In this document: positions 1-64,000 of the stretch, in pieces
Layout: the number at the start of each line of letters is the position of its first letter
How positions within the stretch are numbered: position 1 is the stretch's first letter
Assembly: GCA_039028155.1 (NCBI GenBank)
Contig: JBCCIS010000006.1
Span: 74,225 to 138,224 of the forward strand
Source: Pseudomonadota bacterium
Lineage (GTDB): Bacteria; Pseudomonadota; Alphaproteobacteria; SP197
Direction: 5' to 3'
DNA length: 64,000 nt
Notes under the pieces: generated by a model
What the model was told of the DNA's origin: nothing
Seen by the model: only the letters and a program-made list of their open reading frames with translations
Databases searched by the model: none
Program-made: the position numbers and the translations under genes

Positions 1-1
1 A

Positions 2-967
2 GAACCGGAGACGTGGCGGGGCATGGTAGCAGCCGGCGGTTCCAGCGCGCATACGGTGGCGCGCGCGCCGGGCGCCAACGATGCGCTCTGCCTGATGTAC
101 ACGACCACGAAGTACACGAAGGAATCCATGCTGCCGCACACCGGCACTTGGACCTTGAACGAGGCGATTCTGGGCACCGGCGACGCGACCTCCGACAACT
201 TGGCGCCGCGCTTCAGTCAAATCCAGTATTCCTGGCGTTCGCCGGACCTGAAAATGCAGCAACGCATTTCCGAAGTGTTGGATCAAAACGCCGAACATGT
301 CGCGGCCATGACCCACTGCCGCGTCACCAAGTCATGGGTCACCAAGACGCGGGTTGGTCTGCCCAATCACGCGATGGCGCGCCTGTGCTATCGCAATCTC
401 GAACTGGTCGGCCCGCCCCAGTTCGATGACGACGCCATCGCTTTCTGCCGCGAGATACAAGAGAACCTGGGTTTCGAACCCATGGAGCAGCCGCTGCTGG
501 AAGAAATGGTGACGTTGAACGATCCCGAAGACGGCGAGGCCGATCTCAGGCAGCAACTGCCGCCCTGGCAACTGAACTACACGTCCGACGACTATGTCGA
601 CTGGACCTGGCATACGCCGACCGTGCGGTTGATCGTCGGCCGCTGCACGCTGAAAGCGCCAAAAGCCGGCTACGATTATCCCGCGTGGTCGTGGAATGCG
701 ATGGGCGGTTTTTCGCCGACCATTGATCCGACAGTCATCTGCGCCGCAAAGACGATCGGCGCCACCGCTGTCGATCTCTTGACCCAGCCCGATGAGCTCG
801 ACAAGGCGCGCGCGGAGTTCGAGGAACGCACCGGCGGCGGGCGCGGCGGCGCCAAATGGGTGCCGCCCTTGCTGCCGCCGGACTTTGATCCGCCGGTCGG
901 TTTCCATTGGCCGGAATATGTCACCACCGTGCGCGGCGAGGAGTGGTACGTGCCTGTGACAGCGTGA
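2..967 (+). CDS. M20-family amidohydrolase, AbgB-like (5' truncated by window edge)
   Basis: The frame is open to the left edge, so the N-terminus lies outside the window and about 321 residues are visible. The visible part resembles the C-terminal part of the aminobenzoyl-glutamate utilisation B (AbgB)/M20 aminoacylase family: an early GGSSAHTVARAPGAND stretch, then WSWNAMGGFSP and GATAVDLL segments, and a C-terminal tail rich in Pro. Members hydrolyse N-acyl amino acids or dipeptide-like amides using a two-metal centre; the metal ligands lie mostly in the missing half. It is followed by a peptide-type ABC transporter on the same strand, fitting uptake and hydrolysis of a small amide or peptide. 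The substrate is not determined. Confidence 0.75.
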   Translation, partial: EPETWRGMVAAGGSSAHTVARAPGANDALCLMYTTTKYTKESMLPHTGTWTLNEAILGTGDATSDNLAPRFSQIQYSWRSPDLKMQQRISEVLDQNAEHVAAMTHCRVTKSWVTKTRVGLPNHAMARLCYRNLELVGPPQFDDDAIAFCREIQENLGFEPMEQPLLEEMVTLNDPEDGEADLRQQLPPWQLNYTSDDYVDWTWHTPTVRLIVGRCTLKAPKAGYDYPAWSWNAMGGFSPTIDPTVICAAKTIGATAVDLLTQPDELDKARAEFEERTGGGRGGAKWVPPLLPPDFDPPVGFHWPEYVTTVRGEEWYVPVTA

Positions 968-1261
968 GAACCTGTCCGCAAGGACGGTCAAAATCCCGTC
1001 AAACCCCTTGATAACCGCGGCGTTCCGGGTGGGCGCACCGCGGCTCTGCTGACATTGGGGGTTCCCAAGGTTTGGACAATCGGTTTCAATATCGCCAAGC
1101 GAGAGGTCCCGAGGCGGTTCATGGGGCATCAAATGGACCGCACTGGAGGGACCCCGAATAAGAAGGGGGAGCGTTTTGAAAGCAACAGCCGGTCTGCGTT
1201 GGCGCGCGCGTTTGGTATCGCGCGCGGTACGCGATGCGTCCCTTAGAAAGAAGGGAACGCT
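968..1261. other. Intergenic region before the peptide transporter genes
   Basis: There is no convincing gene in these 294 bases. A 63-codon plus-strand frame inside it (1055-1246) has no recognisable features. The 3' end holds alternating GC tracts (GCGCGCG near 1201-1225) and an AAGAAGGGA ribosome-binding site just before the permease ATG at 1262. The transporter promoter is presumably here, but no clear -35/-10 pair was identified. Confidence 0.4.
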
Positions 1262-2209
1262 ATGTTCGGATTGATCGTCAGGCGCCTGGCGCTTGGTCTG
1301 CTGACCCTGATTGTTGTTTCGGTCATCATTTTTGTCGGTACGGAGATCCTTCCCGGTGACGTGGCGACGGCGATCCTGGGTCAAGCCGCCACCGAAGAGA
1401 ATCTGGCGGCGATTCGCTCGTCGCTCGGTCTCGACCGGCCAGCCTACCTCCGTTACTTCGACTGGCTCGGCAACTTTCTTCAAGGCGATCTCGGCAATTC
1501 ACTGAGCAACCGCCGTCCGATCGCCGAGCAAGTCTTCGAGCGATTCGGCAACACGCTGACCCTGGCGGGTTTGGCCGCGCTCATCTCGGTGCCGTTCGCC
1601 ATTACGCTGGGTCTGATCGCGGCGATCAAGCAGGGTACGGCGTTCGACAAGTCGATCTCGGTCACCACCCTGATGATCATTTCGGTGCCTGAGTTTTTCG
1701 TCGGCTACATCCTCATCCTGTTCGTCGCGGTCAAGTTCGGCTGGCTGCCCAGCTTGTCAAACGTCAACGACCGCATGGATTTCGGCGAGGTCCTAGCGGC
1801 GCTGATCCTGCCCGCCATCACGCTGACGTTGGTTGTCCTGGCGCACATGATGCGCATGACCCGCGCGGCGGTCATCTCGGTGATGAACTCTCCCTATATC
1901 GAGATGGCGCAGCTTAAGGGCATCAAGAACTGGCGCGTTGTCGTACAACACGCGCTGCCCAACGCGCTGTCGCCGATCATCAACGTTGTTGTCCTGAACC
2001 TGGCCTATCTGGTCGTCGGCGTCGTCGTCGTCGAGGTGGTGTTCGTCTATCCGGGAATGGGGCAATACATGGTCGATGCCGTGTCGAAACGCGACGTGCC
2101 GATCGTGCAGGCCTGCGGCCTGATCTTCGCGATGACCTATGTCGGATTGAACCTGACCGCGGACATCCTGTCGATCCTGGCCAATCCACGCCTCAGGCAT
2201 CCGAAGTAG
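1262..2209 (+). CDS. Peptide/nickel-type ABC transporter permease (DppB/OppB-like)
   Basis: 315 aa, the usual length for DppB-type inner-membrane permeases. The N-terminus is the typical first transmembrane helix (RLALGLLTLIVVSVIIF), followed by the family's conserved periplasmic region (LPGDVATAILG, LGLDRPAYLRYFDWLGNFLQGDLG-like). Further helices and the EAA cytoplasmic loop (around residues 205-230, MAQLKGIKNWRVVVQHALPN) contact the ATPase. ATG follows a good AAGAAGGGA site. It forms an operon with the second permease (7 nt gap) and the ATPase. No solute-binding protein is visible, so it is presumably upstream of the window. Confidence 0.93.
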   Translation: MFGLIVRRLALGLLTLIVVSVIIFVGTEILPGDVATAILGQAATEENLAAIRSSLGLDRPAYLRYFDWLGNFLQGDLGNSLSNRRPIAEQVFERFGNTLTLAGLAALISVPFAITLGLIAAIKQGTAFDKSISVTTLMIISVPEFFVGYILILFVAVKFGWLPSLSNVNDRMDFGEVLAALILPAITLTLVVLAHMMRMTRAAVISVMNSPYIEMAQLKGIKNWRVVVQHALPNALSPIINVVVLNLAYLVVGVVVVEVVFVYPGMGQYMVDAVSKRDVPIVQACGLIFAMTYVGLNLTADILSILANPRLRHPK

Positions 2210-2216
2210 GCCCGCC

Positions 2217-3068
2217 ATGAAAAAAGCACTGGCTCTCTTCGGCGAAATGCCGATCACATCGAAGATCGGCGTCATCATCATCCTGATCAACGTGTTCGTG
2301 ATGATCTGCGCCCAGTGGATCGCGCCCTATGGCGAGACCGCCCTGGTCACCAACCCATGGGCGCCACCCAGCGCGGAAAACTGGCTGGGCGGCGACCAGC
2401 TCGGGCGCGACATGCTGACGCGTATGATCTATGGCGCGCAGACGACAATTACAGTCGCGCTGATCGCGACCATCCTGTCGTTCACCATGGGCATCCTGGC
2501 GGGCTTCACCGCCGCGGTCGTACGCGGCGCGGTTGACCAGGTGCTGAGCCGCATCGTCGACGCGCTGATGGCGATCCCGACCTTGATTTTGGCGCTGGTC
2601 GTCATCTCGGTGCTGGGTTCGGAGATCTACATTCTGATCCTGGTGATCGCGGTCCTCGACTCGACACGCGTCTTCCGTCTTTCGCGCGCCATTGCGATGG
2701 ACGTGGCGGTGATGGAATTCGTCGAGGCGGCACGTCTGCGTGGCGAAGGTCTGTGGTGGATCATGCGCCGCGAAGTCCTACCCAACACGGTGACACCGCT
2801 GATTGCCGAGTTTGGTCTTCGCTTCAGCTTCGCGTTCCTGTTCATCGCGTCGCTGAGCTTCCTGGGTCTTGGCATCCAGCCGCCCTATGCGGACTGGGGC
2901 GGCATGGTGCGCGAGAACAGCGCCGCCATCACCTACGGCATCGCGGCGCCGCTTTACCCCGCCGCGGCGATCGGCATCTTGACCGTCGGCGTCAACCTCC
3001 TCGTCGACTTCATCCTGGCCAAGCAGAACCGTTCGGTGGCCGCAGCTTTCGAGGATCAAGAACATTGA
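2217..3068 (+). CDS. Peptide/nickel-type ABC transporter permease (DppC/OppC-like)
   Basis: 283 aa. DppC-like architecture: one N-terminal helix (about residues 15-40), the periplasmic LGGDQLGRDMLTRMIYGA motif characteristic of DppC/OppC, then the five-helix BPD_transp_1 core. The EAA loop reads MEFVEAARLRGEGLWWIMRREVLPN (about 162-186; only the ends are diagnostic). It pairs with the upstream DppB-like permease as a heterodimer. Its TGA overlaps the TTG start of the ATPase by 4 nt, indicating translational coupling. The substrate (dipeptide, opine or N-acyl amino acid) cannot be read from the permease. Confidence 0.93.
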   Translation: MKKALALFGEMPITSKIGVIIILINVFVMICAQWIAPYGETALVTNPWAPPSAENWLGGDQLGRDMLTRMIYGAQTTITVALIATILSFTMGILAGFTAAVVRGAVDQVLSRIVDALMAIPTLILALVVISVLGSEIYILILVIAVLDSTRVFRLSRAIAMDVAVMEFVEAARLRGEGLWWIMRREVLPNTVTPLIAEFGLRFSFAFLFIASLSFLGLGIQPPYADWGGMVRENSAAITYGIAAPLYPAAAIGILTVGVNLLVDFILAKQNRSVAAAFEDQEH

Positions 3069-4717
3069 CCGACTATCTTCTCGATATGCAGGCGCTCCGG
3101 ATCGAAGCCCGGGGTGGCGAAGGCGGCACGAACCGGATCGTCAACGATGTCGATCTGCAGTTGGAACGCGGCGAGGTTCTCGGCCTGATCGGTGAATCCG
3201 GCGCCGGCAAATCGACCATCGGTCTGGCGTCCATGGCTTTTGCGCGGACCGGCTGCAAGATCACCGGCGGCAAGATCTTCTTCGACGGCACCGATCTGAT
3301 GACGCTGGACGAAGAGCAGCGGCGCGAGATGCGCGGCGTGCGCGCCGCCTATATCGCGCAAAGCGCGGCGGCCTCGTTCAACCCGGCCAAGCGCTTGAAC
3401 GATCAGGTCTGCGAGACCGCGATCCGTCATGAGGTGATGAACGAGAAGGATGCCACGGCGCGCGCGATCGAGCTATACGGCAGGCTTGATCTGCCGTCGC
3501 CGGACTCGATCGGCATGCGTTACCCGCATCAGGTCTCCGGTGGACAGTTGCAGCGTGTCATGTCGGCGATGGCCATGACCTGCGGCCCCGATCTCTTGGT
3601 GCTGGATGAACCGACGACGGCGCTGGACGTGACGACGCAGATCGAGGTGCTGGCGACCGTGCGCGACCTCATCCGCAACAACAACACGTCGGCGCTCTAT
3701 ATAACCCACGACCTCGCCGTGGTCGCGCAGATCGCCGATCGCATCATGGTGCTGCGCTACGGCAATCTGATCGAAGTCGGGCCAACCCAGCAGGTCCTGG
3801 AAGACCCGCGCGAGCCCTATACGAAGGAGCTGATCTCCGCGCGCAAGGGCGAGCCAAAGCCGAAGGTCGACGTCAAGATGCCCGATCCGCCGCTTCTGGC
3901 GATCAAGGACGTTACCGCCAGTTATGACGGCAAGACCAATGTGCTGGAGGACATCAACGTCCACATCGCCAAGGGCGAGACGGTGGCCGTGGTGGGCGAG
4001 TCGGGCAGTGGCAAGTCGACCCTGGCCCGCGTCGTCACCGGGTTGCTGCCGCCATTCAAGGGCGTTGTCGAATATGAAGGCCAGGCGTTTAGTCGTGCGC
4101 TGAAGGACCGCAAGCGCGACGAACTGCGCAAGGTCCAGATGATCTATCAGATGCCCGATGTCGCGATTAATCCGCGCCAGACGGTCGCCGAGATCATCGG
4201 CCGCCCATTGAGCTTTTATTTTGGCCTGACCGGCAAGAAGCGCGCCGAGCGGGTCAACGAACTCCTGGCGCAGATCGATCTGACGCCGGAGTTTGGCGAG
4301 CGGTTCCCGGGCCAGCTCTCCGGTGGTCAAAAGCAGCGTGTGTGCATCGCGCGCGCCTTGGCCGCCGATCCCGAGATGATCATCTGCGACGAGGTGACGT
4401 CGGCGCTCGATCAGGTCGTCGCCGCCGGCATTCTGGAGTTGCTGGAGCGTCTGCAGAAGGAAACCGACATCGCCTACATGTTCATCACCCACGACCTCGG
4501 CATTGTGCGCAACATCGCCGACCGGACCGTGGTGATGTGGAAGGGCGGTGTGGTCGAACAGGGCCCGACCGAGGATATCTTCACGCCGCCGCAGAAAGAG
4601 GACTATACGCGCAAGCTGCTGGCATCGGTGCCGGAGATGCGGACCGACTGGCTGGATTCGGTGCTGCGCGAACGTGGCGACCTCTTCGAGATCGACGCCA
4701 AGGCGCATACCTCCTGA
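3065..4717 (+). CDS. Dual-domain peptide-type ABC transporter ATPase (DppD-DppF fusion type)
   Basis: 550 aa from TTG at 3065, which overlaps the permease stop (TTGA). An in-frame ATG lies at 3086. Two complete ABC cassettes are present. The first has Walker A GESGAGKST, signature VSGGQLQR and Walker B LLVLDEPTTALD. The second has GESGSGKST, LSGGQKQR and a Walker B variant MIICDEVTSALD, where the usual Pro after Glu is Val. The first cassette ends with the oligopeptide-type C-terminal extension (PREPYTKEL). The fusion supplies both ATPase subunits for the two upstream permeases. The open frame extends further left only as a shadow of the permease. Confidence 0.93.
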   Translation: MTDYLLDMQALRIEARGGEGGTNRIVNDVDLQLERGEVLGLIGESGAGKSTIGLASMAFARTGCKITGGKIFFDGTDLMTLDEEQRREMRGVRAAYIAQSAAASFNPAKRLNDQVCETAIRHEVMNEKDATARAIELYGRLDLPSPDSIGMRYPHQVSGGQLQRVMSAMAMTCGPDLLVLDEPTTALDVTTQIEVLATVRDLIRNNNTSALYITHDLAVVAQIADRIMVLRYGNLIEVGPTQQVLEDPREPYTKELISARKGEPKPKVDVKMPDPPLLAIKDVTASYDGKTNVLEDINVHIAKGETVAVVGESGSGKSTLARVVTGLLPPFKGVVEYEGQAFSRALKDRKRDELRKVQMIYQMPDVAINPRQTVAEIIGRPLSFYFGLTGKKRAERVNELLAQIDLTPEFGERFPGQLSGGQKQRVCIARALAADPEMIICDEVTSALDQVVAAGILELLERLQKETDIAYMFITHDLGIVRNIADRTVVMWKGGVVEQGPTEDIFTPPQKEDYTRKLLASVPEMRTDWLDSVLRERGDLFEIDAKAHTS

Positions 4718-4743
4718 CCGGCCGAATGGCCGGCTGACGCGCC

Positions 4744-5397
4744 GTGGCCTTTCGGCTTGACCATGTGTTTGTTCTGACCGATGCGCATGACGCCGCGGTC
4801 GAGAGACTGTCCGATGCCGGTTTCACGATTGCCGGGCAACGCGATCATCCGGGACAAGGCACCGCCAACCGGTGCGTCTTTTTCGAGAACGGTTATCTGG
4901 AGTTTCTCTGGGTGGCGGACCGCGACGAGGTGACCGCGCCGATGACCCGGCCGACGGAACTCGATGAACGTTCGCGGTGGCGGGAAACAGCGGCCTCGCC
5001 ATTCGGTATCGCGTTGCGCGTCGACCCAAGCGCGGGTGACGCCGTTCCTTTTCCCTATGTCCCCTACCGGCCCGCGTACCTGCCCGAGCCGGCGGCCATT
5101 CTGCTGGCCGACGAACCGGCGGCGCGCGGCGCGCCGTTGGTCTTCGTCGTGCCACCCGATCTAGCGGCTCACGGCAGCGGTCCCAACCATGCCTGCGGCG
5201 CACAAGCGGTCAGTAACGTTCGATTGGCCGCAACGGTAACGCCGTCCGTTTCGCCGGCCCTGACAATGTTGGCGCAGCACAAGTTTTGCCAGATCGAGGT
5301 TGCGTCGGCGCCGCATCTTCACATCGAGCTTGATCAGGGTCGGCAGGGGTTATCGATTGATCTGGGTCCGGACACGCCGCTGTCGATTGCCTGGTGA
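4744..5397 (+). CDS. VOC-superfamily (glyoxalase-like) domain protein
   Basis: 217 aa from GTG at 4744. The N-terminal third (FRLDHVFVLTDAHDAAVERL, then NRCVFFENGYLEFLWV) matches the glyoxalase-like half-domain pattern: a His near the first strand, a following helix, and a Glu in the YLEF strand (about residue 56). These usually bind a divalent metal. The C-terminal half is less conserved. It starts 26 nt after the ATPase stop and may be the last gene of the transporter operon. Activity is unknown. Confidence 0.7.
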   Translation: MAFRLDHVFVLTDAHDAAVERLSDAGFTIAGQRDHPGQGTANRCVFFENGYLEFLWVADRDEVTAPMTRPTELDERSRWRETAASPFGIALRVDPSAGDAVPFPYVPYRPAYLPEPAAILLADEPAARGAPLVFVVPPDLAAHGSGPNHACGAQAVSNVRLAATVTPSVSPALTMLAQHKFCQIEVASAPHLHIELDQGRQGLSIDLGPDTPLSIAW

Positions 5398-5400
5398 CGC

Positions 5401-5898
5401 TCAGCTCGCCGGCGCCTTCAATTCCATGAGAATGTCATCCTCGTGGGTGCGGCCGATATCGTCGAAATCCAGTTTGCGGTACAGCGCAATGGCTTTCTCG
5501 TTGCGTGGCTCGACGGCGAGCAGGATGCGCTGACAGTCGGCGATCTCGTTCATTTCGCTCACCATTAGTTCGACGAGCCGCCGGCCGAAGCCCCGGCCTT
5601 GATGGTGTTTGTCGATCATTAGGTGGTCGATGATGTAGGCGCCGGGCTCGGGCGCGCTCTCATAGGCATAGCCAGGGTAGTAGGGGCCCCATAGTCCAAG
5701 GCCGACCGGCTCGTCGCCTAGGTAGAGCGCGCGCGGCCTGAAGCCCGGTACATAGGCCGCTTCGGCCAGCGGCCCGCTGTTGGTCCAGACGAAATCGCGC
5801 TGATCGTCGGCCAACTCCAACATCATGATGGGGTAGTAGTTGCCGAGATCGACGTCGCGCAAGTGCAGGTCTGGATCGTCCCGGCGGGCCTCACTCAT
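5401..5898 (-). CDS. GNAT-family N-acetyltransferase
   Basis: 165 aa from the ATG at 5898; an in-frame upstream ATG at 5925 would add 9 residues inside the neighbouring gene. The acetyl-CoA pocket is clear: DHLMIDKHHQGRGFGRRLVE contains the Q/R-x-x-G-x-G/A motif A, and EPRNEKAIALYRKLDF is the usual motif B helix with the catalytic-side Tyr. It is a tandem paralog of the gene just upstream, whose stop it overlaps by 8 nt. Spermidine/spermine-type GNATs such as PaiA/BltD look similar, but the substrate is not known. Confidence 0.85.
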   Translation of the reverse strand: MSEARRDDPDLHLRDVDLGNYYPIMMLELADDQRDFVWTNSGPLAEAAYVPGFRPRALYLGDEPVGLGLWGPYYPGYAYESAPEPGAYIIDHLMIDKHHQGRGFGRRLVELMVSEMNEIADCQRILLAVEPRNEKAIALYRKLDFDDIGRTHEDDILMELKAPAS

Positions 5899-6391
5899 GC
5901 CACTTGTATTCCATCCAGATGTCACCGTCGTCGTCGCGATAACACGTGCGAAAGCCGCTGCGTTTGTAGAGCTTGATCGCGTCTTTGTTGTCGGGGTCGA
6001 CCGACAGGACGATGCGCCGGCAATCCGCTCGCATCATCAGTTCGGCGACTGCCGCCGCGATCATCTTGCGGCCGAAACCCTTGCCCTGATGGCGTTTGGC
6101 GATCATCACGTGGTCGATAGCATATTCGCCGGGGATGGCTGGCTCCAGGAAACGACCATCTGGATGATGCCGGCACCAGCCGATCAGGCCGACCAGCTTG
6201 TCCCTTACGTAGGCCGCGCGCGGCTCACAGTCGGGGATGTAAGCGCAGTCGACCAGGAACTGCCAGTTCACTACCTGGCTGCCGCCGCTCCATAGGAACT
6301 TCGCCTGTTTCTTGCCGACTTTCAGATGGCCGACATCACGGAAGTTATTGATGTCGACGGGGCGCAGTTCCAATTCGGATTTGCCGGTCAT
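5891..6391 (-). CDS. GNAT-family N-acetyltransferase (tandem paralog)
   Basis: 166 aa, taking the ATG at 6391, 10 nt beyond the stop of the dehydrogenase gene; an ATG at 6439 lies inside that gene and is less likely. The acetyl-CoA motif is DHVMIAKRHQGKGFGRKMIA, and a DPDNKDAIKLYKRSGF helix follows. Residue-by-residue similarity to the downstream GNAT extends over the whole core (YIP/YVP, IDHxMI, HQGxGFGR, ADCxRI, YxRxxF), so the pair arose by tandem duplication. Probably co-transcribed with the dehydrogenase. Confidence 0.85.
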   Translation of the reverse strand: MTGKSELELRPVDINNFRDVGHLKVGKKQAKFLWSGGSQVVNWQFLVDCAYIPDCEPRAAYVRDKLVGLIGWCRHHPDGRFLEPAIPGEYAIDHVMIAKRHQGKGFGRKMIAAAVAELMMRADCRRIVLSVDPDNKDAIKLYKRSGFRTCYRDDDGDIWMEYKWHE

Positions 6392-6401
6392 CGCGAAGAC
6401 C

Positions 6402-7316
6402 TCACTTTTCCCAGTGCGGCACCCAGTCGCCATCGGCACGCAGGCTAACGCCGGCGGCCTCCTCGACCAGTTTGACGACAGTCAATTCCGGCGCATCGCC
6501 GCCATAGGTCGTCTCGGCATCGCCGAAGAGTTCCTCGACCTTCTCGGTCAGCGCGACGGGCACGCCGACTTCGCGTGCCAGTTCCGTTGTCAGGCCGAGG
6601 TCCTTCAGACACAGCGCGATTGAGAACGAGGGGTCGTAATGGCCAGCGAAGATCGACGGCGCATCGTGGTGGGCGACGAAACTGTCGCCGACGCTTGCCT
6701 TGATCGCTTCCCACAGCACCAGAACGTCGACACCGGCCTTGGCGCCCAATGCCAGACCTTCGCCCAGAATGCGGGCATGAGTGAACCAGAGCTGGTTGGT
6801 GATCAGCTTGACCACGTTGCCGTCACCCAGCTTGCCGCTGGCGACGGTTTTGCCCATGACGTCGAAGATCGGCTGGCAGCGGGCAAGCGCGCCCGATGCG
6901 CCGCCGACAAAGATAGTGAGCTCGCCACGCCGCGCGCCGTCAACCGCCCCGGTCACCGGTGCGTCCAGCATGACGGCGCCCTTGGCGGCTACCCTGTCAC
7001 CGAGCTCACGGACGAAGGCCGGACGGTTCGTGGTCATGTCCGCCCATATCTTGCCGTCGCCGAGGCCGGCAAGAAGACCGTCTTCCCCATTGGCGACGGC
7101 GGCGACCTGGGGCGGTCCGGGTACGGAAGTCAAGATGATATCGGCGGCCTCGGCGACCTCGCGCGGTGTCGCCGCCCAGACCGCGCCCGCCTCGATCTGC
7201 GGTTCGGCCTTGTCGCGATCGATGTCGTTCACCACGAGATCAAAGCTTGCGCTCGCGATGTTCAGCGCCATGGGCCCGCCCATGACGCCAAGCCCGATAT
7301 AGCCGACCTTCATCAC
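6402..7316 (-). CDS. NAD(P)-dependent beta-hydroxyacid dehydrogenase (3-hydroxyisobutyrate dehydrogenase family)
   Basis: 304 aa. The N-terminal Rossmann motif is VGYIGLGVMGGPMALNI (GxGxMG). The substrate-binding motif DAPVTGAVDGARRGELTIFVGG is near residues 118-139 and the catalytic Lys is in GDGNVVKLITNQ (about residue 173). The C-terminal all-helical domain carries FSIALCLKDLGLTTELA. The family oxidises small beta-hydroxyacids (3-hydroxyisobutyrate, tartronate semialdehyde, 6-phosphogluconate-like substrates). It is the first gene of a minus-strand run with two GNATs. The exact substrate is not resolved. Confidence 0.85.
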   Translation of the reverse strand: MMKVGYIGLGVMGGPMALNIASASFDLVVNDIDRDKAEPQIEAGAVWAATPREVAEAADIILTSVPGPPQVAAVANGEDGLLAGLGDGKIWADMTTNRPAFVRELGDRVAAKGAVMLDAPVTGAVDGARRGELTIFVGGASGALARCQPIFDVMGKTVASGKLGDGNVVKLITNQLWFTHARILGEGLALGAKAGVDVLVLWEAIKASVGDSFVAHHDAPSIFAGHYDPSFSIALCLKDLGLTTELAREVGVPVALTEKVEELFGDAETTYGGDAPELTVVKLVEEAAGVSLRADGDWVPHWEK

Positions 7317-7438
7317 GTCATCTCCCTTGTTCCGGGTCTTTGATGAGAACGGCCGTTGCGCCGTGGGAAAGCCATCGCTAGCTGAACCGCCGCGACAATG
7401 CCAGTATGAATCGTCGTCAGAAGGGGAGTCATTGCGCC

Positions 7439-8563
7439 TTGATCCGATACAGTTTTGCCACCGGCAACACGAACCCCGAAACCTTCCCGGCTGAGGCCTT
7501 CGGAGAGGCTGCGGCCCGCGTCCTGCCGACCATGGCGGCCGACCTGAACCAGTACCCCGGCAAGCTCGGCCATGAAGGCCTGCGCCGGTTGATGGCCGAG
7601 CGCGAGTTTGAGCGCGAGGGCGTGCGTATAGACCCCGACCACATCGTTCTGACCAACGGTTCGATGCAGGCGGTGACGCTGGCGGCAGAAACCGCGAGCG
7701 AAGGTAACGACCTCGTCGTCATGGAGGAGTACTCCTATGTCGGCAGCATCCGGGCGTTCGATGCCATGGGCATCGAGATGGTCGGCGTGCCGCTTGACGA
7801 GGAAGGTATGCGCATGGATGCCCTGGCCGACACATTGGAGCGATTGGCCCAGGAAGGTCGCCCGACACCTTTTATCTATACGCTCGCGACCTACCAAAAC
7901 CCGACCGGCGCGGTCATGTCGCGCGACCGCCGCTTGAAACTGATCGAGCTCGCGCGGCAGTACGACTGCATCGTCGTCGAGGATAACTGCTATGGCGACG
8001 TGCATTTCGACGGCGACAAACCGCCAGCGCTTTATGCGCTGGACGACGATCCCCGGCATATCTATCTGTGCTCACTCTCCAAGATTTTCGCGCCCGGTGT
8101 CAGGCTCGGCTATCTGACGGCGTCACCGGCTCTGCTGGAGCGTGTCCTGGCGCGTCGCCACGACGCCGGCCCGAACACGCTCGCGGCGGCGATCACGTAT
8201 GAGTATCTGCACGACAAGCTTTGGCAGCATGTCGAGATGGCCAACGATGCGCTTAAGCAAAAGCGCGATGCCATGCTCGACGCGCTCAATCGTCACCTGG
8301 GCAACGAGTGCTCGTTCTCCCATCCCCCTGGTGGCTTGTTCCTTTGGGTGCGCTTGCCGGACGACGTCGATCCCGGCCGTGTTCAGGAGATCGCGGCGGA
8401 AAACGAGGTCAGCATCGCCCACGGCTCCGACTTCCACATCCGCAACGACGCCGGCCCCTTCATCCGCCTGGCCTTTGGTTACCCGACGCTCGACGAGATC
8501 GAGGCCGGCATTGCTCGGCTTGGCGACAGCGTGCGCCAGGCACGCGGATCAGGAACGCACTAG
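7439..8563 (+). CDS. PLP-dependent aminotransferase, class I/II (MocR/2-aminoadipate transaminase type)
   Basis: 374 aa from TTG at 7439, chosen because a strong AAGGGGAG site sits 9 nt upstream; an ATG at 7406 would add 11 residues but lacks a ribosome site. Fold-type I hallmarks are NQYPGKLGHEGLR, the YQNPTGAVMS motif (Asn stacking PLP), and the Schiff-base Lys in LCSLSKIFAPGVRLGYL. The final Arg that binds the substrate carboxylate is in GPFIRLAFGY. It resembles the catalytic domain of MocR proteins without the GntR helix-turn-helix. A decayed copy of its 3' end lies at 19541-19704. Confidence 0.85.
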   Translation: MIRYSFATGNTNPETFPAEAFGEAAARVLPTMAADLNQYPGKLGHEGLRRLMAEREFEREGVRIDPDHIVLTNGSMQAVTLAAETASEGNDLVVMEEYSYVGSIRAFDAMGIEMVGVPLDEEGMRMDALADTLERLAQEGRPTPFIYTLATYQNPTGAVMSRDRRLKLIELARQYDCIVVEDNCYGDVHFDGDKPPALYALDDDPRHIYLCSLSKIFAPGVRLGYLTASPALLERVLARRHDAGPNTLAAAITYEYLHDKLWQHVEMANDALKQKRDAMLDALNRHLGNECSFSHPPGGLFLWVRLPDDVDPGRVQEIAAENEVSIAHGSDFHIRNDAGPFIRLAFGYPTLDEIEAGIARLGDSVRQARGSGTH

Positions 8564-8601
8564 GAGCGATCTGGATTAGCCAGCCGAACGCTTGATCGAC
8601 C

Positions 8602-8635
8602 CTCAAGCGCCGCGCCGACTGGGCGTGGCGTTGAG
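8602..8635. terminator. Strong hairpin between convergent genes
   Basis: Arms CTCAA(g)CGCCGCGCC and GGCGTGGCGTTGAG pair with a single bulge and a 5-nt loop. It lies 39 nt after the aminotransferase stop and 85 nt before the convergent dsrE stop. There is no U tract, so termination is likely but not proven. Confidence 0.5.
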
Positions 8636-8719
8636 GTGCTGGCGCGCGCCGAGAATGAGGTCCAAACGGACAGGCCCCGCGAACGACTCAGGGCCAGATC
8701 GTTAGCACATCAATGCCCT

Positions 8720-9097
8720 TCAGAGCGTTATGACGAAGTCAGGGGCGTTGGGTGCGAGCGCGGCGTAAAGCTGGGGAAAACAGCCTGCCTGAACACCGGC
8801 GACCATGCCTTTCGCCGTCACCTCTCCCTTGCCGCACTGCTCGAAGGTACCCTCGGCAAGGTTGCGGCGTACGGCACATTGATCGCAGATCATCAACAGG
8901 ATGTTCTGTTCTTTCGCGAGCTCGGCCAAACGCTCGCCGACGGGATCGCCCTCACGCAAGCAGAACAGATTGTCGTCGAAGAAGAACATGCCGACGACGG
9001 TCGCGCCATGCGAACCATCCTCCAGTTGCGGCAGGATCATGCTGGCCAGCTTGAACGTCGATGCCATGTTGGTGGCGAAGACATACGCGACTTTCAT
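8720..9097 (-). CDS. DsrE/DsrF-like sulfur-relay family protein
   Basis: 125 aa. The fold pattern is DsrE-like: strand-turn KVAYVFATNMASTFK, hydrophobic strand ATVVGMFFFDDNLFCL, then LLMICDQCAVRRNL with a CxxC pair (Cys71, Cys74), and a C-terminal GMVAGVQAGCFPQLY with Cys106. Such cysteines carry persulfide in DsrE/TusD-type relays. It lies 86 nt downstream of hisI2 on the same strand, so it is probably in the operon controlled by the Zur-like box. A role in sulfur transfer is inferred from the family and from divergent sufE. Confidence 0.75.
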   Translation of the reverse strand: MKVAYVFATNMASTFKLASMILPQLEDGSHGATVVGMFFFDDNLFCLREGDPVGERLAELAKEQNILLMICDQCAVRRNLAEGTFEQCGKGEVTAKGMVAGVQAGCFPQLYAALAPNAPDFVITL

Positions 9098-9183
9098 TTC
9101 TTACGCTCCGTCATGTCTCGTTTTCTGGTTGTGGTATGAAATCGGAAAACAGGCGGCTGATCCTCGAAGCGGTTCCAAATCAC

Positions 9184-9687
9184 TCAAAGCTGCGTCGGGT
9201 TCGGCGCGTCTCCGTAAACATCCTTGGGATCGAAGGTCCTCTGTGACTCCGTGAACACGAGTCGTGAAGGCCCGCCTGATGTGCCGCCGAGCTCAACCGA
9301 TCGATAGAAACAGGAACGATAGCCGACATGGCAACTGGCGCCCGAACCGGCAACCTGGACCCGCAGCCATACGGCGTCCTGATCGTCGTCGATGCGCATC
9401 TCGACCACCTGCTGTGTCAGACCACTGGTCGATCCCTTGCGCCAGAGGCGTTGGCGGCTTCGGCTCCAGTAGTGCGCCTCGCCCGTCGCGATCGTTCTCT
9501 GCAGTGCTTCGCCGTTCATGTAGCCCAACATCAGCACGTCACCTGTGTCGGCGTCCGTCGTGATGCAGGGGATCAGTCCGTCGGCATCAAACTTTGGCGC
9601 CAGGTCGAAGCCTTCTTCGACTTGCTCGACCGACATGCGTGATGCGAAGGGCGCCGAAGCCGTCGGGTCGGTGGGTTCAGCGTTCAT
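9184..9687 (-). CDS. hisI: Phosphoribosyl-AMP cyclohydrolase paralog lacking one zinc cysteine (HisI2-like)
   Basis: 167 aa. HisI hydrolyses the N1-C6 bond of phosphoribosyl-AMP in histidine synthesis and normally uses three Cys for zinc plus an Asp-rich magnesium site. Here the usual DCDxD motif reads DDDQD (residues 100-104), so the first zinc cysteine is Asp101. The other two, Cys119 (ASCHVG) and Cys126 (RSCFY), are present. LGYMNGEAL and [13 protein letters not shown] are conserved substrate segments. A Zur-like palindrome lies about 94 nt upstream. HisI2 paralogs under Zur that lost zinc ligands are known. A second, canonical hisI is expected elsewhere. Confidence 0.88.
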
Positions 9688-9780
9688 GGCGCTAGCGCTC
9701 CTGGACCTTGTTCATGTCAAACACCTACTTGCGACCACCCGGGCGCCCAGTGGCGAAATTGGCTCTTCTTCATCAGAGAT

Positions 9781-9800
9781 TGAAACGTTATAACATTACA
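9781..9800. promoter_or_regulatory. Zur-like operator between divergent hisI2 and sufE
   Basis: The 20 bases TGAAACGTTATAACATTACA form an imperfect inverted repeat (8 of 10 pairs match) centred on GTTATAAC. They match the general GTAATGTTATAAC pattern of proteobacterial Zur boxes. The region is AT-rich compared with its surroundings. It lies between leftward hisI2-dsrE and rightward sufE-orf59-adhC, so one site could repress both transcripts when zinc is sufficient. The Zur protein itself is not in the window. Confidence 0.65.
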
Positions 9801-9827
9801 GTTGTGAACGAAAGGAGAGATGAGGCC

Positions 9828-9878
9828 ATGACGCTCGACTGGAGAGCGGACGGTTCTGCGTGGCAGAGAACCGTCTAG
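9828..9878 (+). CDS. 16-codon leader-like ORF in frame with sufE
   Basis: ATG at 9828 follows a good AAGGAGAG site and encodes MTLDWRADGSAWQRTV, ending in TAG at 9876. The sufE ATG follows immediately at 9879 in the same frame. It may be a translated leader whose terminating ribosomes restart on sufE, or an extended sufE start interrupted by an amber codon. The ribosome-binding site is clearly better than anything directly before 9879. No function is known. Confidence 0.35.
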   Translation: MTLDWRADGSAWQRTV

Positions 9879-10352
9879 ATGGGCGTCCCTCTGCAAGCGA
9901 GGCCGACCTCGGACGAAACAGCGGCGAACGCCCAGCGGTCCATTGTGGAGAGCTTCCAGTGTCTCGAAGACTGGACTGAGCGGTACCAGTATCTGATCGA
10001 ACTGGGGCGCCGGCTGCCGCCATTCCCGGAGGCGAAGCAGATCGAGGCAAACCGATTGTATGGCTGTCAGGCGGGTGTCTGGCTCATCGCTGACTATCGC
10101 AACGGCAAGCTCTATTTCGAGGCGACAAGTGACGCCGCCATCGTCGCCGGGCTCATTGCCCTGCTGCTTCAGGTCTATTCGGGGCGCGAGCCCGATCAAA
10201 TCCTGGCGACCTCGCCGGCGTTCATCGACGAGATCGGTCTCGCCGAGCATCTTTCGCCGCATCGGGCTAACGGCCTGTCGCTCATGCTCGCGCGCATTCG
10301 CTCACTCGCCATGGCCCACGTCGCGGACAACCCGACTGGGGGGCGCGCGTGA
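9879..10352 (+). CDS. sufE: SufE cysteine desulfuration protein
   Basis: 157 aa, slightly longer than typical SufE (about 140). It accepts persulfide sulfur from SufS and passes it to the SufBCD scaffold. The acceptor cysteine is Cys63 in YGCQAGVWL; the preceding DWTERYQYLIELGRRLPPFP is the usual SufE N-terminal region. It lies next to the Zur-like box and opposite hisI2. Its stop overlaps a 59-codon frame by 4 nt, which in turn overlaps adhC. A second SufE within the main suf operon is likely, making this the zinc-starvation copy; that is inference. Confidence 0.88.
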   Translation: MGVPLQARPTSDETAANAQRSIVESFQCLEDWTERYQYLIELGRRLPPFPEAKQIEANRLYGCQAGVWLIADYRNGKLYFEATSDAAIVAGLIALLLQVYSGREPDQILATSPAFIDEIGLAEHLSPHRANGLSLMLARIRSLAMAHVADNPTGGRA

Positions 10353-10528
10353 TCGACCTTGCTCCTTACGACAAGCAGTTTCTGCCGCTTGCCACATCGA
10401 CACCTCGGGCTCACCGGCTGGCGGTTACCGAGGCGTCGGCAACCGCGCATCGCGGGTTTTGTCGTCGGCCACTGACTGAAACCGGCCTTACACCAACATC
10501 ATCGCGAAGACAGGGAGATCCGTTATGA
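10349..10528 (+). CDS. Possible small protein coupled to sufE and adhC (59 aa)
   Basis: GTG at 10349 overlaps the sufE TGA by 4 nt, and its own TGA (10526-10528) overlaps the adhC ATG by 4 nt. The frame fills the sufE-adhC gap exactly. The product begins [20 protein letters not shown] and has one Cys and several Arg, without a recognised domain. The double 4-nt overlap favours a real, translationally coupled gene; the composition of the second half is less protein-like. It may instead be a degraded remnant that maintains ribosome flow. Confidence 0.35.
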
Positions 10529-11688
10529 AAACACGTGCAGCCATCGCATGGGAACCAAACCGTCCCCTCGAAATCGAAGAGATCGACCTTGAAGGTCCAA
10601 AGGAAGGTGAGGTCCTCGTGCGGATCGTCACGACGAGCCTATGTCACACCGACGTCTTCACGCTTTCGGGCGAGGACCCGGAGGGCCGCTTCCCCTGCGT
10701 TCTGGGGCACGAGGGCTGCGGGATCGTTGAGGAGGTGGGAAAGGGCGTAACGTCGGTGGTGCCCGGCGATCACGTGATCCCGCTTTATGTTCCCGAAGAC
10801 CCCGATTGCCCTTACATCCAGTCTGGCAAAACCAATCTGTGCCAGACCATTCGCAAGACCCAGGGCGAGGGTGTCATGCCGGATGGGACATCGCGCTTTT
10901 CCTACAAGGGCAAGCAGATCCTGCACTACATGGGCACCAGCACCTTCAGTGAGTACACGGTTCTGCCCGAGATTTCCGTGGCCAAGATCGCCAAAGAGGC
11001 GCCGCTGTCCAAGGCCTCCGTCATGGGCTGTGCGGTCCCGACAGGGATCGGCGCGGTGCGCAATACCGCCAAGGTCGAGGAAGGCGCGACAGTCGCGGTC
11101 TTTGGCTTGGGTGCCGTCGGCATGGCCGTGATCCAGGGTGCGGTCCTGAAAGGCGCGTCGCGGATCATCGGGATCGACATCAACTCCAACAAGTTCCCCT
11201 TGGCCATGTCGCTGGGGGCGACGGAGTGCGTCAATCCGAATGACCATCCCCAGCCGATCCATGAAGTGCTGATCGACATGACGAATGGCGGGCTGGACTA
11301 CACCTTTGAGGCCGTGGGCAATGTCGACCTGATGCGCTCGGCGCTTGAGGCCTGCCACAAGGGTTGGGGTGAATGCACCGTGATCGGTGTCGCCGGCGCC
11401 GGCCAGGAAATCGCAACGCGGCCTTTCCAGCTCGTCACCGGGCGCGTCTGGCGCGGCACCGCATTCGGCGGCGTTCTTGGCCGCAGCGAACTTCCGGGCA
11501 TGGTCGATGAGTGGCTGCGTGGTGACTTCAGCGTCGACCCTTACATCACCCACCACATGGTCCATAACCAGATCAACACGGCATTCGACCTTTTGAAGGC
11601 GGGCGAGTCGATCCGATCCGTGATCCATTTCCGGCCGGGCGACACCATGACGGTGAACTCGCTGCCTGGAACCTTGGTACCGGAGTAA
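10525..11688 (+). CDS. adhC: Class III alcohol dehydrogenase / S-(hydroxymethyl)glutathione dehydrogenase paralog with altered structural-zinc site
   Basis: 387 aa. The family oxidises S-hydroxymethylglutathione, or reduces S-nitrosoglutathione, with NAD. Catalytic-zinc ligands are present: Cys40 (SLCHTD), His62-Glu63 (GHEG) and Cys169 (MGCAVPTG). The Rossmann motif is FGLGAVGMA. The lobe that normally carries four structural-zinc cysteines (Cys-x2-Cys-x2-Cys-x7-Cys) reads Asp92, Cys95, Ile98, Cys106, so two of four ligands are gone. It lies in the apparent Zur operon after sufE, and is probably a zinc-saving copy. A normal FrmA/AdhC should exist elsewhere. Confidence 0.88.
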
Positions 11689-11995
11689 GGCCGCACTGGC
11701 CCAAGGCGAATTCCCGACCAGCGGCGGTTCCGGTCTCGGAGTTGCATCGGGTCATGCAAAGGGGGCGAAGGTGGCGGGCGGCGTGTGCTGCTTGCCACCT
11801 CAACCCGGCTGAGTGGATAAATGGGGCGGTTGGCCGGACGTAGTCCTTTTGAGATTGTGCTAGTGCCGGAAGCAGCACACAGCAACGCCCTCACTCCAGG
11901 ACAGACCGTCAGCCACAGAAAAGGTCTGCGATTGGTGTAAGAATCTCGATCCGAAACCGTCTCTATGTCTGTAACGATTGAACATGGAGACGATT
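11689..11995. other. Intergenic region between adhC and the metallothionein gene
   Basis: 307 bases without a credible gene; minus-strand frames here are shadows without domains. The right end carries a candidate ECF promoter (11936-11963). No clear terminator was seen after adhC. Confidence 0.4.
11936..11963 (+). promoter_or_regulatory. Candidate ECF-sigma promoter of the metallothionein/sigma genes
   Basis: TGTAAG (11936-11941), a 16-nt spacer and CGTCTC (11958-11963) fit the TGTAAC-N16-CGTC form used by several alphaproteobacterial ECF sigma factors. The expected start would be near 11970, giving a short leader with GGAGA before the ATG at 11996. The sigma factor encoded two genes on could use it for autoregulation. 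Confidence 0.45.
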
Positions 11996-12154
11996 ATGAC
12001 CACTTCTGATGTCTGCGCCTGCGACAACTGCCCGCCGGCATGCAAATGCGCACACAGCGCCCCTAGCGGCGATCGCTGCTGTTGCGGCGATACCTGCACG
12101 TGTGAGGCCTGTACCTGTGGGCCGTCCTGTGGGTGTTCAAACGCGTCGACTTAA
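11996..12154 (+). CDS. Bacterial metallothionein-like protein, 52 aa with 14 Cys
   Basis: ATG at 11996 has GGAGA upstream and TAA at 12152. The 52-residue product has 14 cysteines in metallothionein spacing: CAC-x2-C, C-x-C, a CCC triplet (28-30), C-x-C-x2-C-x-C (34-41) and C-x-C (45-47). Only one His is present (residue 20) and there are no aromatic residues. It probably binds Zn, Cd or Cu(I) in the cytoplasm. It ends 14 nt before the CorE-like sigma factor and shares the candidate ECF promoter, so it is probably a target of, or co-transcribed with, that sensor. It is too short for standard gene finders. Confidence 0.8.
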   Translation: MTTSDVCACDNCPPACKCAHSAPSGDRCCCGDTCTCEACTCGPSCGCSNAST

Positions 12155-12168
12155 GGTACCCGTTGGGA

Positions 12169-12723
12169 ATGACAGAGTTGGACCGAAGGGCGCGCATTGC
12201 TACAGCATTGCGCGCCCACAGCACGAAGCTTCGGCGCTATGTGGCGTCGCGCGTCCCATCGGACGTGGTCGATGACATATGCCAAGCCGCTGCGCTCCGC
12301 TCTGTCGAGAAGGCTGCGACTTTGCGAGATCCGGAGCGGGTTTTGCCGTGGCTCTACCGCATTCACGCCAATGCCGCGAATGATGCGCTACGCCGGTTGG
12401 CAGCGGACCGCCGGCTACTGGAGGCAGTGGAAAGAGAAGTCGATCCCATCGAAGTACCGGCGGAGCCGGTGTGTGGGTGCAGCGTCGCGCAAACCCGGCA
12501 GCTCAGCGCCAACTACGCATCAATCCTGGAACTCGTTGACATCTGCGGCATGTCGTTAGCCGAGGCAGCCCAAGCACTCGGCATCTCCGTCAACAACGCG
12601 ACTGTACGCCTCCACAGAGCGCGCGCGGCCTTGAAGAAACAGTTGCTCGAGCATTGTGGCGTCACGAGCGTGAACGCATGCGCGGAATGCCGATGCGTGT
12701 TTGACGGGTGCTGCGCAGCCTAA
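12169..12723 (+). CDS. ECF sigma factor with cysteine-rich C-terminus (CorE-like metal-sensing type)
   Basis: 184 aa from ATG at 12169; a GTG at 12133 overlaps the metallothionein frame. The sigma-2 region is at about 13-80 (VDDICQAAALRSVEKA, WLYRIHANAANDALRR) and sigma-4 at about 115-160 (SLAEAAQALGISVNNATVRLHRARAALKK). The linker between them has a CxC pair (Cys102, Cys104), and the tail has six Cys (163, 171, 174, 176, 181, 182). CorE-type ECF factors of Myxococcus use exactly a linker CxC and a C-terminal Cys-rich domain to sense copper or cadmium without an anti-sigma factor. None is encoded here either. The metal is unknown. Confidence 0.82.
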   Translation: MTELDRRARIATALRAHSTKLRRYVASRVPSDVVDDICQAAALRSVEKAATLRDPERVLPWLYRIHANAANDALRRLAADRRLLEAVEREVDPIEVPAEPVCGCSVAQTRQLSANYASILELVDICGMSLAEAAQALGISVNNATVRLHRARAALKKQLLEHCGVTSVNACAECRCVFDGCCAA

Positions 12724-13220
12724 CGCCAGTTACTGGCACGACGTCAAGACATCACGACACGTAGACGGCCCACACCACGAACGCGCGTTTCTTCGTCGAC
12801 GACAGCCAGCACACAGCCTACCGGACCGGCGCCGACGATCATGTAGTCGAATGTCTAGATGTCCATCGTATGTTGGTTCCTGGCCGGCACGAGAACGGAT
12901 TGGAGCCGCCAGAGCCAACCGAATGTGCACGCTCAATCGAGGGCCCAGGAATCCAAAGGCTGCGCCGCACGGGCTTCTTTTTGATGTAAGGCCCCGTGAC
13001 CCGTAGCGCTGGTCGGTGGTTCGCCACATCGTCAACACGTCGACCGGAAGATCGTTGTACGCCGTGTGGATGTTGTTTGGCATGTCCTTGCAGGCTCGAA
13101 ACGTCCAGTGCTATTAGGACTGTTACATTGTAACACTCAACGTTCACTCGATCAGATCCATGTCGCTGCATCTACATAAGCCATTTGATTTTTCGGCGCA
13201 GTTTGGAGAGTGCAAAGACG
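12724..13220. other. Intergenic region between the sigma factor and the COG0523 gene
   Basis: About 500 bases without a supported gene; overlapping frames on both strands lack domains and disagree. It contains the Zur-like inverted repeat at 13121-13135. Confidence 0.4.
13121..13135. promoter_or_regulatory. Second Zur-like inverted repeat, upstream of the COG0523 gene
   Basis: TGTTACATTGTAACA is a perfect 7-bp inverted repeat around one base. GTTA and TAAC are separated by 5 nt, as in the GTTATANTATAAC Zur core. It lies about 86 nt before a small His-rich ORF and about 190 nt before the COG0523 GTPase, a family that is often Zur-controlled. Confidence 0.5.
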
Positions 13221-13331
13221 ATGACGCGAGGCGACCGTCACACCCAAACGCCAATTGATCGCCACGGCAAGACACATCACGCGCGGACTGTTGCGAGCTT
13301 TGGTGTAACCGAAGAACGGCTCACTCCATGA
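13221..13331 (+). CDS. Possible His-rich 36-aa peptide coupled to the COG0523 gene
   Basis: ATG at 13221 has GGAGAG about 10 nt upstream. The 36-codon frame ends in a TGA that overlaps the COG0523 ATG (ATGA). The peptide has four His (positions 7, 15, 19, 20; local RHGKTHHAR). It may be a translated leader or a small metal-binding partner of the GTPase. Support is positional only. Confidence 0.3.
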   Translation: MTRGDRHTQTPIDRHGKTHHARTVASFGVTEERLTP

Positions 13332-14545
13332 ACATTGCTTCGTCGCCAATTCCGATCACCATTCTGAGTGGTTTCCTCGGTGCCGGAAAAACGACACTGC
13401 TGCAGAACCTGCTGGTACAGGCGCGGGAGTTTCAGGATGTGCGCCTGGCCGTGATCGTCAATGAGATGAGCGAACTCGACGTCGATGGCCGCATTCTCGA
13501 CACGAGTGAGGTGTTATCGCGCCGGGATGCGCTTTTTGCTTCCATTCCCGCTGGCAGCATCAGCGGTCCAGAGGGGCTGACGCGCTTTATCGAGGCGGTT
13601 GAAAAGTTCCGCTCTGGCGGCGCAAGCCATATTGTCATCGAAACATCGGGCAGCACGCATCCCTGGCCTCTTTTGGAGGCAATCAGGACCCATCAAGCGG
13701 TGCGGCTTCATGGGTTTCTGTCTGTTGTGGATACCGTCACCCTTGCAGACGATCACGATCTCGGCCGCGCCATTCTGCCTGCCGCCTCGCGCAACCTCTC
13801 CGCCAACCAGCGCGGCATCGAGAACCTGCTGGCCGAGCAGATCATGTTCGCCAACCGTATCCTGCTCAGCAAAATGGATCGAGTTTCGATGGAGCGCCTG
13901 CGCACGGTCGCTGAAGCCATTCACCCGATCAATCCGGGCGCAGATATCATGGGCATGCAATGGGGAAATGTGAAACTGAGCGATGTGCTAGCCATGCCGC
14001 CCTATGATCATGAGCGTGTGGCCACGCTCGGAGCGGAGCTGATGGAATGGGACGAGACACACGGCACCAACTCCATGGACAGCGCTTCGGATTACCAGAT
14101 CGACAGCATTGTGATTCACGATCCCCGCCCCTTCCATCCGCAGCGCCTGTGGGATGTCTACAACCACTATCTGGGCGTGGGCATTTACCGCAGCAAAGGC
14201 TTCTTTTGGTTGCCCACGCGCGACCGCTTGCAGCTGTTGTGGAACCAGACCGCTGGTAGCGTCGGGCTTCAAATCCTCAATTTCTGGAAAGTGGCAACGC
14301 TCGAGGATGAGAGCCTGAACCTTTTGCCGGAAGAACGCGAGGAGATGCGCCGCCGCCTGCAAGGGTTCTCGCCCGATTTCGGCGACCGCCACTGCCACCT
14401 GACGGTAATCGGCGATCGCGACGGGCTGGAGACCTTCGCCAGCGCGCTGCGAGACTGCCTCTGTTCGCCGCAGGAAGTAGCCCAATGGAAAGCCGGACAT
14501 GTCTTTGACGACCCCTGGCCCAAAGCGACCGTCCGTCTGTCTTAA
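13328..14545 (+). CDS. COG0523 (CobW/YeiR/ZigA-like) GTPase lacking the CxCC metal motif
   Basis: 405 aa. P-loop metallochaperone family: Walker A GFLGAGKTT (15-23), IETSG switch-like motif, a G4-like SKMD, and a CobW C-terminal domain (about 245-395). The hallmark GCxCC metal site, expected about 55 residues after the P-loop, reads AGSISGPEG: Ser77, Ser79 and Gly80 replace the three Cys. It may be a regulatory variant, or may bind metal through His (for example the HCHL segment near the C-terminus). It sits behind a Zur-like box in a metal island, fitting zinc allocation under starvation. It can be annotated as a GTP-binding protein only. Confidence 0.85.
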   Translation: MNIASSPIPITILSGFLGAGKTTLLQNLLVQAREFQDVRLAVIVNEMSELDVDGRILDTSEVLSRRDALFASIPAGSISGPEGLTRFIEAVEKFRSGGASHIVIETSGSTHPWPLLEAIRTHQAVRLHGFLSVVDTVTLADDHDLGRAILPAASRNLSANQRGIENLLAEQIMFANRILLSKMDRVSMERLRTVAEAIHPINPGADIMGMQWGNVKLSDVLAMPPYDHERVATLGAELMEWDETHGTNSMDSASDYQIDSIVIHDPRPFHPQRLWDVYNHYLGVGIYRSKGFFWLPTRDRLQLLWNQTAGSVGLQILNFWKVATLEDESLNLLPEEREEMRRRLQGFSPDFGDRHCHLTVIGDRDGLETFASALRDCLCSPQEVAQWKAGHVFDDPWPKATVRLS

Positions 14546-14660
14546 GGGGGTGGCCTCTTAGGTTCCATGGATCGAGACGGGTTGTTCTGATTTCCGCAGT
14601 AACTGAAAACGAGCCATTAATGCCGGACATCTCTGCGGGATCTTGGGTCTTAAGAAGGGA

Positions 14661-14680
14661 CAACGGCAGCGCTGCCGTTG
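14661..14680. repeat. Perfect 20-bp palindrome
   Basis: CAACGGCAGCGCTGCCGTTG reads the same on both strands. It lies about 115 nt after the COG0523 stop and could be a terminator-like cruciform or a protein binding site. No U tract follows. Confidence 0.6.
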
Positions 14681-14704
14681 CGCCAAAAGCGGATCATGGT
14701 TAGA

Positions 14705-14725
14705 TGGAACCGTTCGACGGTTCCA
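14705..14725. repeat. Perfect inverted repeat with 5-nt loop
   Basis: Arms TGGAACCG and CGGTTCCA flank the palindromic TTCGA-containing loop, 24 nt after the 20-bp palindrome. It may act as a transcription terminator for the metal island or as an operator for the GST gene. Confidence 0.55.
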
Positions 14726-14891
14726 CCCCACCATGTGAATCCGATCTCTGTCTGTGAGAGGGGCAGGTTCACCTGCCATGATGTTATCGCGATGCAACTC
14801 CATCAAAACTGGATCTGCTCTAGTCGAGATTCCATGACAATGCCGCTCAAGGCTAAGCCGTCGAAAGCCAACGTTAAACCGGAGGAAACGC

Positions 14892-15539
14892 ATGACCTAC
14901 AAACTGTACAGCTCACCGGGCACGGGCAGCGCCTGCGTCCAAGCCGCGCTGACCGAGATCGGAGCGCCGTTTGAGTTGATTGCCGTCGACTACGATGGCG
15001 GTGACCTGCAATCGGACTGGTTCACCAAAATCAATCCGCGCCAACAGTTGCCCACGCTGCAACTGCGCGACGGGTCGATCATGACCGAAAGCGCCGCGAT
15101 CCTGCTGCATTTGGCCGACGCGCATCCGGAAGCGGGTCTGGCGCCGAAACCGGGCACGGCGGAACGGGCGCAGACGAACCGCTGGTTGCTGTTCGCCGCG
15201 ACAAATCTATACGAAGGCGAGTTGCGGCGCGGCTACGCAGACCGCTATTCGACCGATCCGTCTCATGCAAGCGGCATTGAGGCCGCGGCAACAGAGTACG
15301 CTCGCCGGCACTATAGAATGCTAGAAGAGGAGATCGGCGAGGGCCCCTATCTGTTCGGTGCGGACTTCGGTATCGTCGACATTTACGTCTGGATGCTGAT
15401 GAATTGGTTCGAGGATCCGGTTTGGATGCGTGCCGAAATCCCGAACCTGGTCCGCATGGCAGAGTCCATCATGGCTCGTCCAAACCTCGCCCCCGTGCAC
15501 ATCGCGCATTTCGGTGAAGGACTGGGTGGATCCGAATAA
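14892..15539 (+). CDS. Glutathione S-transferase family protein
   Basis: 215 aa. The thioredoxin-fold N-terminal domain has LYSSPGTGSACVQAAL at the active-site end, where Ser8/9-type residues replace the Tyr of classical GSTs. The glutathione-binding cis-Pro segment is QQLPTLQLRDGSIMTESAAIL (central part LPTL...TESAAI). The C-terminal helical domain ends with the GST-C N-capping region LFGADFGIVDIYVWML. A GGAGG site precedes the ATG. The natural substrate is unknown. A Cys-rich mini-protein often found beside GSTs lies 2 kb away. Confidence 0.9.
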   Translation: MTYKLYSSPGTGSACVQAALTEIGAPFELIAVDYDGGDLQSDWFTKINPRQQLPTLQLRDGSIMTESAAILLHLADAHPEAGLAPKPGTAERAQTNRWLLFAATNLYEGELRRGYADRYSTDPSHASGIEAAATEYARRHYRMLEEEIGEGPYLFGADFGIVDIYVWMLMNWFEDPVWMRAEIPNLVRMAESIMARPNLAPVHIAHFGEGLGGSE

Positions 15540-15588
15540 CCCAGTCGGCGAGTTCACACCGCGACGTCGAGGCACGCCCGACAACAGG

Positions 15589-17205
15589 TCACCTCAGATC
15601 CTCACGAATGATATCTGACGCGCGCTCCGCGACCATGATGACGGGCGCGTTGATGTTGCCCGATGTGATACTCGGAAAGACCGATGCGTCGACCACCCGC
15701 AGGCCGTCGATGCCGTGCACGCGCAATCGGGCGTCGACAACGGAGTCCTGTGCGCTCAGACCGATCCGGCATGTCGAACATGGATGAAACACGGACGAGG
15801 ACGTGGCGCGGATGTGTTCCAGATAACCCTCATCGGTTCGGACGTCGGCGCCGGGCGCGATCTCGCTTTCTATGATGGCGCGAAGGGCCGGCGCCTCACT
15901 GAGGCGGCGGACAAAGTGAGAGGCCTCAAGAACGTCAGCGATATCATCGTTGGTCGATAGGTAGTTCGGCCTGATCACCGGTTGCTCGAAGGGATCATCG
16001 GATCGGATCGCGATCTCTCCACGGCTGGTCGGACGGCACATGTTGTAGCCGATCAACAGGCCGGGAAAGGGGTCAGGGCTCATCAATGCCCGCTTGGTCT
16101 TGGACCCTCGAGTGTAGCTGACCGGGTTGAAGTATAGTTGCACATTGGGTGCCGCGAGATCGGCGCGGGTTTTGAAGAAGCCTCCGGCTTGATTGACACT
16201 GAGCGACAGAGGCCCTTTTCGTGTCAGGACGTAGCGAAGCCCTTGCCAGATCCGCATGTGCCAGGGCCGGAGCAACTCGTTGAGCGTCGGTACGCGGGAG
16301 CGAAAGTAAAAGTCGAGGCCCAGGTGGTCCTGAAGATGGCGGCCGACAGCCGGCATGTCGTGCTTCACCCTCACACCCTTGTCGCGCAACACCGCCGCCG
16401 GACCAATGCCGGAAAGCTGCAGCAGTTGTGGTGAATTGACCGCACCGGCCGACAGAACGACGGTTGCCCGTGCACGGGCACTCAGCGACTGGCCGTTGAC
16501 GATGTAGCGGACCCCCGTCGCCCGGCCGTCCTCGATGTCGATGCCAGTGACATGGGCGCGTGTCACGGTCGTCAGATTCTTTCGGCCTCGGGCCGGGTGC
16601 AGGTAACATCTTGCGGTCGATGCCCGCACGCCCTTGTGCGTCGACAACTGATAGATTGCCGCGCCCTCGCTCTTAGCGCCGTTGTAATCATCGGTAATCG
16701 GCAGCTCCAATTGGCGCGCGGCTTCCAGATAAGTGCTGCAAAGCGGATGGACCTGATCGGCGACGTCCTGAACCCACAGCGGTCCGTCGCCGCCGCGAAC
16801 CGCATCACCGCCGCGCGACCAGGTTTCGAGCTTCTTGAAGTAGCGTTGGGCGGTGTCCCAGCCCCATCCGTCCGCGCCGGACGCGACCCAATCGTCGAAG
16901 TCGTTGGGCAGGCCGCGCACCCAGACCATCGCATTGATCGAACTGGAGCCGCCGAGCACCTTGCCCCGCGGCCAGTAAGCCTGACGCCCCGCAATGCCGG
17001 GATCGGCTTCGGTTGTATACTTCCAGTTGATCCGGGGATTGAAGTAGGAATGGCCGTAGCCGATCGGCATATGAATGAAGGGACTCCGGTCTCGCCCTCC
17101 GGCCTCGAGCAGCAGGACGGACAGTCTGCCGTCTTCGCTGAGGCGATTGGCCAAGACGCATCCGGCGGACCCGGCGCCGATGATGATAACGTCGAATGTA
17201 TCCAC
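15589..17205 (-). CDS. GMC-family FAD-dependent oxidoreductase (choline dehydrogenase/alcohol dehydrogenase type)
   Basis: 538 aa from GTG at 17205, with GGAG nine bases upstream; a longer frame to an ATG at 17253 adds an Arg-rich, non-conserved extension. FAD-binding motif at the start: FDVIIIGAGSAGCVLANRLSE. GMC signatures are PRGKVLGGSSSINAMVWVRG and GAVNSPQLLQLSGIGP. The catalytic His is in STCRIG...near the C-terminus and in the SGNINAPVIMVAE closing motif. The family oxidises choline, PEG or long-chain alcohols. It stands alone on the minus strand between GST and a small Cys protein. Confidence 0.9.
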   Translation of the reverse strand: MDTFDVIIIGAGSAGCVLANRLSEDGRLSVLLLEAGGRDRSPFIHMPIGYGHSYFNPRINWKYTTEADPGIAGRQAYWPRGKVLGGSSSINAMVWVRGLPNDFDDWVASGADGWGWDTAQRYFKKLETWSRGGDAVRGGDGPLWVQDVADQVHPLCSTYLEAARQLELPITDDYNGAKSEGAAIYQLSTHKGVRASTARCYLHPARGRKNLTTVTRAHVTGIDIEDGRATGVRYIVNGQSLSARARATVVLSAGAVNSPQLLQLSGIGPAAVLRDKGVRVKHDMPAVGRHLQDHLGLDFYFRSRVPTLNELLRPWHMRIWQGLRYVLTRKGPLSLSVNQAGGFFKTRADLAAPNVQLYFNPVSYTRGSKTKRALMSPDPFPGLLIGYNMCRPTSRGEIAIRSDDPFEQPVIRPNYLSTNDDIADVLEASHFVRRLSEAPALRAIIESEIAPGADVRTDEGYLEHIRATSSSVFHPCSTCRIGLSAQDSVVDARLRVHGIDGLRVVDASVFPSITSGNINAPVIMVAERASDIIREDLR

Positions 17206-17380
17206 GCCACGGAACTCCGCTCTCTTGGCTGCGCCTCTTCGTCGGCAACGCACGCACCAGCGTCTTGTGAAACGACGAGGTCGCGTGGCGCAATCGAAAT
17301 GTTCAGGACGTCGGCATATTCTTCACGCCGTCGGCGCGCAAGGATCAGTCACCTGACGCTTACCGGCGTTGAGCGGTCGT

Positions 17381-17566
17381 CTATCCCGCCGCGTCGAAAT
17401 GCTTGATCGCGGCTTCAAACTTGTCACGGCAGCCGGGGTTACAGAAACCCACGACCATGCCTTTGTAACGTGTCAGCGAGTCGTCGGACACCGGATCACC
17501 CGACCATGGGCAGGTGTCATTGACGCAGTCTTCCAGCTTCAGACCGGGATCATTCTTCTCCGTCAT
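17381..17566 (-). CDS. Small YHS/TRASH-like metal-binding protein, Cys4
   Basis: 61 aa. Four cysteines (14, 19, 42, 46) in a CxxxxCPWSGDPV...GFCNPGCRDKFE arrangement resemble YHS or TRASH zinc-ribbon-like domains. Very similar short proteins occur widely in alphaproteobacteria and are often mislabelled as glutathione S-transferases because they lie near GST genes. It probably binds Zn or Fe in the cytoplasm. No operon partner is obvious. Confidence 0.7.
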   Translation of the reverse strand: MTEKNDPGLKLEDCVNDTCPWSGDPVSDDSLTRYKGMVVGFCNPGCRDKFEAAIKHFDAAG

Positions 17567-17823
17567 GGCGCGCCATGCTCCAATCTCTGGTTTGGATCAC
17601 CCAGGTGGCTATTGTTGCCCAGGACGGTGACATCCGGCAATTCCGCTCTGGGTCGAAAGCGGACTTGTTCAGCGATCCGGGCCAATGTTCGCCCAAAGCA
17701 GGTCGCGGGCCTCAACCATCGCGCGATGCCATGTCAGACAGTAGCCAGCAATTGTCATGGCGCATGGCGGATGAGTGGCTTGCAAGGCGCCGGTCATTGA
17801 ACCCGGTGCCAGCATATGCTGGA
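17567..17823. other. Intergenic region, no gene seen
   Basis: 257 bases between two minus-strand genes. Plus-strand frames here run into the DUF1254 gene antisense and lack domains. Confidence 0.35.
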
Positions 17824-19347
17824 TCACTCGACGAGCGTGATCTCGCCTGGCACGTACTTGCCGTCAAGCCAATCCTGTCTCGGCCCATACATCCGCAAGA
17901 TGGTGAACCAACTCTTGCCTGGAATTGTCTGGACCCAGTTTGCTTCCCATCCCTCTGGCGGTTCTGGAGCGAAGTACACATCGATCGATCCGTTTTCGTT
18001 GAGCTTGGGATCACTCTGGATGCTATCGATGGTCGGCAAAGGTTGATCCGTCTGTAGCATTGATCGCGTTTGCGCGTCATAGAGCGTAAACGCCCAGAAG
18101 TCGTCGGCCGGAGGGTTCGGCGGCAGGGTTACCTTGTAGGTGTTGGAGCCGTTGAAGGGCTCGCCAGCAGCATCAAGGTAAGCGATCCGATAGTCGGACC
18201 CGACACCGGGCCGCGGCTTCGCCATGGCTGGCGTGACAGCGGTGTACGGATAGTGAAACGTGACGCGCGCATCCGTGTTCATTGTCTGCCCATCGGGCCC
18301 GTTGAAGAACACGTTCTGATTCAAAAAGGCGGCGTTCCAGTTCATGCCCTCAAAAGTCTGCAAACCAGCGAGGGTCGTGTTGGTCCGCGGATGCCAGACA
18401 ATCGACCGCGCCGCCGCGTTGCCAATCGCCACGGCGTCTTCGAGGATGGCACGCATCCTGTCGTCCGGCTCGAATGGCTTGCCCTTCTCGATCCCGATCG
18501 AGGCCCACAAGCCACGGGTCTCCGCCGGGAAGAGATCGATCGGCTCTCGCTGTACAACCGCGTTAAGTTCTTCGAAGAACTGGAAGTTGTTGGCATGAAT
18601 GGTGTTGAACGACTTGCCTGAAAGGCTGATCAACTCCAGTTCCGGTGGATTGTCCGCTTGGCTCAGCGGGTAAACCCTAAGATTCTCTGCCACGTTGCTG
18701 TAGGCGGCCTCCAACCCGTCGGCCACCGACATTCGCATGAATGTCCAGACCGTATAGCTCGGGGATTGCACGACGAAATAGCCCTCGGGGACCTCTCCTT
18801 CGTACCCCGGCGGAAGAATGAGGTACTTGCCGCCCTCACCGGCATCCGGACCTGCCGGGCCGACATCGCCGATGTAACGGAAGTATGCGTCGTTGAATGC
18901 CCCAAGTGCTCCGGGAGGAACTTCAACGACCGTCGGGCCATCGCGATCCAGCTCAAGGTTCGGGAAAACGTACATGGTCGAGCTGTTCCCCGTGAGGAAG
19001 AGGGAGTTCGAATCCATCAGCGTGTCGAAGATGCCAACCTGATGCGCTTCGACAGCGCCCACCGGCTTCACCCCTTCGATGAGCATGTAGACCGAGGCTG
19101 CGGGAATCCCCTTTAGGAACGCATCCACAGCCCGTGCTCGATCAAGGTAGTCGTAGACCATTGTCGAGGTCTCGGGCAGTGGCGCGCCGTCGATGAACTT
19201 CAGCACGCCGATCGAGGTCTCAACTTCGTTCGGCGTCGAGATCGCATCGAGCTGTTCTTGAGTTACCTGAGCAGCCGATTCATCAATCACCAACCAGTGC
19301 AACACGCTCAGCGCAAGAACGCCGTAGAGCAACGTCGTAGTCTTCAT
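17824..19347 (-). CDS. Secreted DUF1254/DUF1214 domain protein
   Basis: 507 aa from ATG at 19347, giving an N-terminal signal peptide (KTTTLLYGVLALSVLHWLV...DESAAQ). An upstream ATG at 19392 is less likely. The N-terminal DUF1254 region (about 60-190, IFDTLMDSNSLFLTGNSSTMY) is followed by DUF1214 (about 350-500, YRIAYLDAAGEPFNGSNTYK and FWAFTLYDAQTRSMLQTDQ). These paired domains make a periplasmic beta-rich protein of unknown activity, common in proteobacteria and often present in several copies. Confidence 0.88.
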   Translation of the reverse strand: MKTTTLLYGVLALSVLHWLVIDESAAQVTQEQLDAISTPNEVETSIGVLKFIDGAPLPETSTMVYDYLDRARAVDAFLKGIPAASVYMLIEGVKPVGAVEAHQVGIFDTLMDSNSLFLTGNSSTMYVFPNLELDRDGPTVVEVPPGALGAFNDAYFRYIGDVGPAGPDAGEGGKYLILPPGYEGEVPEGYFVVQSPSYTVWTFMRMSVADGLEAAYSNVAENLRVYPLSQADNPPELELISLSGKSFNTIHANNFQFFEELNAVVQREPIDLFPAETRGLWASIGIEKGKPFEPDDRMRAILEDAVAIGNAAARSIVWHPRTNTTLAGLQTFEGMNWNAAFLNQNVFFNGPDGQTMNTDARVTFHYPYTAVTPAMAKPRPGVGSDYRIAYLDAAGEPFNGSNTYKVTLPPNPPADDFWAFTLYDAQTRSMLQTDQPLPTIDSIQSDPKLNENGSIDVYFAPEPPEGWEANWVQTIPGKSWFTILRMYGPRQDWLDGKYVPGEITLVE

Positions 19348-19540
19348 TGTGCGAACTCCAAGCGTCTGACCGCTTTCTATCCGATCGATCATAGCCCTGG
19401 GACAAACTCAGGCTAGGTAGCAATGCGATATCCAGGTTCGTCTTTCTCAATTGATCGGTGTCGCGACTGTCAGGAAACGTTGTTTCCCGAACCGCCCCAC
19501 CGCTGCATAGGTTACCAACGGCTCAGCGTTCGGCCATATG

Positions 19541-19704
19541 AGGATGTCCCGGCCCGTGTCCAGGAGATCGCGGCGGAGAACGAGATCAGTATCGCCTACG
19601 GCTCCGACTTCCATATCCGCAACGATGCCGGCCCTTTCATTCGCCTGGCCTTCGGTTAGCCCACGCTCGACGAGATCAAGGCCGGTATCGAGCGCCTCGG
19701 CTAA
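19541..19704 (+). pseudogene. Decayed copy of the 3' end of the aminotransferase gene
   Basis: Translated in one frame, this segment matches the last ~55 codons of the aminotransferase at 7439-8563: RVQEIAAENEISIAYGSDF versus RVQEIAAENEVSIAHGSDF, then HIRNDAGPFIRLAFG. A TAG at 19657-19659 replaces the Tyr codon (tac) of the intact gene. After it the match resumes with PTLDEIKAGIERLG and ends in TAA at 19702. The flanking upstream sequence does not match. It is a partial duplication or transfer remnant without a start. Confidence 0.85.
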
Positions 19705-19883
19705 AGCGCTTGGCAGGTGCGTGGTTCTGCAACACTCTAAGGCGCTTACTCATCAACTGAGCGAGCGGCCTGACGGACCATGATCCCCGCTGGTCGGATC
19801 AACCCGGACGTCCCGATTGTGGCTCCGCCTGTCGGAGGTTGGTCGATTGCGGACGTCGTATTTCACCGGATACAGTTACCGTG

Positions 19884-20348
19884 ATGAAACCGATCGAAAT
19901 TCGCAAAGCAACGGATGCCGATGCAGTTGCGCTTAGTGGACTGATCCGGCGTACTATTCGCGTGTCGAATTCCAAAGATTACGATCAACAGTCAATTGAC
20001 TTGTTGTGCTCAATTTTTGAGCCGGAGCCGGTCGCTAAGAGAATCGTAAATGAACACATTCTTCTTGGCTTTGCAGGTGTCGACCTTGTTGGTACGGCGG
20101 GGCTAAGACATGATTATCTTCGTTCGATGTTCATAGAGCCCAGCTATCAGAGACAAGGGTTGGGGAAGGTACTCGTTGCCGAGATTGAAGAGGTTGCACG
20201 ACAAAATGCGATCTCAGAAATGATGGTTCATTCCTCAGTTACTGCGCGGCCATTCTACGAGGCTCTCGGATATGAGTTTGTCGAATTCCAATCGTATCCT
20301 GAAGGCCCTTTCGTCCTGATGACGAAAGCACTCGACGAGCACACTTGA
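19884..20348 (+). CDS. GNAT-family N-acetyltransferase, AT-richer than its neighbours
   Basis: 154 aa from ATG at 19884; a longer frame to 19839 starts in non-conserved sequence. The acetyl-CoA motif is LRSMFIEPSYQRQGLGKVLVAEIE, then SSVTARPFYEALGYEF near the C-terminus. It resembles putative acetyltransferases such as YafP/ElaA-like GNATs. Codon use includes many AT-ending codons and the local GC is lower than in surrounding genes, which suggests recent acquisition. It lies next to the pseudogene fragment. The substrate is unknown. Confidence 0.82.
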   Translation: MKPIEIRKATDADAVALSGLIRRTIRVSNSKDYDQQSIDLLCSIFEPEPVAKRIVNEHILLGFAGVDLVGTAGLRHDYLRSMFIEPSYQRQGLGKVLVAEIEEVARQNAISEMMVHSSVTARPFYEALGYEFVEFQSYPEGPFVLMTKALDEHT

Positions 20349-20717
20349 GCGTAGGGTCAATCGTGATCCTAGAGCGGGTCCACTGTGTCAGCGTTGGGGT
20401 GGAAGGCGGGCAGCCTTCCGGCTTGACGCGGAGGGCCCTTGTAGCCACGAGCTGCTGTTAAGTGGCTGCCCCATGGTTCGCAGCAACAACCGCGTTCTCC
20501 CCGCCAAGTCTCTCAGGCTTCGCGATCAGCCTGTGTGTTGCGATACAAACGCGCCGATGCGCGCGATCGCGGCCTGGGCTTCAGGCATCACGGGCGCTGT
20601 GTGATGCCAGCGTGGAAAGCGCCTTGCTCAATCTCAAGCGTTACGTCGACGCCATAGAACCTCTTGCATCGCCGGACTGGACATGGGCAACCCCTCCAGC
20701 ACGCGGTCGACAATCCA
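20349..20717. other. Intergenic region with one hairpin
   Basis: 369 bases between a plus-strand GNAT and the convergent DUF917 gene, with no credible gene. A hairpin GGAAGGC-GGGCA-GCCTTCC sits at 20401-20419 and may terminate the GNAT transcript. Confidence 0.4.
20401..20419. terminator. Hairpin after the GNAT gene
   Basis: A perfect 7-bp stem with a 5-nt loop, about 50 nt past the GNAT stop. No T run follows, so function as a terminator is tentative. Confidence 0.35.
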
Positions 20718-21803
20718 TCAGGCATTGAAAGCTGGCCGGTAATCGACGTCGTAATTAAAGGCGCGAGGACCGACCAGCGCCAGGCCCTCCGGTGTCGAGA
20801 GGACCGGCGGTGCCGGCAGCGCAATCACCGCGATGCGCTGGCCGTAACGCAGTGTTTCCGTACCCACCGCTTCGCCGGTTTCGCTGTCCATCAGGCAGAT
20901 GATGTCGGGTACCATGACCGTCGCCTCGCCGTCGCGTCGGCCGATCAGGTATTCGTTCTGAAAGTCGACCTCGAACGTCGCGCCGTGGTCACCATCCAGC
21001 CCTTCCAGGCGCGCCGAGCCGCGCAGAAAACCAGCCGTGGTCCGGCGGTCGACGTCCTGGACTTTGCCGGTGAACATCAACCGCCCGCCTTCGCCTTCGA
21101 GGACGGCGGCGACGGGGTCGACGTGACGCGCGCGGGCATCGTGGACCGTTCGTCCAAGATTGATGGCGCGCGTGACCGAATAGAGGATGCCACAGTCCTT
21201 CACCTCGCGGCCGGTGCGCGGCGCCTTGGCGGTCGGCGCGGTGCTGCCCAACGCGGTGCATACGGCGCGACTGGTACGTTCGACCCATTTGGGGTTCTCA
21301 GCCTGTTGCACGATCACCGCATTGCCGCGGATGTCGCCCAGCGCCATCGGGTACATCTTGAGGCCATGGATGGCGAAGCTGGTCATCTGGGCTTCGGGAA
21401 AGGCGCGGCCCATGGCATCGGCGTCGACAACCGGGATGTCGAGCTGGGAGGCGACCAACATCGGCTCAAGCCCGTTGCCGCCACCGATTTCGACGGGCAT
21501 CACGGCGTTAAAACTGCGGCCCAGATAGTCCTGCATGGCGATGACAGGTTTGACCGACAGTGTCGGGTCGGTCAGCCGTTCCTGGCCGACCAACGGTGCG
21601 CCCATGGTCGAGACGACAGCGATCAGGTCGTCATCATCGAGCGCCATGGGATCCAGCAACGTGACCCGCGTGCCGTCGCGATAGAGGCGCTGAAGATTGA
21701 GGTAGCCGTCATAAGGACTGCCGCCGCCGCCCGCGCCCAGAATCCAAGCGCCTGTCGCCAGCGGTTCCAGTTCTTCCGGTTCGATTAAACGCGAGGACGT
21801 CAT
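20718..21803 (-). CDS. DUF917 domain protein (S-methyl thiohydantoin desulfurase-like family)
   Basis: 361 aa. DUF917 hallmarks: GAWILGAGGGGSPYDGYL near the N-terminus, MPVEIGGGNGLEPM, PVVDADAMGRAFPE, and the C-terminal VMVPDIICLMDSETGEAV. The family is often found next to hydantoinase genes and includes thiohydantoin desulfurases. Here it overlaps the proline iminopeptidase gene by 4 nt (shared ATGA), so the two are translated together. The activity is inferred only at family level. Confidence 0.88.
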   Translation of the reverse strand: MTSSRLIEPEELEPLATGAWILGAGGGGSPYDGYLNLQRLYRDGTRVTLLDPMALDDDDLIAVVSTMGAPLVGQERLTDPTLSVKPVIAMQDYLGRSFNAVMPVEIGGGNGLEPMLVASQLDIPVVDADAMGRAFPEAQMTSFAIHGLKMYPMALGDIRGNAVIVQQAENPKWVERTSRAVCTALGSTAPTAKAPRTGREVKDCGILYSVTRAINLGRTVHDARARHVDPVAAVLEGEGGRLMFTGKVQDVDRRTTAGFLRGSARLEGLDGDHGATFEVDFQNEYLIGRRDGEATVMVPDIICLMDSETGEAVGTETLRYGQRIAVIALPAPPVLSTPEGLALVGPRAFNYDVDYRPAFNA

Positions 21804-22756
21804 GACCTCAGGTCCTTCAGGGTTTCCATGGCCGCGACCAGGGCCTCGCGGTTACCGTCCTCGAACGGTGCGTGGCCGGCATCGTCGCTGATGGTCAGGG
21901 ACGCATCGGGCCAGGCCTTGTGCAGCATCCAGGCATTGCGCGCCGGGCATATGAGGTCGCGGCGTCCCTGCACGATGGCGCCGGGAAGGCCCGCCAGCTT
22001 GTGTACATTGTTCGGCAGGTGCATGGGTGGCAGGAAAATGTCATTCGCGAAATAGGCGAGAGACAGGCGCGATGTGACCAGGGTCTCGGCGTCGGACGAT
22101 TTGTGAAGGGGAATGTCGTCGCGCTTGGTCGTGTTGCCACAGAGCAGGCCAGAGAAATCGTCGAATGCCTTGGCGACTTCCAAGGCGCGCACCTCGTCGT
22201 CATCATTGATATCACGCGCGCAGGCGGCGAACAGGTTGTCGTGGTCACTGTCGCTGAAGTGGCTCGCCAATTCGTCCCAGGCTTCCGGCAGAAGATTTCG
22301 GCAGTGGCTGAAACCCCAGATATCGTCGTCGGAATCGCCCATGTAGATGCCGCGCACGACCAGCGCCAGGACGCGGTCGCGATGTTCCAGGGCATAGGCG
22401 AGCGCCAGGGCGCTGCCCCAACTTCCACCGAAGACGATCCACCGTTCGATGTCCAGGTGCTCCCGAATCGCTTCGATATCGGCGATCAGGTGGGGCGTCG
22501 TGTTGTCGGTGAGTTCGCCCGCCGGCGTCGAGCGGTTGACGCCGCGTTGGTCGAACGCGATGACGCGATAATGGTCGGGGTCGAAGAAGCGATAAATCGC
22601 CGGCGACCAGATATCGCCCGGCCCGCCATGTAGAAAGACCACCGGCACGCCGTCCGCCTTGCCGCCCTGCTCGACATGCAGGGTGTGCAGACTGCTGACT
22701 GGAAGCGCGAAGCGGTCCCACGGTTCGTGCATGGGGTAGAGATCTTTCTGGGTCAA
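21800..22756 (-). CDS. pip: Proline iminopeptidase-like alpha/beta hydrolase
   Basis: 318 aa. Peptidase S33 signatures: HGGPGDIWSP oxyanion segment, DQRGVNRSTP, nucleophile Ser in GGSWGSALALAYA, acid and His in the C-terminal GRRDLICPARNA and DAGHAPFED. Proline iminopeptidase releases N-terminal Pro from small peptides. It is the first gene of a two-gene operon with DUF917 and is divergent from the amidohydrolase at 22865. Confidence 0.85.
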   Translation of the reverse strand: MTQKDLYPMHEPWDRFALPVSSLHTLHVEQGGKADGVPVVFLHGGPGDIWSPAIYRFFDPDHYRVIAFDQRGVNRSTPAGELTDNTTPHLIADIEAIREHLDIERWIVFGGSWGSALALAYALEHRDRVLALVVRGIYMGDSDDDIWGFSHCRNLLPEAWDELASHFSDSDHDNLFAACARDINDDDEVRALEVAKAFDDFSGLLCGNTTKRDDIPLHKSSDAETLVTSRLSLAYFANDIFLPPMHLPNNVHKLAGLPGAIVQGRRDLICPARNAWMLHKAWPDASLTISDDAGHAPFEDGNREALVAAMETLKDLRS

Positions 22757-22864
22757 CGTCTATCCTCCCTGGCAACAGCGGCGCGGTGCAGCATAATGAT
22801 GTGCCGCGCCGCTGTCATAGAGAGACAATTCATCGCGCCGAGGTGCGACCAGGGGAGAGATGTC

Positions 22865-24316
22865 ATGAGCGAGACGACTGTTATCCGTGGAATCGATTGG
22901 CTGGTCGCGTGGGATAAGACCGATGCACGCCATGTCTATCTGCGTAGCGCCGATCTCGCCTTCTCCGGCGGCGCCGTCACCTTCGTCGGTAAGGGATATG
23001 ACGGTCCCGCCGAGATTGAGATTGATGGCGCCGGACGCATGGTGATGCCCGGTCTGGTCAACGTCCACAGCCACCCGACCAGCGAGACCATGCGCAAGGG
23101 CGTGACCGACGAGACCCATTCGCCGGGGTTCTGGCACAGCTCGCTCTATGAGCACCTGCCGGTGTTCGATCCCGCCGATGACGAAGGACGCATGGCATGT
23201 CTAAAGGTCGCGCTGGCGGAGCTGCTGTTGTCGGGCGTGACCACGGTGGTCGATCTGTCGGCGGCCTTCGACGGCTGGCTCGATGCGCTTGCCGAAAGCG
23301 GCATCCGCGCCGTCGCCGCGCCTTTCTTCCGCGACGCCCGCTGGTACACGTCCGACGGCTATAAGCTGCAGTATGACTGGGACGAGAAGGCCGGGCGCGA
23401 ACGGTTCGACGCCGCCTGCCGGGTGATCGAGCTGGCGCGACAGCATCCCTCGGGCCGGCTCGACGGCATGCTGTCGCCTTCCCAGGTCGATACCTGCGGC
23501 GAATCGCTGCTGCGCGACAGCCACGCCTATGCCACCGAGCGCAATCTTCCCTGGACCATTCATGCCGCGCAGTCGGTGACCGAGTTTCTGGAGATGCAGC
23601 GCCGCCACGGCAAGACGCCGATCCAGTGGATGGCCGATATGGGCGTCCTGGACGAGCGCAGCATCATCGCCCATTGCATATTCCTGGATCACCATCCCTG
23701 GCTGCACTGGTCGTCCAACCGCGATCTCGACCTGATGGCCGAGCGCGGCGCGACGGTCGCCCACTGCCCGACCGTCTTCTCGCGGCGCGGCATTACGCTG
23801 CGGACCTTCGGCGAATACGTCCGCCGCGGCGTCAACATGGGCATCGGCACCGACACCTATCCGCACAACATGTTGGAGGAAATGCGCACGGCCGCGGTCG
23901 CCGCGCGCGTCATCGGCGAGAGCGTCGCCGACCTCGACTACCTCGACGTCTTCAATGCTGCGACCTCCGGCGGCGCCAGGGCGCTACGCCGTGACGACAT
24001 CGGCCGTTTGGCGCCGGGCGCACGCGCTGACTTCGTCGTCGTCGACCTCGAACACCCGGCGATGATGCCGGTGCGCGAGCCGCTTCGCAGCCTGCTGGTC
24101 GTCGCCGCCGAACGCGCGGTGCGCGATGTCTATGTCGACGGCGAGGCGGTGGTGCGCGACGGCAAGCTGACAACCATCGATCTGGCCGCGGAGTCCGAAC
24201 GCCTGCAGCGCGCCCAGGCGCGTATGCTGGAGCGGGTGTCGGAGCTCGACTGGGCGGGCCGCACGGCCGATGAGATGGCGCCGATGATGCTGCCCACCCG
24301 TGAAGCCGTGTGTTGA
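22865..24316 (+). CDS. Amidohydrolase-superfamily deaminase/chlorohydrolase (TrzA/SsnA type)
   Basis: 483 aa from ATG at 22865 (GGGAGA upstream). Metal ligands: HSHPTS in VNVHSHPTSETM, HAAQ (residue about 238) and an HC segment IIAHCIFLDHH. The catalytic Asp is in GIGTDTYPHNMLEEM. The C-terminal beta-sandwich closes with RLAPGARADFVVVDLEHPAM. Family members deaminate or dechlorinate N-heterocycles (guanine, triazines, 5'-deoxyadenosine). It is divergent from pip-DUF917, with a 108-nt shared promoter region. The substrate is not identified. Confidence 0.88.
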   Translation: MSETTVIRGIDWLVAWDKTDARHVYLRSADLAFSGGAVTFVGKGYDGPAEIEIDGAGRMVMPGLVNVHSHPTSETMRKGVTDETHSPGFWHSSLYEHLPVFDPADDEGRMACLKVALAELLLSGVTTVVDLSAAFDGWLDALAESGIRAVAAPFFRDARWYTSDGYKLQYDWDEKAGRERFDAACRVIELARQHPSGRLDGMLSPSQVDTCGESLLRDSHAYATERNLPWTIHAAQSVTEFLEMQRRHGKTPIQWMADMGVLDERSIIAHCIFLDHHPWLHWSSNRDLDLMAERGATVAHCPTVFSRRGITLRTFGEYVRRGVNMGIGTDTYPHNMLEEMRTAAVAARVIGESVADLDYLDVFNAATSGGARALRRDDIGRLAPGARADFVVVDLEHPAMMPVREPLRSLLVVAAERAVRDVYVDGEAVVRDGKLTTIDLAAESERLQRAQARMLERVSELDWAGRTADEMAPMMLPTREAVC

Positions 24317-24370
24317 CAGGCTGGGCCTTCTCCACGAGGCTTCGGCCCGGATTGGGGAAGGAGTGACGAT

Positions 24371-25579
24371 ATGGTGAGGTTGGCGGATCTCCACGCCGAT
24401 ATGAGAGACTTTCTGATCGATCATCCGGTGCCGGATATCGAGATGGAACCCTGGACAGAACCGGCGCCTGCCGGCGATCGGCGCGTTGCGCTGGTTTCCT
24501 CGGCCGGTTTGAAACTGAAGAGCGATCAGCCGTTCGCGGCCGACGCGGCGGACTATCGGGTGATCCCGGCGGACAAGGTCGATGATGTCGTCATGGACCA
24601 CGTCTCGACCAGTCATGACCGCACGGGCTTTCATCAGGACGTGAACATCGCGTTCCCGTTGCACCGGCTGAACGAGCTGGCGGATGACGGCGCGATCGGT
24701 TCGGTGGCGGATTTCCATTATTCGTTCATGGGCGCGACCGACCCGAAACTGATGGAATCGGCGGTCCGCGATCTCGCGGGCATCCTGAAAGCTGACGGCG
24801 TTAACACGGTTGTTCTGGCCCCCGTTTGACCCCTTTGCACGTGCGCCGTTGGCGGACTGGCGAAGTATCTGGAAGACGAGGGCCTGGCGACGGTGATTGT
24901 CGCGCTGGTGCGCGAGCATGCCGAAACGCTCAGACCGCCGCGCACGCTCTGGGTGCCGTTCCCACTGGGCCGGCCGTTCGGTGTGCCGAACAACCCGGCG
25001 TTCCAGACCAAAGTGCTGAAGGCCGCGCTCGACCTGTTCGAGGTGCCGGAAGGACCGGTGCTGGCAGACTTCCCCGAAGAAGCCCCGGAAGAAGTTGCCG
25101 ACGAAGCGATGGAAAGCTGGGTCTGTCCGGTGAGCTTCCCGAAGCCGCCGGTGCCGGAGGACCGGACCGGCCTTCGTGAAGCGGTGCTGGCGGAAATCGG
25201 CCAACTGCAGCCGTGGTACGAGGTTGGCCGCGACCGGCGCGGCCGCACGGCCGTTGGCTTAAGCGGTCTCGCCATGAACGATGCCGCCCGGTTCCTGGAC
25301 GGCTGGCTCGCAGGGGAAACCCGCGAGAGCCCGATCAAGACCGTCGGGAGCGCCGATGCCTTGCGCCTTTCGGCGGAGGATCTGAAGGCATTTTACATGG
25401 AGGCCGCGACCGCGCGGCCGGGCGTGGTCGGTCAGAAGGAACTCTCCGATTGGCTGTGGCAAGAGACGTCGTTGGCCGAGATGCTGCAATCCCTGCGCAA
25501 GACTTTGTTGCAGGAAGAGGATCCCGAGCTCTTCGACGTCGGCGAGTTCATGTTGGTGCCGGAGACGTACCACGCTTGA
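24371..25579 (+). CDS. Selenoprotein of the glycine/sarcosine/betaine reductase B (GrdB-like) family, Sec153
   Basis: 402 aa if the in-frame TGA at 24827-24829 is read as selenocysteine at position 153. Before it the protein reads FHYSFMGATDP...GVNTVVLAPV. After it the frame continues PLCTCAVGGLAKYLEDEG and LVREHAETLRPPRTLWVPFPLGRP, both conserved in this family. The Sec-x-x-C-x-C motif is redox-like. Convergent selD, tRNA-Sec, selB and selA follow. The family in proteobacteria lacks the other Grd subunits and its reaction is unknown. Standard gene finders would split it into two ORFs (24371-24829 and 24893-25579). Confidence 0.9.
24827..24857 (+). promoter_or_regulatory. Sec-encoding UGA and candidate bacterial SECIS hairpin
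   Basis: The UGA (24827-24829) is followed at 24841-24857 by a short hairpin: GTGCGCC, loop GTT, GGCGGAC, with one G-G mismatch. The loop G is 19 nt past the UGA, in the range used by bacterial SECIS elements. The small loop differs from the E. coli fdhF GGUCU loop. Confidence 0.5.
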
Positions 25580-27755
25580 TCGTGATGCGGCCCTGACCTC
25601 GTCCAACAACACGACCCACGACGCGGGCTGACACATAGCCCGCGTCGTTGAGGTCCTGCAAACACGCAGCGCTTCTGTCACTCGGAATGCCGGCCAGCAG
25701 GCCGCCGGCGGTCTGCGGATCGAACAGGATCGCGTCGGTCATGTCGCTGACGGTTGATGCCGCGGCCTCTTGATTGGCAGGCTGCAAGGTGCTCGCGAAA
25801 CCGCGCGCGAGCAGATCGCGTGCGCCCGCCAGCACCGGCAGCCCATCCAACACAAGCTCGGCGTCGACCGACGACGCCCGCAGCATTTCGCCGAGATGAC
25901 CGGCCAAGCCGAAGCCGGTGACATCTGTAGCTGCCTTTGCGCCATGGGCCCTCAGACAGGTCGCCGCAGCCGCGCTCGACTGCAACATCGAAGCGAGCGC
26001 CGCCTCGATCCAGGCGCTCTGGGCCGCGCCGCGCATGTCGGCGGCGAACAAGACGCCGGTGCCCAATGGTTTGGTCAGGATCAGATCGTCGCCGGGCCGC
26101 AAGCCGCCTTTCGTCAAGAGAGCGTCCGGCCGCGCAAAGCCAGTCAGCGACAGGCCAAACGTGAACTCCTGAGCCTCGCTGGTGTGGCCGCCTGCAAGCG
26201 CGCAGCCTTCAGCGTTCAAAACCTCAAGCGCGCCGGAGAGCACCTGGACCAGATCCGATTCCATGCGCCCGGGGTCGGCGAACGGCAGGCCCACAAGCGC
26301 TAAGGCGACGGCGGGTGTCGCGCCCATGGCATGCAGGTCGCCCAGGCTATGAACCGCCATCAGCCGACCGAACAAGTGGGGGTCGTCAACCAGGGCACGG
26401 AACTGGTCAACGGTCTGCACCGCAACCTGGCCATCGGGCGGTGTGAAGACAGCGGCATCATCCGGTGCGTCGAGCCCAGCGAGCAGCGCCGAGTCGGCTT
26501 TGACATCCAGGCGCTGGAGCGCGCGGTCCAGGACAGGTGCTGGAGCCTTGGCGCCGCAGCCGCCGCAACGCATGGGATCGGTTGGGTCCTCGGGCATCGG
26601 CTCGATGTCCTGGTAGACCGCCATCCAGCGTCGGTCGATGTGGTCTTTCCAGCGCCACACCCAGGCGCCTTCGACCGCGAGCGGACCCCAGGACGCGACG
26701 GCGTTCTGATCGCCGGTCGAGATCAGCGCCAGCGTGCGGCCCTGTGGGCGATAGGGTCGGGGCCGCATGCCACGCGCCATAAGTCTCAGATTCTCGGCCA
26801 GCACCGGCCCCTTGCGCACGGCATAGACGCCGCTCTTGGCGAGCGGCTGGCTGGTGAACGCGGCGACATCGCCGGCTGCGAAGACGGCGGGTTGGGAGAC
26901 GGTTTGCAGGGTCGGTCCTACCTTGATGAAACCGCTGTCGTCCAGGTCGAGTCCGGTCGATGCCAACCACGGATGGGCGGCGGCATGGGTCACCAGGACG
27001 GCGGCGTCGCTGGCGATCTCCTCGTGGGGATCGCAGACGACGCGGTCATCGTGAAACGCGACGACCCTGTGTCCGGTGACGATGGTGATGTTGCGCTTAC
27101 CCAGCGCGCGAATCATCGCGCGGCGCACCGGTATGGCATGCTGATGCAGGACGGTATCGCGATCAGTAACGACGGTGACGGCAACGCGGTCGGGGTCGCC
27201 GCCTCGTTCGGTGAGGTGGCGGCGCAGCCGATGACGAAGGGAAAGTGCCACCTCGACGCCGCCAGCACCGCCGCCGACCACGGTCAGGCGGAATGGTCCG
27301 GTGGTCTCCGACACGCGCGCTTCGACGCTTTGCCAACGGGTCAGGAACTTGTCGACCGGCTTGACCGGGACTGCGTGGTCGTCGGCACCCGCGATACCCA
27401 ACGTGGTGGGCACGGAACCGACATCGATCGAGGCGAGATCATAGGGGATCGGCGGGCGCCCTTCGATGGCGACCGTGCGCGCGCCAGGATCAAGGCCCGT
27501 CGCCGGGGCATGGATCAGCCGGGCGCGCGCCATTCGCGCCAGGGGGCGCAGATCAATGTGGCAGGCGGCATGGTCGTAGTGACCGGCCAGGTAGCCTGGC
27601 AGCATGCCGGAGTACGGCGTGAACGTGTCGCGCGCGATGATCGTCAGCCGCACGCCGGGTTCCGGCTCCATGGCGAAACGGCGGATCACTTCGACATGGG
27701 CGTGACCGCCGCCGATCAGAACGATGTCGCAGGTGACCGGCTCAGAAGGGGTCAT
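25548..27755 (-). CDS. selD: Selenide water dikinase SelD with N-terminal NADH-dehydrogenase-like FAD domain
   Basis: 735 aa from ATG at 27755 (an ATG at 27773 abuts the tRNA end). The N-terminal half is a type II NADH dehydrogenase-like flavoprotein: IVLIGGGHAHVEV, TVVGGGAGGVEVALSLR, and AVFAAGDVAAF. The C-terminal half (from about residue 395) is SelD, which makes selenophosphate from selenide and ATP. Its catalytic site is CGGCGAK with Cys and Lys but no Sec, and QTVDQFRALVDDPHLFGR follows. The fusion suggests coupled reduction of selenium before phosphorylation. The 3' end overlaps the selenoprotein gene by 32 nt. Confidence 0.92.
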   Translation of the reverse strand: MTPSEPVTCDIVLIGGGHAHVEVIRRFAMEPEPGVRLTIIARDTFTPYSGMLPGYLAGHYDHAACHIDLRPLARMARARLIHAPATGLDPGARTVAIEGRPPIPYDLASIDVGSVPTTLGIAGADDHAVPVKPVDKFLTRWQSVEARVSETTGPFRLTVVGGGAGGVEVALSLRHRLRRHLTERGGDPDRVAVTVVTDRDTVLHQHAIPVRRAMIRALGKRNITIVTGHRVVAFHDDRVVCDPHEEIASDAAVLVTHAAAHPWLASTGLDLDDSGFIKVGPTLQTVSQPAVFAAGDVAAFTSQPLAKSGVYAVRKGPVLAENLRLMARGMRPRPYRPQGRTLALISTGDQNAVASWGPLAVEGAWVWRWKDHIDRRWMAVYQDIEPMPEDPTDPMRCGGCGAKAPAPVLDRALQRLDVKADSALLAGLDAPDDAAVFTPPDGQVAVQTVDQFRALVDDPHLFGRLMAVHSLGDLHAMGATPAVALALVGLPFADPGRMESDLVQVLSGALEVLNAEGCALAGGHTSEAQEFTFGLSLTGFARPDALLTKGGLRPGDDLILTKPLGTGVLFAADMRGAAQSAWIEAALASMLQSSAAAATCLRAHGAKAATDVTGFGLAGHLGEMLRASSVDAELVLDGLPVLAGARDLLARGFASTLQPANQEAAASTVSDMTDAILFDPQTAGGLLAGIPSDRSAACLQDLNDAGYVSARVVGRVVGRGQGRITIKRGTSPAPT

Positions 27756-27773
27756 GAGCTCGCGCGGCGGCAA

Positions 27774-27868
27774 TGGCGGAAAGGGGTGGGAGTCGAACCC
27801 ACCAGACCCGTTGAACGCGTCTCACCGGTTTTGAAGACCGGGCGCATCACCGGATGCGACCCCTTTCC
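27774..27868 (-). tRNA. selC: tRNA-Sec (anticodon UCA)
   Basis: 95 nt with an encoded CCA end. The 8-bp acceptor stem GGAAAGGG pairs with CCCTTTCC, discriminator base G. The anticodon loop CTTCAAA gives UCA, there is a long variable arm, and the T loop is GGTTCGACT. These are tRNA-Sec features. It is only 18 nt from the likely selD start and on the same strand, and is followed upstream by benE, so it may be processed from a sel operon transcript. Confidence 0.95.
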
Positions 27869-27879
27869 ATAATGTCGTC

Positions 27880-29049
27880 TCATGCCTTGCCGCGCCGCCA
27901 GCGCGCCAGACCCATCACCGCGCCTCCGGCGAGCAGGCCCCAGAACGCACCGCTGATCCCGAAGAACGTCAGGCCGGAGGCAGTGACCAGGAAGGTTACG
28001 ATCGCGGCTTCCCGGTCCTTGGCATCGCTGAACGCGTTGACCAGGGACATGCCGAGCGCGCCCAGAAGCGCAAGGCCGGCAACCGCCTGGATCAGAAGCG
28101 GCGGCGCGACGGCGATGAACGCGGTTGCGGCGCCCGCGATCAACCCGAAGAACACATAGCCAACACCGGCGACAACCGCCGCCCAGTATCGCCGCGCCGG
28201 ATCGCTATGGGCGTTCTCGCCGGCGCAGAGCGCCGCGGTAATCGCCGCCAGATTGACGGCATGGCCGCCGAATGGCGCGGAGAACAAACTGAACAAGCCG
28301 GTGGTCGCGAACAGCGGACTGGGGTTGGGCTGATAATTGTTGGCGTGCAACACCGCCATGCCCGGGATGTTTTGCGACGCCATGGTCACGATAAAGAGCG
28401 GCAGGGCGATGCCGATCATGGCCTCGGGCGAGAAGGCCGGCATGACCAGGATCGGATCGGGCCACAGCGCGTTCATTTTCATCGCCGACATGTCGGTGGT
28501 CGTGGCGATGATGACGGCGGTTATGACGACGGCGGCGGGCACCGCATAGATCCGCGTGAAGCGCGCCATAACCGCCCACACGATGATGATGGGCAGCGCG
28601 AGCAGCGGCAGTTCGGCGACCGCCTTGACCGGTGCCAGGCAAAGACCAAGCAGCACGCCGGCCAGAAGTGCGTTGGCCAGCGGCGCGGGGATCGCGGCGA
28701 CCCAGCGTCCAAGCGGCTTCCACAGTCCGGCGATCACCAGCAGCACGCCGGTCACGATGAAGGCGCCAACCGCCGCGGCGAAACCGCCCTCCACGGCGCC
28801 GGAGGTCGCCAGCAGCGCCGCGCCCGGCGTCGACCAGGCAACCGAGATCGGCAGCTTTAACTTGAGGCTCAACCAGATGGCGCACAGGCCCATGGAGATG
28901 GAGAGCGCGATCAGGCCGGATGCGGCCTCGGCCTGACTGGCGCCGGCGGCCGTCAGGCCCTGAAGCACGACGGCGAACGAGCTGGCGAAGCCGACAAACG
29001 AGGCGAGCAGACCGGCGCTGAGCGCCTGAATGGAAAACGACTTAAGCAT
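27880..29049 (-). CDS. BenE-family (benzoate:H+ symporter-like) membrane transporter inside the sel operon
   Basis: 389 aa from ATG at 29049, which overlaps the selB stop by 8 nt; the longer frame to 29124 is inside selB. About 11-12 transmembrane helices; family motif SVAWSTPGAALLA (about residue 65-78), plus MASQNIPGMAVLHANNY and FGGHAVNLAAITAALCAGENAH. BenE proteins import benzoate. Its tight coupling to selB and position next to selC and selD suggest a role linked to selenium supply, which is inference. Confidence 0.9.
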   Translation of the reverse strand: MLKSFSIQALSAGLLASFVGFASSFAVVLQGLTAAGASQAEAASGLIALSISMGLCAIWLSLKLKLPISVAWSTPGAALLATSGAVEGGFAAAVGAFIVTGVLLVIAGLWKPLGRWVAAIPAPLANALLAGVLLGLCLAPVKAVAELPLLALPIIIVWAVMARFTRIYAVPAAVVITAVIIATTTDMSAMKMNALWPDPILVMPAFSPEAMIGIALPLFIVTMASQNIPGMAVLHANNYQPNPSPLFATTGLFSLFSAPFGGHAVNLAAITAALCAGENAHSDPARRYWAAVVAGVGYVFFGLIAGAATAFIAVAPPLLIQAVAGLALLGALGMSLVNAFSDAKDREAAIVTFLVTASGLTFFGISGAFWGLLAGGAVMGLARWRRGKA

Positions 29050-30984
29050 GGGCACGGTCTTTGTCTGGTGATAATTCCGCACCGAAGACGTCGGCGGCGG
29101 AGCGGCGCAGGCTGCGCCGCGCACCCTGTCTAAGGGTTAGCCCGGCGCGGTCAAGAAACTCGAGGAGGTCGATCGCGAAGTTGCGTCCGACGCCCGCCGC
29201 GTCGCGAAAGCTTGCGGCGGTCAGGCCGGGCTCGTCATTGGATGCGAGTTGTTCGGCGACACGGCCATAACGGGCGGCGTCTTCTGGCGTCAGGTAACGG
29301 TTGCGCGCGATACGCATGACAAGCCCCATGCCGGCAAGCCTGCCGAGAAACCGGTCGAGGGTTTCCGGTTCGCTGCCAATCGTTTCCGCAAGCTGCCACA
29401 ACGCCGGCGGACTACCCTGGTCTGGTGAGAGGTGGGCGCGGACCTGCTGCCACAGCGCCTCGTCCTTGGCATTGAGCCTGACGTCGTGACCGGGTTTGTG
29501 CACGACCATGCCACGGCGTTGTAGGCGTCCTTCGCCGACCAGGGCGGCCAAGACCTCCTGCAACAGATTGCGGTCCTGGCCCCAAGCGGCGGCGCGGCGC
29601 AATTCTTCCAGTGTCGGGCCGAGTCGGTCGAGATGCTCGCCGTGCCATCGGCCGACCGCATGTTCGACTGTCTCGAGCAGGGCGGCCCAGCGCACGGGGG
29701 AAAGGCCGACTGCATCATCGCCGCGTCCGGTGATCGTGAGATCGGCTTTGGCAAAGAGTGTAGCCGCTTCGTCCTCCGTCAGGTTGCGACTGCGCCGAAA
29801 CGCCTCCAGCGCGACGCCCGATCCCGGCAGGTCGAGCCGAGCGGCCAGCGCGGCTGCGTCATCGCGGCGGTCAAGGGCTTCGAGCACGGCGATGCGCCCC
29901 GGGCGCGCGCGGCCACGCGCCGGCCCGGCGGGATCGATGACCCGGCCGCCGCCCAGGGTTCGCTGCGCCGACTGATCACGCAGTACGACCGCATCGCCAC
30001 TTGCCGCGACCGCCGGCGTGTCGAGCACGAGCTGCGCGAGGCCCATTTCACCCGGCGCGATCGACCCTGCGCCGATCACCGCGACATGGCCGTGCAGATG
30101 GGCCGCGCCGTGGTGGACATGAACGGGTGTCCAATGCTTCAGCGGGTTGCCTTCGCTCGCGAGCACGCGAAGGCGGATGTCGAGACGGCGCGATGGCGGT
30201 GGTGCGCCCGACGCGACGATCCAATCGCCGCGCGCGACCTCGTCGCGTTCGACACCGGCAAGATTGAGGGCGCAGCGCCAACCCGCCCGCGCCTCGTCCG
30301 ACGGTCGATCCTGTGCGTGAATGCCGCGCAGCCTGACTTCGCGCATGGCAGGCACGACATTGAGGCGGTCGCCTGCCGCGGCGTGGCCAGAGAAGACCGT
30401 ACCGGTCACGACCGTGCCGGCGCCGGGGATGGTGAAGCTGCGATCGACGGCCAGGCGGAAGGTGCCGGTGCTAGCGCGCCTGGAAAGATTGACGGCGAGG
30501 GTCTCTAAATGAGCGCGCAGGTCGTCGATACCGGTGCCGGCCAATGCCGCGGCCGGAAACACTGGACTGCCAGCGAGATGCGTGTCGGCCAACAACGCGC
30601 GGATGTCGTTCTCGACCGATGCAACCCGGTTGCTTTCGACAAGGTCGGTCTTGGTCAAGGCAACCAGGCCGTCCTTAACGCCTAGCAGATCGAGCACGGC
30701 GAGGTGTTCGATGGTCTGCGGCATGATGCCGTCGTCAGCGGCGACAACCAGGAGCGCGATGTCGATACCGGCGACGCCCGCCACCATGTTGCGCAGGAAC
30801 TTCTCGTGGCCGGGCACGTCGATGAAACCGAGGACCGTACCGTCGGCGAGCGGCAGATAGGCGAAGCCCAGATCGATGGTCAGCCCGCGTTTCTTTTCTT
30901 CCGGCAGCCGGTCGGTCTCGACGCCCGTCAATGCGTGGATCAGCGCCGTCTTGCCGTGGTCCACATGGCCGGCGGTCGCGACGA

Positions 30985-30988
<4 letters not shown>
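29042..30988 (-). CDS. selB: Selenocysteine-specific elongation factor SelB
   Basis: 648 aa. GTPase motifs: [16 protein letters not shown] (G1), [15 protein letters not shown] (G3), and TKTDLV as the NKxD-like G4. EF-Tu-like domains II and III follow, then a C-terminal set of winged-helix domains (about 400-640) that bind [47 protein letters not shown]. It delivers Sec-tRNA to UGA codons. Its start overlaps the selA stop by 4 nt. Confidence 0.95.
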
Positions 30989-32394
<1,406 letters not shown>

Positions 32395-32537
32395 ACGGTG
32401 TCGCTGGCGGCAGTCTAGCCGGCGCGTGACCGTCCCGAAAGGGCTGTGGACGATGATCATCGGGACGTGATCAGGCGTCATGGTCGCCGAAGATCGGGGT
32501 GGCGGGGCGCGCTTCCGGTGCTAGTCTCGCCGCCGTC

Positions 32538-34628
32538 ATGAGTAATCATCCCTTACGTCCCCTTCTTGAATCCAAGACGATGGCCGTTGTCGGTGCTTCG
32601 GCGCGTGAGGACTCGTTTGGGCTCTGGACCCTGCGTAACGCTGCCAATCCGGAGTTCACCGGCACGGTCTACGCGGTCAACCCCAACCATGACGAGATCG
32701 ACGGCCATGCCTGTTTCCCGCGCTTGTCGGAGATACCTGAGCCGGTCGATCACGCGGTCATCTCGATCGCCAATGACCGGCTGGAGGAGAGCGTCGCCGA
32801 GGCAATCAAGGCGGGCGTCGGCGCCGCCACCATCTTCGCCAGCTGTTACCTGGAGGGTGACACGAGCGAACCGAAGCTGAAGCAGCGAGTCACCGATATG
32901 GCGCGCGAGGCGGATCTCAAGGTCTGCGGCGCAAACTGCATGGGCGTGGTGAACCGGACATCCGGCATGCGCGCGACATGGACGATGATGCACGAGTGGC
33001 CGGAGCCGGGTGCGGCGACATTCATCACCCATTCCGGTGTCGCGTTCCTGACGCTGCAGTTTGTCGACCCGCGCAAGCGCTACAACCTCGTGGTCTCGGC
33101 CGGCCAGGAGATGACCGTGACGGCCGCCGACTACATCGACTACGCGCTGGAGCTCGACTCGACCCGCGTCATCATGTTGTTCCTGGAGACCGTCAGGGAC
33201 CCCGAAGGCTTTTGCGCGGCGCTCGGCAAGGCGCGGGATCGCGGCATCCCCATCGTCTCGCTCAAGGTCGGCCGTACGGAGAAAAGCGCCATCCTAGCCC
33301 AGAGCCATTCGGGCGCCATGGCCGGCAACGATGCCGCTTATGAGGCGGTGTTCGATCATTACGGCGTCTTGCGGGTCGAGAGTTTCGACGAACTGGCGGC
33401 GACCGCGCAGCTACTCGCGCTAGACCGGCCGCTGGCATCGGGCGGTCTGGCCGGCACGATGGACTCCGGCGGGGCGCGGGGCATGCTGATCGATCTTGCC
33501 GACCGCGAAGACGTGCCGTTCTCCGATATCAACGAGACGACGACCGAGAAACTCGCCGGCCTGCTGGAGTACGGTCTGGAGCCAGTCAACCCAACCGATT
33601 GCTGGGGGACCGGCAAGGACTGGGACAAGGTCTTCGGTGGCTGCCTACAGGCCTTGATCGACGATCCGGATACGGCGGTCGCCATGATGTTCTCAGACCT
33701 CGGCATGACCGACACGATCACCGCGGAGATGGTCGACCTGTGCAAGAGCGTGCACGACAAGACGGAAAAACCGGTCGGCATCTGCCAGCATTGGAGCCGG
33801 ACGCCGCCCAAGGACATTCTTGACGCCGCGGAGCGGGCGGGTGTTCCGATCTTCGACGGATCGCACACGTTTTTGAAGGCCGTGCGCCGCGCGATGGACT
33901 ACCGCGACCGGCTTCGGGCCGAACCCCAGGTCGATCACTACACGGTCGGCAGGGATCGGATCGAGCATTGGCGCAAGCGCCTGGAGACCGGCGAGCCGTT
34001 CGACGAGGACGAAGCGCTGGCGCTGGTCGCGACATTCGGCATGGGCGCGCCGCAACGCCGGATCGCCTACAACCGCGACGAAGCCGTCCGGTTCGCGGAA
34101 GACATCGGCGGCGCGCTGGCGATGAAAACGGCCGCGCCCGGGATCCTGCACAAGACCGAGGTCGACGGCATCCGCCTCAACGTCGAAGGTGACGAGACGG
34201 TCGGCCAGACCTATGACGATCTGGCAGGCCGGCTGGGTGAGCGTGTGCTGATCGCTGAGATGGCGCCCAAAGGCGTCGAGCTTGCCGCCGGCATCGTCAA
34301 CGATCCGCAGTTCGGTCCGCTGGTCATGGTGGCGGCCGGTGGCGTGCTGATCGAGGTGATGGAAGATCGCGTCTTCCTGCTGCCGCCCTTCGACATGGCG
34401 GACGCCAAGCGGGCGCTTGGCCGTCTTAAGGTCAGCCGCTTGCTGGCTGGCGTGCGCGGCGCGCAACCGGTTGAACTTGACTGGTTGAGCCATAACCTGA
34501 CGGCGCTGTCGCGCATTGCCGTGGCCTGCGGCGACCTGATCGCGGAGCTTGACGTCAACCCGTTGATTGCCGGTCCGGAAAAGACCATGGCGGTTGACGC
34601 GGTCGTCGTGCCGCGCAAGTCAGACTAG
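32538..34628 (+). CDS. ADP-forming acyl-CoA synthetase (CoA-binding, succinyl-CoA ligase-like and ATP-grasp domains)
   Basis: 696 aa from ATG at 32538. The N-terminal CoA-binding Rossmann domain is MAVVGASAREDSFG, then CGANCMGVVNR and FITHSGVAFL (phosphohistidine-domain region). The central part has IVSLKVGRTEKSAILAQSHSGAMAG, and the ATP-grasp C-terminal part has ALAMKTAAPGILHKTEVDGI and AELDVNPLIAG. Such enzymes interconvert acyl-CoA and acid with ADP/ATP (acetyl-CoA, pimeloyl-CoA or related). It is divergent from selA and convergent (4 nt overlap) with a LysR regulator. The acyl substrate is unknown. Confidence 0.92.
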   Translation: MSNHPLRPLLESKTMAVVGASAREDSFGLWTLRNAANPEFTGTVYAVNPNHDEIDGHACFPRLSEIPEPVDHAVISIANDRLEESVAEAIKAGVGAATIFASCYLEGDTSEPKLKQRVTDMAREADLKVCGANCMGVVNRTSGMRATWTMMHEWPEPGAATFITHSGVAFLTLQFVDPRKRYNLVVSAGQEMTVTAADYIDYALELDSTRVIMLFLETVRDPEGFCAALGKARDRGIPIVSLKVGRTEKSAILAQSHSGAMAGNDAAYEAVFDHYGVLRVESFDELAATAQLLALDRPLASGGLAGTMDSGGARGMLIDLADREDVPFSDINETTTEKLAGLLEYGLEPVNPTDCWGTGKDWDKVFGGCLQALIDDPDTAVAMMFSDLGMTDTITAEMVDLCKSVHDKTEKPVGICQHWSRTPPKDILDAAERAGVPIFDGSHTFLKAVRRAMDYRDRLRAEPQVDHYTVGRDRIEHWRKRLETGEPFDEDEALALVATFGMGAPQRRIAYNRDEAVRFAEDIGGALAMKTAAPGILHKTEVDGIRLNVEGDETVGQTYDDLAGRLGERVLIAEMAPKGVELAAGIVNDPQFGPLVMVAAGGVLIEVMEDRVFLLPPFDMADAKRALGRLKVSRLLAGVRGAQPVELDWLSHNLTALSRIAVACGDLIAELDVNPLIAGPEKTMAVDAVVVPRKSD

Positions 34629-35581
34629 ATCGGGTTCTCGCGCGCGACCGAGTTGAACAGCCAATGCCGAAACTCGGCGACAGGGCTTTGGTCGCGCCGC
34701 TCCGGACGGCATAGAAACCAGATGGCGTGGTCGACCGGAAATCGCGTGGCGAACGGTTCCACCAGACGCCCCGCGCGCAAATCGAGATCAACCACCGCAT
34801 GACCGAGGAGCGCGATGCCCTGACCTTCGATGGCGGCCTGGGCGGCGAGGCCTTGGAGGCTGAACGTCGGCCCACGCTCGGGATCTCGGTCTCTCACACC
34901 GAGAACCTCCAACCCGCGCCGCCAGTCGGGCGCGCCGTCCCGGCCGTGGACGGTGTCGTGGACATGCAGCAGCGTGACGTCGTTGAGGTCATCGGCTGAC
35001 GTCAGCCGCGCGGCGATGGCCGGACTGCACACCGCGACCGTCGACTCCGCGAGTAGACGCTCGCACGACAGACCCCGATAACCGCCCGGTCCGTAGCGGA
35101 TCGCGACATCGACCTCGATATCGTCGGGATCGAGCAACGCCATGGTGGCGTCGAGCCGGACATCGATCTCCGGGTGCGCACCGGCGAACGACTCCAGGCG
35201 CGGGACAAGCCAGCGGGTGGCCAGCGACGGCGGAATGGTGACGGTCAGGCGCTGGCGATGCTCGCCGGACCGGTCGCGCCCATGGGCGCGCGCCAAGCGT
35301 ACTGCCTCAGCCAGGGCCTCGAATCCGTCACTCAGCCGCGGCAGCGCCGCGCGTCCGGCCTCAGTCAGCACCAGGCGACGGTTGGCGCGCACGAAGAGCG
35401 GAAGGCCCAAATAGGCTTCCAGGCTCTTGATCTGACCGCTGACGGCAGGCGGCGTCACGCGCAACTCGTCGGCCGCCCGGGCGACGCTGAGATGCCGGGC
35501 CGCCGCCTCAAACGCCCGCAACGCGTTCAACGACGGCAGACGGCGGTCGTCGCGATTATTCAGATTTTCTGCATGGTCCAT
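34625..35581 (-). CDS. LysR-family transcriptional regulator (GcvA-like)
   Basis: 318 aa from ATG at 35581. The N-terminal winged helix-turn-helix: RLPSLNALRAFEAAARHLSVARAADELRVTPPAVSGQIKSLEAYLG; the following NRRLVLTEAG is typical of GcvA relatives. The substrate-binding domain follows at about 105-310. It is divergent from the Rieske oxygenase gene, whose 57-133 nt upstream region should hold the operator. It is therefore likely the regulator of the amidohydrolase/hydantoin cluster. Confidence 0.93.
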   Translation of the reverse strand: MDHAENLNNRDDRRLPSLNALRAFEAAARHLSVARAADELRVTPPAVSGQIKSLEAYLGLPLFVRANRRLVLTEAGRAALPRLSDGFEALAEAVRLARAHGRDRSGEHRQRLTVTIPPSLATRWLVPRLESFAGAHPEIDVRLDATMALLDPDDIEVDVAIRYGPGGYRGLSCERLLAESTVAVCSPAIAARLTSADDLNDVTLLHVHDTVHGRDGAPDWRRGLEVLGVRDRDPERGPTFSLQGLAAQAAIEGQGIALLGHAVVDLDLRAGRLVEPFATRFPVDHAIWFLCRPERRDQSPVAEFRHWLFNSVARENPI

Positions 35582-35713
35582 ACGGAAGTTCTGAGTTGAT
35601 GGTCGCACGAACCGGCGACATGCTGAGAAATTCGTCGCATGCGACAGTCTGTCACAAAAGCTGGGCTTAACGAAACCTATGCCGCCACAAGCGCCCCGTC
35701 AGAGGACATTGAG

Positions 35714-36829
35714 GTGACGACACTGAATTTTCGGCCAGTCGAGCTGCCGTTGGATGCCTATCGCAGCGACGACTTCGCTGCGCTGGAAAACGAAAGGCTG
35801 TTCTCGAAGTCGTGGATTCACGTGGCAAGCGGCCATGAATTGCCTGAGGCCGGCGACTGCCACCCGATCACGCTGGCCGGTCTGCCGCTGGTTCTGGTGC
35901 GTCAGCGCTCAGGCGATATCGCGGCGTTCCACAACGTCTGCCGTCATCGCGGCGCGCGCCTGGTGCGCGAAGCCTGCAACGCCAAGGCGGTGATGACCTG
36001 CCCCTATCACGGCTGGGCCTATGGCCTGGATGGCGAGTTGCGCTCGACACCTTACTGGGACCCCCAGGACGGCACGGGGCCTGAGGACTTCGAGAAGGCC
36101 GCCTTTGGCCTCAATCCGGTACGCTCGGCGGTCTGGTGCGATCAGGTCTTTGTGTGCCTCGATGACGATGGCCCCAACTTCGAGCAACACATCGCGCCCT
36201 TGGCGCGGCGCTGGTCCCATGCGGATCTGTCACTGCTTCGGTTTGGCGGCTCGCTGTCTTATGACCTCGAGGTCAACTGGAAACTCATCATCGAGAATTA
36301 TCTCGACACCTATCACCTGCCGTTCATTCATACCCAGCTCGGCCCGCTTGAAGCGGCGCAGAACTTCGTCGATTTCGATGAGGTCGGACGCGTCTTCGGC
36401 ATTCACTATCTCTCCGGCGCCGCCGATAAGAACAAGGGCGATACCGGGTTCCATACGTTTCCCGGTTTTGAAGGTGACCAGCTCAAGAACCAGGATATCT
36501 CGATGCTGTTCCCCAACACGCTGCTGGAGTTCATGCCCGAACACATCATGTTCTTCCGGGTTGAACCGGTTTCGCCGACGCGCACGCGGGAGCTTTTGAG
36601 TTTCTACTATCTGGGCGACGATGCCGATGATCCGGATCTCGAGGAAGGCCGCCGCATGACCCATCAGGCATGGGACACAATCAATCGTCAGGACTTCGAC
36701 GTGCTCGCCGATCTGCAGGCGACGATGCACTCGCCGGCGGCACGCGGCTTGCCTCCGCCGGCACCGGGCTGGGAGATTTCGCAGGCGCGGTTCCGGCGTC
36801 GCGTTGCCGAGGAGCTTGACCTTGTCTGA
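35714..36829 (+). CDS. Rieske [2Fe-2S] ring-hydroxylating oxygenase alpha subunit (terminal oxygenase)
   Basis: 371 aa from GTG at 35714, which has AGAGG eight bases upstream; an ATG at 35639 would add 25 residues with a poorer site. The Rieske cluster is in CRHRGARLV (C-x-H) and CPYHGWAYG (C-x2-H). The mononuclear iron site is in ENYLDTYHLPFIH, with a C-terminal Asp/Glu ligand. The sequence resembles those of the carnitine/glycine-betaine-type and stachydrine demethylases as well as aromatic dioxygenases. No ferredoxin or reductase gene is adjacent. It starts the plus-strand catabolic cluster. Confidence 0.88.
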   Translation: MTTLNFRPVELPLDAYRSDDFAALENERLFSKSWIHVASGHELPEAGDCHPITLAGLPLVLVRQRSGDIAAFHNVCRHRGARLVREACNAKAVMTCPYHGWAYGLDGELRSTPYWDPQDGTGPEDFEKAAFGLNPVRSAVWCDQVFVCLDDDGPNFEQHIAPLARRWSHADLSLLRFGGSLSYDLEVNWKLIIENYLDTYHLPFIHTQLGPLEAAQNFVDFDEVGRVFGIHYLSGAADKNKGDTGFHTFPGFEGDQLKNQDISMLFPNTLLEFMPEHIMFFRVEPVSPTRTRELLSFYYLGDDADDPDLEEGRRMTHQAWDTINRQDFDVLADLQATMHSPAARGLPPPAPGWEISQARFRRRVAEELDLV

Positions 36830-37757
36830 CCCGTCATTGCCCTTCGACCGTGTTTGCGTCACCGGCGGAAGCGGCCTGCTGGGACGTTTCGTCGTGCGCG
36901 AACTCGCGCGCGATGCCGAGGTCCTGGTCATGGATATCGCTCCGCCGGTCGACGAGGGGTTCGCGTTCGCGAACGTTGATGTGCTCGACATCGATGCGGT
37001 CACCGCCGCACTCAAGGGCCAGCAGGCCGTGGTCCATTTGGCGGCGCTTGACGACGGTGTCGCCGATAACGAAGAGGACTACATCAAGGTCAACATTCAG
37101 GGGACCTGGAACGTGCTGCAGGCCGCCGAAGAATTGGGCCTGGAGCGTGCGGTGATTTGTTCCAGCACCGCCGCGGTCGGCTTGTCGTCAGATAACCCGC
37201 CGGCCTACCTGCCCGTCGATGTCGCACATCCCGCCGTGCCGACCGGGGCCTATGGTCTGAGCAAACGCACGATCGAATTGCTGGCCCAGGGCATCGTGAA
37301 GCGCGGTAAGTTGGAGGTGGTGTGCCTGCGCCCCTGTCTGGTGGCTCAAGCCGACATCGTCTACAGCATGGCCGGGATCGTTGCCGAGACCGATGGTCTG
37401 GAACCGCCGCCTCCGGCGACGGGCGCAGCCTGGCGGGAGTTGCGCGAAGGCGTATCGCCGACCCGCGCGTTTGTCTCGCCCAGCGATGTCGCGCGCGCCT
37501 TCCGCGCCGCGCTCGCCGCGCCCGGACTTCGTTATGGCGTCTACTTCGTTACGTCCAGCGACACCTGCACGCGCCTGCCGACGGTCGAGGCGGTTGAACG
37601 CGGCTGCGGTGTCGTGCCTGACCTCAAACATGCGGCGACCTACGCCAACGACCCGCGCGCCAGCGCCTATGACATAGCCTCGACGCGCGAGGCGTTGGGA
37701 TGGGAACCCAACGATACCTGGGAAGACTATCTCGCCCAGGTCATCCAGGCGGGGTGA
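36822..37757 (+). CDS. NAD-dependent epimerase/dehydratase (extended SDR)
   Basis: 311 aa from TTG at 36822, which overlaps the Rieske stop by 8 nt and has GAGGAG upstream. Nucleotide motif VCVTGGSGLLGRFV (TGxxGxxG), Asp in MDIAPP binding the adenosine ribose, and the catalytic SxnYxxxK-like segment SSTAAVGL...TGAYGLSKRTIELL with YGLSK. The fold is like UDP-glucose 4-epimerase or 3-beta-HSD relatives, but the substrate is not identified. Co-transcribed with the oxygenase and downstream amidohydrolase. Confidence 0.88.
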   Translation: MSDPSLPFDRVCVTGGSGLLGRFVVRELARDAEVLVMDIAPPVDEGFAFANVDVLDIDAVTAALKGQQAVVHLAALDDGVADNEEDYIKVNIQGTWNVLQAAEELGLERAVICSSTAAVGLSSDNPPAYLPVDVAHPAVPTGAYGLSKRTIELLAQGIVKRGKLEVVCLRPCLVAQADIVYSMAGIVAETDGLEPPPPATGAAWRELREGVSPTRAFVSPSDVARAFRAALAAPGLRYGVYFVTSSDTCTRLPTVEAVERGCGVVPDLKHAATYANDPRASAYDIASTREALGWEPNDTWEDYLAQVIQAG

Positions 37758-37761
37758 GCGG

Positions 37762-39273
37762 ATGAGTCTCGAACGTCCTCTCGTCCTGCGCGGCGGCCGG
37801 CTTCTGGATATCGACGGCCATGACGCGCCGTTGCGCGATGTGCTGATCGGCGTGGACGGCCGTATTGCCGCGATCGGCGACCCCGGTATGGCCGTGCCCG
37901 AGGATGCCGAAGAACATCGCGCTGACGGCACGATGATGATGCCCGGCATGATAAACGCCCACACCCACGGCCACGGCAGCTTTGGCAAAGGCCGGGGTGA
38001 TCAGTGGTCGCTGGAACTGTTGTTGAACGCGGGCCCGTGGATCAGTGGCGGGCGCAACGATGAGGACCGCTATCTGGCGACGCTGTTGAACGCCGCAGAT
38101 ATGATCCGGCGCGGCGCGACGGGGGTCTATGACCTCACCTGGGAGCAGCCCCGGCCGACGGTCGACGGCATGCATGCGGTGGCGCGCGCCTATGACGACA
38201 TTGGCATGCGCGCCTTGATCACGCCGATGATGGCGGACCTGTCGTTCTACGACATCGTTCCCGGTTTGCGCGACAGCCTGCCGGACGGCCTGCGCCAGGA
38301 GGTCGACAAACTCGCGCTCGATCCGTTCCAGGCCGCTCTTGATGCCTGCCGTGATCTCCTGAAGTCCTGGCCGTTCGATACCGACCGCCTGCGCTTCGGT
38401 ATCGCGCCGACCATTCCCATGCACTGCACGGACGAGTTCTTGGTCGCCTGCAAGAACCTGTCCGACGAGTTCGCGTGTCCGGTGCACACGCATATGGCCG
38501 AGTCGAAACTGCAGGCGCTTGCCGGGCGCGAACACTATGGCAAGACGCTGCTCGCCCACTTCGATGGCCTCGGCCTGGTGACCGAACGTTTCACCGCCGG
38601 GCACGGTGTCTGGCTTGACGGCGATGACATGAAACGCATGGCCGATCGCGGTGCGTCGGTCGCCCACAACCCCGGCAGCAATTTGCGTTTGGGTTCCGGC
38701 ATTGCCGCGGTACGCGAGATGCTGGATGCCGGCGTCAATGTCGGCGTCGGCACCGACGGGTCGAACTCGTCGGATAACCAGAACATGTTCGAGGCGACGC
38801 GTCTGGCAGCCTATGTGTCGCGCGCCATGACCCACGATCTCCGGCAGTGGGTGTCGTCGGCCGAGGCGCTGACCATGGCGACCGCCGGCAGCGCGCGGAC
38901 CATCGGCATGCAGGACGATACGGGACGGCTGGAGACGGGCTATGCCGCCGACATCGTGTTCCTGGATCTCTCCGACATCACCTACGTGCCGCTGAACGAT
39001 CCGGTCAATCAGATCGTCTATGCCGATGACGGCGCCGCCGTGCAGTCTGTTTTGATCGGCGGCAAGTTCGTCTATCAGAACCGCCAGTTCACGACGATCG
39101 ATGAAGACAAGCTGAAACGCGGCGTAGAAAGCGCCATGGAACGGCTTAACGCGGTAACGGCTGAACGCAAGGAACTGGTCCAGGCGCTGGAACCGTTGGT
39201 CGCCGATCACTGCATCTGCTTTTCAAGCCGGCCCTATCATGTGCATCGCATGGTGCCGCCGACATCGTGTTGA
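37762..39273 (+). CDS. Amidohydrolase-superfamily deaminase (guanine deaminase/SsnA-like)
   Basis: 503 aa. HxH metal motif His67/His69 in MINAHTHGHGSF; second His in VHTHMAESK; His in TAGHGVWLDGDD; catalytic Asp in GVGTDGSNSSDNQNM. Beta-sandwich closure LETGYAADIVFLDL. The family deaminates or hydrolyses cyclic amidines and purine-like rings. It lies 4 nt after the epimerase in the cluster leading to a hydantoinase, so the substrate is probably an N-heterocycle. Confidence 0.88.
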   Translation: MSLERPLVLRGGRLLDIDGHDAPLRDVLIGVDGRIAAIGDPGMAVPEDAEEHRADGTMMMPGMINAHTHGHGSFGKGRGDQWSLELLLNAGPWISGGRNDEDRYLATLLNAADMIRRGATGVYDLTWEQPRPTVDGMHAVARAYDDIGMRALITPMMADLSFYDIVPGLRDSLPDGLRQEVDKLALDPFQAALDACRDLLKSWPFDTDRLRFGIAPTIPMHCTDEFLVACKNLSDEFACPVHTHMAESKLQALAGREHYGKTLLAHFDGLGLVTERFTAGHGVWLDGDDMKRMADRGASVAHNPGSNLRLGSGIAAVREMLDAGVNVGVGTDGSNSSDNQNMFEATRLAAYVSRAMTHDLRQWVSSAEALTMATAGSARTIGMQDDTGRLETGYAADIVFLDLSDITYVPLNDPVNQIVYADDGAAVQSVLIGGKFVYQNRQFTTIDEDKLKRGVESAMERLNAVTAERKELVQALEPLVADHCICFSSRPYHVHRMVPPTSC

Positions 39274-39337
39274 TGTGCCGTTGATGCCGAAGCGGGCGAA
39301 GACCTGCTAGGCTATTGTTCGATTGGAGGAGAGAACC

Positions 39338-40678
39338 ATGAGGTTCGACTTGGTCATTGCTGGCGATCTCGTGTTGCCCGATGGCGTTAAGGAAAACGGC
39401 TGGGTCGCCGTGACGGGCGGCAAGATTGCCGCGATCGGCGAAGGCGACATGCCTGATGCCGGCGAACACGTCACCGCCGATGGCCTCGTCTTTCCCGGCA
39501 TTGTCGACGGCCAGACCCATGCCGGATCGATCGCCGGTTTCCCCGGCCTGGAGGATCTCACCCGCAGTGCGGCGGCGGGTGGCGTCACGACCATCGTCGA
39601 CATGCCGTTCGATTCGCCTGATCCCGTAACGACGGGCGCGCTGCTGGCCGAAAAGGCGGCGACCGCGGACAAGGTCGCCTATTGTGATGTTGCGATCTAT
39701 GGCGGCGTGAAGCCGGATGTCGACACCGACGAAATTGCGCGCCAGACCGATGCCGGCGCCTGTGCGTTCAAGATGTCGACCTATCATGCCAGTGCGCGCT
39801 TCCCGCGCATTCCCCATCACCAGATGGAGCGTGCGTTCGCCGCCATCGCCGAGACCGGGTTGACCGTTGCCGTGCACAACGAAGATCAGGAGATCGTTGA
39901 CGACGCGATCGCGCGGTTCCAGGAGGCCGGCCAGAAGGGCGCGAACCAACACCATCCGTCGCGACCACCGCTGTCGGAGCTGCTGGCCAACAGCATCATC
40001 CTGGAAATCGGCGTGGCGACTGGCGCGCGCGCGCACATCGTGCATTCCTCGCTGGCGCGCGGTTTCGACATGGCCCGCAGCTATCGCGACCAGGGCTGTC
40101 ACGCGACGGCCGAGACCTGCCTGCACTACCTGATCTTCGACGAAGACGATGTCATCGAGATGGGCGCGCGCGGCAAGGTGAACCCGCCAATCAGGCCCGA
40201 TCAGAAAGAGCTGATCTGGCAGCATATCCTGGACGGCGAGGTTGCTTTCGTGTCCTCGGACCATTGCTCGTGGCCGCTTGAGCGAAAGCCGGACGACGAC
40301 ATCTTTCAGGCCGCGCCCGGCGCGCCCGGTATCGAATGCCTGTTTCCGGTCATGGCCGATGAAGCAATCATCCGCCGCGGTCATGATGTGGGCGTGGTCG
40401 CCGACATGCTGTGCGAGGCGCCGGCCCGTCACTTCGGTCTCTACCCGCAGAAAGGTGCGATCAGGGTCGGCAGCGATGCCGATTTCGCCATCCTGCGCCG
40501 CGAGCGACACACGGTGGATGAGACGAAACTGCATTGTGAGCTCGCGCCCTGGACGATCTATCATGGCCGAGAACTCGATTTCCGAGTCGGTGATGTCTGG
40601 CTGCGCGGCACCAAGGTCTTTGATGGCGAGACCATGACGGCGCCCGCGGGCACAGGCCGTTTTGTCAGACCGTCGTGA
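39338..40678 (+). CDS. Hydantoinase/dihydropyrimidinase-type cyclic amidohydrolase with QxH metal motif
   Basis: 446 aa from ATG at 39338 (GGAGGAGAG upstream). It resembles D-hydantoinases, allantoinases and dihydropyrimidinases. The usual HxH is Gln59-Thr-His61 (DGQTHAG). Other residues fit the family: Lys145 (FKMS, likely carbamylated), His180 (VHNE), His236 (VHSS), Asp308 (SSDHC). The Gln variant could alter one metal ligand. It is followed by hydantoin racemase and a carbamoylase-like enzyme, so ring opening of a hydantoin-like compound is the likely step. Confidence 0.85.
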   Translation: MRFDLVIAGDLVLPDGVKENGWVAVTGGKIAAIGEGDMPDAGEHVTADGLVFPGIVDGQTHAGSIAGFPGLEDLTRSAAAGGVTTIVDMPFDSPDPVTTGALLAEKAATADKVAYCDVAIYGGVKPDVDTDEIARQTDAGACAFKMSTYHASARFPRIPHHQMERAFAAIAETGLTVAVHNEDQEIVDDAIARFQEAGQKGANQHHPSRPPLSELLANSIILEIGVATGARAHIVHSSLARGFDMARSYRDQGCHATAETCLHYLIFDEDDVIEMGARGKVNPPIRPDQKELIWQHILDGEVAFVSSDHCSWPLERKPDDDIFQAAPGAPGIECLFPVMADEAIIRRGHDVGVVADMLCEAPARHFGLYPQKGAIRVGSDADFAILRRERHTVDETKLHCELAPWTIYHGRELDFRVGDVWLRGTKVFDGETMTAPAGTGRFVRPS

Positions 40679-40685
40679 GGGTCCC

Positions 40686-41348
40686 ATGAGCGAACGTATT
40701 CTGGTCATCAACCCCAACAGCAGCGAGGATGTCACCCAGCGCATGTCAGCGGCGCTGGACGGGCTGCGCTTCGAGGACGGTCCGGTTGTCGACTGCATGA
40801 CCCTGGCCGAAGGACCGCCGGGGATCGAGACCGACCGGCATATCGCCGAGGTCACCGGACCGATCACCGCGACCGTCGAGCGCGAGCAGAACCAGACGTC
40901 GGCTTTCGTCATCGCCTGCTTTTCCGATCCCGGCATCCATGCCGCGCGCGAAGCGAGCCGGGTGCCGGTCTTCGGCATCGGCGAGAGTGGCTATGCGACC
41001 GCGCTGACGCGCGGCGACCGCTTTGGCGTCATTTCGATCCTGTCGCGGTCGGTGGCGCGTCACCGCCGGCAGATCGCGTCTCTCGGTCTGCTCGATCGGT
41101 TGGGTGGCGATATCGCGATCGAGCTTGGCGTGACGGAACTGCATCAGGGCGACAAGGTGCGCGGGCGCATGACCGAGGTGGGGACCGAACTGCGCGACGG
41201 CCATGGATGCGATGTTCTGGTCATGGGCTGTGCCGGTATGGCGCAGTACCGTGCGGGTTTGGAGACGGACCTGGGGATCCCGGTCATTGATCCGACACAG
41301 GCCGCGACAACATTGGCAATTGGCGCCGTGCAGGCGGCACGGCAGTAA
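40686..41348 (+). CDS. Asp/Glu/hydantoin racemase family protein
   Basis: 220 aa. N-terminal ILVINPNSSEDVTQRM is typical of HyuA-type hydantoin racemases; the two catalytic Cys regions are AFVIACFSDPGI (Cys about 79) and DVLVMGCAGMAQY (Cys about 182). It racemises 5-substituted hydantoins so that both enantiomers feed the hydantoinase. It follows the hydantoinase with a 7-nt gap. Confidence 0.9.
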   Translation: MSERILVINPNSSEDVTQRMSAALDGLRFEDGPVVDCMTLAEGPPGIETDRHIAEVTGPITATVEREQNQTSAFVIACFSDPGIHAAREASRVPVFGIGESGYATALTRGDRFGVISILSRSVARHRRQIASLGLLDRLGGDIAIELGVTELHQGDKVRGRMTEVGTELRDGHGCDVLVMGCAGMAQYRAGLETDLGIPVIDPTQAATTLAIGAVQAARQ

Positions 41349-41360
41349 GGAGACGATTGT

Positions 41361-42296
41361 ATGGCTTCACGGGTTCTGACGGTTGGCGGCGCACAGCTTG
41401 GACCGATCCAACGAGCGGAGACCAAAGCTTCCGCCGTGGCCAGGCTGGTCGACCTGATGCGCCAGGCGGCGGGACGCGGCTGCGACCTCGTGGTCTACCC
41501 CGAGCTTGCGCTGACGACCTTTTTCCCGCGCTGGCTGATCGAGGACAAGGCGGAGCTCGACGCCTGCTTCGAGGCCACCATGCCGAACGCCGATGTCCAG
41601 CCGCTGTTCGACACGGCCAAGGAGCTCGGCATCGGTTTTCATCTGGGCTATGCGGAGATTGCCGGCGAGCATCGCTTCAACACTGCGATCCTGGTCGACA
41701 AGAAAGGTGAGATCGTCGCCAAGTACCGCAAGATCCATCTGCCCGGCCACGCCGAATTCGAGGCGGACCGCGACTTCCAGCATCTGGAGAAGCGCTATTT
41801 CGAGGTCGGCGATCTCGGCTTTCCGGTGTGGGAGGTCATGGGCGGCAAGATCGGCATGCTGATCTGCAACGATCGGCGCTGGCCCGAAGCCTTCCGCACG
41901 CTGGGCCTGCAGGGCGTTGAGCTGGTGATGATCGGCTACAACACGCCGACGCTGAACGGTCAGACCTTCGAGCCGCCACATCTGCGCGCCTATCACAACA
42001 CGCTTTCCATGCTGGCGGGCGCCTATCAGAACGCCACCTGGGTCGCCTGCATCGCCAAGGCAGGCCGCGAGGACGGCTTTGACCTGATGGGCGGCAGCGC
42101 CATCGTCTCGCCCAATGGCGAGATCGCCGCCCAGGCCGTGACGCTGGAAGATGAACTGATCGTCGCCGACTGTGATCTCGACGCCGGCAACTACCTGAAG
42201 AGCAGCGTCTTCAATTTCGCCGCCCATCGCCGGCCGGAACACTACGGCCTGATTGTCGAGGCAACGGGCGTGGTGCCGCCCAGAGGTGCGCCCTGA
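41361..42296 (+). CDS. N-carbamoyl-D-amino acid hydrolase-like nitrilase
   Basis: 311 aa. Nitrilase superfamily triad: Glu in YPELALTTFF, Lys in YRKIHLPGH, Cys in LICNDRRWPE. The long loop with NTPTLNGQ and HLRAYHNTLSM, and length near 305, match D-carbamoylases. These hydrolyse N-carbamoyl-D-amino acids to D-amino acid, CO2 and ammonia. It completes a hydantoinase-racemase-carbamoylase pathway. Its stop overlaps the next gene. Confidence 0.88.
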   Translation: MASRVLTVGGAQLGPIQRAETKASAVARLVDLMRQAAGRGCDLVVYPELALTTFFPRWLIEDKAELDACFEATMPNADVQPLFDTAKELGIGFHLGYAEIAGEHRFNTAILVDKKGEIVAKYRKIHLPGHAEFEADRDFQHLEKRYFEVGDLGFPVWEVMGGKIGMLICNDRRWPEAFRTLGLQGVELVMIGYNTPTLNGQTFEPPHLRAYHNTLSMLAGAYQNATWVACIAKAGREDGFDLMGGSAIVSPNGEIAAQAVTLEDELIVADCDLDAGNYLKSSVFNFAAHRRPEHYGLIVEATGVVPPRGAP

Positions 42297-43132
42297 TTCG
42301 CCGGATCACCCGTTCTATCCTCGTCTGTCTGGCGCTTGCCGCGCCGGACTGCGCCGAGGCTGACGAGGATGGCCGGGTCGCGGCGACGCGGCTCGCGGAG
42401 ACCAATGGCTGGCAATACCATCGCGTACAGGCCGGCGACTTTCTGCTGACCGCCTACAGCCGGATAACCGACCCCACCGACCAGACGCTCGCGGTCTATA
42501 TCGGCGGTGATGGCGCTGCATGGCCTTCACCGACCCAGCCGCCCACCGACCCGACACCGCGTGTGCCGCGCACGTTCGAACTTGCGGTGCGCGATCCTTC
42601 GCCCAACACCGTCTACATCGCGCGTCCCTGCCAGTTCCTTGATGCCGAGTCACTGGCTGCCTGTTCGTCGGACTACTGGTTCATGGCGCGCTACGCGCCG
42701 GAGGTGGTGGCGTCGATCGATCTGATGGTCGACTACTTTGTCAGGACGACCCGAAGCCAGCAGGTCCGCCTGTTTGGTTTTTCCGGTGGTGGCGTGATTG
42801 CCACACTCGTCGCCGCCAACCGGGATGACGTCACGGGGATTGTGACGGTCGCAGCGAACCTGGACCATGAGACGTGGACGGCGATCCACGGACTTTCGCG
42901 ACTTAGGAACTCATTGAACGCTACCAGTGTCGCCGCCGATCTCGCGTTGGTGCCCCAGGTCCATTTTGTTGGCGCCGACGATACGAACGTGCCGGTCGTT
43001 GTTGCCGAGGCCTACCTCGCGCGCATGCCCGATGACGCACTGACGGAGATCGTCGTGGTCGACGGCATGGCGCACAACTGCTGCTGGGTCGACATCTGGC
43101 CCGATCTGCTAGCGCAGCACGCCCTGGACTGA
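42293..43132 (+). CDS. Secreted alpha/beta hydrolase with non-ATG start
   Basis: 279 aa if CTG at 42293 is used; it overlaps the carbamoylase TGA, with AGAGG 6 nt upstream. The usual ATG/GTG search would start it at 42563 and lose the first 90 residues. The extra part gives a signal peptide (RRITRSILVCLALAAP...CAEA) and a continuous hydrolase N-terminus (LAVYIGGDGAAWPSPTQ). The nucleophile is Ser in FGFSGGGVIATLVAANRDD; the His is in VDGMAHNCCWVDIW. It is periplasmic, possibly an esterase. No domain function beyond the fold is recognised. Confidence 0.72.
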   Translation: MIRRITRSILVCLALAAPDCAEADEDGRVAATRLAETNGWQYHRVQAGDFLLTAYSRITDPTDQTLAVYIGGDGAAWPSPTQPPTDPTPRVPRTFELAVRDPSPNTVYIARPCQFLDAESLAACSSDYWFMARYAPEVVASIDLMVDYFVRTTRSQQVRLFGFSGGGVIATLVAANRDDVTGIVTVAANLDHETWTAIHGLSRLRNSLNATSVAADLALVPQVHFVGADDTNVPVVVAEAYLARMPDDALTEIVVVDGMAHNCCWVDIWPDLLAQHALD

Positions 43133-43239
43133 GGCCATAGTCGGCATGGTGACTGGGGTCACCGAAACGTGTGGTTTGCTGAGCCATCTCAACTTGTTAG
43201 TCTAACTGACTTCTTCTCAAAAACAGGGGGACCCCGCCC

Positions 43240-44361
43240 ATGGACACCAAGAAGTTTTTGCGCGACCTCACCGACGGCAAGCTGAGCCGGCGCGACATCA
43301 TGACTGCGATGTCGGCGGTCGGCCTGGCCTCGGTTTCCATGCCGATGCTGCGCCGCCCGGCCGCGGCGGAAGGGGATCTGACCGTCTTCACCTGGAGCGG
43401 CTATGAGCTGCCGGAGTTTTTCGAGGCCTACACGGCGAAGTATGGCAGCGACCCCGCGTTCAGCTTCTACGCCGACAACGACGAAGCCTTCCAGAAGGTG
43501 AATGCCGGTTTTCGCCCGGACCTCGTCTGTCCCTCCAACCCGCTGGTCAAAAAGTTCCACGATGCCGGCATCATCAAGCCGATCGACACCTCGCGCCTGT
43601 CGAACTGGCCGGACATGCTGGAGGGTTTGAAAACCGTCGACGGCACCGTGTTCGGCGATCAGACGTGGTACGTGCCGTGGGACTGGGGCACGTCGTCTGT
43701 CGTCTACCGGCCCGACCTGGTGGATCCCGAGTACATCGAGAACAACACCTGGAAGATCCTGTGGGACGAGCGCTACGCCGGGCGCCTCGCGACCAACGAT
43801 CAGATGGATTCGATCGTCATCCCGGCAGCACTGGTGCTCGGCATCGAAAACCCGTTTGCCATGACCGACGAGGAGATCGCGCAAGTGAAAGAGTTCCTGG
43901 TCGAGCAGCGTCCGTTGCTGCGCTACTACTGGCAAAGCGAAACCGATGTCGCCCAAGCCATGGCGACGGGCGAGGTGGTCGCCGCCTATGGCTGGAACTC
44001 GACCGCCGCCGCGCTTTCAAACCACGGCGTGCCGACCGGCTATATGGTGCCGGTTGAGGGTATCCTGACTTGGACCGACGGTTACTGTCTGGTCGAAGGC
44101 AGCGCGGGCGACGAACAGAAGGCCTATGACTTCATGGACGCGGTGATTTCGGTCGAGGCCGGCGTCGCGCTCTTGAACACCTATGGCTTCGGCGCCGCCA
44201 ACCGCAAGTCCTTCGAACTGGTCGATCAGGAGATGCTGAAAGGCATCGGGATCGCCAATCCTGAGGAGGCGCTTGCGACCGGCGTCTACTTCGAAACCAT
44301 CGAATCGCCGTGGCGTGAGAAGTACCTCAACATGGTCGACGAACTGCGCGCCGGCGCTTAG
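43240..44361 (+). CDS. PotD/PotF-like polyamine-type extracellular solute-binding protein
   Basis: 373 aa. Signal sequence resembles a Tat/Sec peptide: KLSRRDIMTAMSAVGLASVSMPML then RRPAAAEGDL. The mature protein starts with LTVFTWSGYELPEFF, as in PotD-type proteins, and has DWGTSSVVYRPDLV, LATNDQMDSIV and YGWNSTAA segments. It binds a polyamine or related cation in the periplasm. The matching permeases and ATPase are not in the window. It lies 107 nt after the hydrolase and may belong to the catabolic cluster. Confidence 0.88.
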   Translation: MDTKKFLRDLTDGKLSRRDIMTAMSAVGLASVSMPMLRRPAAAEGDLTVFTWSGYELPEFFEAYTAKYGSDPAFSFYADNDEAFQKVNAGFRPDLVCPSNPLVKKFHDAGIIKPIDTSRLSNWPDMLEGLKTVDGTVFGDQTWYVPWDWGTSSVVYRPDLVDPEYIENNTWKILWDERYAGRLATNDQMDSIVIPAALVLGIENPFAMTDEEIAQVKEFLVEQRPLLRYYWQSETDVAQAMATGEVVAAYGWNSTAAALSNHGVPTGYMVPVEGILTWTDGYCLVEGSAGDEQKAYDFMDAVISVEAGVALLNTYGFGAANRKSFELVDQEMLKGIGIANPEEALATGVYFETIESPWREKYLNMVDELRAGA

Positions 44362-44367
44362 GCGCGT

Positions 44368-44530
44368 GTCCCTCTCCCCTAGAGGGAGAGGGCCGGGGTG
44401 AGGGGTCCGCGCGTCAGCGCGCGATGAAGCATGGCAGAGTTTTCCGAGCCGGTCCCCCTCACCCAACGCCGGCTAAGGCGCTGACGCGCCAAGCCTGCGT
44501 ATCCCTCTCCCTCCAGGGGAGAGGAGACCA
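44368..44530. repeat. Intergenic inverted-repeat element (about 160 nt)
   Basis: The left part (TCCCTCTCCC-CTAGAGGGAGAGG...GGGGTGAGGGG) and the right part (CCCCTCACCC...CCCTCTCCCTCCAGGGGAGAGG) are imperfect inverted copies, with an inner GCGCTGACGCGC/GCGCGTCAGCGC pair. This is a familiar type of GC-rich palindromic repeat dispersed in alphaproteobacterial genomes. It sits between convergent genes, so it may also act as a terminator. Confidence 0.6.
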
Positions 44531-44534
44531 TGTG

Positions 44535-44828
44535 TTACGGCAGCGCGCTTACAAGCTTGCGGTACGCGTCCTCGTTGAACGCCTTCAGCGTTAGTGTTCG
44601 GGTGCGTCCTTGCGCGCCACCGGCAAGCGCCAGCAGGGCGATGGTCTCGTCATCCGGCGCTTCGACGATGATGACCATGTCGTAAGGGCCCATCGTCATG
44701 TAGTAGCCGAGGATCTCGCCGCCGTGCTCCCGACACGCCGCCTTGAAGCTATCAAGACGGTCCGGTGAATCCTTGATTTCCCGAAAACCCGCCTCCGTCC
44801 AGTTGGCGAGCAGGATGTATGTTGCCAT
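44535..44828 (-). CDS. GYD-domain protein
   Basis: 97 aa from ATG at 44828; an upstream ATG at 44852 is less well supported. GYD signatures are ATYILLANWTEAGFREIKD, EILGYYMTMGPYDMVII and LTLKAFNEDAYRKLV. Family proteins are dimeric alpha/beta barrels of unknown function, sometimes with catalytic roles inferred from YCII/ABM-like folds. It is next to a second small alpha/beta protein. Confidence 0.85.
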   Translation of the reverse strand: MATYILLANWTEAGFREIKDSPDRLDSFKAACREHGGEILGYYMTMGPYDMVIIVEAPDDETIALLALAGGAQGRTRTLTLKAFNEDAYRKLVSALP

Positions 44829-44910
44829 GACCCCACCTCCTTGGTCGGGCACAAGGCTATCAATGATCTGAGAAGGAGTCTTCGCGCTGGGCCTCGCAGT
44901 TGCGCCGCGC

Positions 44911-45192
44911 CTAAAACTCGAGGTTCTTGTCGATCACGAAGAGCGAATAGGTGCCGGGAACGACACCGTCTTCGGCCATGGCGTCGATGGCGGATTGGTC
45001 CTTCAGGGCTTCCTTCAGCGCTTCGACATCGTCGACCTCGAAACAAAGCGCGGCTTTGTTCCCCTCGGTCGCGAAGCCGTAACCGCACGGACTGATGACC
45101 CCTTGTTTCTTCAGAATGGGGCCGTGTGTCCTGAACGCCTTCTCGAAAGCCTTCAGATCTTCAACCTCGGAGGTCACGACAATTCTTGTCAT
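44911..45192 (-). CDS. Small alpha/beta protein, function unknown
   Basis: 93 aa. The pattern TRIVVTSEVEDLKAFEKAF, then AALCFEVDDVEALKEALKD and GTYSLFVIDKNLEF suggests a dimeric alpha/beta-barrel-like small protein. It lies 82 nt upstream of the GYD gene on the same strand, and 11 nt downstream of yaaA, so all three may be co-transcribed. No specific family is recognised. Confidence 0.65.
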   Translation of the reverse strand: MTRIVVTSEVEDLKAFEKAFRTHGPILKKQGVISPCGYGFATEGNKAALCFEVDDVEALKEALKDQSAIDAMAEDGVVPGTYSLFVIDKNLEF

Positions 45193-45203
45193 CGGCTTTC
45201 ACC

Positions 45204-45977
45204 TTAGGTGGCTGGCCGCGTGAACACCCACTCGTTGTCCGACGATAGGGCGGGCTGGTAGCGGTAGCCGCCGCCATCGAAGTCCTTGAGACCATCGGGT
45301 CGGTCGATGCGGTTCTGCACCATGTAACGGGCCATCATGCCGCGCGCCTGTTTGGCAAGGAAGCCGATCATCTTGGCCATGCCGCCGCTTTCTTCCTTGA
45401 ACGCCATGGTCAGCACCGGGCCGGCGAGTTTCTTCGCCTTGATCGCCTTGAAGTACTCGGCGGACGCCAGATTGACCAGCGTTCGGTCGTCGTGGTCTTC
45501 GCTCGCCTTGTTGAGCGCCTTGCTGATGCGGTCGCCCCAGAAGTCATAAAGCGTTTCGCCGCGCCGGGTGTGGATCTTCACACCCATCTCCAGACGATAG
45601 GGCTGAATCATGTCGAGCGGGCGCAGCAGACCGTAAAGACCCGACAGGATGCGCAGGTGATCTTGGGCGTAATCCATGTCGTCATGGCTGAGGCTGGGCG
45701 CGTCGAGCCCGCGATAGGTGTCGCCGTTGAAGGCGAGCGCGGCCGGCTTGACGGCCTCTGCCGAAGGCTCCGCCTCGAAAGCCTGGAAGCGGTGCCAGTT
45801 GAGGTCGGCCAGATCCGCGCTGATATCCATCATCTGGGAAAGCTTGCGCCGCGACAGCCGTCGCGCGGTCTTCGCGAGCTTTCGGGTGTCGTCGATGAAG
45901 ATCGGCTCGCTCTTGTCCAGGCCGTTGGTCGGCCGGTCGAAATCAAGCGCCTTGGCGGGTGAAATCACAGCAAGCAT
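45204..45977 (-). CDS. yaaA: Peroxide stress protein YaaA/UPF0246
   Basis: 257 aa from ATG at 45977; upstream starts (to 46067) lie in non-conserved sequence. Family signatures: LAVISPAKALDFD, FNGDTYRGLDA, RILSGLYGLLRPLDMIQPYRLEMG, and NLASAEYFKAI. YaaA reduces intracellular iron during hydrogen peroxide stress. It is divergent from an ABC-F gene at 46162. Confidence 0.93.
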   Translation of the reverse strand: MLAVISPAKALDFDRPTNGLDKSEPIFIDDTRKLAKTARRLSRRKLSQMMDISADLADLNWHRFQAFEAEPSAEAVKPAALAFNGDTYRGLDAPSLSHDDMDYAQDHLRILSGLYGLLRPLDMIQPYRLEMGVKIHTRRGETLYDFWGDRISKALNKASEDHDDRTLVNLASAEYFKAIKAKKLAGPVLTMAFKEESGGMAKMIGFLAKQARGMMARYMVQNRIDRPDGLKDFDGGGYRYQPALSSDNEWVFTRPAT

Positions 45978-46161
45978 GGGTGGTCTCCATCGGTCGTCTG
46001 AGCGGTCTTGATTAATGTAGTGCGGATGGGTTGCCATCGCCACGCTGATTGCCCCAGTCATCCCCACGGCGACTTTTTCGCGTTCCGGGGTCGACGTTCA
46101 GGGCATCACGCAGTAAAAGGGCCGCCCTCTTGATTCGAATTGGGGCTCAGACCCACGTGAG

Positions 46162-47691
46162 ATGTCGCTCGTCATCGCCTCTGATCTCGGCGTCGCCCAT
46201 GGTGCGACGACCGTGCTTCGGAACGCCGGTTTTTCGATCGGCGATGGCGACCGCGTGGGCCTTGTCGGCGCCAACGGCAGCGGAAAGTCAACGCTCCTAA
46301 GGGTTTTGGCCGGCGAGCACGAGGCCGATAGCGGCAAACTGGCGTTCAAACGCGGACTCACGATCGGCTATGCCGAACAGGAGCTTCCCGAACATCTGAC
46401 CGACGTGACGCTGCGCGACGCGGTGCTGGCGGCGCTGCCCGCCGCGCTCCAGGACGACGAAGCCTGGCGTGTCGACGTAATCATGAGCGGCCTCGGTTTC
46501 CCTTACGAGTTCCACGACCGCGCACTCGGCGCGCTCAGCGGGGGCTGGCAGCGGCTGGCGCTGATCGCGCGCGCCGCGATCAACGAGCCCGATCTGCTGC
46601 TGTTGGACGAACCGACCAACCATCTGGATCTCGCCAAGATCCTCCATCTCGAACGCTGGCTGGCGGACGAGGTGCGGGGCGGTCTGATCGTCGTCAGCCA
46701 TGACCGTGAGGTGTTGGACCGGGTGACGCGGCGAACACTGTTTTTGCGCGACACCAAGCTCTATGACTTCTCCGCGCCCTATACGGAAGCGCGCCGGCTT
46801 CTGACCGAGCACGATCTGGCGGCGGCCAGGGCGCGCGAGGCCGAGGAGGCGGAGGTCAAGCGGCTGGAGCGCAGCGCCAAGCGGCTGGCGAGCTGGGGCA
46901 AGGTCTTCGACAACGAGAAGTTCTCCCGGCGCGCGCGCAGCATGGAAAAGCGCATCGACAAGCTGAAGGACACGATGACGGAGGTCGCGGCCGACGACCG
47001 GCGGAACCTGGAACTCGCCGACGGCCAGGTGCAGTCGAACATGCTGCTGCGCTGCAACAACCTGACAATCGATGCGCCGGATGGCACCGGGCTCTTCGGG
47101 ATCGATCGTCTGGCGCTGGCGCGCGGCGACCGCGCGGTAATCCTGGGCATCAACGGGTCCGGCAAGTCGACCTTTCTGCGCCACCTGCTGGCCGAGTACG
47201 CCGATCACGGCGACCGCATCGCGGAGACCGCGCCGGTCTACTTCAATCCGCAGGTCGACGCCGGTTACTTCGATCAGGATCTGTCGCGTCTGCCCGACAA
47301 CCAGGCGATGTTTGCGTTCTTCGCGCGCACGTTTTCGGTCGCGGATACGCGGGTGCGTGCCGAGTTGGTACGCGCCGGCTTTCCGTTCGTCGAGCACGAC
47401 CGGGCGATCAAGAGCCTGAGCGGCGGCGAGCGCGCGCGGCTTCTGTTCCTGCTCCTGAAGTTCGAACAACCGAACCTGCTGATTCTGGACGAGCCGACCA
47501 ACCATCTGGATATCGACGGGCGCGAGCGCCTTGAAGACGAAATCCTGACCCGCGACCTGACCGCCGTCATGGTCAGCCACGACCGGCGCTTCGTCGACGA
47601 TGTCGCGAACCGCTTCTTCGTGATCGAGCGCGGCCGCCTGGTCGAGACGGACTCGGCGCGGCCGTTCTACGACACGTTGCTCGCGGACTGA
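46162..47691 (+). CDS. ABC-F family ATPase (ribosome-associated, Uup/EttA-like)
   Basis: 509 aa with two ABC cassettes and no membrane domain. First: GANGSGKST, LSGGWQRLALI, LLLLDEPTNHLD; second: GINGSGKST, LSGGERARLL, LLILDEPTNHLD. The inter-domain linker (about 215-290) is charged and helical, the P-site tRNA interaction motif region. ABC-F proteins act on ribosomes in translation or antibiotic protection, not transport. It lacks a C-terminal coiled-coil extension. Confidence 0.93.
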   Translation: MSLVIASDLGVAHGATTVLRNAGFSIGDGDRVGLVGANGSGKSTLLRVLAGEHEADSGKLAFKRGLTIGYAEQELPEHLTDVTLRDAVLAALPAALQDDEAWRVDVIMSGLGFPYEFHDRALGALSGGWQRLALIARAAINEPDLLLLDEPTNHLDLAKILHLERWLADEVRGGLIVVSHDREVLDRVTRRTLFLRDTKLYDFSAPYTEARRLLTEHDLAAARAREAEEAEVKRLERSAKRLASWGKVFDNEKFSRRARSMEKRIDKLKDTMTEVAADDRRNLELADGQVQSNMLLRCNNLTIDAPDGTGLFGIDRLALARGDRAVILGINGSGKSTFLRHLLAEYADHGDRIAETAPVYFNPQVDAGYFDQDLSRLPDNQAMFAFFARTFSVADTRVRAELVRAGFPFVEHDRAIKSLSGGERARLLFLLLKFEQPNLLILDEPTNHLDIDGRERLEDEILTRDLTAVMVSHDRRFVDDVANRFFVIERGRLVETDSARPFYDTLLAD

Positions 47692-47713
47692 CCGTCGCGG
47701 ATCCGGCGGGTTG

Positions 47714-48955
47714 CTAGGTCAGGATCGTCGGCAGGGCGGCGATCGCCCAGCCGCCGAGCGCCGACAGGATGACGACCAGCCACGGCGGCAGCTTCCAAAA
47801 CACAAGCAGGGCGAAGGCGACGATGGCCAGGCCAAAGTCCGCCGGTGACAGAATGGCGCTTGTCCAGACGGGATCGTACAACGCGGCGAGCAAGAGCCCG
47901 ACGACCGCCGCGTTGATGCCGAGCAGCGCCGTTTGCATGACCTTGGCCCGGCGTATGGAATCCCAGAACGGCAGGGCGCCGATGACGAGTAGGAAAGAGG
48001 GCACGAAGATCGCGACGAGACAGATCAGGCCGCCGACCACGCCGTTCGGTACCGGCTCCAACACCGTTCCGAGGTAAGCCGAGAACGTAAAGAGCGGACC
48101 GGGTATTGCCTGGGCGGCGCCGTAGCCGGCCAGGAACGCATCGTTCGATACCCAGCCTGGCGGCACGACTTCGGATTGCAGCAGCGGCAAGACGACATGG
48201 CCGCCGCCGAACACCAGCGATCCCGACGAATAGAAGCTCTCGATAAGCGAGAGCAGGTGAGAGGGATAGGCCGTCAACAGGATTGGCAGGCCGATCAGCA
48301 AGGTGAAGAACACCACCAGAAACGCGATAGCGAGACCGCGGCTGACGGGAATCCCGAGCGAGACATGCTCCGTCGTCACCTCGGTGCGCAGGAAGGCAAG
48401 ACCCACCAGACCGCCAACAATGATGACACCGACCTGCACAAGCGGTGTCGGCGCGGCGAGCACGGCGCAGGCGGCCAACACGGCGATGGTAACGCGTTGT
48501 ACGTCCGGGCACAGATTGCGCGCCATACCCCAGACAGCTTGGGCGACGACCGCAACGGCGACCACCTTGAGGCCATGGAGCAGGCCGGAATCCATGGCGT
48601 CCTGAAACGCGACGACACCATAGCCGAACGCGATCAAGAGGAGCGCCGACGGCATGGTGAAACCGAACCACGCGGCGAACGCGCCCGGCAGGCCGCCGCG
48701 CGAGAGTCCGACACCGATGCCGACCTGGCTCGATGCGGGTCCGGGCAGGAACTGGCACAGCGCGACCAGGTCGGCGTAGGCGCGGTCCTGGATCCACTTC
48801 TGGCGCCCGACAAACTCGTCGCGAAAGTAGCCGATATGGGCGACTGGACCACCAAAGGATGTGCATCCCAGCCGCAGGAACACGAGGAAGATGGTCAGGA
48901 GCGGCGTCCGCCCTTCACGTCCCGTGCTGTCGTCCTGCTGCTTTGGCTCAGGCAA
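47714..48955 (-). CDS. chrA: Chromate efflux transporter ChrA (two-CHR-domain form)
   Basis: 413 aa. Two CHR domains: the first with FLRLGCTSFGGPVAHIGYFRDEFV and LCQFLPGPASSQVGIGVG; the second with SGSLVFGGGHVVLPLLQSEVV and AAQAIPGPLFTFSAYLGTVL. Both have the FGGP/FGGGxxVLP and PGP motifs. The protein exports chromate from the cytoplasm by the CHR family mechanism. No ChrB regulator is visible nearby. Confidence 0.93.
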   Translation of the reverse strand: MPEPKQQDDSTGREGRTPLLTIFLVFLRLGCTSFGGPVAHIGYFRDEFVGRQKWIQDRAYADLVALCQFLPGPASSQVGIGVGLSRGGLPGAFAAWFGFTMPSALLLIAFGYGVVAFQDAMDSGLLHGLKVVAVAVVAQAVWGMARNLCPDVQRVTIAVLAACAVLAAPTPLVQVGVIIVGGLVGLAFLRTEVTTEHVSLGIPVSRGLAIAFLVVFFTLLIGLPILLTAYPSHLLSLIESFYSSGSLVFGGGHVVLPLLQSEVVPPGWVSNDAFLAGYGAAQAIPGPLFTFSAYLGTVLEPVPNGVVGGLICLVAIFVPSFLLVIGALPFWDSIRRAKVMQTALLGINAAVVGLLLAALYDPVWTSAILSPADFGLAIVAFALLVFWKLPPWLVVILSALGGWAIAALPTILT

Positions 48956-49144
48956 TGAAAGCCCCCTTCACCGGTTGTCTAACCCGTGCCGTATGGAGAA
49001 TAACCATGGAATGATGATGTCCCCATGACTACCGCATGTTGTCGACGGGATACCATCGGAATCGGCGCGGGCACGTGGGGGATTGAGCTATGCGGTAACT
49101 CCAGTACTGTTTGCCAAACAGTCGTTCGAACGATGTGAGGCGCG

Positions 49145-50326
49145 ATGGCATCGCTTGCCGAGAACACCGGGTCCGCCGAGATAGACAACCTGATGGATTC
49201 CCTGCGCGAGATCGCGCAATCGGAGAACAGCGCATGGCGGACGCTGCCGCCCGAGGCGTACTTTTCGCCCGAGCTTCACGCCCTGGAGGTCGATAGGATC
49301 TTCCGCCGCCACTGGCTGTGCATCGGGCGTGTTGATCAGGTGGCTAATCCCGGCGACTACATGGCGCTGGACGTCGTCGGCGAACCCATCGTCTTGGTGC
49401 GCGACAAGAAGGGCGAGGTCCGGGTGCTTTCCAATGTCTGCCGGCATCGCTGGATGAAGGTGTGCGACGGCACCGGTAATCGCAAGGCCTTTGTCTGTCC
49501 CTATCACGCCTGGACTTATGAGCTGGACGGCCGGTTGCGCGGCGCCGTCGAAATGAAGAAACATCCTGGCTTCGATCCTAAAACCGTCGCATTGCCTGAG
49601 GTGCGTCACGAGGTCTGGCAGGGTTTCGTCTATGTCAATCTGGACGGCAAGGCCGAGCCATTGGCGCCGCAGCTAGCCCCAATCGATAAGGAGATCGCCG
49701 AGTTCGGCGTCGAGACCTGGGAGGTGGTCGAGACCGTCGATTGCGATGAGTACCCGTGGGACTGGAAGGTCATGCAGGACAACGGTGAGTGCTACCACCA
49801 TATCGGCGCCCACCCTGAGACCTTCGAAGCCAACTTTCCCGCACGCACGACGGTCACCCAGTGTGACGGCCCGACCATCATCCAATGGTGCGCGGCGAGG
49901 GAAAGCAAAAGGACACGTCATGATGACGGGCTCGACTACGTGCCCATGTACTTCGAGCCCGTCCCCGGACTGACCGAGCGGCAGCGGCACAACTTTATGC
50001 TGATCTATGTTCTGCCGAACTTCTTTATCTATCTGCAGCCCGACTACGGGATGAAGGTGCGCATGTTTCCGACCGCCGCGGGCCGGATCCGGATGTATGT
50101 CGATTTTCTCGTGCCGCCTTCAACGAAGGCGATGCCGGACTTCGACACCCGGCTGGCCGATGCGGTCGCCTTTTTTCACCAGTTCAACGAAGAGGACCGT
50201 GTCGTCAACGCCGCCATCCAGAAAGGCTTGCAAAGCGCCTGGGCGCAGCCGGCACCGCTCAGCTGGCTTGAAGAACACAATCAGCACGTCGCCCGCTGGG
50301 TCGCCCAGGAATTGACGCGGCCCTAA
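49145..50326 (+). CDS. Rieske [2Fe-2S] aromatic ring-hydroxylating oxygenase alpha subunit
   Basis: 393 aa. Rieske cluster: CRHRWMKVC (C-x-H) and CPYHAWTYE (C-x2-H). Mononuclear iron site: MQDNGECYHHIGAHPE with an Asp/Glu ligand in the C-terminal domain. It is related to the Rieske enzyme at 35714 only at family level. There is no electron-transfer partner nearby. It ends with a 4-nt convergent overlap with the EamA transporter. Confidence 0.9.
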   Translation: MASLAENTGSAEIDNLMDSLREIAQSENSAWRTLPPEAYFSPELHALEVDRIFRRHWLCIGRVDQVANPGDYMALDVVGEPIVLVRDKKGEVRVLSNVCRHRWMKVCDGTGNRKAFVCPYHAWTYELDGRLRGAVEMKKHPGFDPKTVALPEVRHEVWQGFVYVNLDGKAEPLAPQLAPIDKEIAEFGVETWEVVETVDCDEYPWDWKVMQDNGECYHHIGAHPETFEANFPARTTVTQCDGPTIIQWCAARESKRTRHDDGLDYVPMYFEPVPGLTERQRHNFMLIYVLPNFFIYLQPDYGMKVRMFPTAAGRIRMYVDFLVPPSTKAMPDFDTRLADAVAFFHQFNEEDRVVNAAIQKGLQSAWAQPAPLSWLEEHNQHVARWVAQELTRP

Positions 50327-51240
50327 GAACCACCCGTCGTGTCATGCGCCTTGGATCGCGAGACCTTTGCCTCGCGATAGAGGATATAGATGCCGCATGC
50401 GATCAGGATCGCCGCGCCGCCGATGACGGTGAGCGACGGCAGCACGTGCCAAATGATCAGGTCCAGCAGAATGGCCCAGATCATCGCGGTGTAATCGAAG
50501 GGCGCCAGCACCTGGGGTGGCGCCAGCCGGCAGGCATGAACCGCGACCAGCTGCGCGACCAGAACGACGAGGCCGCCAACGGCCATAAGGGCGAGATGGG
50601 GCCAGGTCGGTACGACCCAGGTGAAAGGTATGAAGAACGGCATGGTGACGAGGTAAAGGGCGTTCAGCGTCCAGACGATCACCACGGTTGGATCGGTGCC
50701 GGTCAGCTTGCGAGTCACGATGATCGCGAGCGCGTAGCCGAGTGCCGAGCCCAGCGCCCAGAGCGCGGCGACCTCGAAAATCCCGGTGGAGGGGTTGCCG
50801 ATTACCAGCACGCCGCCCAGGCCGACGATGACGGCGGTCCAACGGCGTGGTCCGATGCGTTCGCCCAGGAGCGGCACGGCGAGCGCCGTCATCATAAGCG
50901 GTGCGGCGAAAGTGACGGCGATGGCATCGCTCAACGAGATCTGTTTGACCGCTTCGATGAAGCAGGTCAGCGCCACAAAGAAGCACAGGAAGCGCGCGAC
51001 ATGGAGTTTGGCCTGGCGGGTGCGAAACGGCGCGCCGAGGCCTGGGCCGCGAACCAGGAAGATCGTCAAGACGGCGACGACCACGACTGATCGGAAGAAC
51101 AGGATCTCCGAGAAGTGGTAGTGATCCGACAGCCACTTCAAGATGGCGCCCTGGCTGGTGAACAGAAGCGCGGCGAAACACCACAGCACAATTGCCTGGG
51201 CCGGTGCATGGCGATGCAGCGTGGCCGGAGGCGCCGCCAT
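50323..51240 (-). CDS. DMT-superfamily EamA-type transporter
   Basis: 305 aa, about ten transmembrane helices in two EamA repeats. Motifs include FVALTCFIEAVKQISLSDAIAVTFAAPLMMTALAVPLLGERIG (the A-L-P-x-T-A-x2-A-region), typical of RhaT/EamA metabolite exporters, and the second repeat APFDYTAMIWAILLDLIIWH. It probably exports an amino acid or metabolite. Its stop overlaps the Rieske stop. Confidence 0.9.
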   Translation of the reverse strand: MAAPPATLHRHAPAQAIVLWCFAALLFTSQGAILKWLSDHYHFSEILFFRSVVVVAVLTIFLVRGPGLGAPFRTRQAKLHVARFLCFFVALTCFIEAVKQISLSDAIAVTFAAPLMMTALAVPLLGERIGPRRWTAVIVGLGGVLVIGNPSTGIFEVAALWALGSALGYALAIIVTRKLTGTDPTVVIVWTLNALYLVTMPFFIPFTWVVPTWPHLALMAVGGLVVLVAQLVAVHACRLAPPQVLAPFDYTAMIWAILLDLIIWHVLPSLTVIGGAAILIACGIYILYREAKVSRSKAHDTTGGS

Positions 51241-51270
51241 GGTTACACGGACCCTCTTACGAACACGGAT

Positions 51271-51519
51271 CTACAGTGGCTGGCGGTTTTTGTAATAGGC
51301 AAACAGAAGCCGCTCGTACTCGCCGACGACGTTCTTCAACTCGTCTTCGCTGCCTTCCATTTGTATGGCGGCGAAGGCGGTGAAGTTGGCGGCGGCATGG
51401 GTCATGGCGAGGCCGATCGCCTCGGCATCGCCGCCTTCCTGCAGCATGGCGTTGGCGATTTCGACAAACCTGTTGGCCAGTTCCAGATGCTGCGACTGTT
51501 GGACGCCGCCATCGCTCAT
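51271..51519 (-). CDS. Small helical protein (DUF3144-like)
   Basis: 82 aa from ATG at 51519; longer upstream reading is unsupported. Three predicted helices: LELANRFVEIANAMLQEG, AIGLAMTHAAANFTAFAAI, and DELKNVVGEYERLLFAYYKN. Length and layout resemble DUF3144-type proteins; assignment is tentative. It is between EamA and ribH. Confidence 0.55.
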   Translation of the reverse strand: MSDGGVQQSQHLELANRFVEIANAMLQEGGDAEAIGLAMTHAAANFTAFAAIQMEGSEDELKNVVGEYERLLFAYYKNRQPL

Positions 51520-51595
51520 GATGTCCCTCCGTTCTGCCGGGATGCGCACCATAGAGCACATAACCGCGCGATGGCATCCCGGCAATAAGGCGCGG

Positions 51596-52108
51596 TTAAC
51601 TCGCCATGGCTTTCGTGTCCTGAAAGTCCATGCGGCTCTCAGGGGCAAGGCGCGCCAGCCCCTCGATCGCCGCGAGACAGCCTTGCGCTGCTTCCCGACC
51701 TTTGGTCACGAAGTGCTCGGCGAAGAAGGCGGTGTGCGGCGCATGTTCGTGGAAGTGGTGTGGCGTCAGCACCGCTGATAGCACGGGCACGTCGGTTTCA
51801 AGCTGAACCCGCATCAAGGCATCGATCACGGTCGACGCGACGAAGTCGTGGCGATAGATGCCGCCGTCGACGATTAAGCCGGACGCGACGATCGCCGCGT
51901 GGTCGCCGCGCAGCGCGAGCTGGCGGGCCAGAAGCGGTATCTCCAGCGAGCCGGGTACGGCAAACGTGTCGACCCGGCCGGCCCGCCAATCGCGCCGGCG
52001 TAGCTCGTCCAGGAAACCCTCTTCACAACGCTCGACGATGTCGGCGTGCCAACGTGCTTTGACAAAAGCGATGTTGTAGCTGTCTTGGGTCTGTGTGGTC
52101 TGATTCAT
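51596..52108 (-). CDS. ribH2: 6,7-dimethyl-8-ribityllumazine synthase, type II
   Basis: 170 aa from ATG at 52108. Penultimate riboflavin-pathway enzyme: condenses 5-amino-6-ribitylamino-uracil with dihydroxybutanone phosphate. Motifs: AVPGSLEIPLLARQLA, GLIVDGGIYRHDFVAS, VLTPHHFHEH. The length and GSLEIP with the YRHDFVAS loop suggest type II (decameric, RibH2-type as in Brucella). An FMN riboswitch lies in its leader. Confidence 0.92.
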   Translation of the reverse strand: MNQTTQTQDSYNIAFVKARWHADIVERCEEGFLDELRRRDWRAGRVDTFAVPGSLEIPLLARQLALRGDHAAIVASGLIVDGGIYRHDFVASTVIDALMRVQLETDVPVLSAVLTPHHFHEHAPHTAFFAEHFVTKGREAAQGCLAAIEGLARLAPESRMDFQDTKAMAS

Positions 52109-52186
52109 GTCATCACTCCGTTTGACCTGAATCAGGGCGTGCAATCACGCGTCAACCCACGCCGGATCGGGCGGGCCACGTTGATT

Positions 52187-52327
52187 GTTCTCTCCCATCC
52201 GGACTTTGACCGTCGGCCCCGGAGTTGCACCGGGTCAGCTGACCCTTCCGGCTGGCACCGGAAGGCGCTCGCGGGCTTGCACAGTCGTGCTCACCGCCGG
52301 TGGGGACTTCCACCCCGCCCTGAGAAC
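52187..52327 (-). ncRNA. FMN riboswitch (RFN element) upstream of ribH2
   Basis: Read on the minus strand it begins TTCTCAGGGCGGGGTGGAAG and ends at the ATGGGAGAGAAC segment, both core RFN conserved parts, with the GCCGGAAGG and CCGGTGCAACTCCGGGGCCGACGG-like arms between. It binds FMN and lowers downstream expression. It ends about 79 nt before the ribH2 start; a GGCGTG...CACGCC pair in that spacer could form the expression platform. Confidence 0.95.
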
Positions 52328-52465
52328 ACGCCCCACGGCCAATCCGTGAGGCTGCCAAAAGCGTAGTCCATGATGGGATCCACCGCTAGTTGGATGTCTC
52401 ACGCTGGCATCACCCGCGACACCTGTGCCAACGTGCGTCATCGGTCAACTTGAGAGCCTTTTTGG

Positions 52466-54238
52466 ATGAGCGATTACACCGCCCCCTTGTACGACATTCG
52501 GTTTGCCTTGGCCGCCCAGGCGCAATTCGATGACCTCGCTGTCCTGCCCGGATTCGAGGCAGCGGATGACGGCCTTGTGGCGGCGCTTCTGGAGGAGGCC
52601 GGCAAGCTTGCAGCGGACGTGTTGGCGCCGACAAATAGAACCGGTGATCTGGAGGGCGTGCGACTGGAGAATGGTGTGGTCCGCTTGCCGGAGGGTTTCG
52701 ATACGGCCTACCGCGCCTATGTCGATGGCGGCTGGAACACGCTGTCCTTCGATCCGGACTATGGCGGCCAGGGCCTGCCGTGGACCTTGTCGCTGGTGGT
52801 CCAGGAGATGTTCGAGGCCGCCAACATGGCGTTCGCCGTCGGCACGCTGCTGACCCGAGGCGCGGTCGAACTGCTGAGTCATCACGGTTCGGCCGAGCAG
52901 AAGGCTCTCTATCTGCCGAACATGATCGCCGGCACGTGGTCGGGCACCATGAACCTGACCGAGCCGCAGGCAGGGACGGATCTCGCGCGGATCCGGACCC
53001 GCGCCGAACGACGCGACGACGGGACCTACGCGGTGACGGGCCAGAAGATCTTCATCACCTATGGCGAGCACGAGCTGACCGCGAACATCGTGCATCTGGT
53101 GCTGGCGCGCCTGCCCGATGCGCCGGCTGGCGTCAAAGGCATCTCGCTCTTCATCGTGCCGAAGTATGTGCCCAGGGACGACGGCACGCCCGGTGCGCGC
53201 AACGATCTGCGCGCCGTGTCGCTGGAGCACAAGCTCGGCATCGTCGGCAGCCCGACCTGTGTCATGGCCTATGGCGATGACGGCGGCGCGACCGGCTTCC
53301 TGGTCGGCGAGGAGAACCGCGGGCTCGAGTACATGTTCACCATGATGAACAACGCCCGGGTCGCCGTCGCCGTTCAGGGTATCGCGATCGCCGAGCGCGC
53401 TTATCAGCAGGCCTTGGCCTTCGCGCGTGATCGCGTTCAGGGGCGGCGCAACGGTGCCGACGCTACGATCATCGAACACCCGGATGTCCGGCGCATGTTG
53501 CTGTCGATGAAGTCGCGCATCGAAGCGGGCCGAGGTTTAACGTTCTGCGCGGCCGCCGCATTCGACCGCGCCTCTAAGCACCCCGACCCGGCGGTGCGCC
53601 AGGCGGCCCACGCACGCTTCGATCTTCTGACGCCTGTCACCAAGGCCTGGTGCACCGACAACGCCGCCGACATCACGTCGACGGCTTTGCAGATTCATGG
53701 CGGCATGGGTTTCGTCGAGGAGACGGGCGCGGCCCAGCACTATCGCGACGTCCGCATTCTGCCCATTTATGAGGGCACCAACGGCATTCAGGCGATCGAC
53801 CTCCTCGGCCGAAAGGTCGTGCGCGACGGTGGCGCGGCGGCCCGCGCGCTGTTTGACGAGATTGACCGCGTCACCAACACGGCGCGCGACAACGGTTTCG
53901 AACGCCTCGCTGCTCAATTGGACGAGGCTCTGGGTCGCCTGCGCGATGCGACCGACTGGATCATCGCGACGGCCGCCACCGACAACGACATGGCGCTTGC
54001 CTCGGCAACGACCTATCAGCAGTTGTTCGGTACTGTCGCCGGCGGCTGGCAGATGGTGTGCCAGGCGCTGGCCGCACAAGAGCGGTCAGATCTCGGCGAC
54101 CACGATTTTATGGCGGCCAAACGGGCGACCGCCCGGTTCTACATGGATCAGGAGTTGCCCAAGGCCGCCGCGCTTGCCGCTATCGTCACGCAAGGCGCCG
54201 CCGCCGTGCACGATGCGCCGGACGCCGTATTCAGTTAA
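52466..54238 (+). CDS. Acyl-CoA dehydrogenase (DmdC/FadE-type, long form)
   Basis: 590 aa. Acyl-CoA dehydrogenase motifs: MNLTEPQAGTDLARIRT, GQKIFITYGEHE, LQIHGGMGFVEETGAAQHYRDVRILPIYEGTNGIQAIDLLGRK (catalytic Glu in IYEGTNG). The extra C-terminal domain with helix bundle (about 450-590) is found in DmdC-like 3-methylmercaptopropionyl-CoA dehydrogenases and relatives. The acyl substrate is unknown. Convergent with a DUF1835 gene. Confidence 0.9.
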   Translation: MSDYTAPLYDIRFALAAQAQFDDLAVLPGFEAADDGLVAALLEEAGKLAADVLAPTNRTGDLEGVRLENGVVRLPEGFDTAYRAYVDGGWNTLSFDPDYGGQGLPWTLSLVVQEMFEAANMAFAVGTLLTRGAVELLSHHGSAEQKALYLPNMIAGTWSGTMNLTEPQAGTDLARIRTRAERRDDGTYAVTGQKIFITYGEHELTANIVHLVLARLPDAPAGVKGISLFIVPKYVPRDDGTPGARNDLRAVSLEHKLGIVGSPTCVMAYGDDGGATGFLVGEENRGLEYMFTMMNNARVAVAVQGIAIAERAYQQALAFARDRVQGRRNGADATIIEHPDVRRMLLSMKSRIEAGRGLTFCAAAAFDRASKHPDPAVRQAAHARFDLLTPVTKAWCTDNAADITSTALQIHGGMGFVEETGAAQHYRDVRILPIYEGTNGIQAIDLLGRKVVRDGGAAARALFDEIDRVTNTARDNGFERLAAQLDEALGRLRDATDWIIATAATDNDMALASATTYQQLFGTVAGGWQMVCQALAAQERSDLGDHDFMAAKRATARFYMDQELPKAAALAAIVTQGAAAVHDAPDAVFS

Positions 54239-55203
54239 GCGGAGGCTTTTACCGGCCTGCTGCCGGAGGGATCCCAGCGCCAGAGATTACCGGGCCTGAC
54301 GTGCACGCCACCGACCCAACGGTCGATGCCGTTGGTTTCGACCCAGTCGGTCTTGCCGTCAAGGAGATCGTTGCCTAACGACGTCAATGCGATCGGTGAT
54401 TTCCAGGTCTCCGGCTCGGTCAGCGCGCCAACCTTGGCGCGGGCAAGCCCGGTCACGATCGGCCAGTACATGATATCGCCCAGGAACGGCTGCGGCTCGA
54501 GGTGGCCGTGCAGGTCGCGGAAACACTGGCCGGGCGTCTCCGCACCTTCCGCGATGGCACGCAGCGTCAACCGTTCGGTGAGCGAGAGCCCATCCGTCGT
54601 CCACGGCAGCTCTCGCAGATGGCGCATCAGGGCCGGCGCCAGGAACGGCAGATCGGGTGTGCCCGCCGCCGCGAGCTCAAACAGTGCGAGGGGTTCCGGC
54701 GCGCGGAACGCCTGCCAGGCGCGTCGGCCTAGGGTAATCTGCGCCGGCGTCACCGGTCGTTCGCTGCCCCACAACGTCTTCAACTGGTCGGGTTCGAGTT
54801 GACCCAGGCCGATGAAACGGTCGATGCCGGGGAAGCGGTCGATCGAGATCATGTTGAGGCGCGGCTCAAGCTCGGGGCGATCAGCGAACCACGAGAGCAA
54901 GCGGATCAGGACCGCCTGGTCGTAGATATCGTGCTCGAACCACAGGACGACCCGCTCGTAGTCTCGTGTTTGCTCCAGGCTGTTCAGCGCTTCGCGCAGG
55001 CCTGTGTCTGTCTGCGCGCGGGACACACCAAGCTCGACGGTCAGATAGTCCAGACGCGCGGCATGGAAGGCATCGTCGTCACCGGCCGGCGTGCCTCCCT
55101 TGCAGACGGGATCGGAGAATTCCAGGAAGTCGCCGGGAACACCGGCTTGGCCGAGCCCGTCGCGAATGTCGGAGCCGCAGCGGATGTGAAGGGTGGAGGT
55201 CAT
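54235..55203 (-). CDS. DUF1835 domain protein at the end of the envelope-stress block
   Basis: 322 aa. N-terminal TSTLHIRCGSDIRDGL and FSDPVCKGGTPAG, then VVLWFEHDIYDQAVLIRLLSWF, match the DUF1835 family. It starts one base after the stop of a small membrane protein gene, so it appears to be the last gene of the minus-strand block. Its stop overlaps the acyl-CoA dehydrogenase stop. Function is unknown. Confidence 0.85.
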   Translation of the reverse strand: MTSTLHIRCGSDIRDGLGQAGVPGDFLEFSDPVCKGGTPAGDDDAFHAARLDYLTVELGVSRAQTDTGLREALNSLEQTRDYERVVLWFEHDIYDQAVLIRLLSWFADRPELEPRLNMISIDRFPGIDRFIGLGQLEPDQLKTLWGSERPVTPAQITLGRRAWQAFRAPEPLALFELAAAGTPDLPFLAPALMRHLRELPWTTDGLSLTERLTLRAIAEGAETPGQCFRDLHGHLEPQPFLGDIMYWPIVTGLARAKVGALTEPETWKSPIALTSLGNDLLDGKTDWVETNGIDRWVGGVHVRPGNLWRWDPSGSRPVKASA

Positions 55204-55204
55204 G

Positions 55205-55447
55205 CTAGATCCAATACATCTCTACCAGCGTACCGGCAACCGTTAGTCCGACGCCGAACGTGGCGATGCCGACCTTGAACCGGCGCCAGAGCCTGTAATC
55301 GCGATCCAGGGAATCGGACGACCGATGGATGTGTCCTCTTGTCAGCTTTTGTGGAATGAAGACCATGACAATCATCGCCATCCCGAACATGACCATCAGA
55401 CCACCGATGCTGCTGGCCATGCCGAGGTCTTCGATGGAAATGTTCAT
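55205..55447 (-). CDS. Small membrane protein, two TM helices (80 aa)
   Basis: 80 aa. TM1 about 10-32 (GGLMVMFGMAMIVMVFI), a charged loop of about 25 residues with Arg/His/Asp (KLTRGHIHRSSDSLDRDYR), and TM2 about 57-79 (GIATFGVGLTVAGTLVEMYW). Its start abuts the stop of the upstream small gene. No known family. Part of the small-membrane-protein array. Confidence 0.65.
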   Translation of the reverse strand: MNISIEDLGMASSIGGLMVMFGMAMIVMVFIPQKLTRGHIHRSSDSLDRDYRLWRRFKVGIATFGVGLTVAGTLVEMYWI

Positions 55448-55669
55448 CTAGGACTCCGACAGCAGAGCCAAGGCCGCGCCGATGATCAGTAGAAGACCGC
55501 CGAACAGCGCGACGTTGATATGCCAGCGCGCGAAGCGCGACCCCGCCCTGTCGGACTGCTCCATCTCCCGGTCCATGAACGGCATGTCGCCTATGTTCTG
55601 AAATGACAGCACGCTGAAGCCGATCAACGCGATGCCGAGGACGAGAAAGATGATGGCGGACAGGGCCAT
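55448..55669 (-). CDS. Small membrane protein, two TM helices (73 aa, paralog of the gene at 56757)
   Basis: 73 aa. TM1 about 3-22 (LSAIIFLVLGIALIGFSVLS), loop with IGDMPFMDREME, TM2 about 51-70 (INVALFGGLLLIIGAALALL). It shares MALSAIIF at the start, GIALIGF/GIVLIGF, the N-MPY/MPF-D loop and a final GAALALL/GVGLALL with the protein at 56757, so these are paralogs. A gap of 59 nt separates it from the next upstream gene. Confidence 0.7.
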   Translation of the reverse strand: MALSAIIFLVLGIALIGFSVLSFQNIGDMPFMDREMEQSDRAGSRFARWHINVALFGGLLLIIGAALALLSES

Positions 55670-55728
55670 GGCTCAAGCCTCCTCGCTTTAGGCCGGTAGC
55701 GTAACACACACCATGTTTAGAGCGTCGG

Positions 55729-56004
55729 TCACGTTGGCCCCGACGTGAATGCTAGAAGATCTTCTATCGCGATGACCACGACCCCAAACATGACACCAGT
55801 CGCCATCATCGCGAGGCCGCAAAAGAACATTCTGGAGACACTCTGAACGAAGTTGGGATCGGCGACTCTGTTGAGTTCGAATTGCCGACGCTTCACCAGG
55901 TTTCCGAGGACCCAGGCGTTAACTGCGAGCATCATGGCTCCAAGGCCGAGGGCAAGAAGGGAAATCGATGTAAAGCCCATGACCGAAAGGGTCGGCATCG
56001 TCAT
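55729..56004 (-). CDS. Small membrane protein, two TM helices (91 aa)
   Basis: 91 aa. TM1 about 12-35 (TSISLLALGLGAMMLAVNAWVL), a loop with RRQFELNRVADPNFV, and TM2 about 60-82 (MFFCGLAMMATGVMFGVVVI). The ATG overlaps the TGA of the upstream small gene (4 nt). No family recognised. Confidence 0.65.
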   Translation of the reverse strand: MTMPTLSVMGFTSISLLALGLGAMMLAVNAWVLGNLVKRRQFELNRVADPNFVQSVSRMFFCGLAMMATGVMFGVVVIAIEDLLAFTSGPT

Positions 56005-56255
56005 GTTCCATCAAGCCAGAAGAGCTGAGCCAGCGTGCCGCCGATGATGAGGGCAACGCCGCCGAACAAGGCACAAAGCCTGATCCATCGCCAGATGCGG
56101 TGATTGCGCGCGTCCATGGTGACGTAACGGCTTTGAACGTTGTTCTCGAACATCGCCGGCGCGAGCGCCCCGATGACGCAAACAACGCCGACGCAGATCA
56201 AGGTCGTTACAAAGAAATCGAGCCACTCAGCGGGGCTAAGGTAGTAGTAATACAT
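56001..56255 (-). CDS. Small membrane protein, two TM helices (84 aa)
   Basis: 84 aa. Starts MYYYYLSPAEWLDFF; TM1 about 14-34, loop with FENNVQSRYVTMDARNHRIWR, TM2 about 60-80 (RLCALFGGVALIIGGTLAQLF). The second helix, with FGG-x-ALIIGGTL, resembles the second helices of the 73-aa and 80-aa proteins. Overlaps the downstream ATG by 4 nt. Confidence 0.65.
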   Translation of the reverse strand: MYYYYLSPAEWLDFFVTTLICVGVVCVIGALAPAMFENNVQSRYVTMDARNHRIWRWIRLCALFGGVALIIGGTLAQLFWLDGT

Positions 56256-56261
56256 CGGCGG

Positions 56262-56753
56262 TCACGCAGCTAAGGCGCAGAGGATGAAAGCCAAGGCGAT
56301 CATGCCGAGCGCGACCATGTTGGTGCGCGCTGAAAGACCAATGTCCTGGCGAAAGTCGACGATCCGATAGAGCTCCGGATCCTGCCAGCGGTAACGGTGC
56401 ATGCGGTCCGTCGCATGCCACCATGTTGCAGCCAGAAGCACAGCGGTAGAAACGAGGATCGTGGCGAGTAGCTCTGCGCCCCCGTCAAACATTCGGATGA
56501 TGTGCAGACGGCCGCTGTACGGCGACGCTGGTTGTGTGACGAAACCTGCGATCAAAAGTAGCAATGCCAGTCCAGTCATCCGCCAACGGAGTCTTTGCGT
56601 CACCCGGCGCTTTGACCTCGACGCAGTAGTACCGTGGTCCTTCGGGAAGTTCGGTACGTCCGGTGGGGTGACGCCGACATAGAAGATGGCAACACCGATG
56701 ATGATCAGCGCGTTGCTGGCTGGTCCGATCCAGTCACCGAGCGCGTTCCACAC
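56262..56753 (-). CDS. Membrane protein, about four TM helices (163 aa)
   Basis: 163 aa. TM1 about 14-28 (ALIIIGVAIFYVGVTPP), basic loop (HGTTASRSKRRVTQRLR), TM2 about 59-74, TM3 about 95-115 (LLATILVSTAVLLAATWW), TM4 about 145-162. It appears like a doubled version of the two-helix genes beside it. It lies 3 nt past the stop of the 56757 gene. Function is unknown. Confidence 0.7.
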   Translation of the reverse strand: MWNALGDWIGPASNALIIIGVAIFYVGVTPPDVPNFPKDHGTTASRSKRRVTQRLRWRMTGLALLLLIAGFVTQPASPYSGRLHIIRMFDGGAELLATILVSTAVLLAATWWHATDRMHRYRWQDPELYRIVDFRQDIGLSARTNMVALGMIALAFILCALAA

Positions 56754-56756
56754 AGC

Positions 56757-56978
56757 TCATATCTCGGTCAGCAGGGCCAGGCCGACGCCGATGGCGATCA
56801 TGATCAATCCGGTCAACGTGACCTTGGCGAGCTTGCGCTGATGGCTCGTGTTGGTGATGTCGGCATGCTCCTCCTGGTGATCGGTATACGGCATGTTGAA
56901 AATGTTGCTGAGCGACATCAGACCGAAGCCGATGAGAACGATGCCAACGGCTATGAAGATGATTGCGGAAAGGGCCAT
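56757..56978 (-). CDS. Small membrane protein, two TM helices (73 aa, paralog of the gene at 55448)
   Basis: 73 aa. TM1 about 3-25 (LSAIIFIAVGIVLIGFGLMSL), a loop NIFNMPYTDHQEEHADI with His and acidic residues, TM2 about 50-70 (VTLTGLIMIAIGVGLALL). Similar in length, first residues and loop to the protein at 55448. A gap of 30 nt separates it from the upstream gene. Confidence 0.7.
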   Translation of the reverse strand: MALSAIIFIAVGIVLIGFGLMSLSNIFNMPYTDHQEEHADITNTSHQRKLAKVTLTGLIMIAIGVGLALLTEI

Positions 56979-57008
56979 AGTCGCGATCCCCCGTCGTTGT
57001 CGCCCGGA

Positions 57009-57230
57009 TCAGGCGCCCACAAGAAACATCATTACGAATCCGATAACCAGCAGGCCGAGCCCGGTCAACAGGACCCACAGGTTGGTGCGATGCACACCCT
57101 TGTCCGTGGTGGTCCCATGATAACGCTCTTCCTTTGCCAACAGACCGTAGAGGTTGGCGGCCGAGAAGACGCCGACGCCGGTCACAAGGCAACCGACACA
57201 GACAAACGCTAATCCGATGACAAATCCCAT
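57009..57230 (-). CDS. Small membrane protein, two TM helices (73 aa)
   Basis: 73 aa from ATG at 57230 (GGAGAAGGAG just upstream); an upstream ATG at 57269 would add 13 acidic residues. TM1 about 2-24 (FVIGLAFVCVGCLVTGVGVF), loop with AKEERYHGTTTDKGVHRTN, TM2 about 50-71 (VLLTGLGLLVIGFVMMFLV). No family recognised. Confidence 0.65.
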   Translation of the reverse strand: MGFVIGLAFVCVGCLVTGVGVFSAANLYGLLAKEERYHGTTTDKGVHRTNLWVLLTGLGLLVIGFVMMFLVGA

Positions 57231-57308
57231 GGCTCCTTCTCCTTCGTCGTTGGTTATCAGGTCGTCCATTCGAGCCGACGTGCTGGTACTCGCATCACGC
57301 AGGCACGC

Positions 57309-57551
57309 CTAGAGCATGGCCAGTAGCAAAAGCAGAATGCCTGTGGCCAGTACGATAAGTCCGATCTTTAGGACCGCGCCTTTGCGGCCTGTTCGGTTCT
57401 GCTCGTCGCGAAGCGAACGTGTTTCATCGTACGTGTTCGACGTGTGCCCAGCAGATATGTAGGCGCTGCCCATCGATCCCATGACTCCTACGGCGACAAG
57501 ACAGCCGCCGACGATAATGAGAGGGGACGCCAAGAGCGCGAGTGCGGACAT
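57309..57551 (-). CDS. Small membrane protein, two TM helices (80 aa, paralog of the gene at 57591)
   Basis: 80 aa. TM1 about 5-27 (LLASPLIIVGGCLVAVGVMG), loop with SAGHTSNTYDETRSLRDEQN, TM2 about 60-79. The PLIIVGGCL first-helix motif is shared with PLIFVGGCL of the next upstream protein, so the two are paralogs. Confidence 0.7.
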   Translation of the reverse strand: MSALALLASPLIIVGGCLVAVGVMGSMGSAYISAGHTSNTYDETRSLRDEQNRTGRKGAVLKIGLIVLATGILLLLLAML

Positions 57552-57590
57552 ATCACTCCCCCTTCCGCTGGTTGGTCCATCGTTTCGGCA

Positions 57591-57827
57591 TCACAGACCC
57601 GCCACCACCACAAGAACGGCGCCGACAGCAAACAGTTTGAGGCCCAGTGTGATGCGCCGTTTGCGGCTGCCGGGGTCGAAGGGCTGGCGGTAGGCGCGGC
57701 TGCCGACCGGTTGCTTCGGGCCGTAGCCGCTGATGAACGCGTGGCTGCCGGGCCGGATGAAGCCGGCGGCGGTCAGACAGCCGCCGACAAAGATGAGAGG
57801 TACACCAAGGAACAACAGAAGACTCAT
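57591..57827 (-). CDS. Small membrane protein, two TM helices (78 aa, paralog of the gene at 57309)
   Basis: 78 aa. TM1 about 2-23 (LLLFLGVPLIFVGGCLTAAGF), a loop GYGPKQPVGSRAYRQPFD rich in Pro/Arg, TM2 about 60-77 (LGLKLFAVGAVLVVVAG). It is the first small gene after the flotillin gene, with a GC hairpin in between. AGGAGGAACG precedes the start. Confidence 0.7.
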   Translation of the reverse strand: MSLLLFLGVPLIFVGGCLTAAGFIRPGSHAFISGYGPKQPVGSRAYRQPFDPGSRKRRITLGLKLFAVGAVLVVVAGL

Positions 57828-57850
57828 GCCACGTTCCTCCTTCGTCTGAG

Positions 57851-57870
57851 GGGGCGGCCGAAGCCGCCCC
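57851..57870 (-). terminator. GC hairpin with UUCG loop after the flotillin gene
   Basis: On the minus strand GGGGCGGC-TTCG-GCCGCCCC forms an 8-bp stem with the very stable UUCG tetraloop, 12 nt past the flotillin stop. No U run follows, so it may attenuate or stabilise the upstream mRNA and set the ratio to the small genes. Confidence 0.45.
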
Positions 57871-57881
57871 TTGCGCGGGCC

Positions 57882-59615
57882 CTAGTCCCCCGCGTCGCTA
57901 CGGCCGACCTCGTCCTTCAAGCTGTCGACAAACCCGTCGAGGTTGTCGGCGTTGAGGCCGACCTCTTTCATCAGCGCGTCGATCAGCGGCGCCTGGCTGC
58001 GATAACGCAGCGCGCTGGCGACCACCTGGTCAGCGAGGCCGGCACCACCGCCGGCGCCGGCGCCTTCGACGGCGGCGCCACCGTTGCCGCCGCCGCCATT
58101 GCCGTTGCCGGTCAGGCCGTCGACCTGGACGATCTTGATGCCGTCGATCTGCTCCATCGGCTTGACGGATTCGCGGATGATCGACTGCAGGTTCTCGATG
58201 ATGGCGAGCTTCACCTTCATCGCGACGATTTCTTCGGTCAGCGTGTTGTCGGCCTCGTTGAGCGCCTTGCGCCCGGCCGCTTCGACCGCGTAGCGGATCT
58301 CCGCCGCAACGGCCTTCAGCTTCTCGGCCTCCGATTCGCCGGTGGCCTCGATGCGCACCTTTTCCGACGCGGCTTCCGCGAGCGTGCGGATGGCGTCGGC
58401 CTCGTCATTGGCGGCCTCTTTCTGGGCCTCGGCAGCGACCTTGATCTTGATCGCGTCGCGTTCGGCGACACGGCTCGCCTCGACCAGCTCGACGATCTTC
58501 TGACGCTCGGCCTGTTCGGTCTCGCGCGAGGTGATGACGAGTTCCTCCTCGCGCACTGCCTCGGCGCGCGCGCGGTCGGCTTCGGCCTGGGCGACCGATT
58601 GCGCCTTCGACTTCTCGGCGACGGCGATCTCGCGGTCTTGGTTTGCCAGTTCGACTGCCTTGTTGCGGTTGATGTCGCGCTCCTTGACCTCGCGGTCTTT
58701 CTCAATGCGCGCCTGTTCGACCTCACGCTCGGCCTCGATCTTCGACTGCTCGACGTCGCGGGTCGCCATGATGCGCGCCTGTTCGGCCTCACGCTCCTGT
58801 TCGGCCTGCTCCCTGGCAATCTCGGCAACCTGGGCGGCGCGGCGCACTTCGACCTCGCGGGTCTGTTCGAGGCGCGCGTATTCGGTGTCGCGGCCGATCT
58901 GCAGTGACTGGCGCTCAGTCTCCAGGTCCTTCAACTCGATCGCGACCTTGGTGTCGCGTTCGATCTCGTTGCGCCGCTTGCGGCGGTCTTCAATTTCGTC
59001 GGTCAGTTTGGTCAGACCGGCGGCGTCAAACGCGTTGTTGGGGTTGAAGAAGTCGCGGTCGGTCTGGTCGAGGCCGGTCAGCGACACGGATTCAAGCTCC
59101 AGACCGTTCTTCAACAGGTCCTCGGAAACCGCTGTCTGGACCTTCTGGACGAATTGGACGCGTTGTTCGTGCAGTTCCTCCATCGCCATCTCGGCGGCGA
59201 CCGCGCGCAAGGCGTCGACGAACTTGCCTTCGACCAGTTCCTTCAAGGATTCCGGATGCATGGTGCGCTTGCCCAGCGTCTGGGCAGCGGCCGCAATCGA
59301 GTCCGCGGTCGGCTGGACACGGACATAGAACTCCGCCAGCACGTCGACACGCATGCGGTCGCGGGTAATCAGCGCCTGCTGATCGTTGCGACGCACTTCC
59401 AGGCGCAGCGTGTTCATGTTGACGGGAATGGTGTCGTGCAGCACCGGGAAGACCAGGCTGCCGCCGTTCATGACGACCTTCTGACCGCCCATGCCGGTGC
59501 GCACGAACGAGATTTCCTTGGTCGCGCGCTGGTAGAGCCGCGCCATGATCAGCCCGATGGTTAGCAGGGCGACAAGGGCGATGCCTGCTAAGATAAGGAT
59601 GTCGATAATGGCCAT
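57882..59615 (-). CDS. Flotillin-like SPFH/band 7 protein (YqiK type)
   Basis: 577 aa. N-terminal TM helix (IIDILILAGIALVALLTIGLI), SPFH domain about 30-210 with RTGMGGQKVVMNGGSLVFPVLHDTIPVNMNTLRLEV, then a long, charged, heptad-like coiled-coil region (about 220-480, rich in Glu/Arg/Ala), and a Gly-rich C-terminal segment (NGNGGGGNGGAAVEG). Such flotillins build large oligomers on membrane microdomains. Together with the upstream NfeD/YqiJ-like protein they form a familiar pair. Confidence 0.9.
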   Translation of the reverse strand: MAIIDILILAGIALVALLTIGLIMARLYQRATKEISFVRTGMGGQKVVMNGGSLVFPVLHDTIPVNMNTLRLEVRRNDQQALITRDRMRVDVLAEFYVRVQPTADSIAAAAQTLGKRTMHPESLKELVEGKFVDALRAVAAEMAMEELHEQRVQFVQKVQTAVSEDLLKNGLELESVSLTGLDQTDRDFFNPNNAFDAAGLTKLTDEIEDRRKRRNEIERDTKVAIELKDLETERQSLQIGRDTEYARLEQTREVEVRRAAQVAEIAREQAEQEREAEQARIMATRDVEQSKIEAEREVEQARIEKDREVKERDINRNKAVELANQDREIAVAEKSKAQSVAQAEADRARAEAVREEELVITSRETEQAERQKIVELVEASRVAERDAIKIKVAAEAQKEAANDEADAIRTLAEAASEKVRIEATGESEAEKLKAVAAEIRYAVEAAGRKALNEADNTLTEEIVAMKVKLAIIENLQSIIRESVKPMEQIDGIKIVQVDGLTGNGNGGGGNGGAAVEGAGAGGGAGLADQVVASALRYRSQAPLIDALMKEVGLNADNLDGFVDSLKDEVGRSDAGD

Positions 59616-59674
59616 GGTCTCTACTCCAGTCTGTTGGTCGTCAGGGGGTTAACGGCCGCCATTCTTGCGCTGGC

Positions 59675-60400
59675 TTAGCTATCGGTATCGAGCACCGCAC
59701 CGGTCGCCGTGATGGCGCGGAAGACCGCGCTTTCGCCGCTGACCAAGAGCACCTGGTCGCCGGAATCGAAGACGTCGCCGTCGACATCCGGCTCGACCAT
59801 GACGTAGTGGGTCTGGCCGTGCTGGTCGGTGAGCTTGGCCTGGGCCGGCATGCCTTTCTTGGCGGTGCCCAGGGTAATGGTGGCGACGCGGCCGATAAAG
59901 CTGTCGCGCGTCACCGCGGATGTTTCCTCCTTCGGTATGAGCTTGGAGAAGCCGAGCCCGAACATGCGCACCACCGGCAAGCTGGCGATGAACACGATGG
60001 GCGCGACGATCCACGCAGTGAGGGGGCCACCGATGACGCCGACGATGATCGACTGCACGATCAGCCCGCCCAGACCGAACACGGTCAGCAGGACGACGAG
60101 CAGAACCAGCGCCGGCACCTTGCCGATGCACAGCCAACCCAACAGGGACGACAGCGCGCTGGCATGTCCGAGCTCCGGTGCGTCGATAGCCGCATCGGCA
60201 TCGAGGTCCATGTCCATATCGACATCCATGTCGACATCCAGATCCACGTCCACGTCGGGCGTGTCGGGCAGCATGTTGTCGATGAACGACGACATGCCCA
60301 TGCCCAGCAGTGTCGCGACGCCTTCAAGCACGGCGATGCCGAGCATCACGACGATGGCCGTCGTGAAAAGAACGTTCTCGGGCTGCAACAGGCTGGACAT
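59675..60400 (-). CDS. NfeD/YqiJ-like inner-membrane protein with Asp-repeat loop
   Basis: 241 aa. TM near 12-33; then a 48-70 stretch of alternating Asp with Val/Leu/Met (DVDVDLDVDMDV...), further TMs about 86-130 and 125-150, and a soluble OB-fold-like domain at about 155-240 (SFIGRVATITLGTAKKGMPAQAKLTD, GDQVLLVSGESAVFRAI). OB-fold NfeD-family proteins partner SPFH proteins. The Asp-repeat loop is unusual and could bind divalent cations. Confidence 0.85.
   Translation of the reverse strand: MSSLLQPENVLFTTAIVVMLGIAVLEGVATLLGMGMSSFIDNMLPDTPDVDVDLDVDMDVDMDMDLDADAAIDAPELGHASALSSLLGWLCIGKVPALVLLVVLLTVFGLGGLIVQSIIVGVIGGPLTAWIVAPIVFIASLPVVRMFGLGFSKLIPKEETSAVTRDSFIGRVATITLGTAKKGMPAQAKLTDQHGQTHYVMVEPDVDGDVFDSGDQVLLVSGESAVFRAITATGAVLDTDS
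60186..60258. repeat. Low-complexity tandem GAC/GTC-type codons encoding the Asp-repeat loop
   Basis: A series of near-hexamer units such as GACATC/GATGTC (on the plus strand CATGTC, CATATC, CATCCA, CATGTCGACATCC) encodes Asp-Val/Met/Leu repeats. Slippage could vary loop length between strains. Confidence 0.6.
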
Positions 60401-60428
60401 GGTGGTGGTTATCCCTCCTCGGGCGCGA

Positions 60429-61106
60429 TCAGGACGCGCTTGACTTGAATTGGCTCAACCGCTCCTGAATGCGGTTCTTGCGCGAGAGGTCGTCGAGCTC
60501 GGCGAGCTCTTTGGCCGTCTTCGCGTCAGGCGTCGAGCTGCCGGGGGCAAGACCCGCCGAACGCTCCATCACGCGGTCGAAGGCTTTCTCGGCCCGGCTC
60601 ACCGACTCGGCGACACTGGGGCCGGCCGGGCTGCCGCCGGTCGCGCTTTGCGCTCCGCTTTGCTTCTGCGCTTTGCGGAACTGAGCGAGCTCGTCCTGCA
60701 TTTCGCGCTTGCGGCCTTGAAGCGCCGTGATGAAACCTTCCATCTCAGCTTCGTCTTCGCCGGCCTGGGCAATCGACTGTTCGAGCACCGGGATCTGCGC
60801 CTCGATATCGAGCAGTTTGCCAACCGCCGTCTCGGCCAGGTCCTCACGGCCTTCCTTGATCGCAAGCTGGACCTTTTCGGAAAGCGCGTTGTGTTTGGCG
60901 TTCTCGTCGGCAAGCCGGTTCGACGCCAGGTGCTTGCGCGCGACGACCTTGCCGAGTTCGGCGCGGACGTCGTCGATGCCTTTGTCGATTTCACGCACGG
61001 CCTGTTCCATGACCGCTTCGGGCGCCATGTTCTCTGCCGCGTCGATTACCTGATTAGCAGCGCCGCTGATCAGACGGCCAACGCGTGATCCAAGATTATC
61101 AGCCAT
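60429..61106 (-). CDS. pspA: PspA/IM30 family phage-shock protein
   Basis: 225 aa. PspA/IM30 coiled-coil organisation: RVGRLISGAANQVIDAAENMAPEAVMEQAVREIDKGI at the start, and long charged helices to about 140 (VARKHLASNRLADENAKHN and DEAEMEGFITALQGRKREMQDELAQFRK). The disordered tail has QSGAQSATGGS. It protects membranes and binds damaged lipid. The amphipathic helix 0 region is at about 1-25. Its start overlaps the upstream gene by 8 nt. Confidence 0.9.
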   Translation of the reverse strand: MADNLGSRVGRLISGAANQVIDAAENMAPEAVMEQAVREIDKGIDDVRAELGKVVARKHLASNRLADENAKHNALSEKVQLAIKEGREDLAETAVGKLLDIEAQIPVLEQSIAQAGEDEAEMEGFITALQGRKREMQDELAQFRKAQKQSGAQSATGGSPAGPSVAESVSRAEKAFDRVMERSAGLAPGSSTPDAKTAKELAELDDLSRKNRIQERLSQFKSSAS

Positions 61107-61629
61107 CGGTCCTTCCTTTCTCCGTCTCTAGTTGGGCACGAATGATGTCACAAAGCTCAACCACGGGTTCCATGCGGCGCGAGATAGCCGAGCTATCGTA
61201 GCAAGGGTTGTGCCGCGTTACCGCCATACGTAACACCCGCTCAACAAAAACAAACACCCTGTCGGCCAGGCCGTCCTCCAGCTTCTGAAGCTTGTCCGCC
61301 GCCTCCTCGTCGTCGGCGTTGGGCAGATTGCCCATCAGGTAGGCCATGGTGTCCGGCAGCCAGGATGCTGCCTGGGCCAGCAGTTCGGAGTGCTGCTTCA
61401 CGCGGCCCTCCGCATCCCGCAGCCGGCGCTCGGCCGGCGCTTCGATATCCTGCAAAACGGCCAGAACATCAGCATAACTGCGGTTTCCTGACCGTCTTCG
61501 TCGCGCCTCGGCAATCAGGGCGCGCAGCTTTTCGCTGTGGGTCGTGGCACCGGGTATGGCGAGGCCGTTGAGAAAATCGGCGTCCGCCTCCGAGATACGG
61601 ACGCTCAAGGGCACGGTCTTGTTGGGCAC
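61099..61629 (-). CDS. Possible ribbon-helix-helix regulator of the envelope-stress block
   Basis: 176 aa. N-terminal TVPLSVRISEADADFLNGLA and THSEKLRALIAEARRRR suggest strand-helix-helix of an RHH DNA-binding domain. The C-terminal 130 residues are helical (EAADKLQKLEDGLADRVFVFVERVLRMAVT). It precedes pspA with 8-nt overlap, and twin TGT-ACA repeats lie 31 nt upstream. Autoregulation of the whole operon is likely but inferred. Confidence 0.6.
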   Translation of the reverse strand: MPNKTVPLSVRISEADADFLNGLAIPGATTHSEKLRALIAEARRRRSGNRSYADVLAVLQDIEAPAERRLRDAEGRVKQHSELLAQAASWLPDTMAYLMGNLPNADDEEAADKLQKLEDGLADRVFVFVERVLRMAVTRHNPCYDSSAISRRMEPVVELCDIIRAQLETEKGRTDG

Positions 61630-61660
61630 GGGGCTGAAGCCTCCAAGCTTATGTCAGCGA

Positions 61661-61678
61661 ATGTTTACATTTGTATAC
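61661..61678. promoter_or_regulatory. Twin 8-bp operator-like sites before the possible RHH regulator
   Basis: TGTTTACA (61661-61668) and TGTATACA (61671-61678) repeat with 10-bp spacing; on the minus strand TGTATACAAATGTAAACA. The sites begin 31 nt before the start at 61629, suited to repression by a small dimeric DNA-binding protein. Confidence 0.5.
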
Positions 61679-61809
61679 ACATGGGGATGTTTGGAGACAA
61701 ATCAAGCGAAATTGTGGCGAACAGCAAAAGCGCCGGCGGGCATGGGGCCCGTCCAGCGCTGAAACTGCTTCGATTCGGTTATCTGGGTCCCGTTATGGGA
61801 CAGTCGATT

Positions 61810-62610
61810 TTAGGGCGCCATCGCCTCGATCATGGCGTCAAGGGTCTCGTCCGGCTGCTCGGCCATCATCATGTGGCCGCAGCCCTTGAGCACAATCATG
61901 CGGCCGTTGGGCAACGCCTCCATCAGGCTCTTGGCGTTGCGCGGCGGTGTCATCATGTCGCGGTCGCCCAGGATGAGGACCGCCGGGCAGGCGATCTTGG
62001 CGGCGTCTTCGAGGCCCGACTGATAGTCGTTGCAGGCCTTCATGTCGTTGTGCAGCACGCCCGGTGCGCCGCGCTCCAACAAACGCAGGCCGGTCTCCGT
62101 CACCCAGGTGCCGGGCGCCCGGTTGCCGCCGATCTGTGCTTTTTTGCTGAAGCCCCACAGCGTCACCATGTCGAACGCCGCGTGGTTGTTGGCCTCGGCG
62201 TTATCCAGCAGCGCATCGGCGACCGGCATCGGCACCGACGTACCGAGCAGCACGACACGCTCAATGCGATCGCCGTGGCGCGCGGCCGCGTCAATCAGGG
62301 GCAGGGTGCCCATGGAGTGTCCGACCAGCGTGGTGCGTTCGACGCCGGCCGCGTCCAGGGCGGCGATCAGCCAGTCGCCGATGGCGCTGATGGTCGGCAG
62401 GGGCGGGCCTTCCGAGTTACCGTGCCCGGGCAGGTCGACCGCCATCACCGCATAACCGTGATGGGCGAAGTAACGCGCCGGCAGCGCCCAGACCGTCCGG
62501 TTCATGCTGGCGCCGTGGACAAACATCATGACCGGCAGGCTGGGGTCGAAGGTTTTGCCCCCGGTCGCCGCGAAGACCTTTTTGCCGTCGACGGTGAGAT
62601 CGAGCGCCAT
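61810..62610 (-). CDS. Alpha/beta hydrolase
   Basis: 266 aa from ATG at 62610; an ATG at 62634 lies within metY. HG motif MFVHGASMNRTVW, DLPGHGNSEGP, nucleophile Ser in LVGHSMGTLPLID, acid in LILGDRDMMTPP and His in KGCGHMMMAEQP. It starts 4 nt after the stop of the PLP enzyme, so they form an operon. The reaction is unknown; homoserine O-acetyltransferase is not the best match because the protein is short. Confidence 0.85.
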   Translation of the reverse strand: MALDLTVDGKKVFAATGGKTFDPSLPVMMFVHGASMNRTVWALPARYFAHHGYAVMAVDLPGHGNSEGPPLPTISAIGDWLIAALDAAGVERTTLVGHSMGTLPLIDAAARHGDRIERVVLLGTSVPMPVADALLDNAEANNHAAFDMVTLWGFSKKAQIGGNRAPGTWVTETGLRLLERGAPGVLHNDMKACNDYQSGLEDAAKIACPAVLILGDRDMMTPPRNAKSLMEALPNGRMIVLKGCGHMMMAEQPDETLDAMIEAMAP

Positions 62611-62614
62611 CGCC

Positions 62615-63910
62615 TCAAACCTTCTTGGCGGCACGCAGGCCGCGTTCGAGATCCTCGATCAGATCGTTCGGATCCTCCAGCCCGACCGAGAGCCGGACCA
62701 GGCCCTCGGAGATGCCGGCTGCTTCCAGTGCGGCGGCATCCATCTGCTGATGCGTCGTGCTGGCCGGATGAATGACGAGCGACTTCGCGTCGCCGACATT
62801 GGCGAGATGGGAGAAAAGCTGCAGCGCCTCGATGAACTTGGCGCCCGCAGGTCGCCCGCCCTTCAAGACAAAGCTGAAGATCGCGCCGCAGCCGTGGGGC
62901 AACAGCTTCTTGGCGAGCGCGTGATCGGGATGGCTTTCCAGCTCGGGATAGCCAACAGATTCGATGGCGTCGTGGCCGTCCAGGAAGGCGACGATCTTCC
63001 TCGTGTTCTCGACATGGCGCGCCATACGCAGCGGCAGCGTTTCGACGCCCTGCAGAATGTGAAAGGCGTTGGTCGGGCTCAGGCAGGCGCCGAAATCGCG
63101 CACACCCTCGGCCCGCGCGCGCATCAGCAAGGCGTTGGGCCCGAACTCCTCGGCGAAGTCGATGCCGTGATAGCCGGCGTAAGGTTCGGTGAGCGTCGGG
63201 AACTTGCCCGACGCCTCCCAGTCGAAGGCGCCGCGGTCGACGATGACGCCGCCGATGGCGACGCCGTGCCCGCCCATGAATTTGGTCGCCGAATGCATGA
63301 CGATGTCGGCGCCCATGGTCAGCGGCTGGGCCAGCGCCGGCGAGGCGAAGGTGTTGTCGACCATCAGCGGAATGCCGTGATCGTGCGCGATCACCGAGAC
63401 CTTGGGGATGTCCATCACCTCCAGGCCCGGGTTGCCGAGCGTCTCGCCGAAGATCAGCCGGGTCTCCGGCCGGATGGCATTTTTGATCGCCTCGGTGTCG
63501 CGCGGGTTGACGAAGGTCGTCTCGATGCCGAAGCGCGGCAGGGTGTAGTTGAACATGTTGTGGCTGCCGCCATAGATCGAGCCGGACGCCACGATATGGC
63601 TGCCCTGGTCCATCAGCGTCACTATCGCCAGATGCAGCGCCGCCTGTCCGCTTGCGGTGCAGACGGCGCCGACGCCGCCCTCGAGCGCGGCGACCCGCTC
63701 CTCCAGCACCGCCACGGTCGGATTCGAGATGCGCGAATAGATGTGGCCCGGCCGCTCCAGGTTGAAGAGCGCGGCGGCCTGATCGACGTCGCGGAAGACA
63801 TAGGATGTCGTCTGGTAGATCGGCACGGCGCGCGAGCCGGTTACGGGATCGGGTTGCTGGCCGGCATGCAGCGTCAGCGTGTCGAAACCTGGATAATTGG
63901 GTAGTGCCAT
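62615..63910 (-). CDS. metY: O-acetylhomoserine (thiol)-lyase / Cys-Met metabolism PLP enzyme
   Basis: 431 aa. Trans-sulfuration family: TLTLHAGQQPDPVTGSRAVPIYQTTSYVF, YSRISNPTVAVLEERVAALEGG, PLP-Lys in MHSATKFMGGHGVAIGGVIVD, and EGLVRLSVGLEDPNDLIEDLE at the C-terminus. Length and AVPIYQTTSYVF favour O-acetylhomoserine sulfhydrylase (MetY), which makes homocysteine from O-acetylhomoserine and sulfide. It is first in a two-gene operon; its promoter lies past 63910. Confidence 0.9.
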   Translation of the reverse strand: MALPNYPGFDTLTLHAGQQPDPVTGSRAVPIYQTTSYVFRDVDQAAALFNLERPGHIYSRISNPTVAVLEERVAALEGGVGAVCTASGQAALHLAIVTLMDQGSHIVASGSIYGGSHNMFNYTLPRFGIETTFVNPRDTEAIKNAIRPETRLIFGETLGNPGLEVMDIPKVSVIAHDHGIPLMVDNTFASPALAQPLTMGADIVMHSATKFMGGHGVAIGGVIVDRGAFDWEASGKFPTLTEPYAGYHGIDFAEEFGPNALLMRARAEGVRDFGACLSPTNAFHILQGVETLPLRMARHVENTRKIVAFLDGHDAIESVGYPELESHPDHALAKKLLPHGCGAIFSFVLKGGRPAGAKFIEALQLFSHLANVGDAKSLVIHPASTTHQQMDAAALEAAGISEGLVRLSVGLEDPNDLIEDLERGLRAAKKV

Positions 63911-64000
63911 CGGCGGCCTCCTGGAGCTGTCGGCGGCGACCCTAAACGCCCCGTGACCGGCGGTCCAGGCACGAGGACGATCACGATCAGGCGGCGTTTC
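63911..64000. other. Window end: start of the metY upstream region
   Basis: 90 bases only. A GGAGG-like site precedes metY. No SAM riboswitch core is visible in this part; one could lie beyond the edge. Confidence 0.3.

Follow-up and report, generated by a model that had tools for sequence, protein, structure and literature searches.

PrdB, the selenocysteine (Sec) subunit of D-proline reductase, and GrdB, GrdF and GrdH, the protein B subunits of glycine, sarcosine and betaine reductase, are the described proteins closest to the selenoprotein analyzed here. The proposed mechanism of PrdB and GrdB begins with an attack of the selenolate on the alpha carbon of a carbonyl-bound amine; a cysteine then cleaves the selenoether, which leaves a Se–S bond (PMC10298544). 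A further GrdB-type Sec protein, FarB, is encoded in the farACEB fluoroacetate reductase operon of Cloacibacillus and has been proposed to cleave the C–F bond (PMC10838667). In the Sargasso Sea and GOS metagenome surveys of 2005 and 2008, 'proline reductase PrdB' (UxxC, PF07355) was among the commonest selenoproteins, with counts of 42 genes and of 235 sequences with Sec and 110 with Cys (PMC1088965, PMC2398784), and the PrdB type ranks with the most abundant selenoproteins of ocean metagenomes (PMC2398784). Our literature search found no paper stating a role for PrdB-type selenoproteins outside Stickland fermenters.

A PrdB-like protein, apparently without reductase partners

The prdB-like gene lies in a window of 64,000 nucleotides (the whole stretch of DNA that was analyzed) from an alphaproteobacterium of the order SP197. 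The features of the locus are collected in Table 1. The Sec gene and an ndh-selD fusion are arranged tail to tail, and the Sec machinery (selA, selB, ndh-selD and tRNA-Sec) spans 25548–32481, in agreement with the initial annotation, which had placed it next to the gene. Between selC and selB there is a gene for a BenE-type benzoate/H+ symporter (27880–29124, minus strand), which is retained in the related locus L001 and is not called there in L004.

Table 1. Features of the prdB-like selenoprotein locus (positions within the window).
Feature	Position	Strand	Details
TRZ/ATZ-type amidohydrolase gene	22865..24316	+	55 bp upstream of the Sec gene
prdB-like selenoprotein gene	24371..25579	+	402 aa with Sec153; start ATG 24371, in-frame TGA 24827-24829 (codon 153), stop TGA 25577-25579
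PrdB-like alpha/beta domain	24467..25060	+	residues 33-230; TIGR04483, 103.7 bits; AF2 model, pLDDT 90
Sec153 UGA codon	24827..24829	+	TGA in 74/74 homologues; Cys in two orthologues; aligned with the prdB Sec codon of L110
Outer helix, predicted SECIS	24833..24865	+	24833-24838 pairs with 24860-24865; this form in close relatives only
Upper stem-loop, bacterial SECIS	24841..24857	+	arms 24841-24847 / 24851-24857; loop GUU 24848-24850; covarying pair, fold
C-terminal all-helical domain	25142..25576	+	residues 258-402; beyond the PrdB and GrdB matches; without Pfam match
ndh-selD fusion (selenophosphate synthase)	25548..27773	-	TIGR00476, 287 bits; TIGR03169, 460 bits
selC, tRNA-Sec, anticodon TCA	27774..27868	-	RF01852, 82.4 bits
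selB	29042..30988	-	TIGR00475, 448.6 bits
selA	30985..32481	-	TIGR00474, 583.9 bits

The best NCBIfam model for the Sec protein is PrdB (TIGR04483), at 103.7 bits against a curated cut-off of 300, and the GrdB-type NCBIfam models score 35–48 bits (at most 48.3), with TIGR01917 and TIGR01918 at 35.2 and 41.3 bits and their cut-offs of 602.2 and 65.45 not reached. The only curated cut-off passed is that of Pfam. The GRDB profile (PF07355) matches at 31 bits with a gathering score of 22, a likeness to GrdB, GrdF and GrdH that extends to the UxxC site but, unlike in those proteins, is confined to the final third of the profile (positions 224–345). Judged by profile scores, PrdB is nearer kin than GrdB, and the designation 'GrdB-like' in the initial annotation has to be revised.

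The partner subunits of the known reductases were searched for in 16 genomes of the order. Neither pyruvoyl subunits of the PrdA/GrdE type (PF09338) nor GrdA (PF04723) were found in any of the 16, and no control genome matched either profile; the PF09338 profile detects authentic PrdA at 92.6 bits. Searches by tblastn with PrdA, PrdD and the small CBO2463-type protein matched only two prd-bearing plasmid loci among all loci collected. In L108, a Peptoclostridium plasmid, prdA-, prdD- and GrdE-like sequence absent from the gene table surrounds prdB. These searches support the initial statement that the Sec protein would stand alone, without a glycine or proline reductase complex. True membership of the GrdB or PrdB families was rejected on the scores and on the partners not found in these searches.

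PrdB is a single domain of about 240 aa, whereas the Sec protein, which shares a homologous alpha/beta domain with it (residues 33–223), has an extra C-terminal helical domain. In the AlphaFold2 model (pLDDT 90), the alpha/beta domain extends to about residue 233 and the helical domain starts at 265; modeled alone, the latter has a pLDDT of 93 and matches no Pfam family. A sequence search of the PDB using the alignment A1 profile found no relative at E<=5, and neither the whole model nor the helical domain alone gave a Foldseek match at E<=0.001 (best Z 8.2 and 4.6). The top fold match, an MlrC-type microcystinase (Z 8.2), is near the range of chance.

PrdB belongs to Stickland fermenters, whereas the homologues found here come from Alphaproteobacteria, betaproteobacteria, Desulfobacterota and Chloroflexota. 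Viral contigs contained no homologue. In a phylum-wide sample of very complete genomes, a homologue at E<=1e-40 was found in 1 of 398, the organism's own genome, so that the family appears rare in well-sequenced taxa. Two loci carry the Sec PrdB-like gene as a tandem or near-tandem pair (L027:8001–10573 and L059:8001–10482), each copy with its own TGA. Short paralogues of about 300 aa, which carry either Sec or Cys at this position, are common both in Alphaproteobacteria that have tRNA-Sec and in those that lack it; one of them, on a Roseomonas plasmid (L109:5869–6777), adjoins selO.

Set beside the metagenome 'PrdB' family by its description, with UxxC, PF07355 and marine occurrence in common, the Sec protein very likely belongs to it, together with the shorter paralogues. 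Since 'PrdB' selenoproteins were already catalogued in ocean metagenomes in 2005 and 2008, the protein adds no new kind of selenoprotein. Neighbors, domain layout and a dehalogenase link were not found in the portions of the Sargasso Sea and GOS survey texts available to us (PMC1088965, PMC2398784). What is new is the domain layout, the covariation in the SECIS element, the agreement with SelB across the order and the dehalogenase neighborhoods.

Selenocysteine insertion at codon 153

A GTDB genome scan yielded 71 loci, mostly on MAG contigs, which together with paired copies and the organism's own genome gave 74 aligned sites. The Sec153 codon is TGA at all 74, and the stops at the ends of the homologous genes are mixed (37 TGA, 21 TAG and 11 TAA). 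The site also aligns exactly, in both its Sec and its Cys, with the in-frame TGA and UxxC of prdB from L110, a locus with an annotated prd operon. Two orthologues, whose 39–43% identity extends over almost the entire length, carry Cys in place of Sec (TGC in L096, TGT in L095); their genomes, G151 and G157, contain no tRNA-Sec above 68 bits, tRNA-Sec being called above a score gap near 55–68 bits that parts it from tRNA-Ser-like matches.

The codon is followed by a hairpin with the features of a bacterial SECIS element. An 18-nt spacer separates the UGA from the start of the loop, whose sequence is GUN in nearly all homologues and whose first base is G in 69 of 69. One stem pair, 24842/24856, which joins the first base of codon +5 with the third base of codon +9, covaries: it is U-A in 16 sequences, C-G in 46, G-C in 1, A-U in 1 and U-G in two, and the resulting 66 paired of 69 was matched by none of 10,000 permutations. 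The fold energy is −16.5 kcal/mol (z −2.0). In the Cys orthologue L095, the same pair is C/C and the hairpin has decayed.

Beyond the TGA, substitutions relative to L001 (95% identical) number 11, 7 and 49 at codon positions 1, 2 and 3. Because the changes fall mostly at third positions, the frame remains under selection past the TGA; the coordinates in the initial annotation, which noted an in-frame UGA with family sequence continuing after it, were right. The alternative, in which UGA153 terminates translation after 152 aa or the frame is an artefact, accords with translation table 11, which puts a stop there; set against the invariant TGA, the covarying SECIS, the Cys orthologues and the same-frame selection downstream, this reading is barely credible. 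A stop codon or frameshift in place of Sec was rejected on the invariant TGA, the SECIS covariation and the selection past the TGA. Comparative sequence evidence thus points to Sec insertion at UGA153 as close to certain: SelB and Sec-tRNA would read the codon as Sec, guided by the downstream hairpin.

The site reads PVUPLCTC in the 402-aa protein. Among 63 homologues, U153, C156 and T157 are invariant (UxxCT) and C158 is exchanged for Arg, Ser or Gly in most, so the Sec-x2-C-x-C motif named in the initial annotation shrinks to UxxCT.

Co-occurrence with the Sec trait

Within the order, the TGA homologue and SelB are both present in 14 of 16 genomes and both absent from the other 2; SelB scores above its cut-off in twelve of the 14 and is split by contig ends or frame breaks in two. 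In other Alphaproteobacteria, the sel genes accompany fdoGHI (PMC8124441). Here, no clear Sec formate dehydrogenase was seen among the molybdopterin oxidoreductase (PF00384) matches in the order, which are free of in-frame stops save for one broken piece with two TGA codons. In a class-level sample of 190 genomes, a TGA homologue, whatever its length, was present in 15 of the 24 that have tRNA-Sec vs 1 of the 166 that lack it (Fisher p 3e-15, the genomes not being independent). Ten genomes of the class have a full-length Sec copy, and in 5 of them (G000, G007, G067, G081 and G116) the tRNA-Sec gene is no more than 4 kb away from that copy. One genome (G026, 77% complete) has a TGA homologue and no clear tRNA-Sec, and another (G085, 82% complete) has a TAG within the homologue match; either may reflect an assembly gap or error.

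Because of the order-level match between the protein and the Sec machinery, and because no Sec formate dehydrogenase was found, the Sec trait may be held here by an enzyme other than the textbook one, which makes the order a natural case of this kind. The initial annotation considered the Sec protein a possible reason for keeping the whole sel locus: within the order it could be what keeps it, but to call it 'the reason' goes too far.

Gene neighborhoods and candidate chemistry

In the organism's own clade, a TRZ/ATZ-type amidohydrolase gene lies about 55 bp upstream of the Sec gene, and the two likely share an operon; an amidohydrolase of the deaminase/chlorohydrolase type is directly upstream in most of the loci examined from the order. 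Its best solved-structure matches include an unnamed amidohydrolase, 8-oxoguanine deaminase / hydroxydechloroatrazine ethylaminohydrolase and atrazine chlorohydrolase. Because deaminase and chlorohydrolase are both among these matches, they favor neither activity.

This upstream gene would fit reductive C–N cleavage, with the Sec protein acting as an amine or N-heterocycle reductase like D-proline reductase, the amidohydrolase supplying a deaminated or opened substrate, and the activating carbonyl coming from an unrecognised modification or partner. PrdB is also the closest curated family. Against this, no PF09338 protein was found in the 16 genomes of the order, and no homologue of PrdA, PrdD or CBO2463 lies near any homologue of the Sec protein; we consider C–N cleavage unlikely.

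In six loci (L011, L018, L039, L051, L058 and the truncated L053), the Sec gene is adjoined by a type II haloacid dehalogenase (HAD-II) gene, in every case directly adjacent, on the same strand and about 37–64 bp away. The five full-length HAD-II proteins score 155.9–202.3 bits with TIGR01428, above the cut-off of 125.4. Using these HADs in tblastn, no further HAD-II copy was found in 908 kb of flanks; at the density of the order (0.33 per Mb, taken from Alphaproteobacteria and a rough yardstick for other phyla), the expected number is about 0.3 for the flanks and 0.02 for the adjacent position. The tree places the HAD-II loci in three separate pairs, one each in Desulfobacteraceae, Desulfobulbaceae/Desulfocapsaceae and a betaproteobacterial clade. 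The proteins fall into two subfamilies, near 3um9/1jud and near 7arp/2yml, all of them solved haloacid dehalogenases, and the closest solved structures of both are L-haloacid dehalogenases.

In two further clades (L021/L026 and L064/L071), regulators combining an HTH with MEDS, the DcmR sensory domain, are found near the gene; MEDS domains are also present in regulators unrelated to halogens. FAD disulfide oxidoreductases occur near the gene in L011, L018, L064 and L071 and could serve as reductant for the Sec protein.

We hypothesize that this selenoprotein, which is related to PrdB but would stand alone, carries out reductive cleavage of an activated C–X bond, with halide as the leading candidate for X, and give this reading slightly less than an even chance. 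The chemistry would probably be PrdB-like and proceed without a pyruvoyl partner. By analogy with PrdB and GrdB, the Sec153 selenolate would attack an electrophilic carbon beside a carbonyl and expel the leaving group, Cys156 would next displace the carbon to form a Se–S bond, and a dithiol or a flavin disulfide reductase would reduce this bond again. Substrates that already bear a good leaving group fit best, because no amine-activating pyruvoyl subunit was found. Among them, haloacid-type organohalogens are the leading candidates, favored by HAD-II adjacency in three clades of relatives; in the organism itself, the amidohydrolase probably acts before the Sec protein, making its substrate, or after it, on the product. 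C–X cleavage, halide first, is also favored because organohalides need no pyruvoyl activation and because fluoroacetate provides a precedent (PMC10838667). FarB is alike in being a Sec protein of the GrdB type for which attack on a carbon–halogen bond has been proposed, but its operon belongs to an anaerobe and also encodes FarE and a radical SAM protein, whereas the Sec protein described here lacks a FarE subunit.

Several neighborhoods speak against dehalogenation. HAD-II adjacency is absent from the organism's own clade, where the amidohydrolase takes this place, and from most loci, and other clades have TauD-like dioxygenases or unrelated neighbors; the dioxygenases adjoin the gene in two clades, one of which includes the Cys orthologue L095. 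A broader proposal is that of a cobalamin-free, Sec-dependent family of reductive dehalogenases, in which a stand-alone PrdB-type enzyme would remove halogen from activated organohalogens. Its companions would be hydrolytic haloacid dehalogenases in Desulfobacterota and betaproteobacteria and the TRZ/ATZ amidohydrolase in the organism's own order, where the enzyme would maintain the Sec machinery; we consider this proposal doubtful. With the dehalogenase neighbors, the 'unknown PrdB' gains a limited set of substrates that can be tested.

The UxxC pair is a common redox motif, and the protein might instead be a thiol-peroxidase-like or general redox-repair selenoprotein that shields aerobic cells and has no specific carbon substrate. 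The metagenome surveys class PrdB with thiol-dependent redox proteins (PMC1088965, PMC2398784), and peroxiredoxin-like or CMD-like genes, recognized by eye or through weak matches, lie near some homologues. Yet the kin PrdB and GrdB reduce substrates, the neighbors are mostly catabolic enzymes, and the peroxiredoxin-like genes either are encoded on the other strand or do not directly adjoin the gene, so a purely protective role seems rather improbable.

A DUF917/thiohydantoin desulfurase-like gene (20718–21803, minus strand) near the putative amidohydrolase–Sec operon is kept in L001–L004 and L006. A catabolic cluster nearby (35639–44361, plus strand) includes a GbcA-like Rieske oxygenase (142 bits, below the cut-off), amidohydrolase-like genes at 37762–39273 and 39323–40678, and nitrilase-like and solute-binding genes, most of them assigned by eye.
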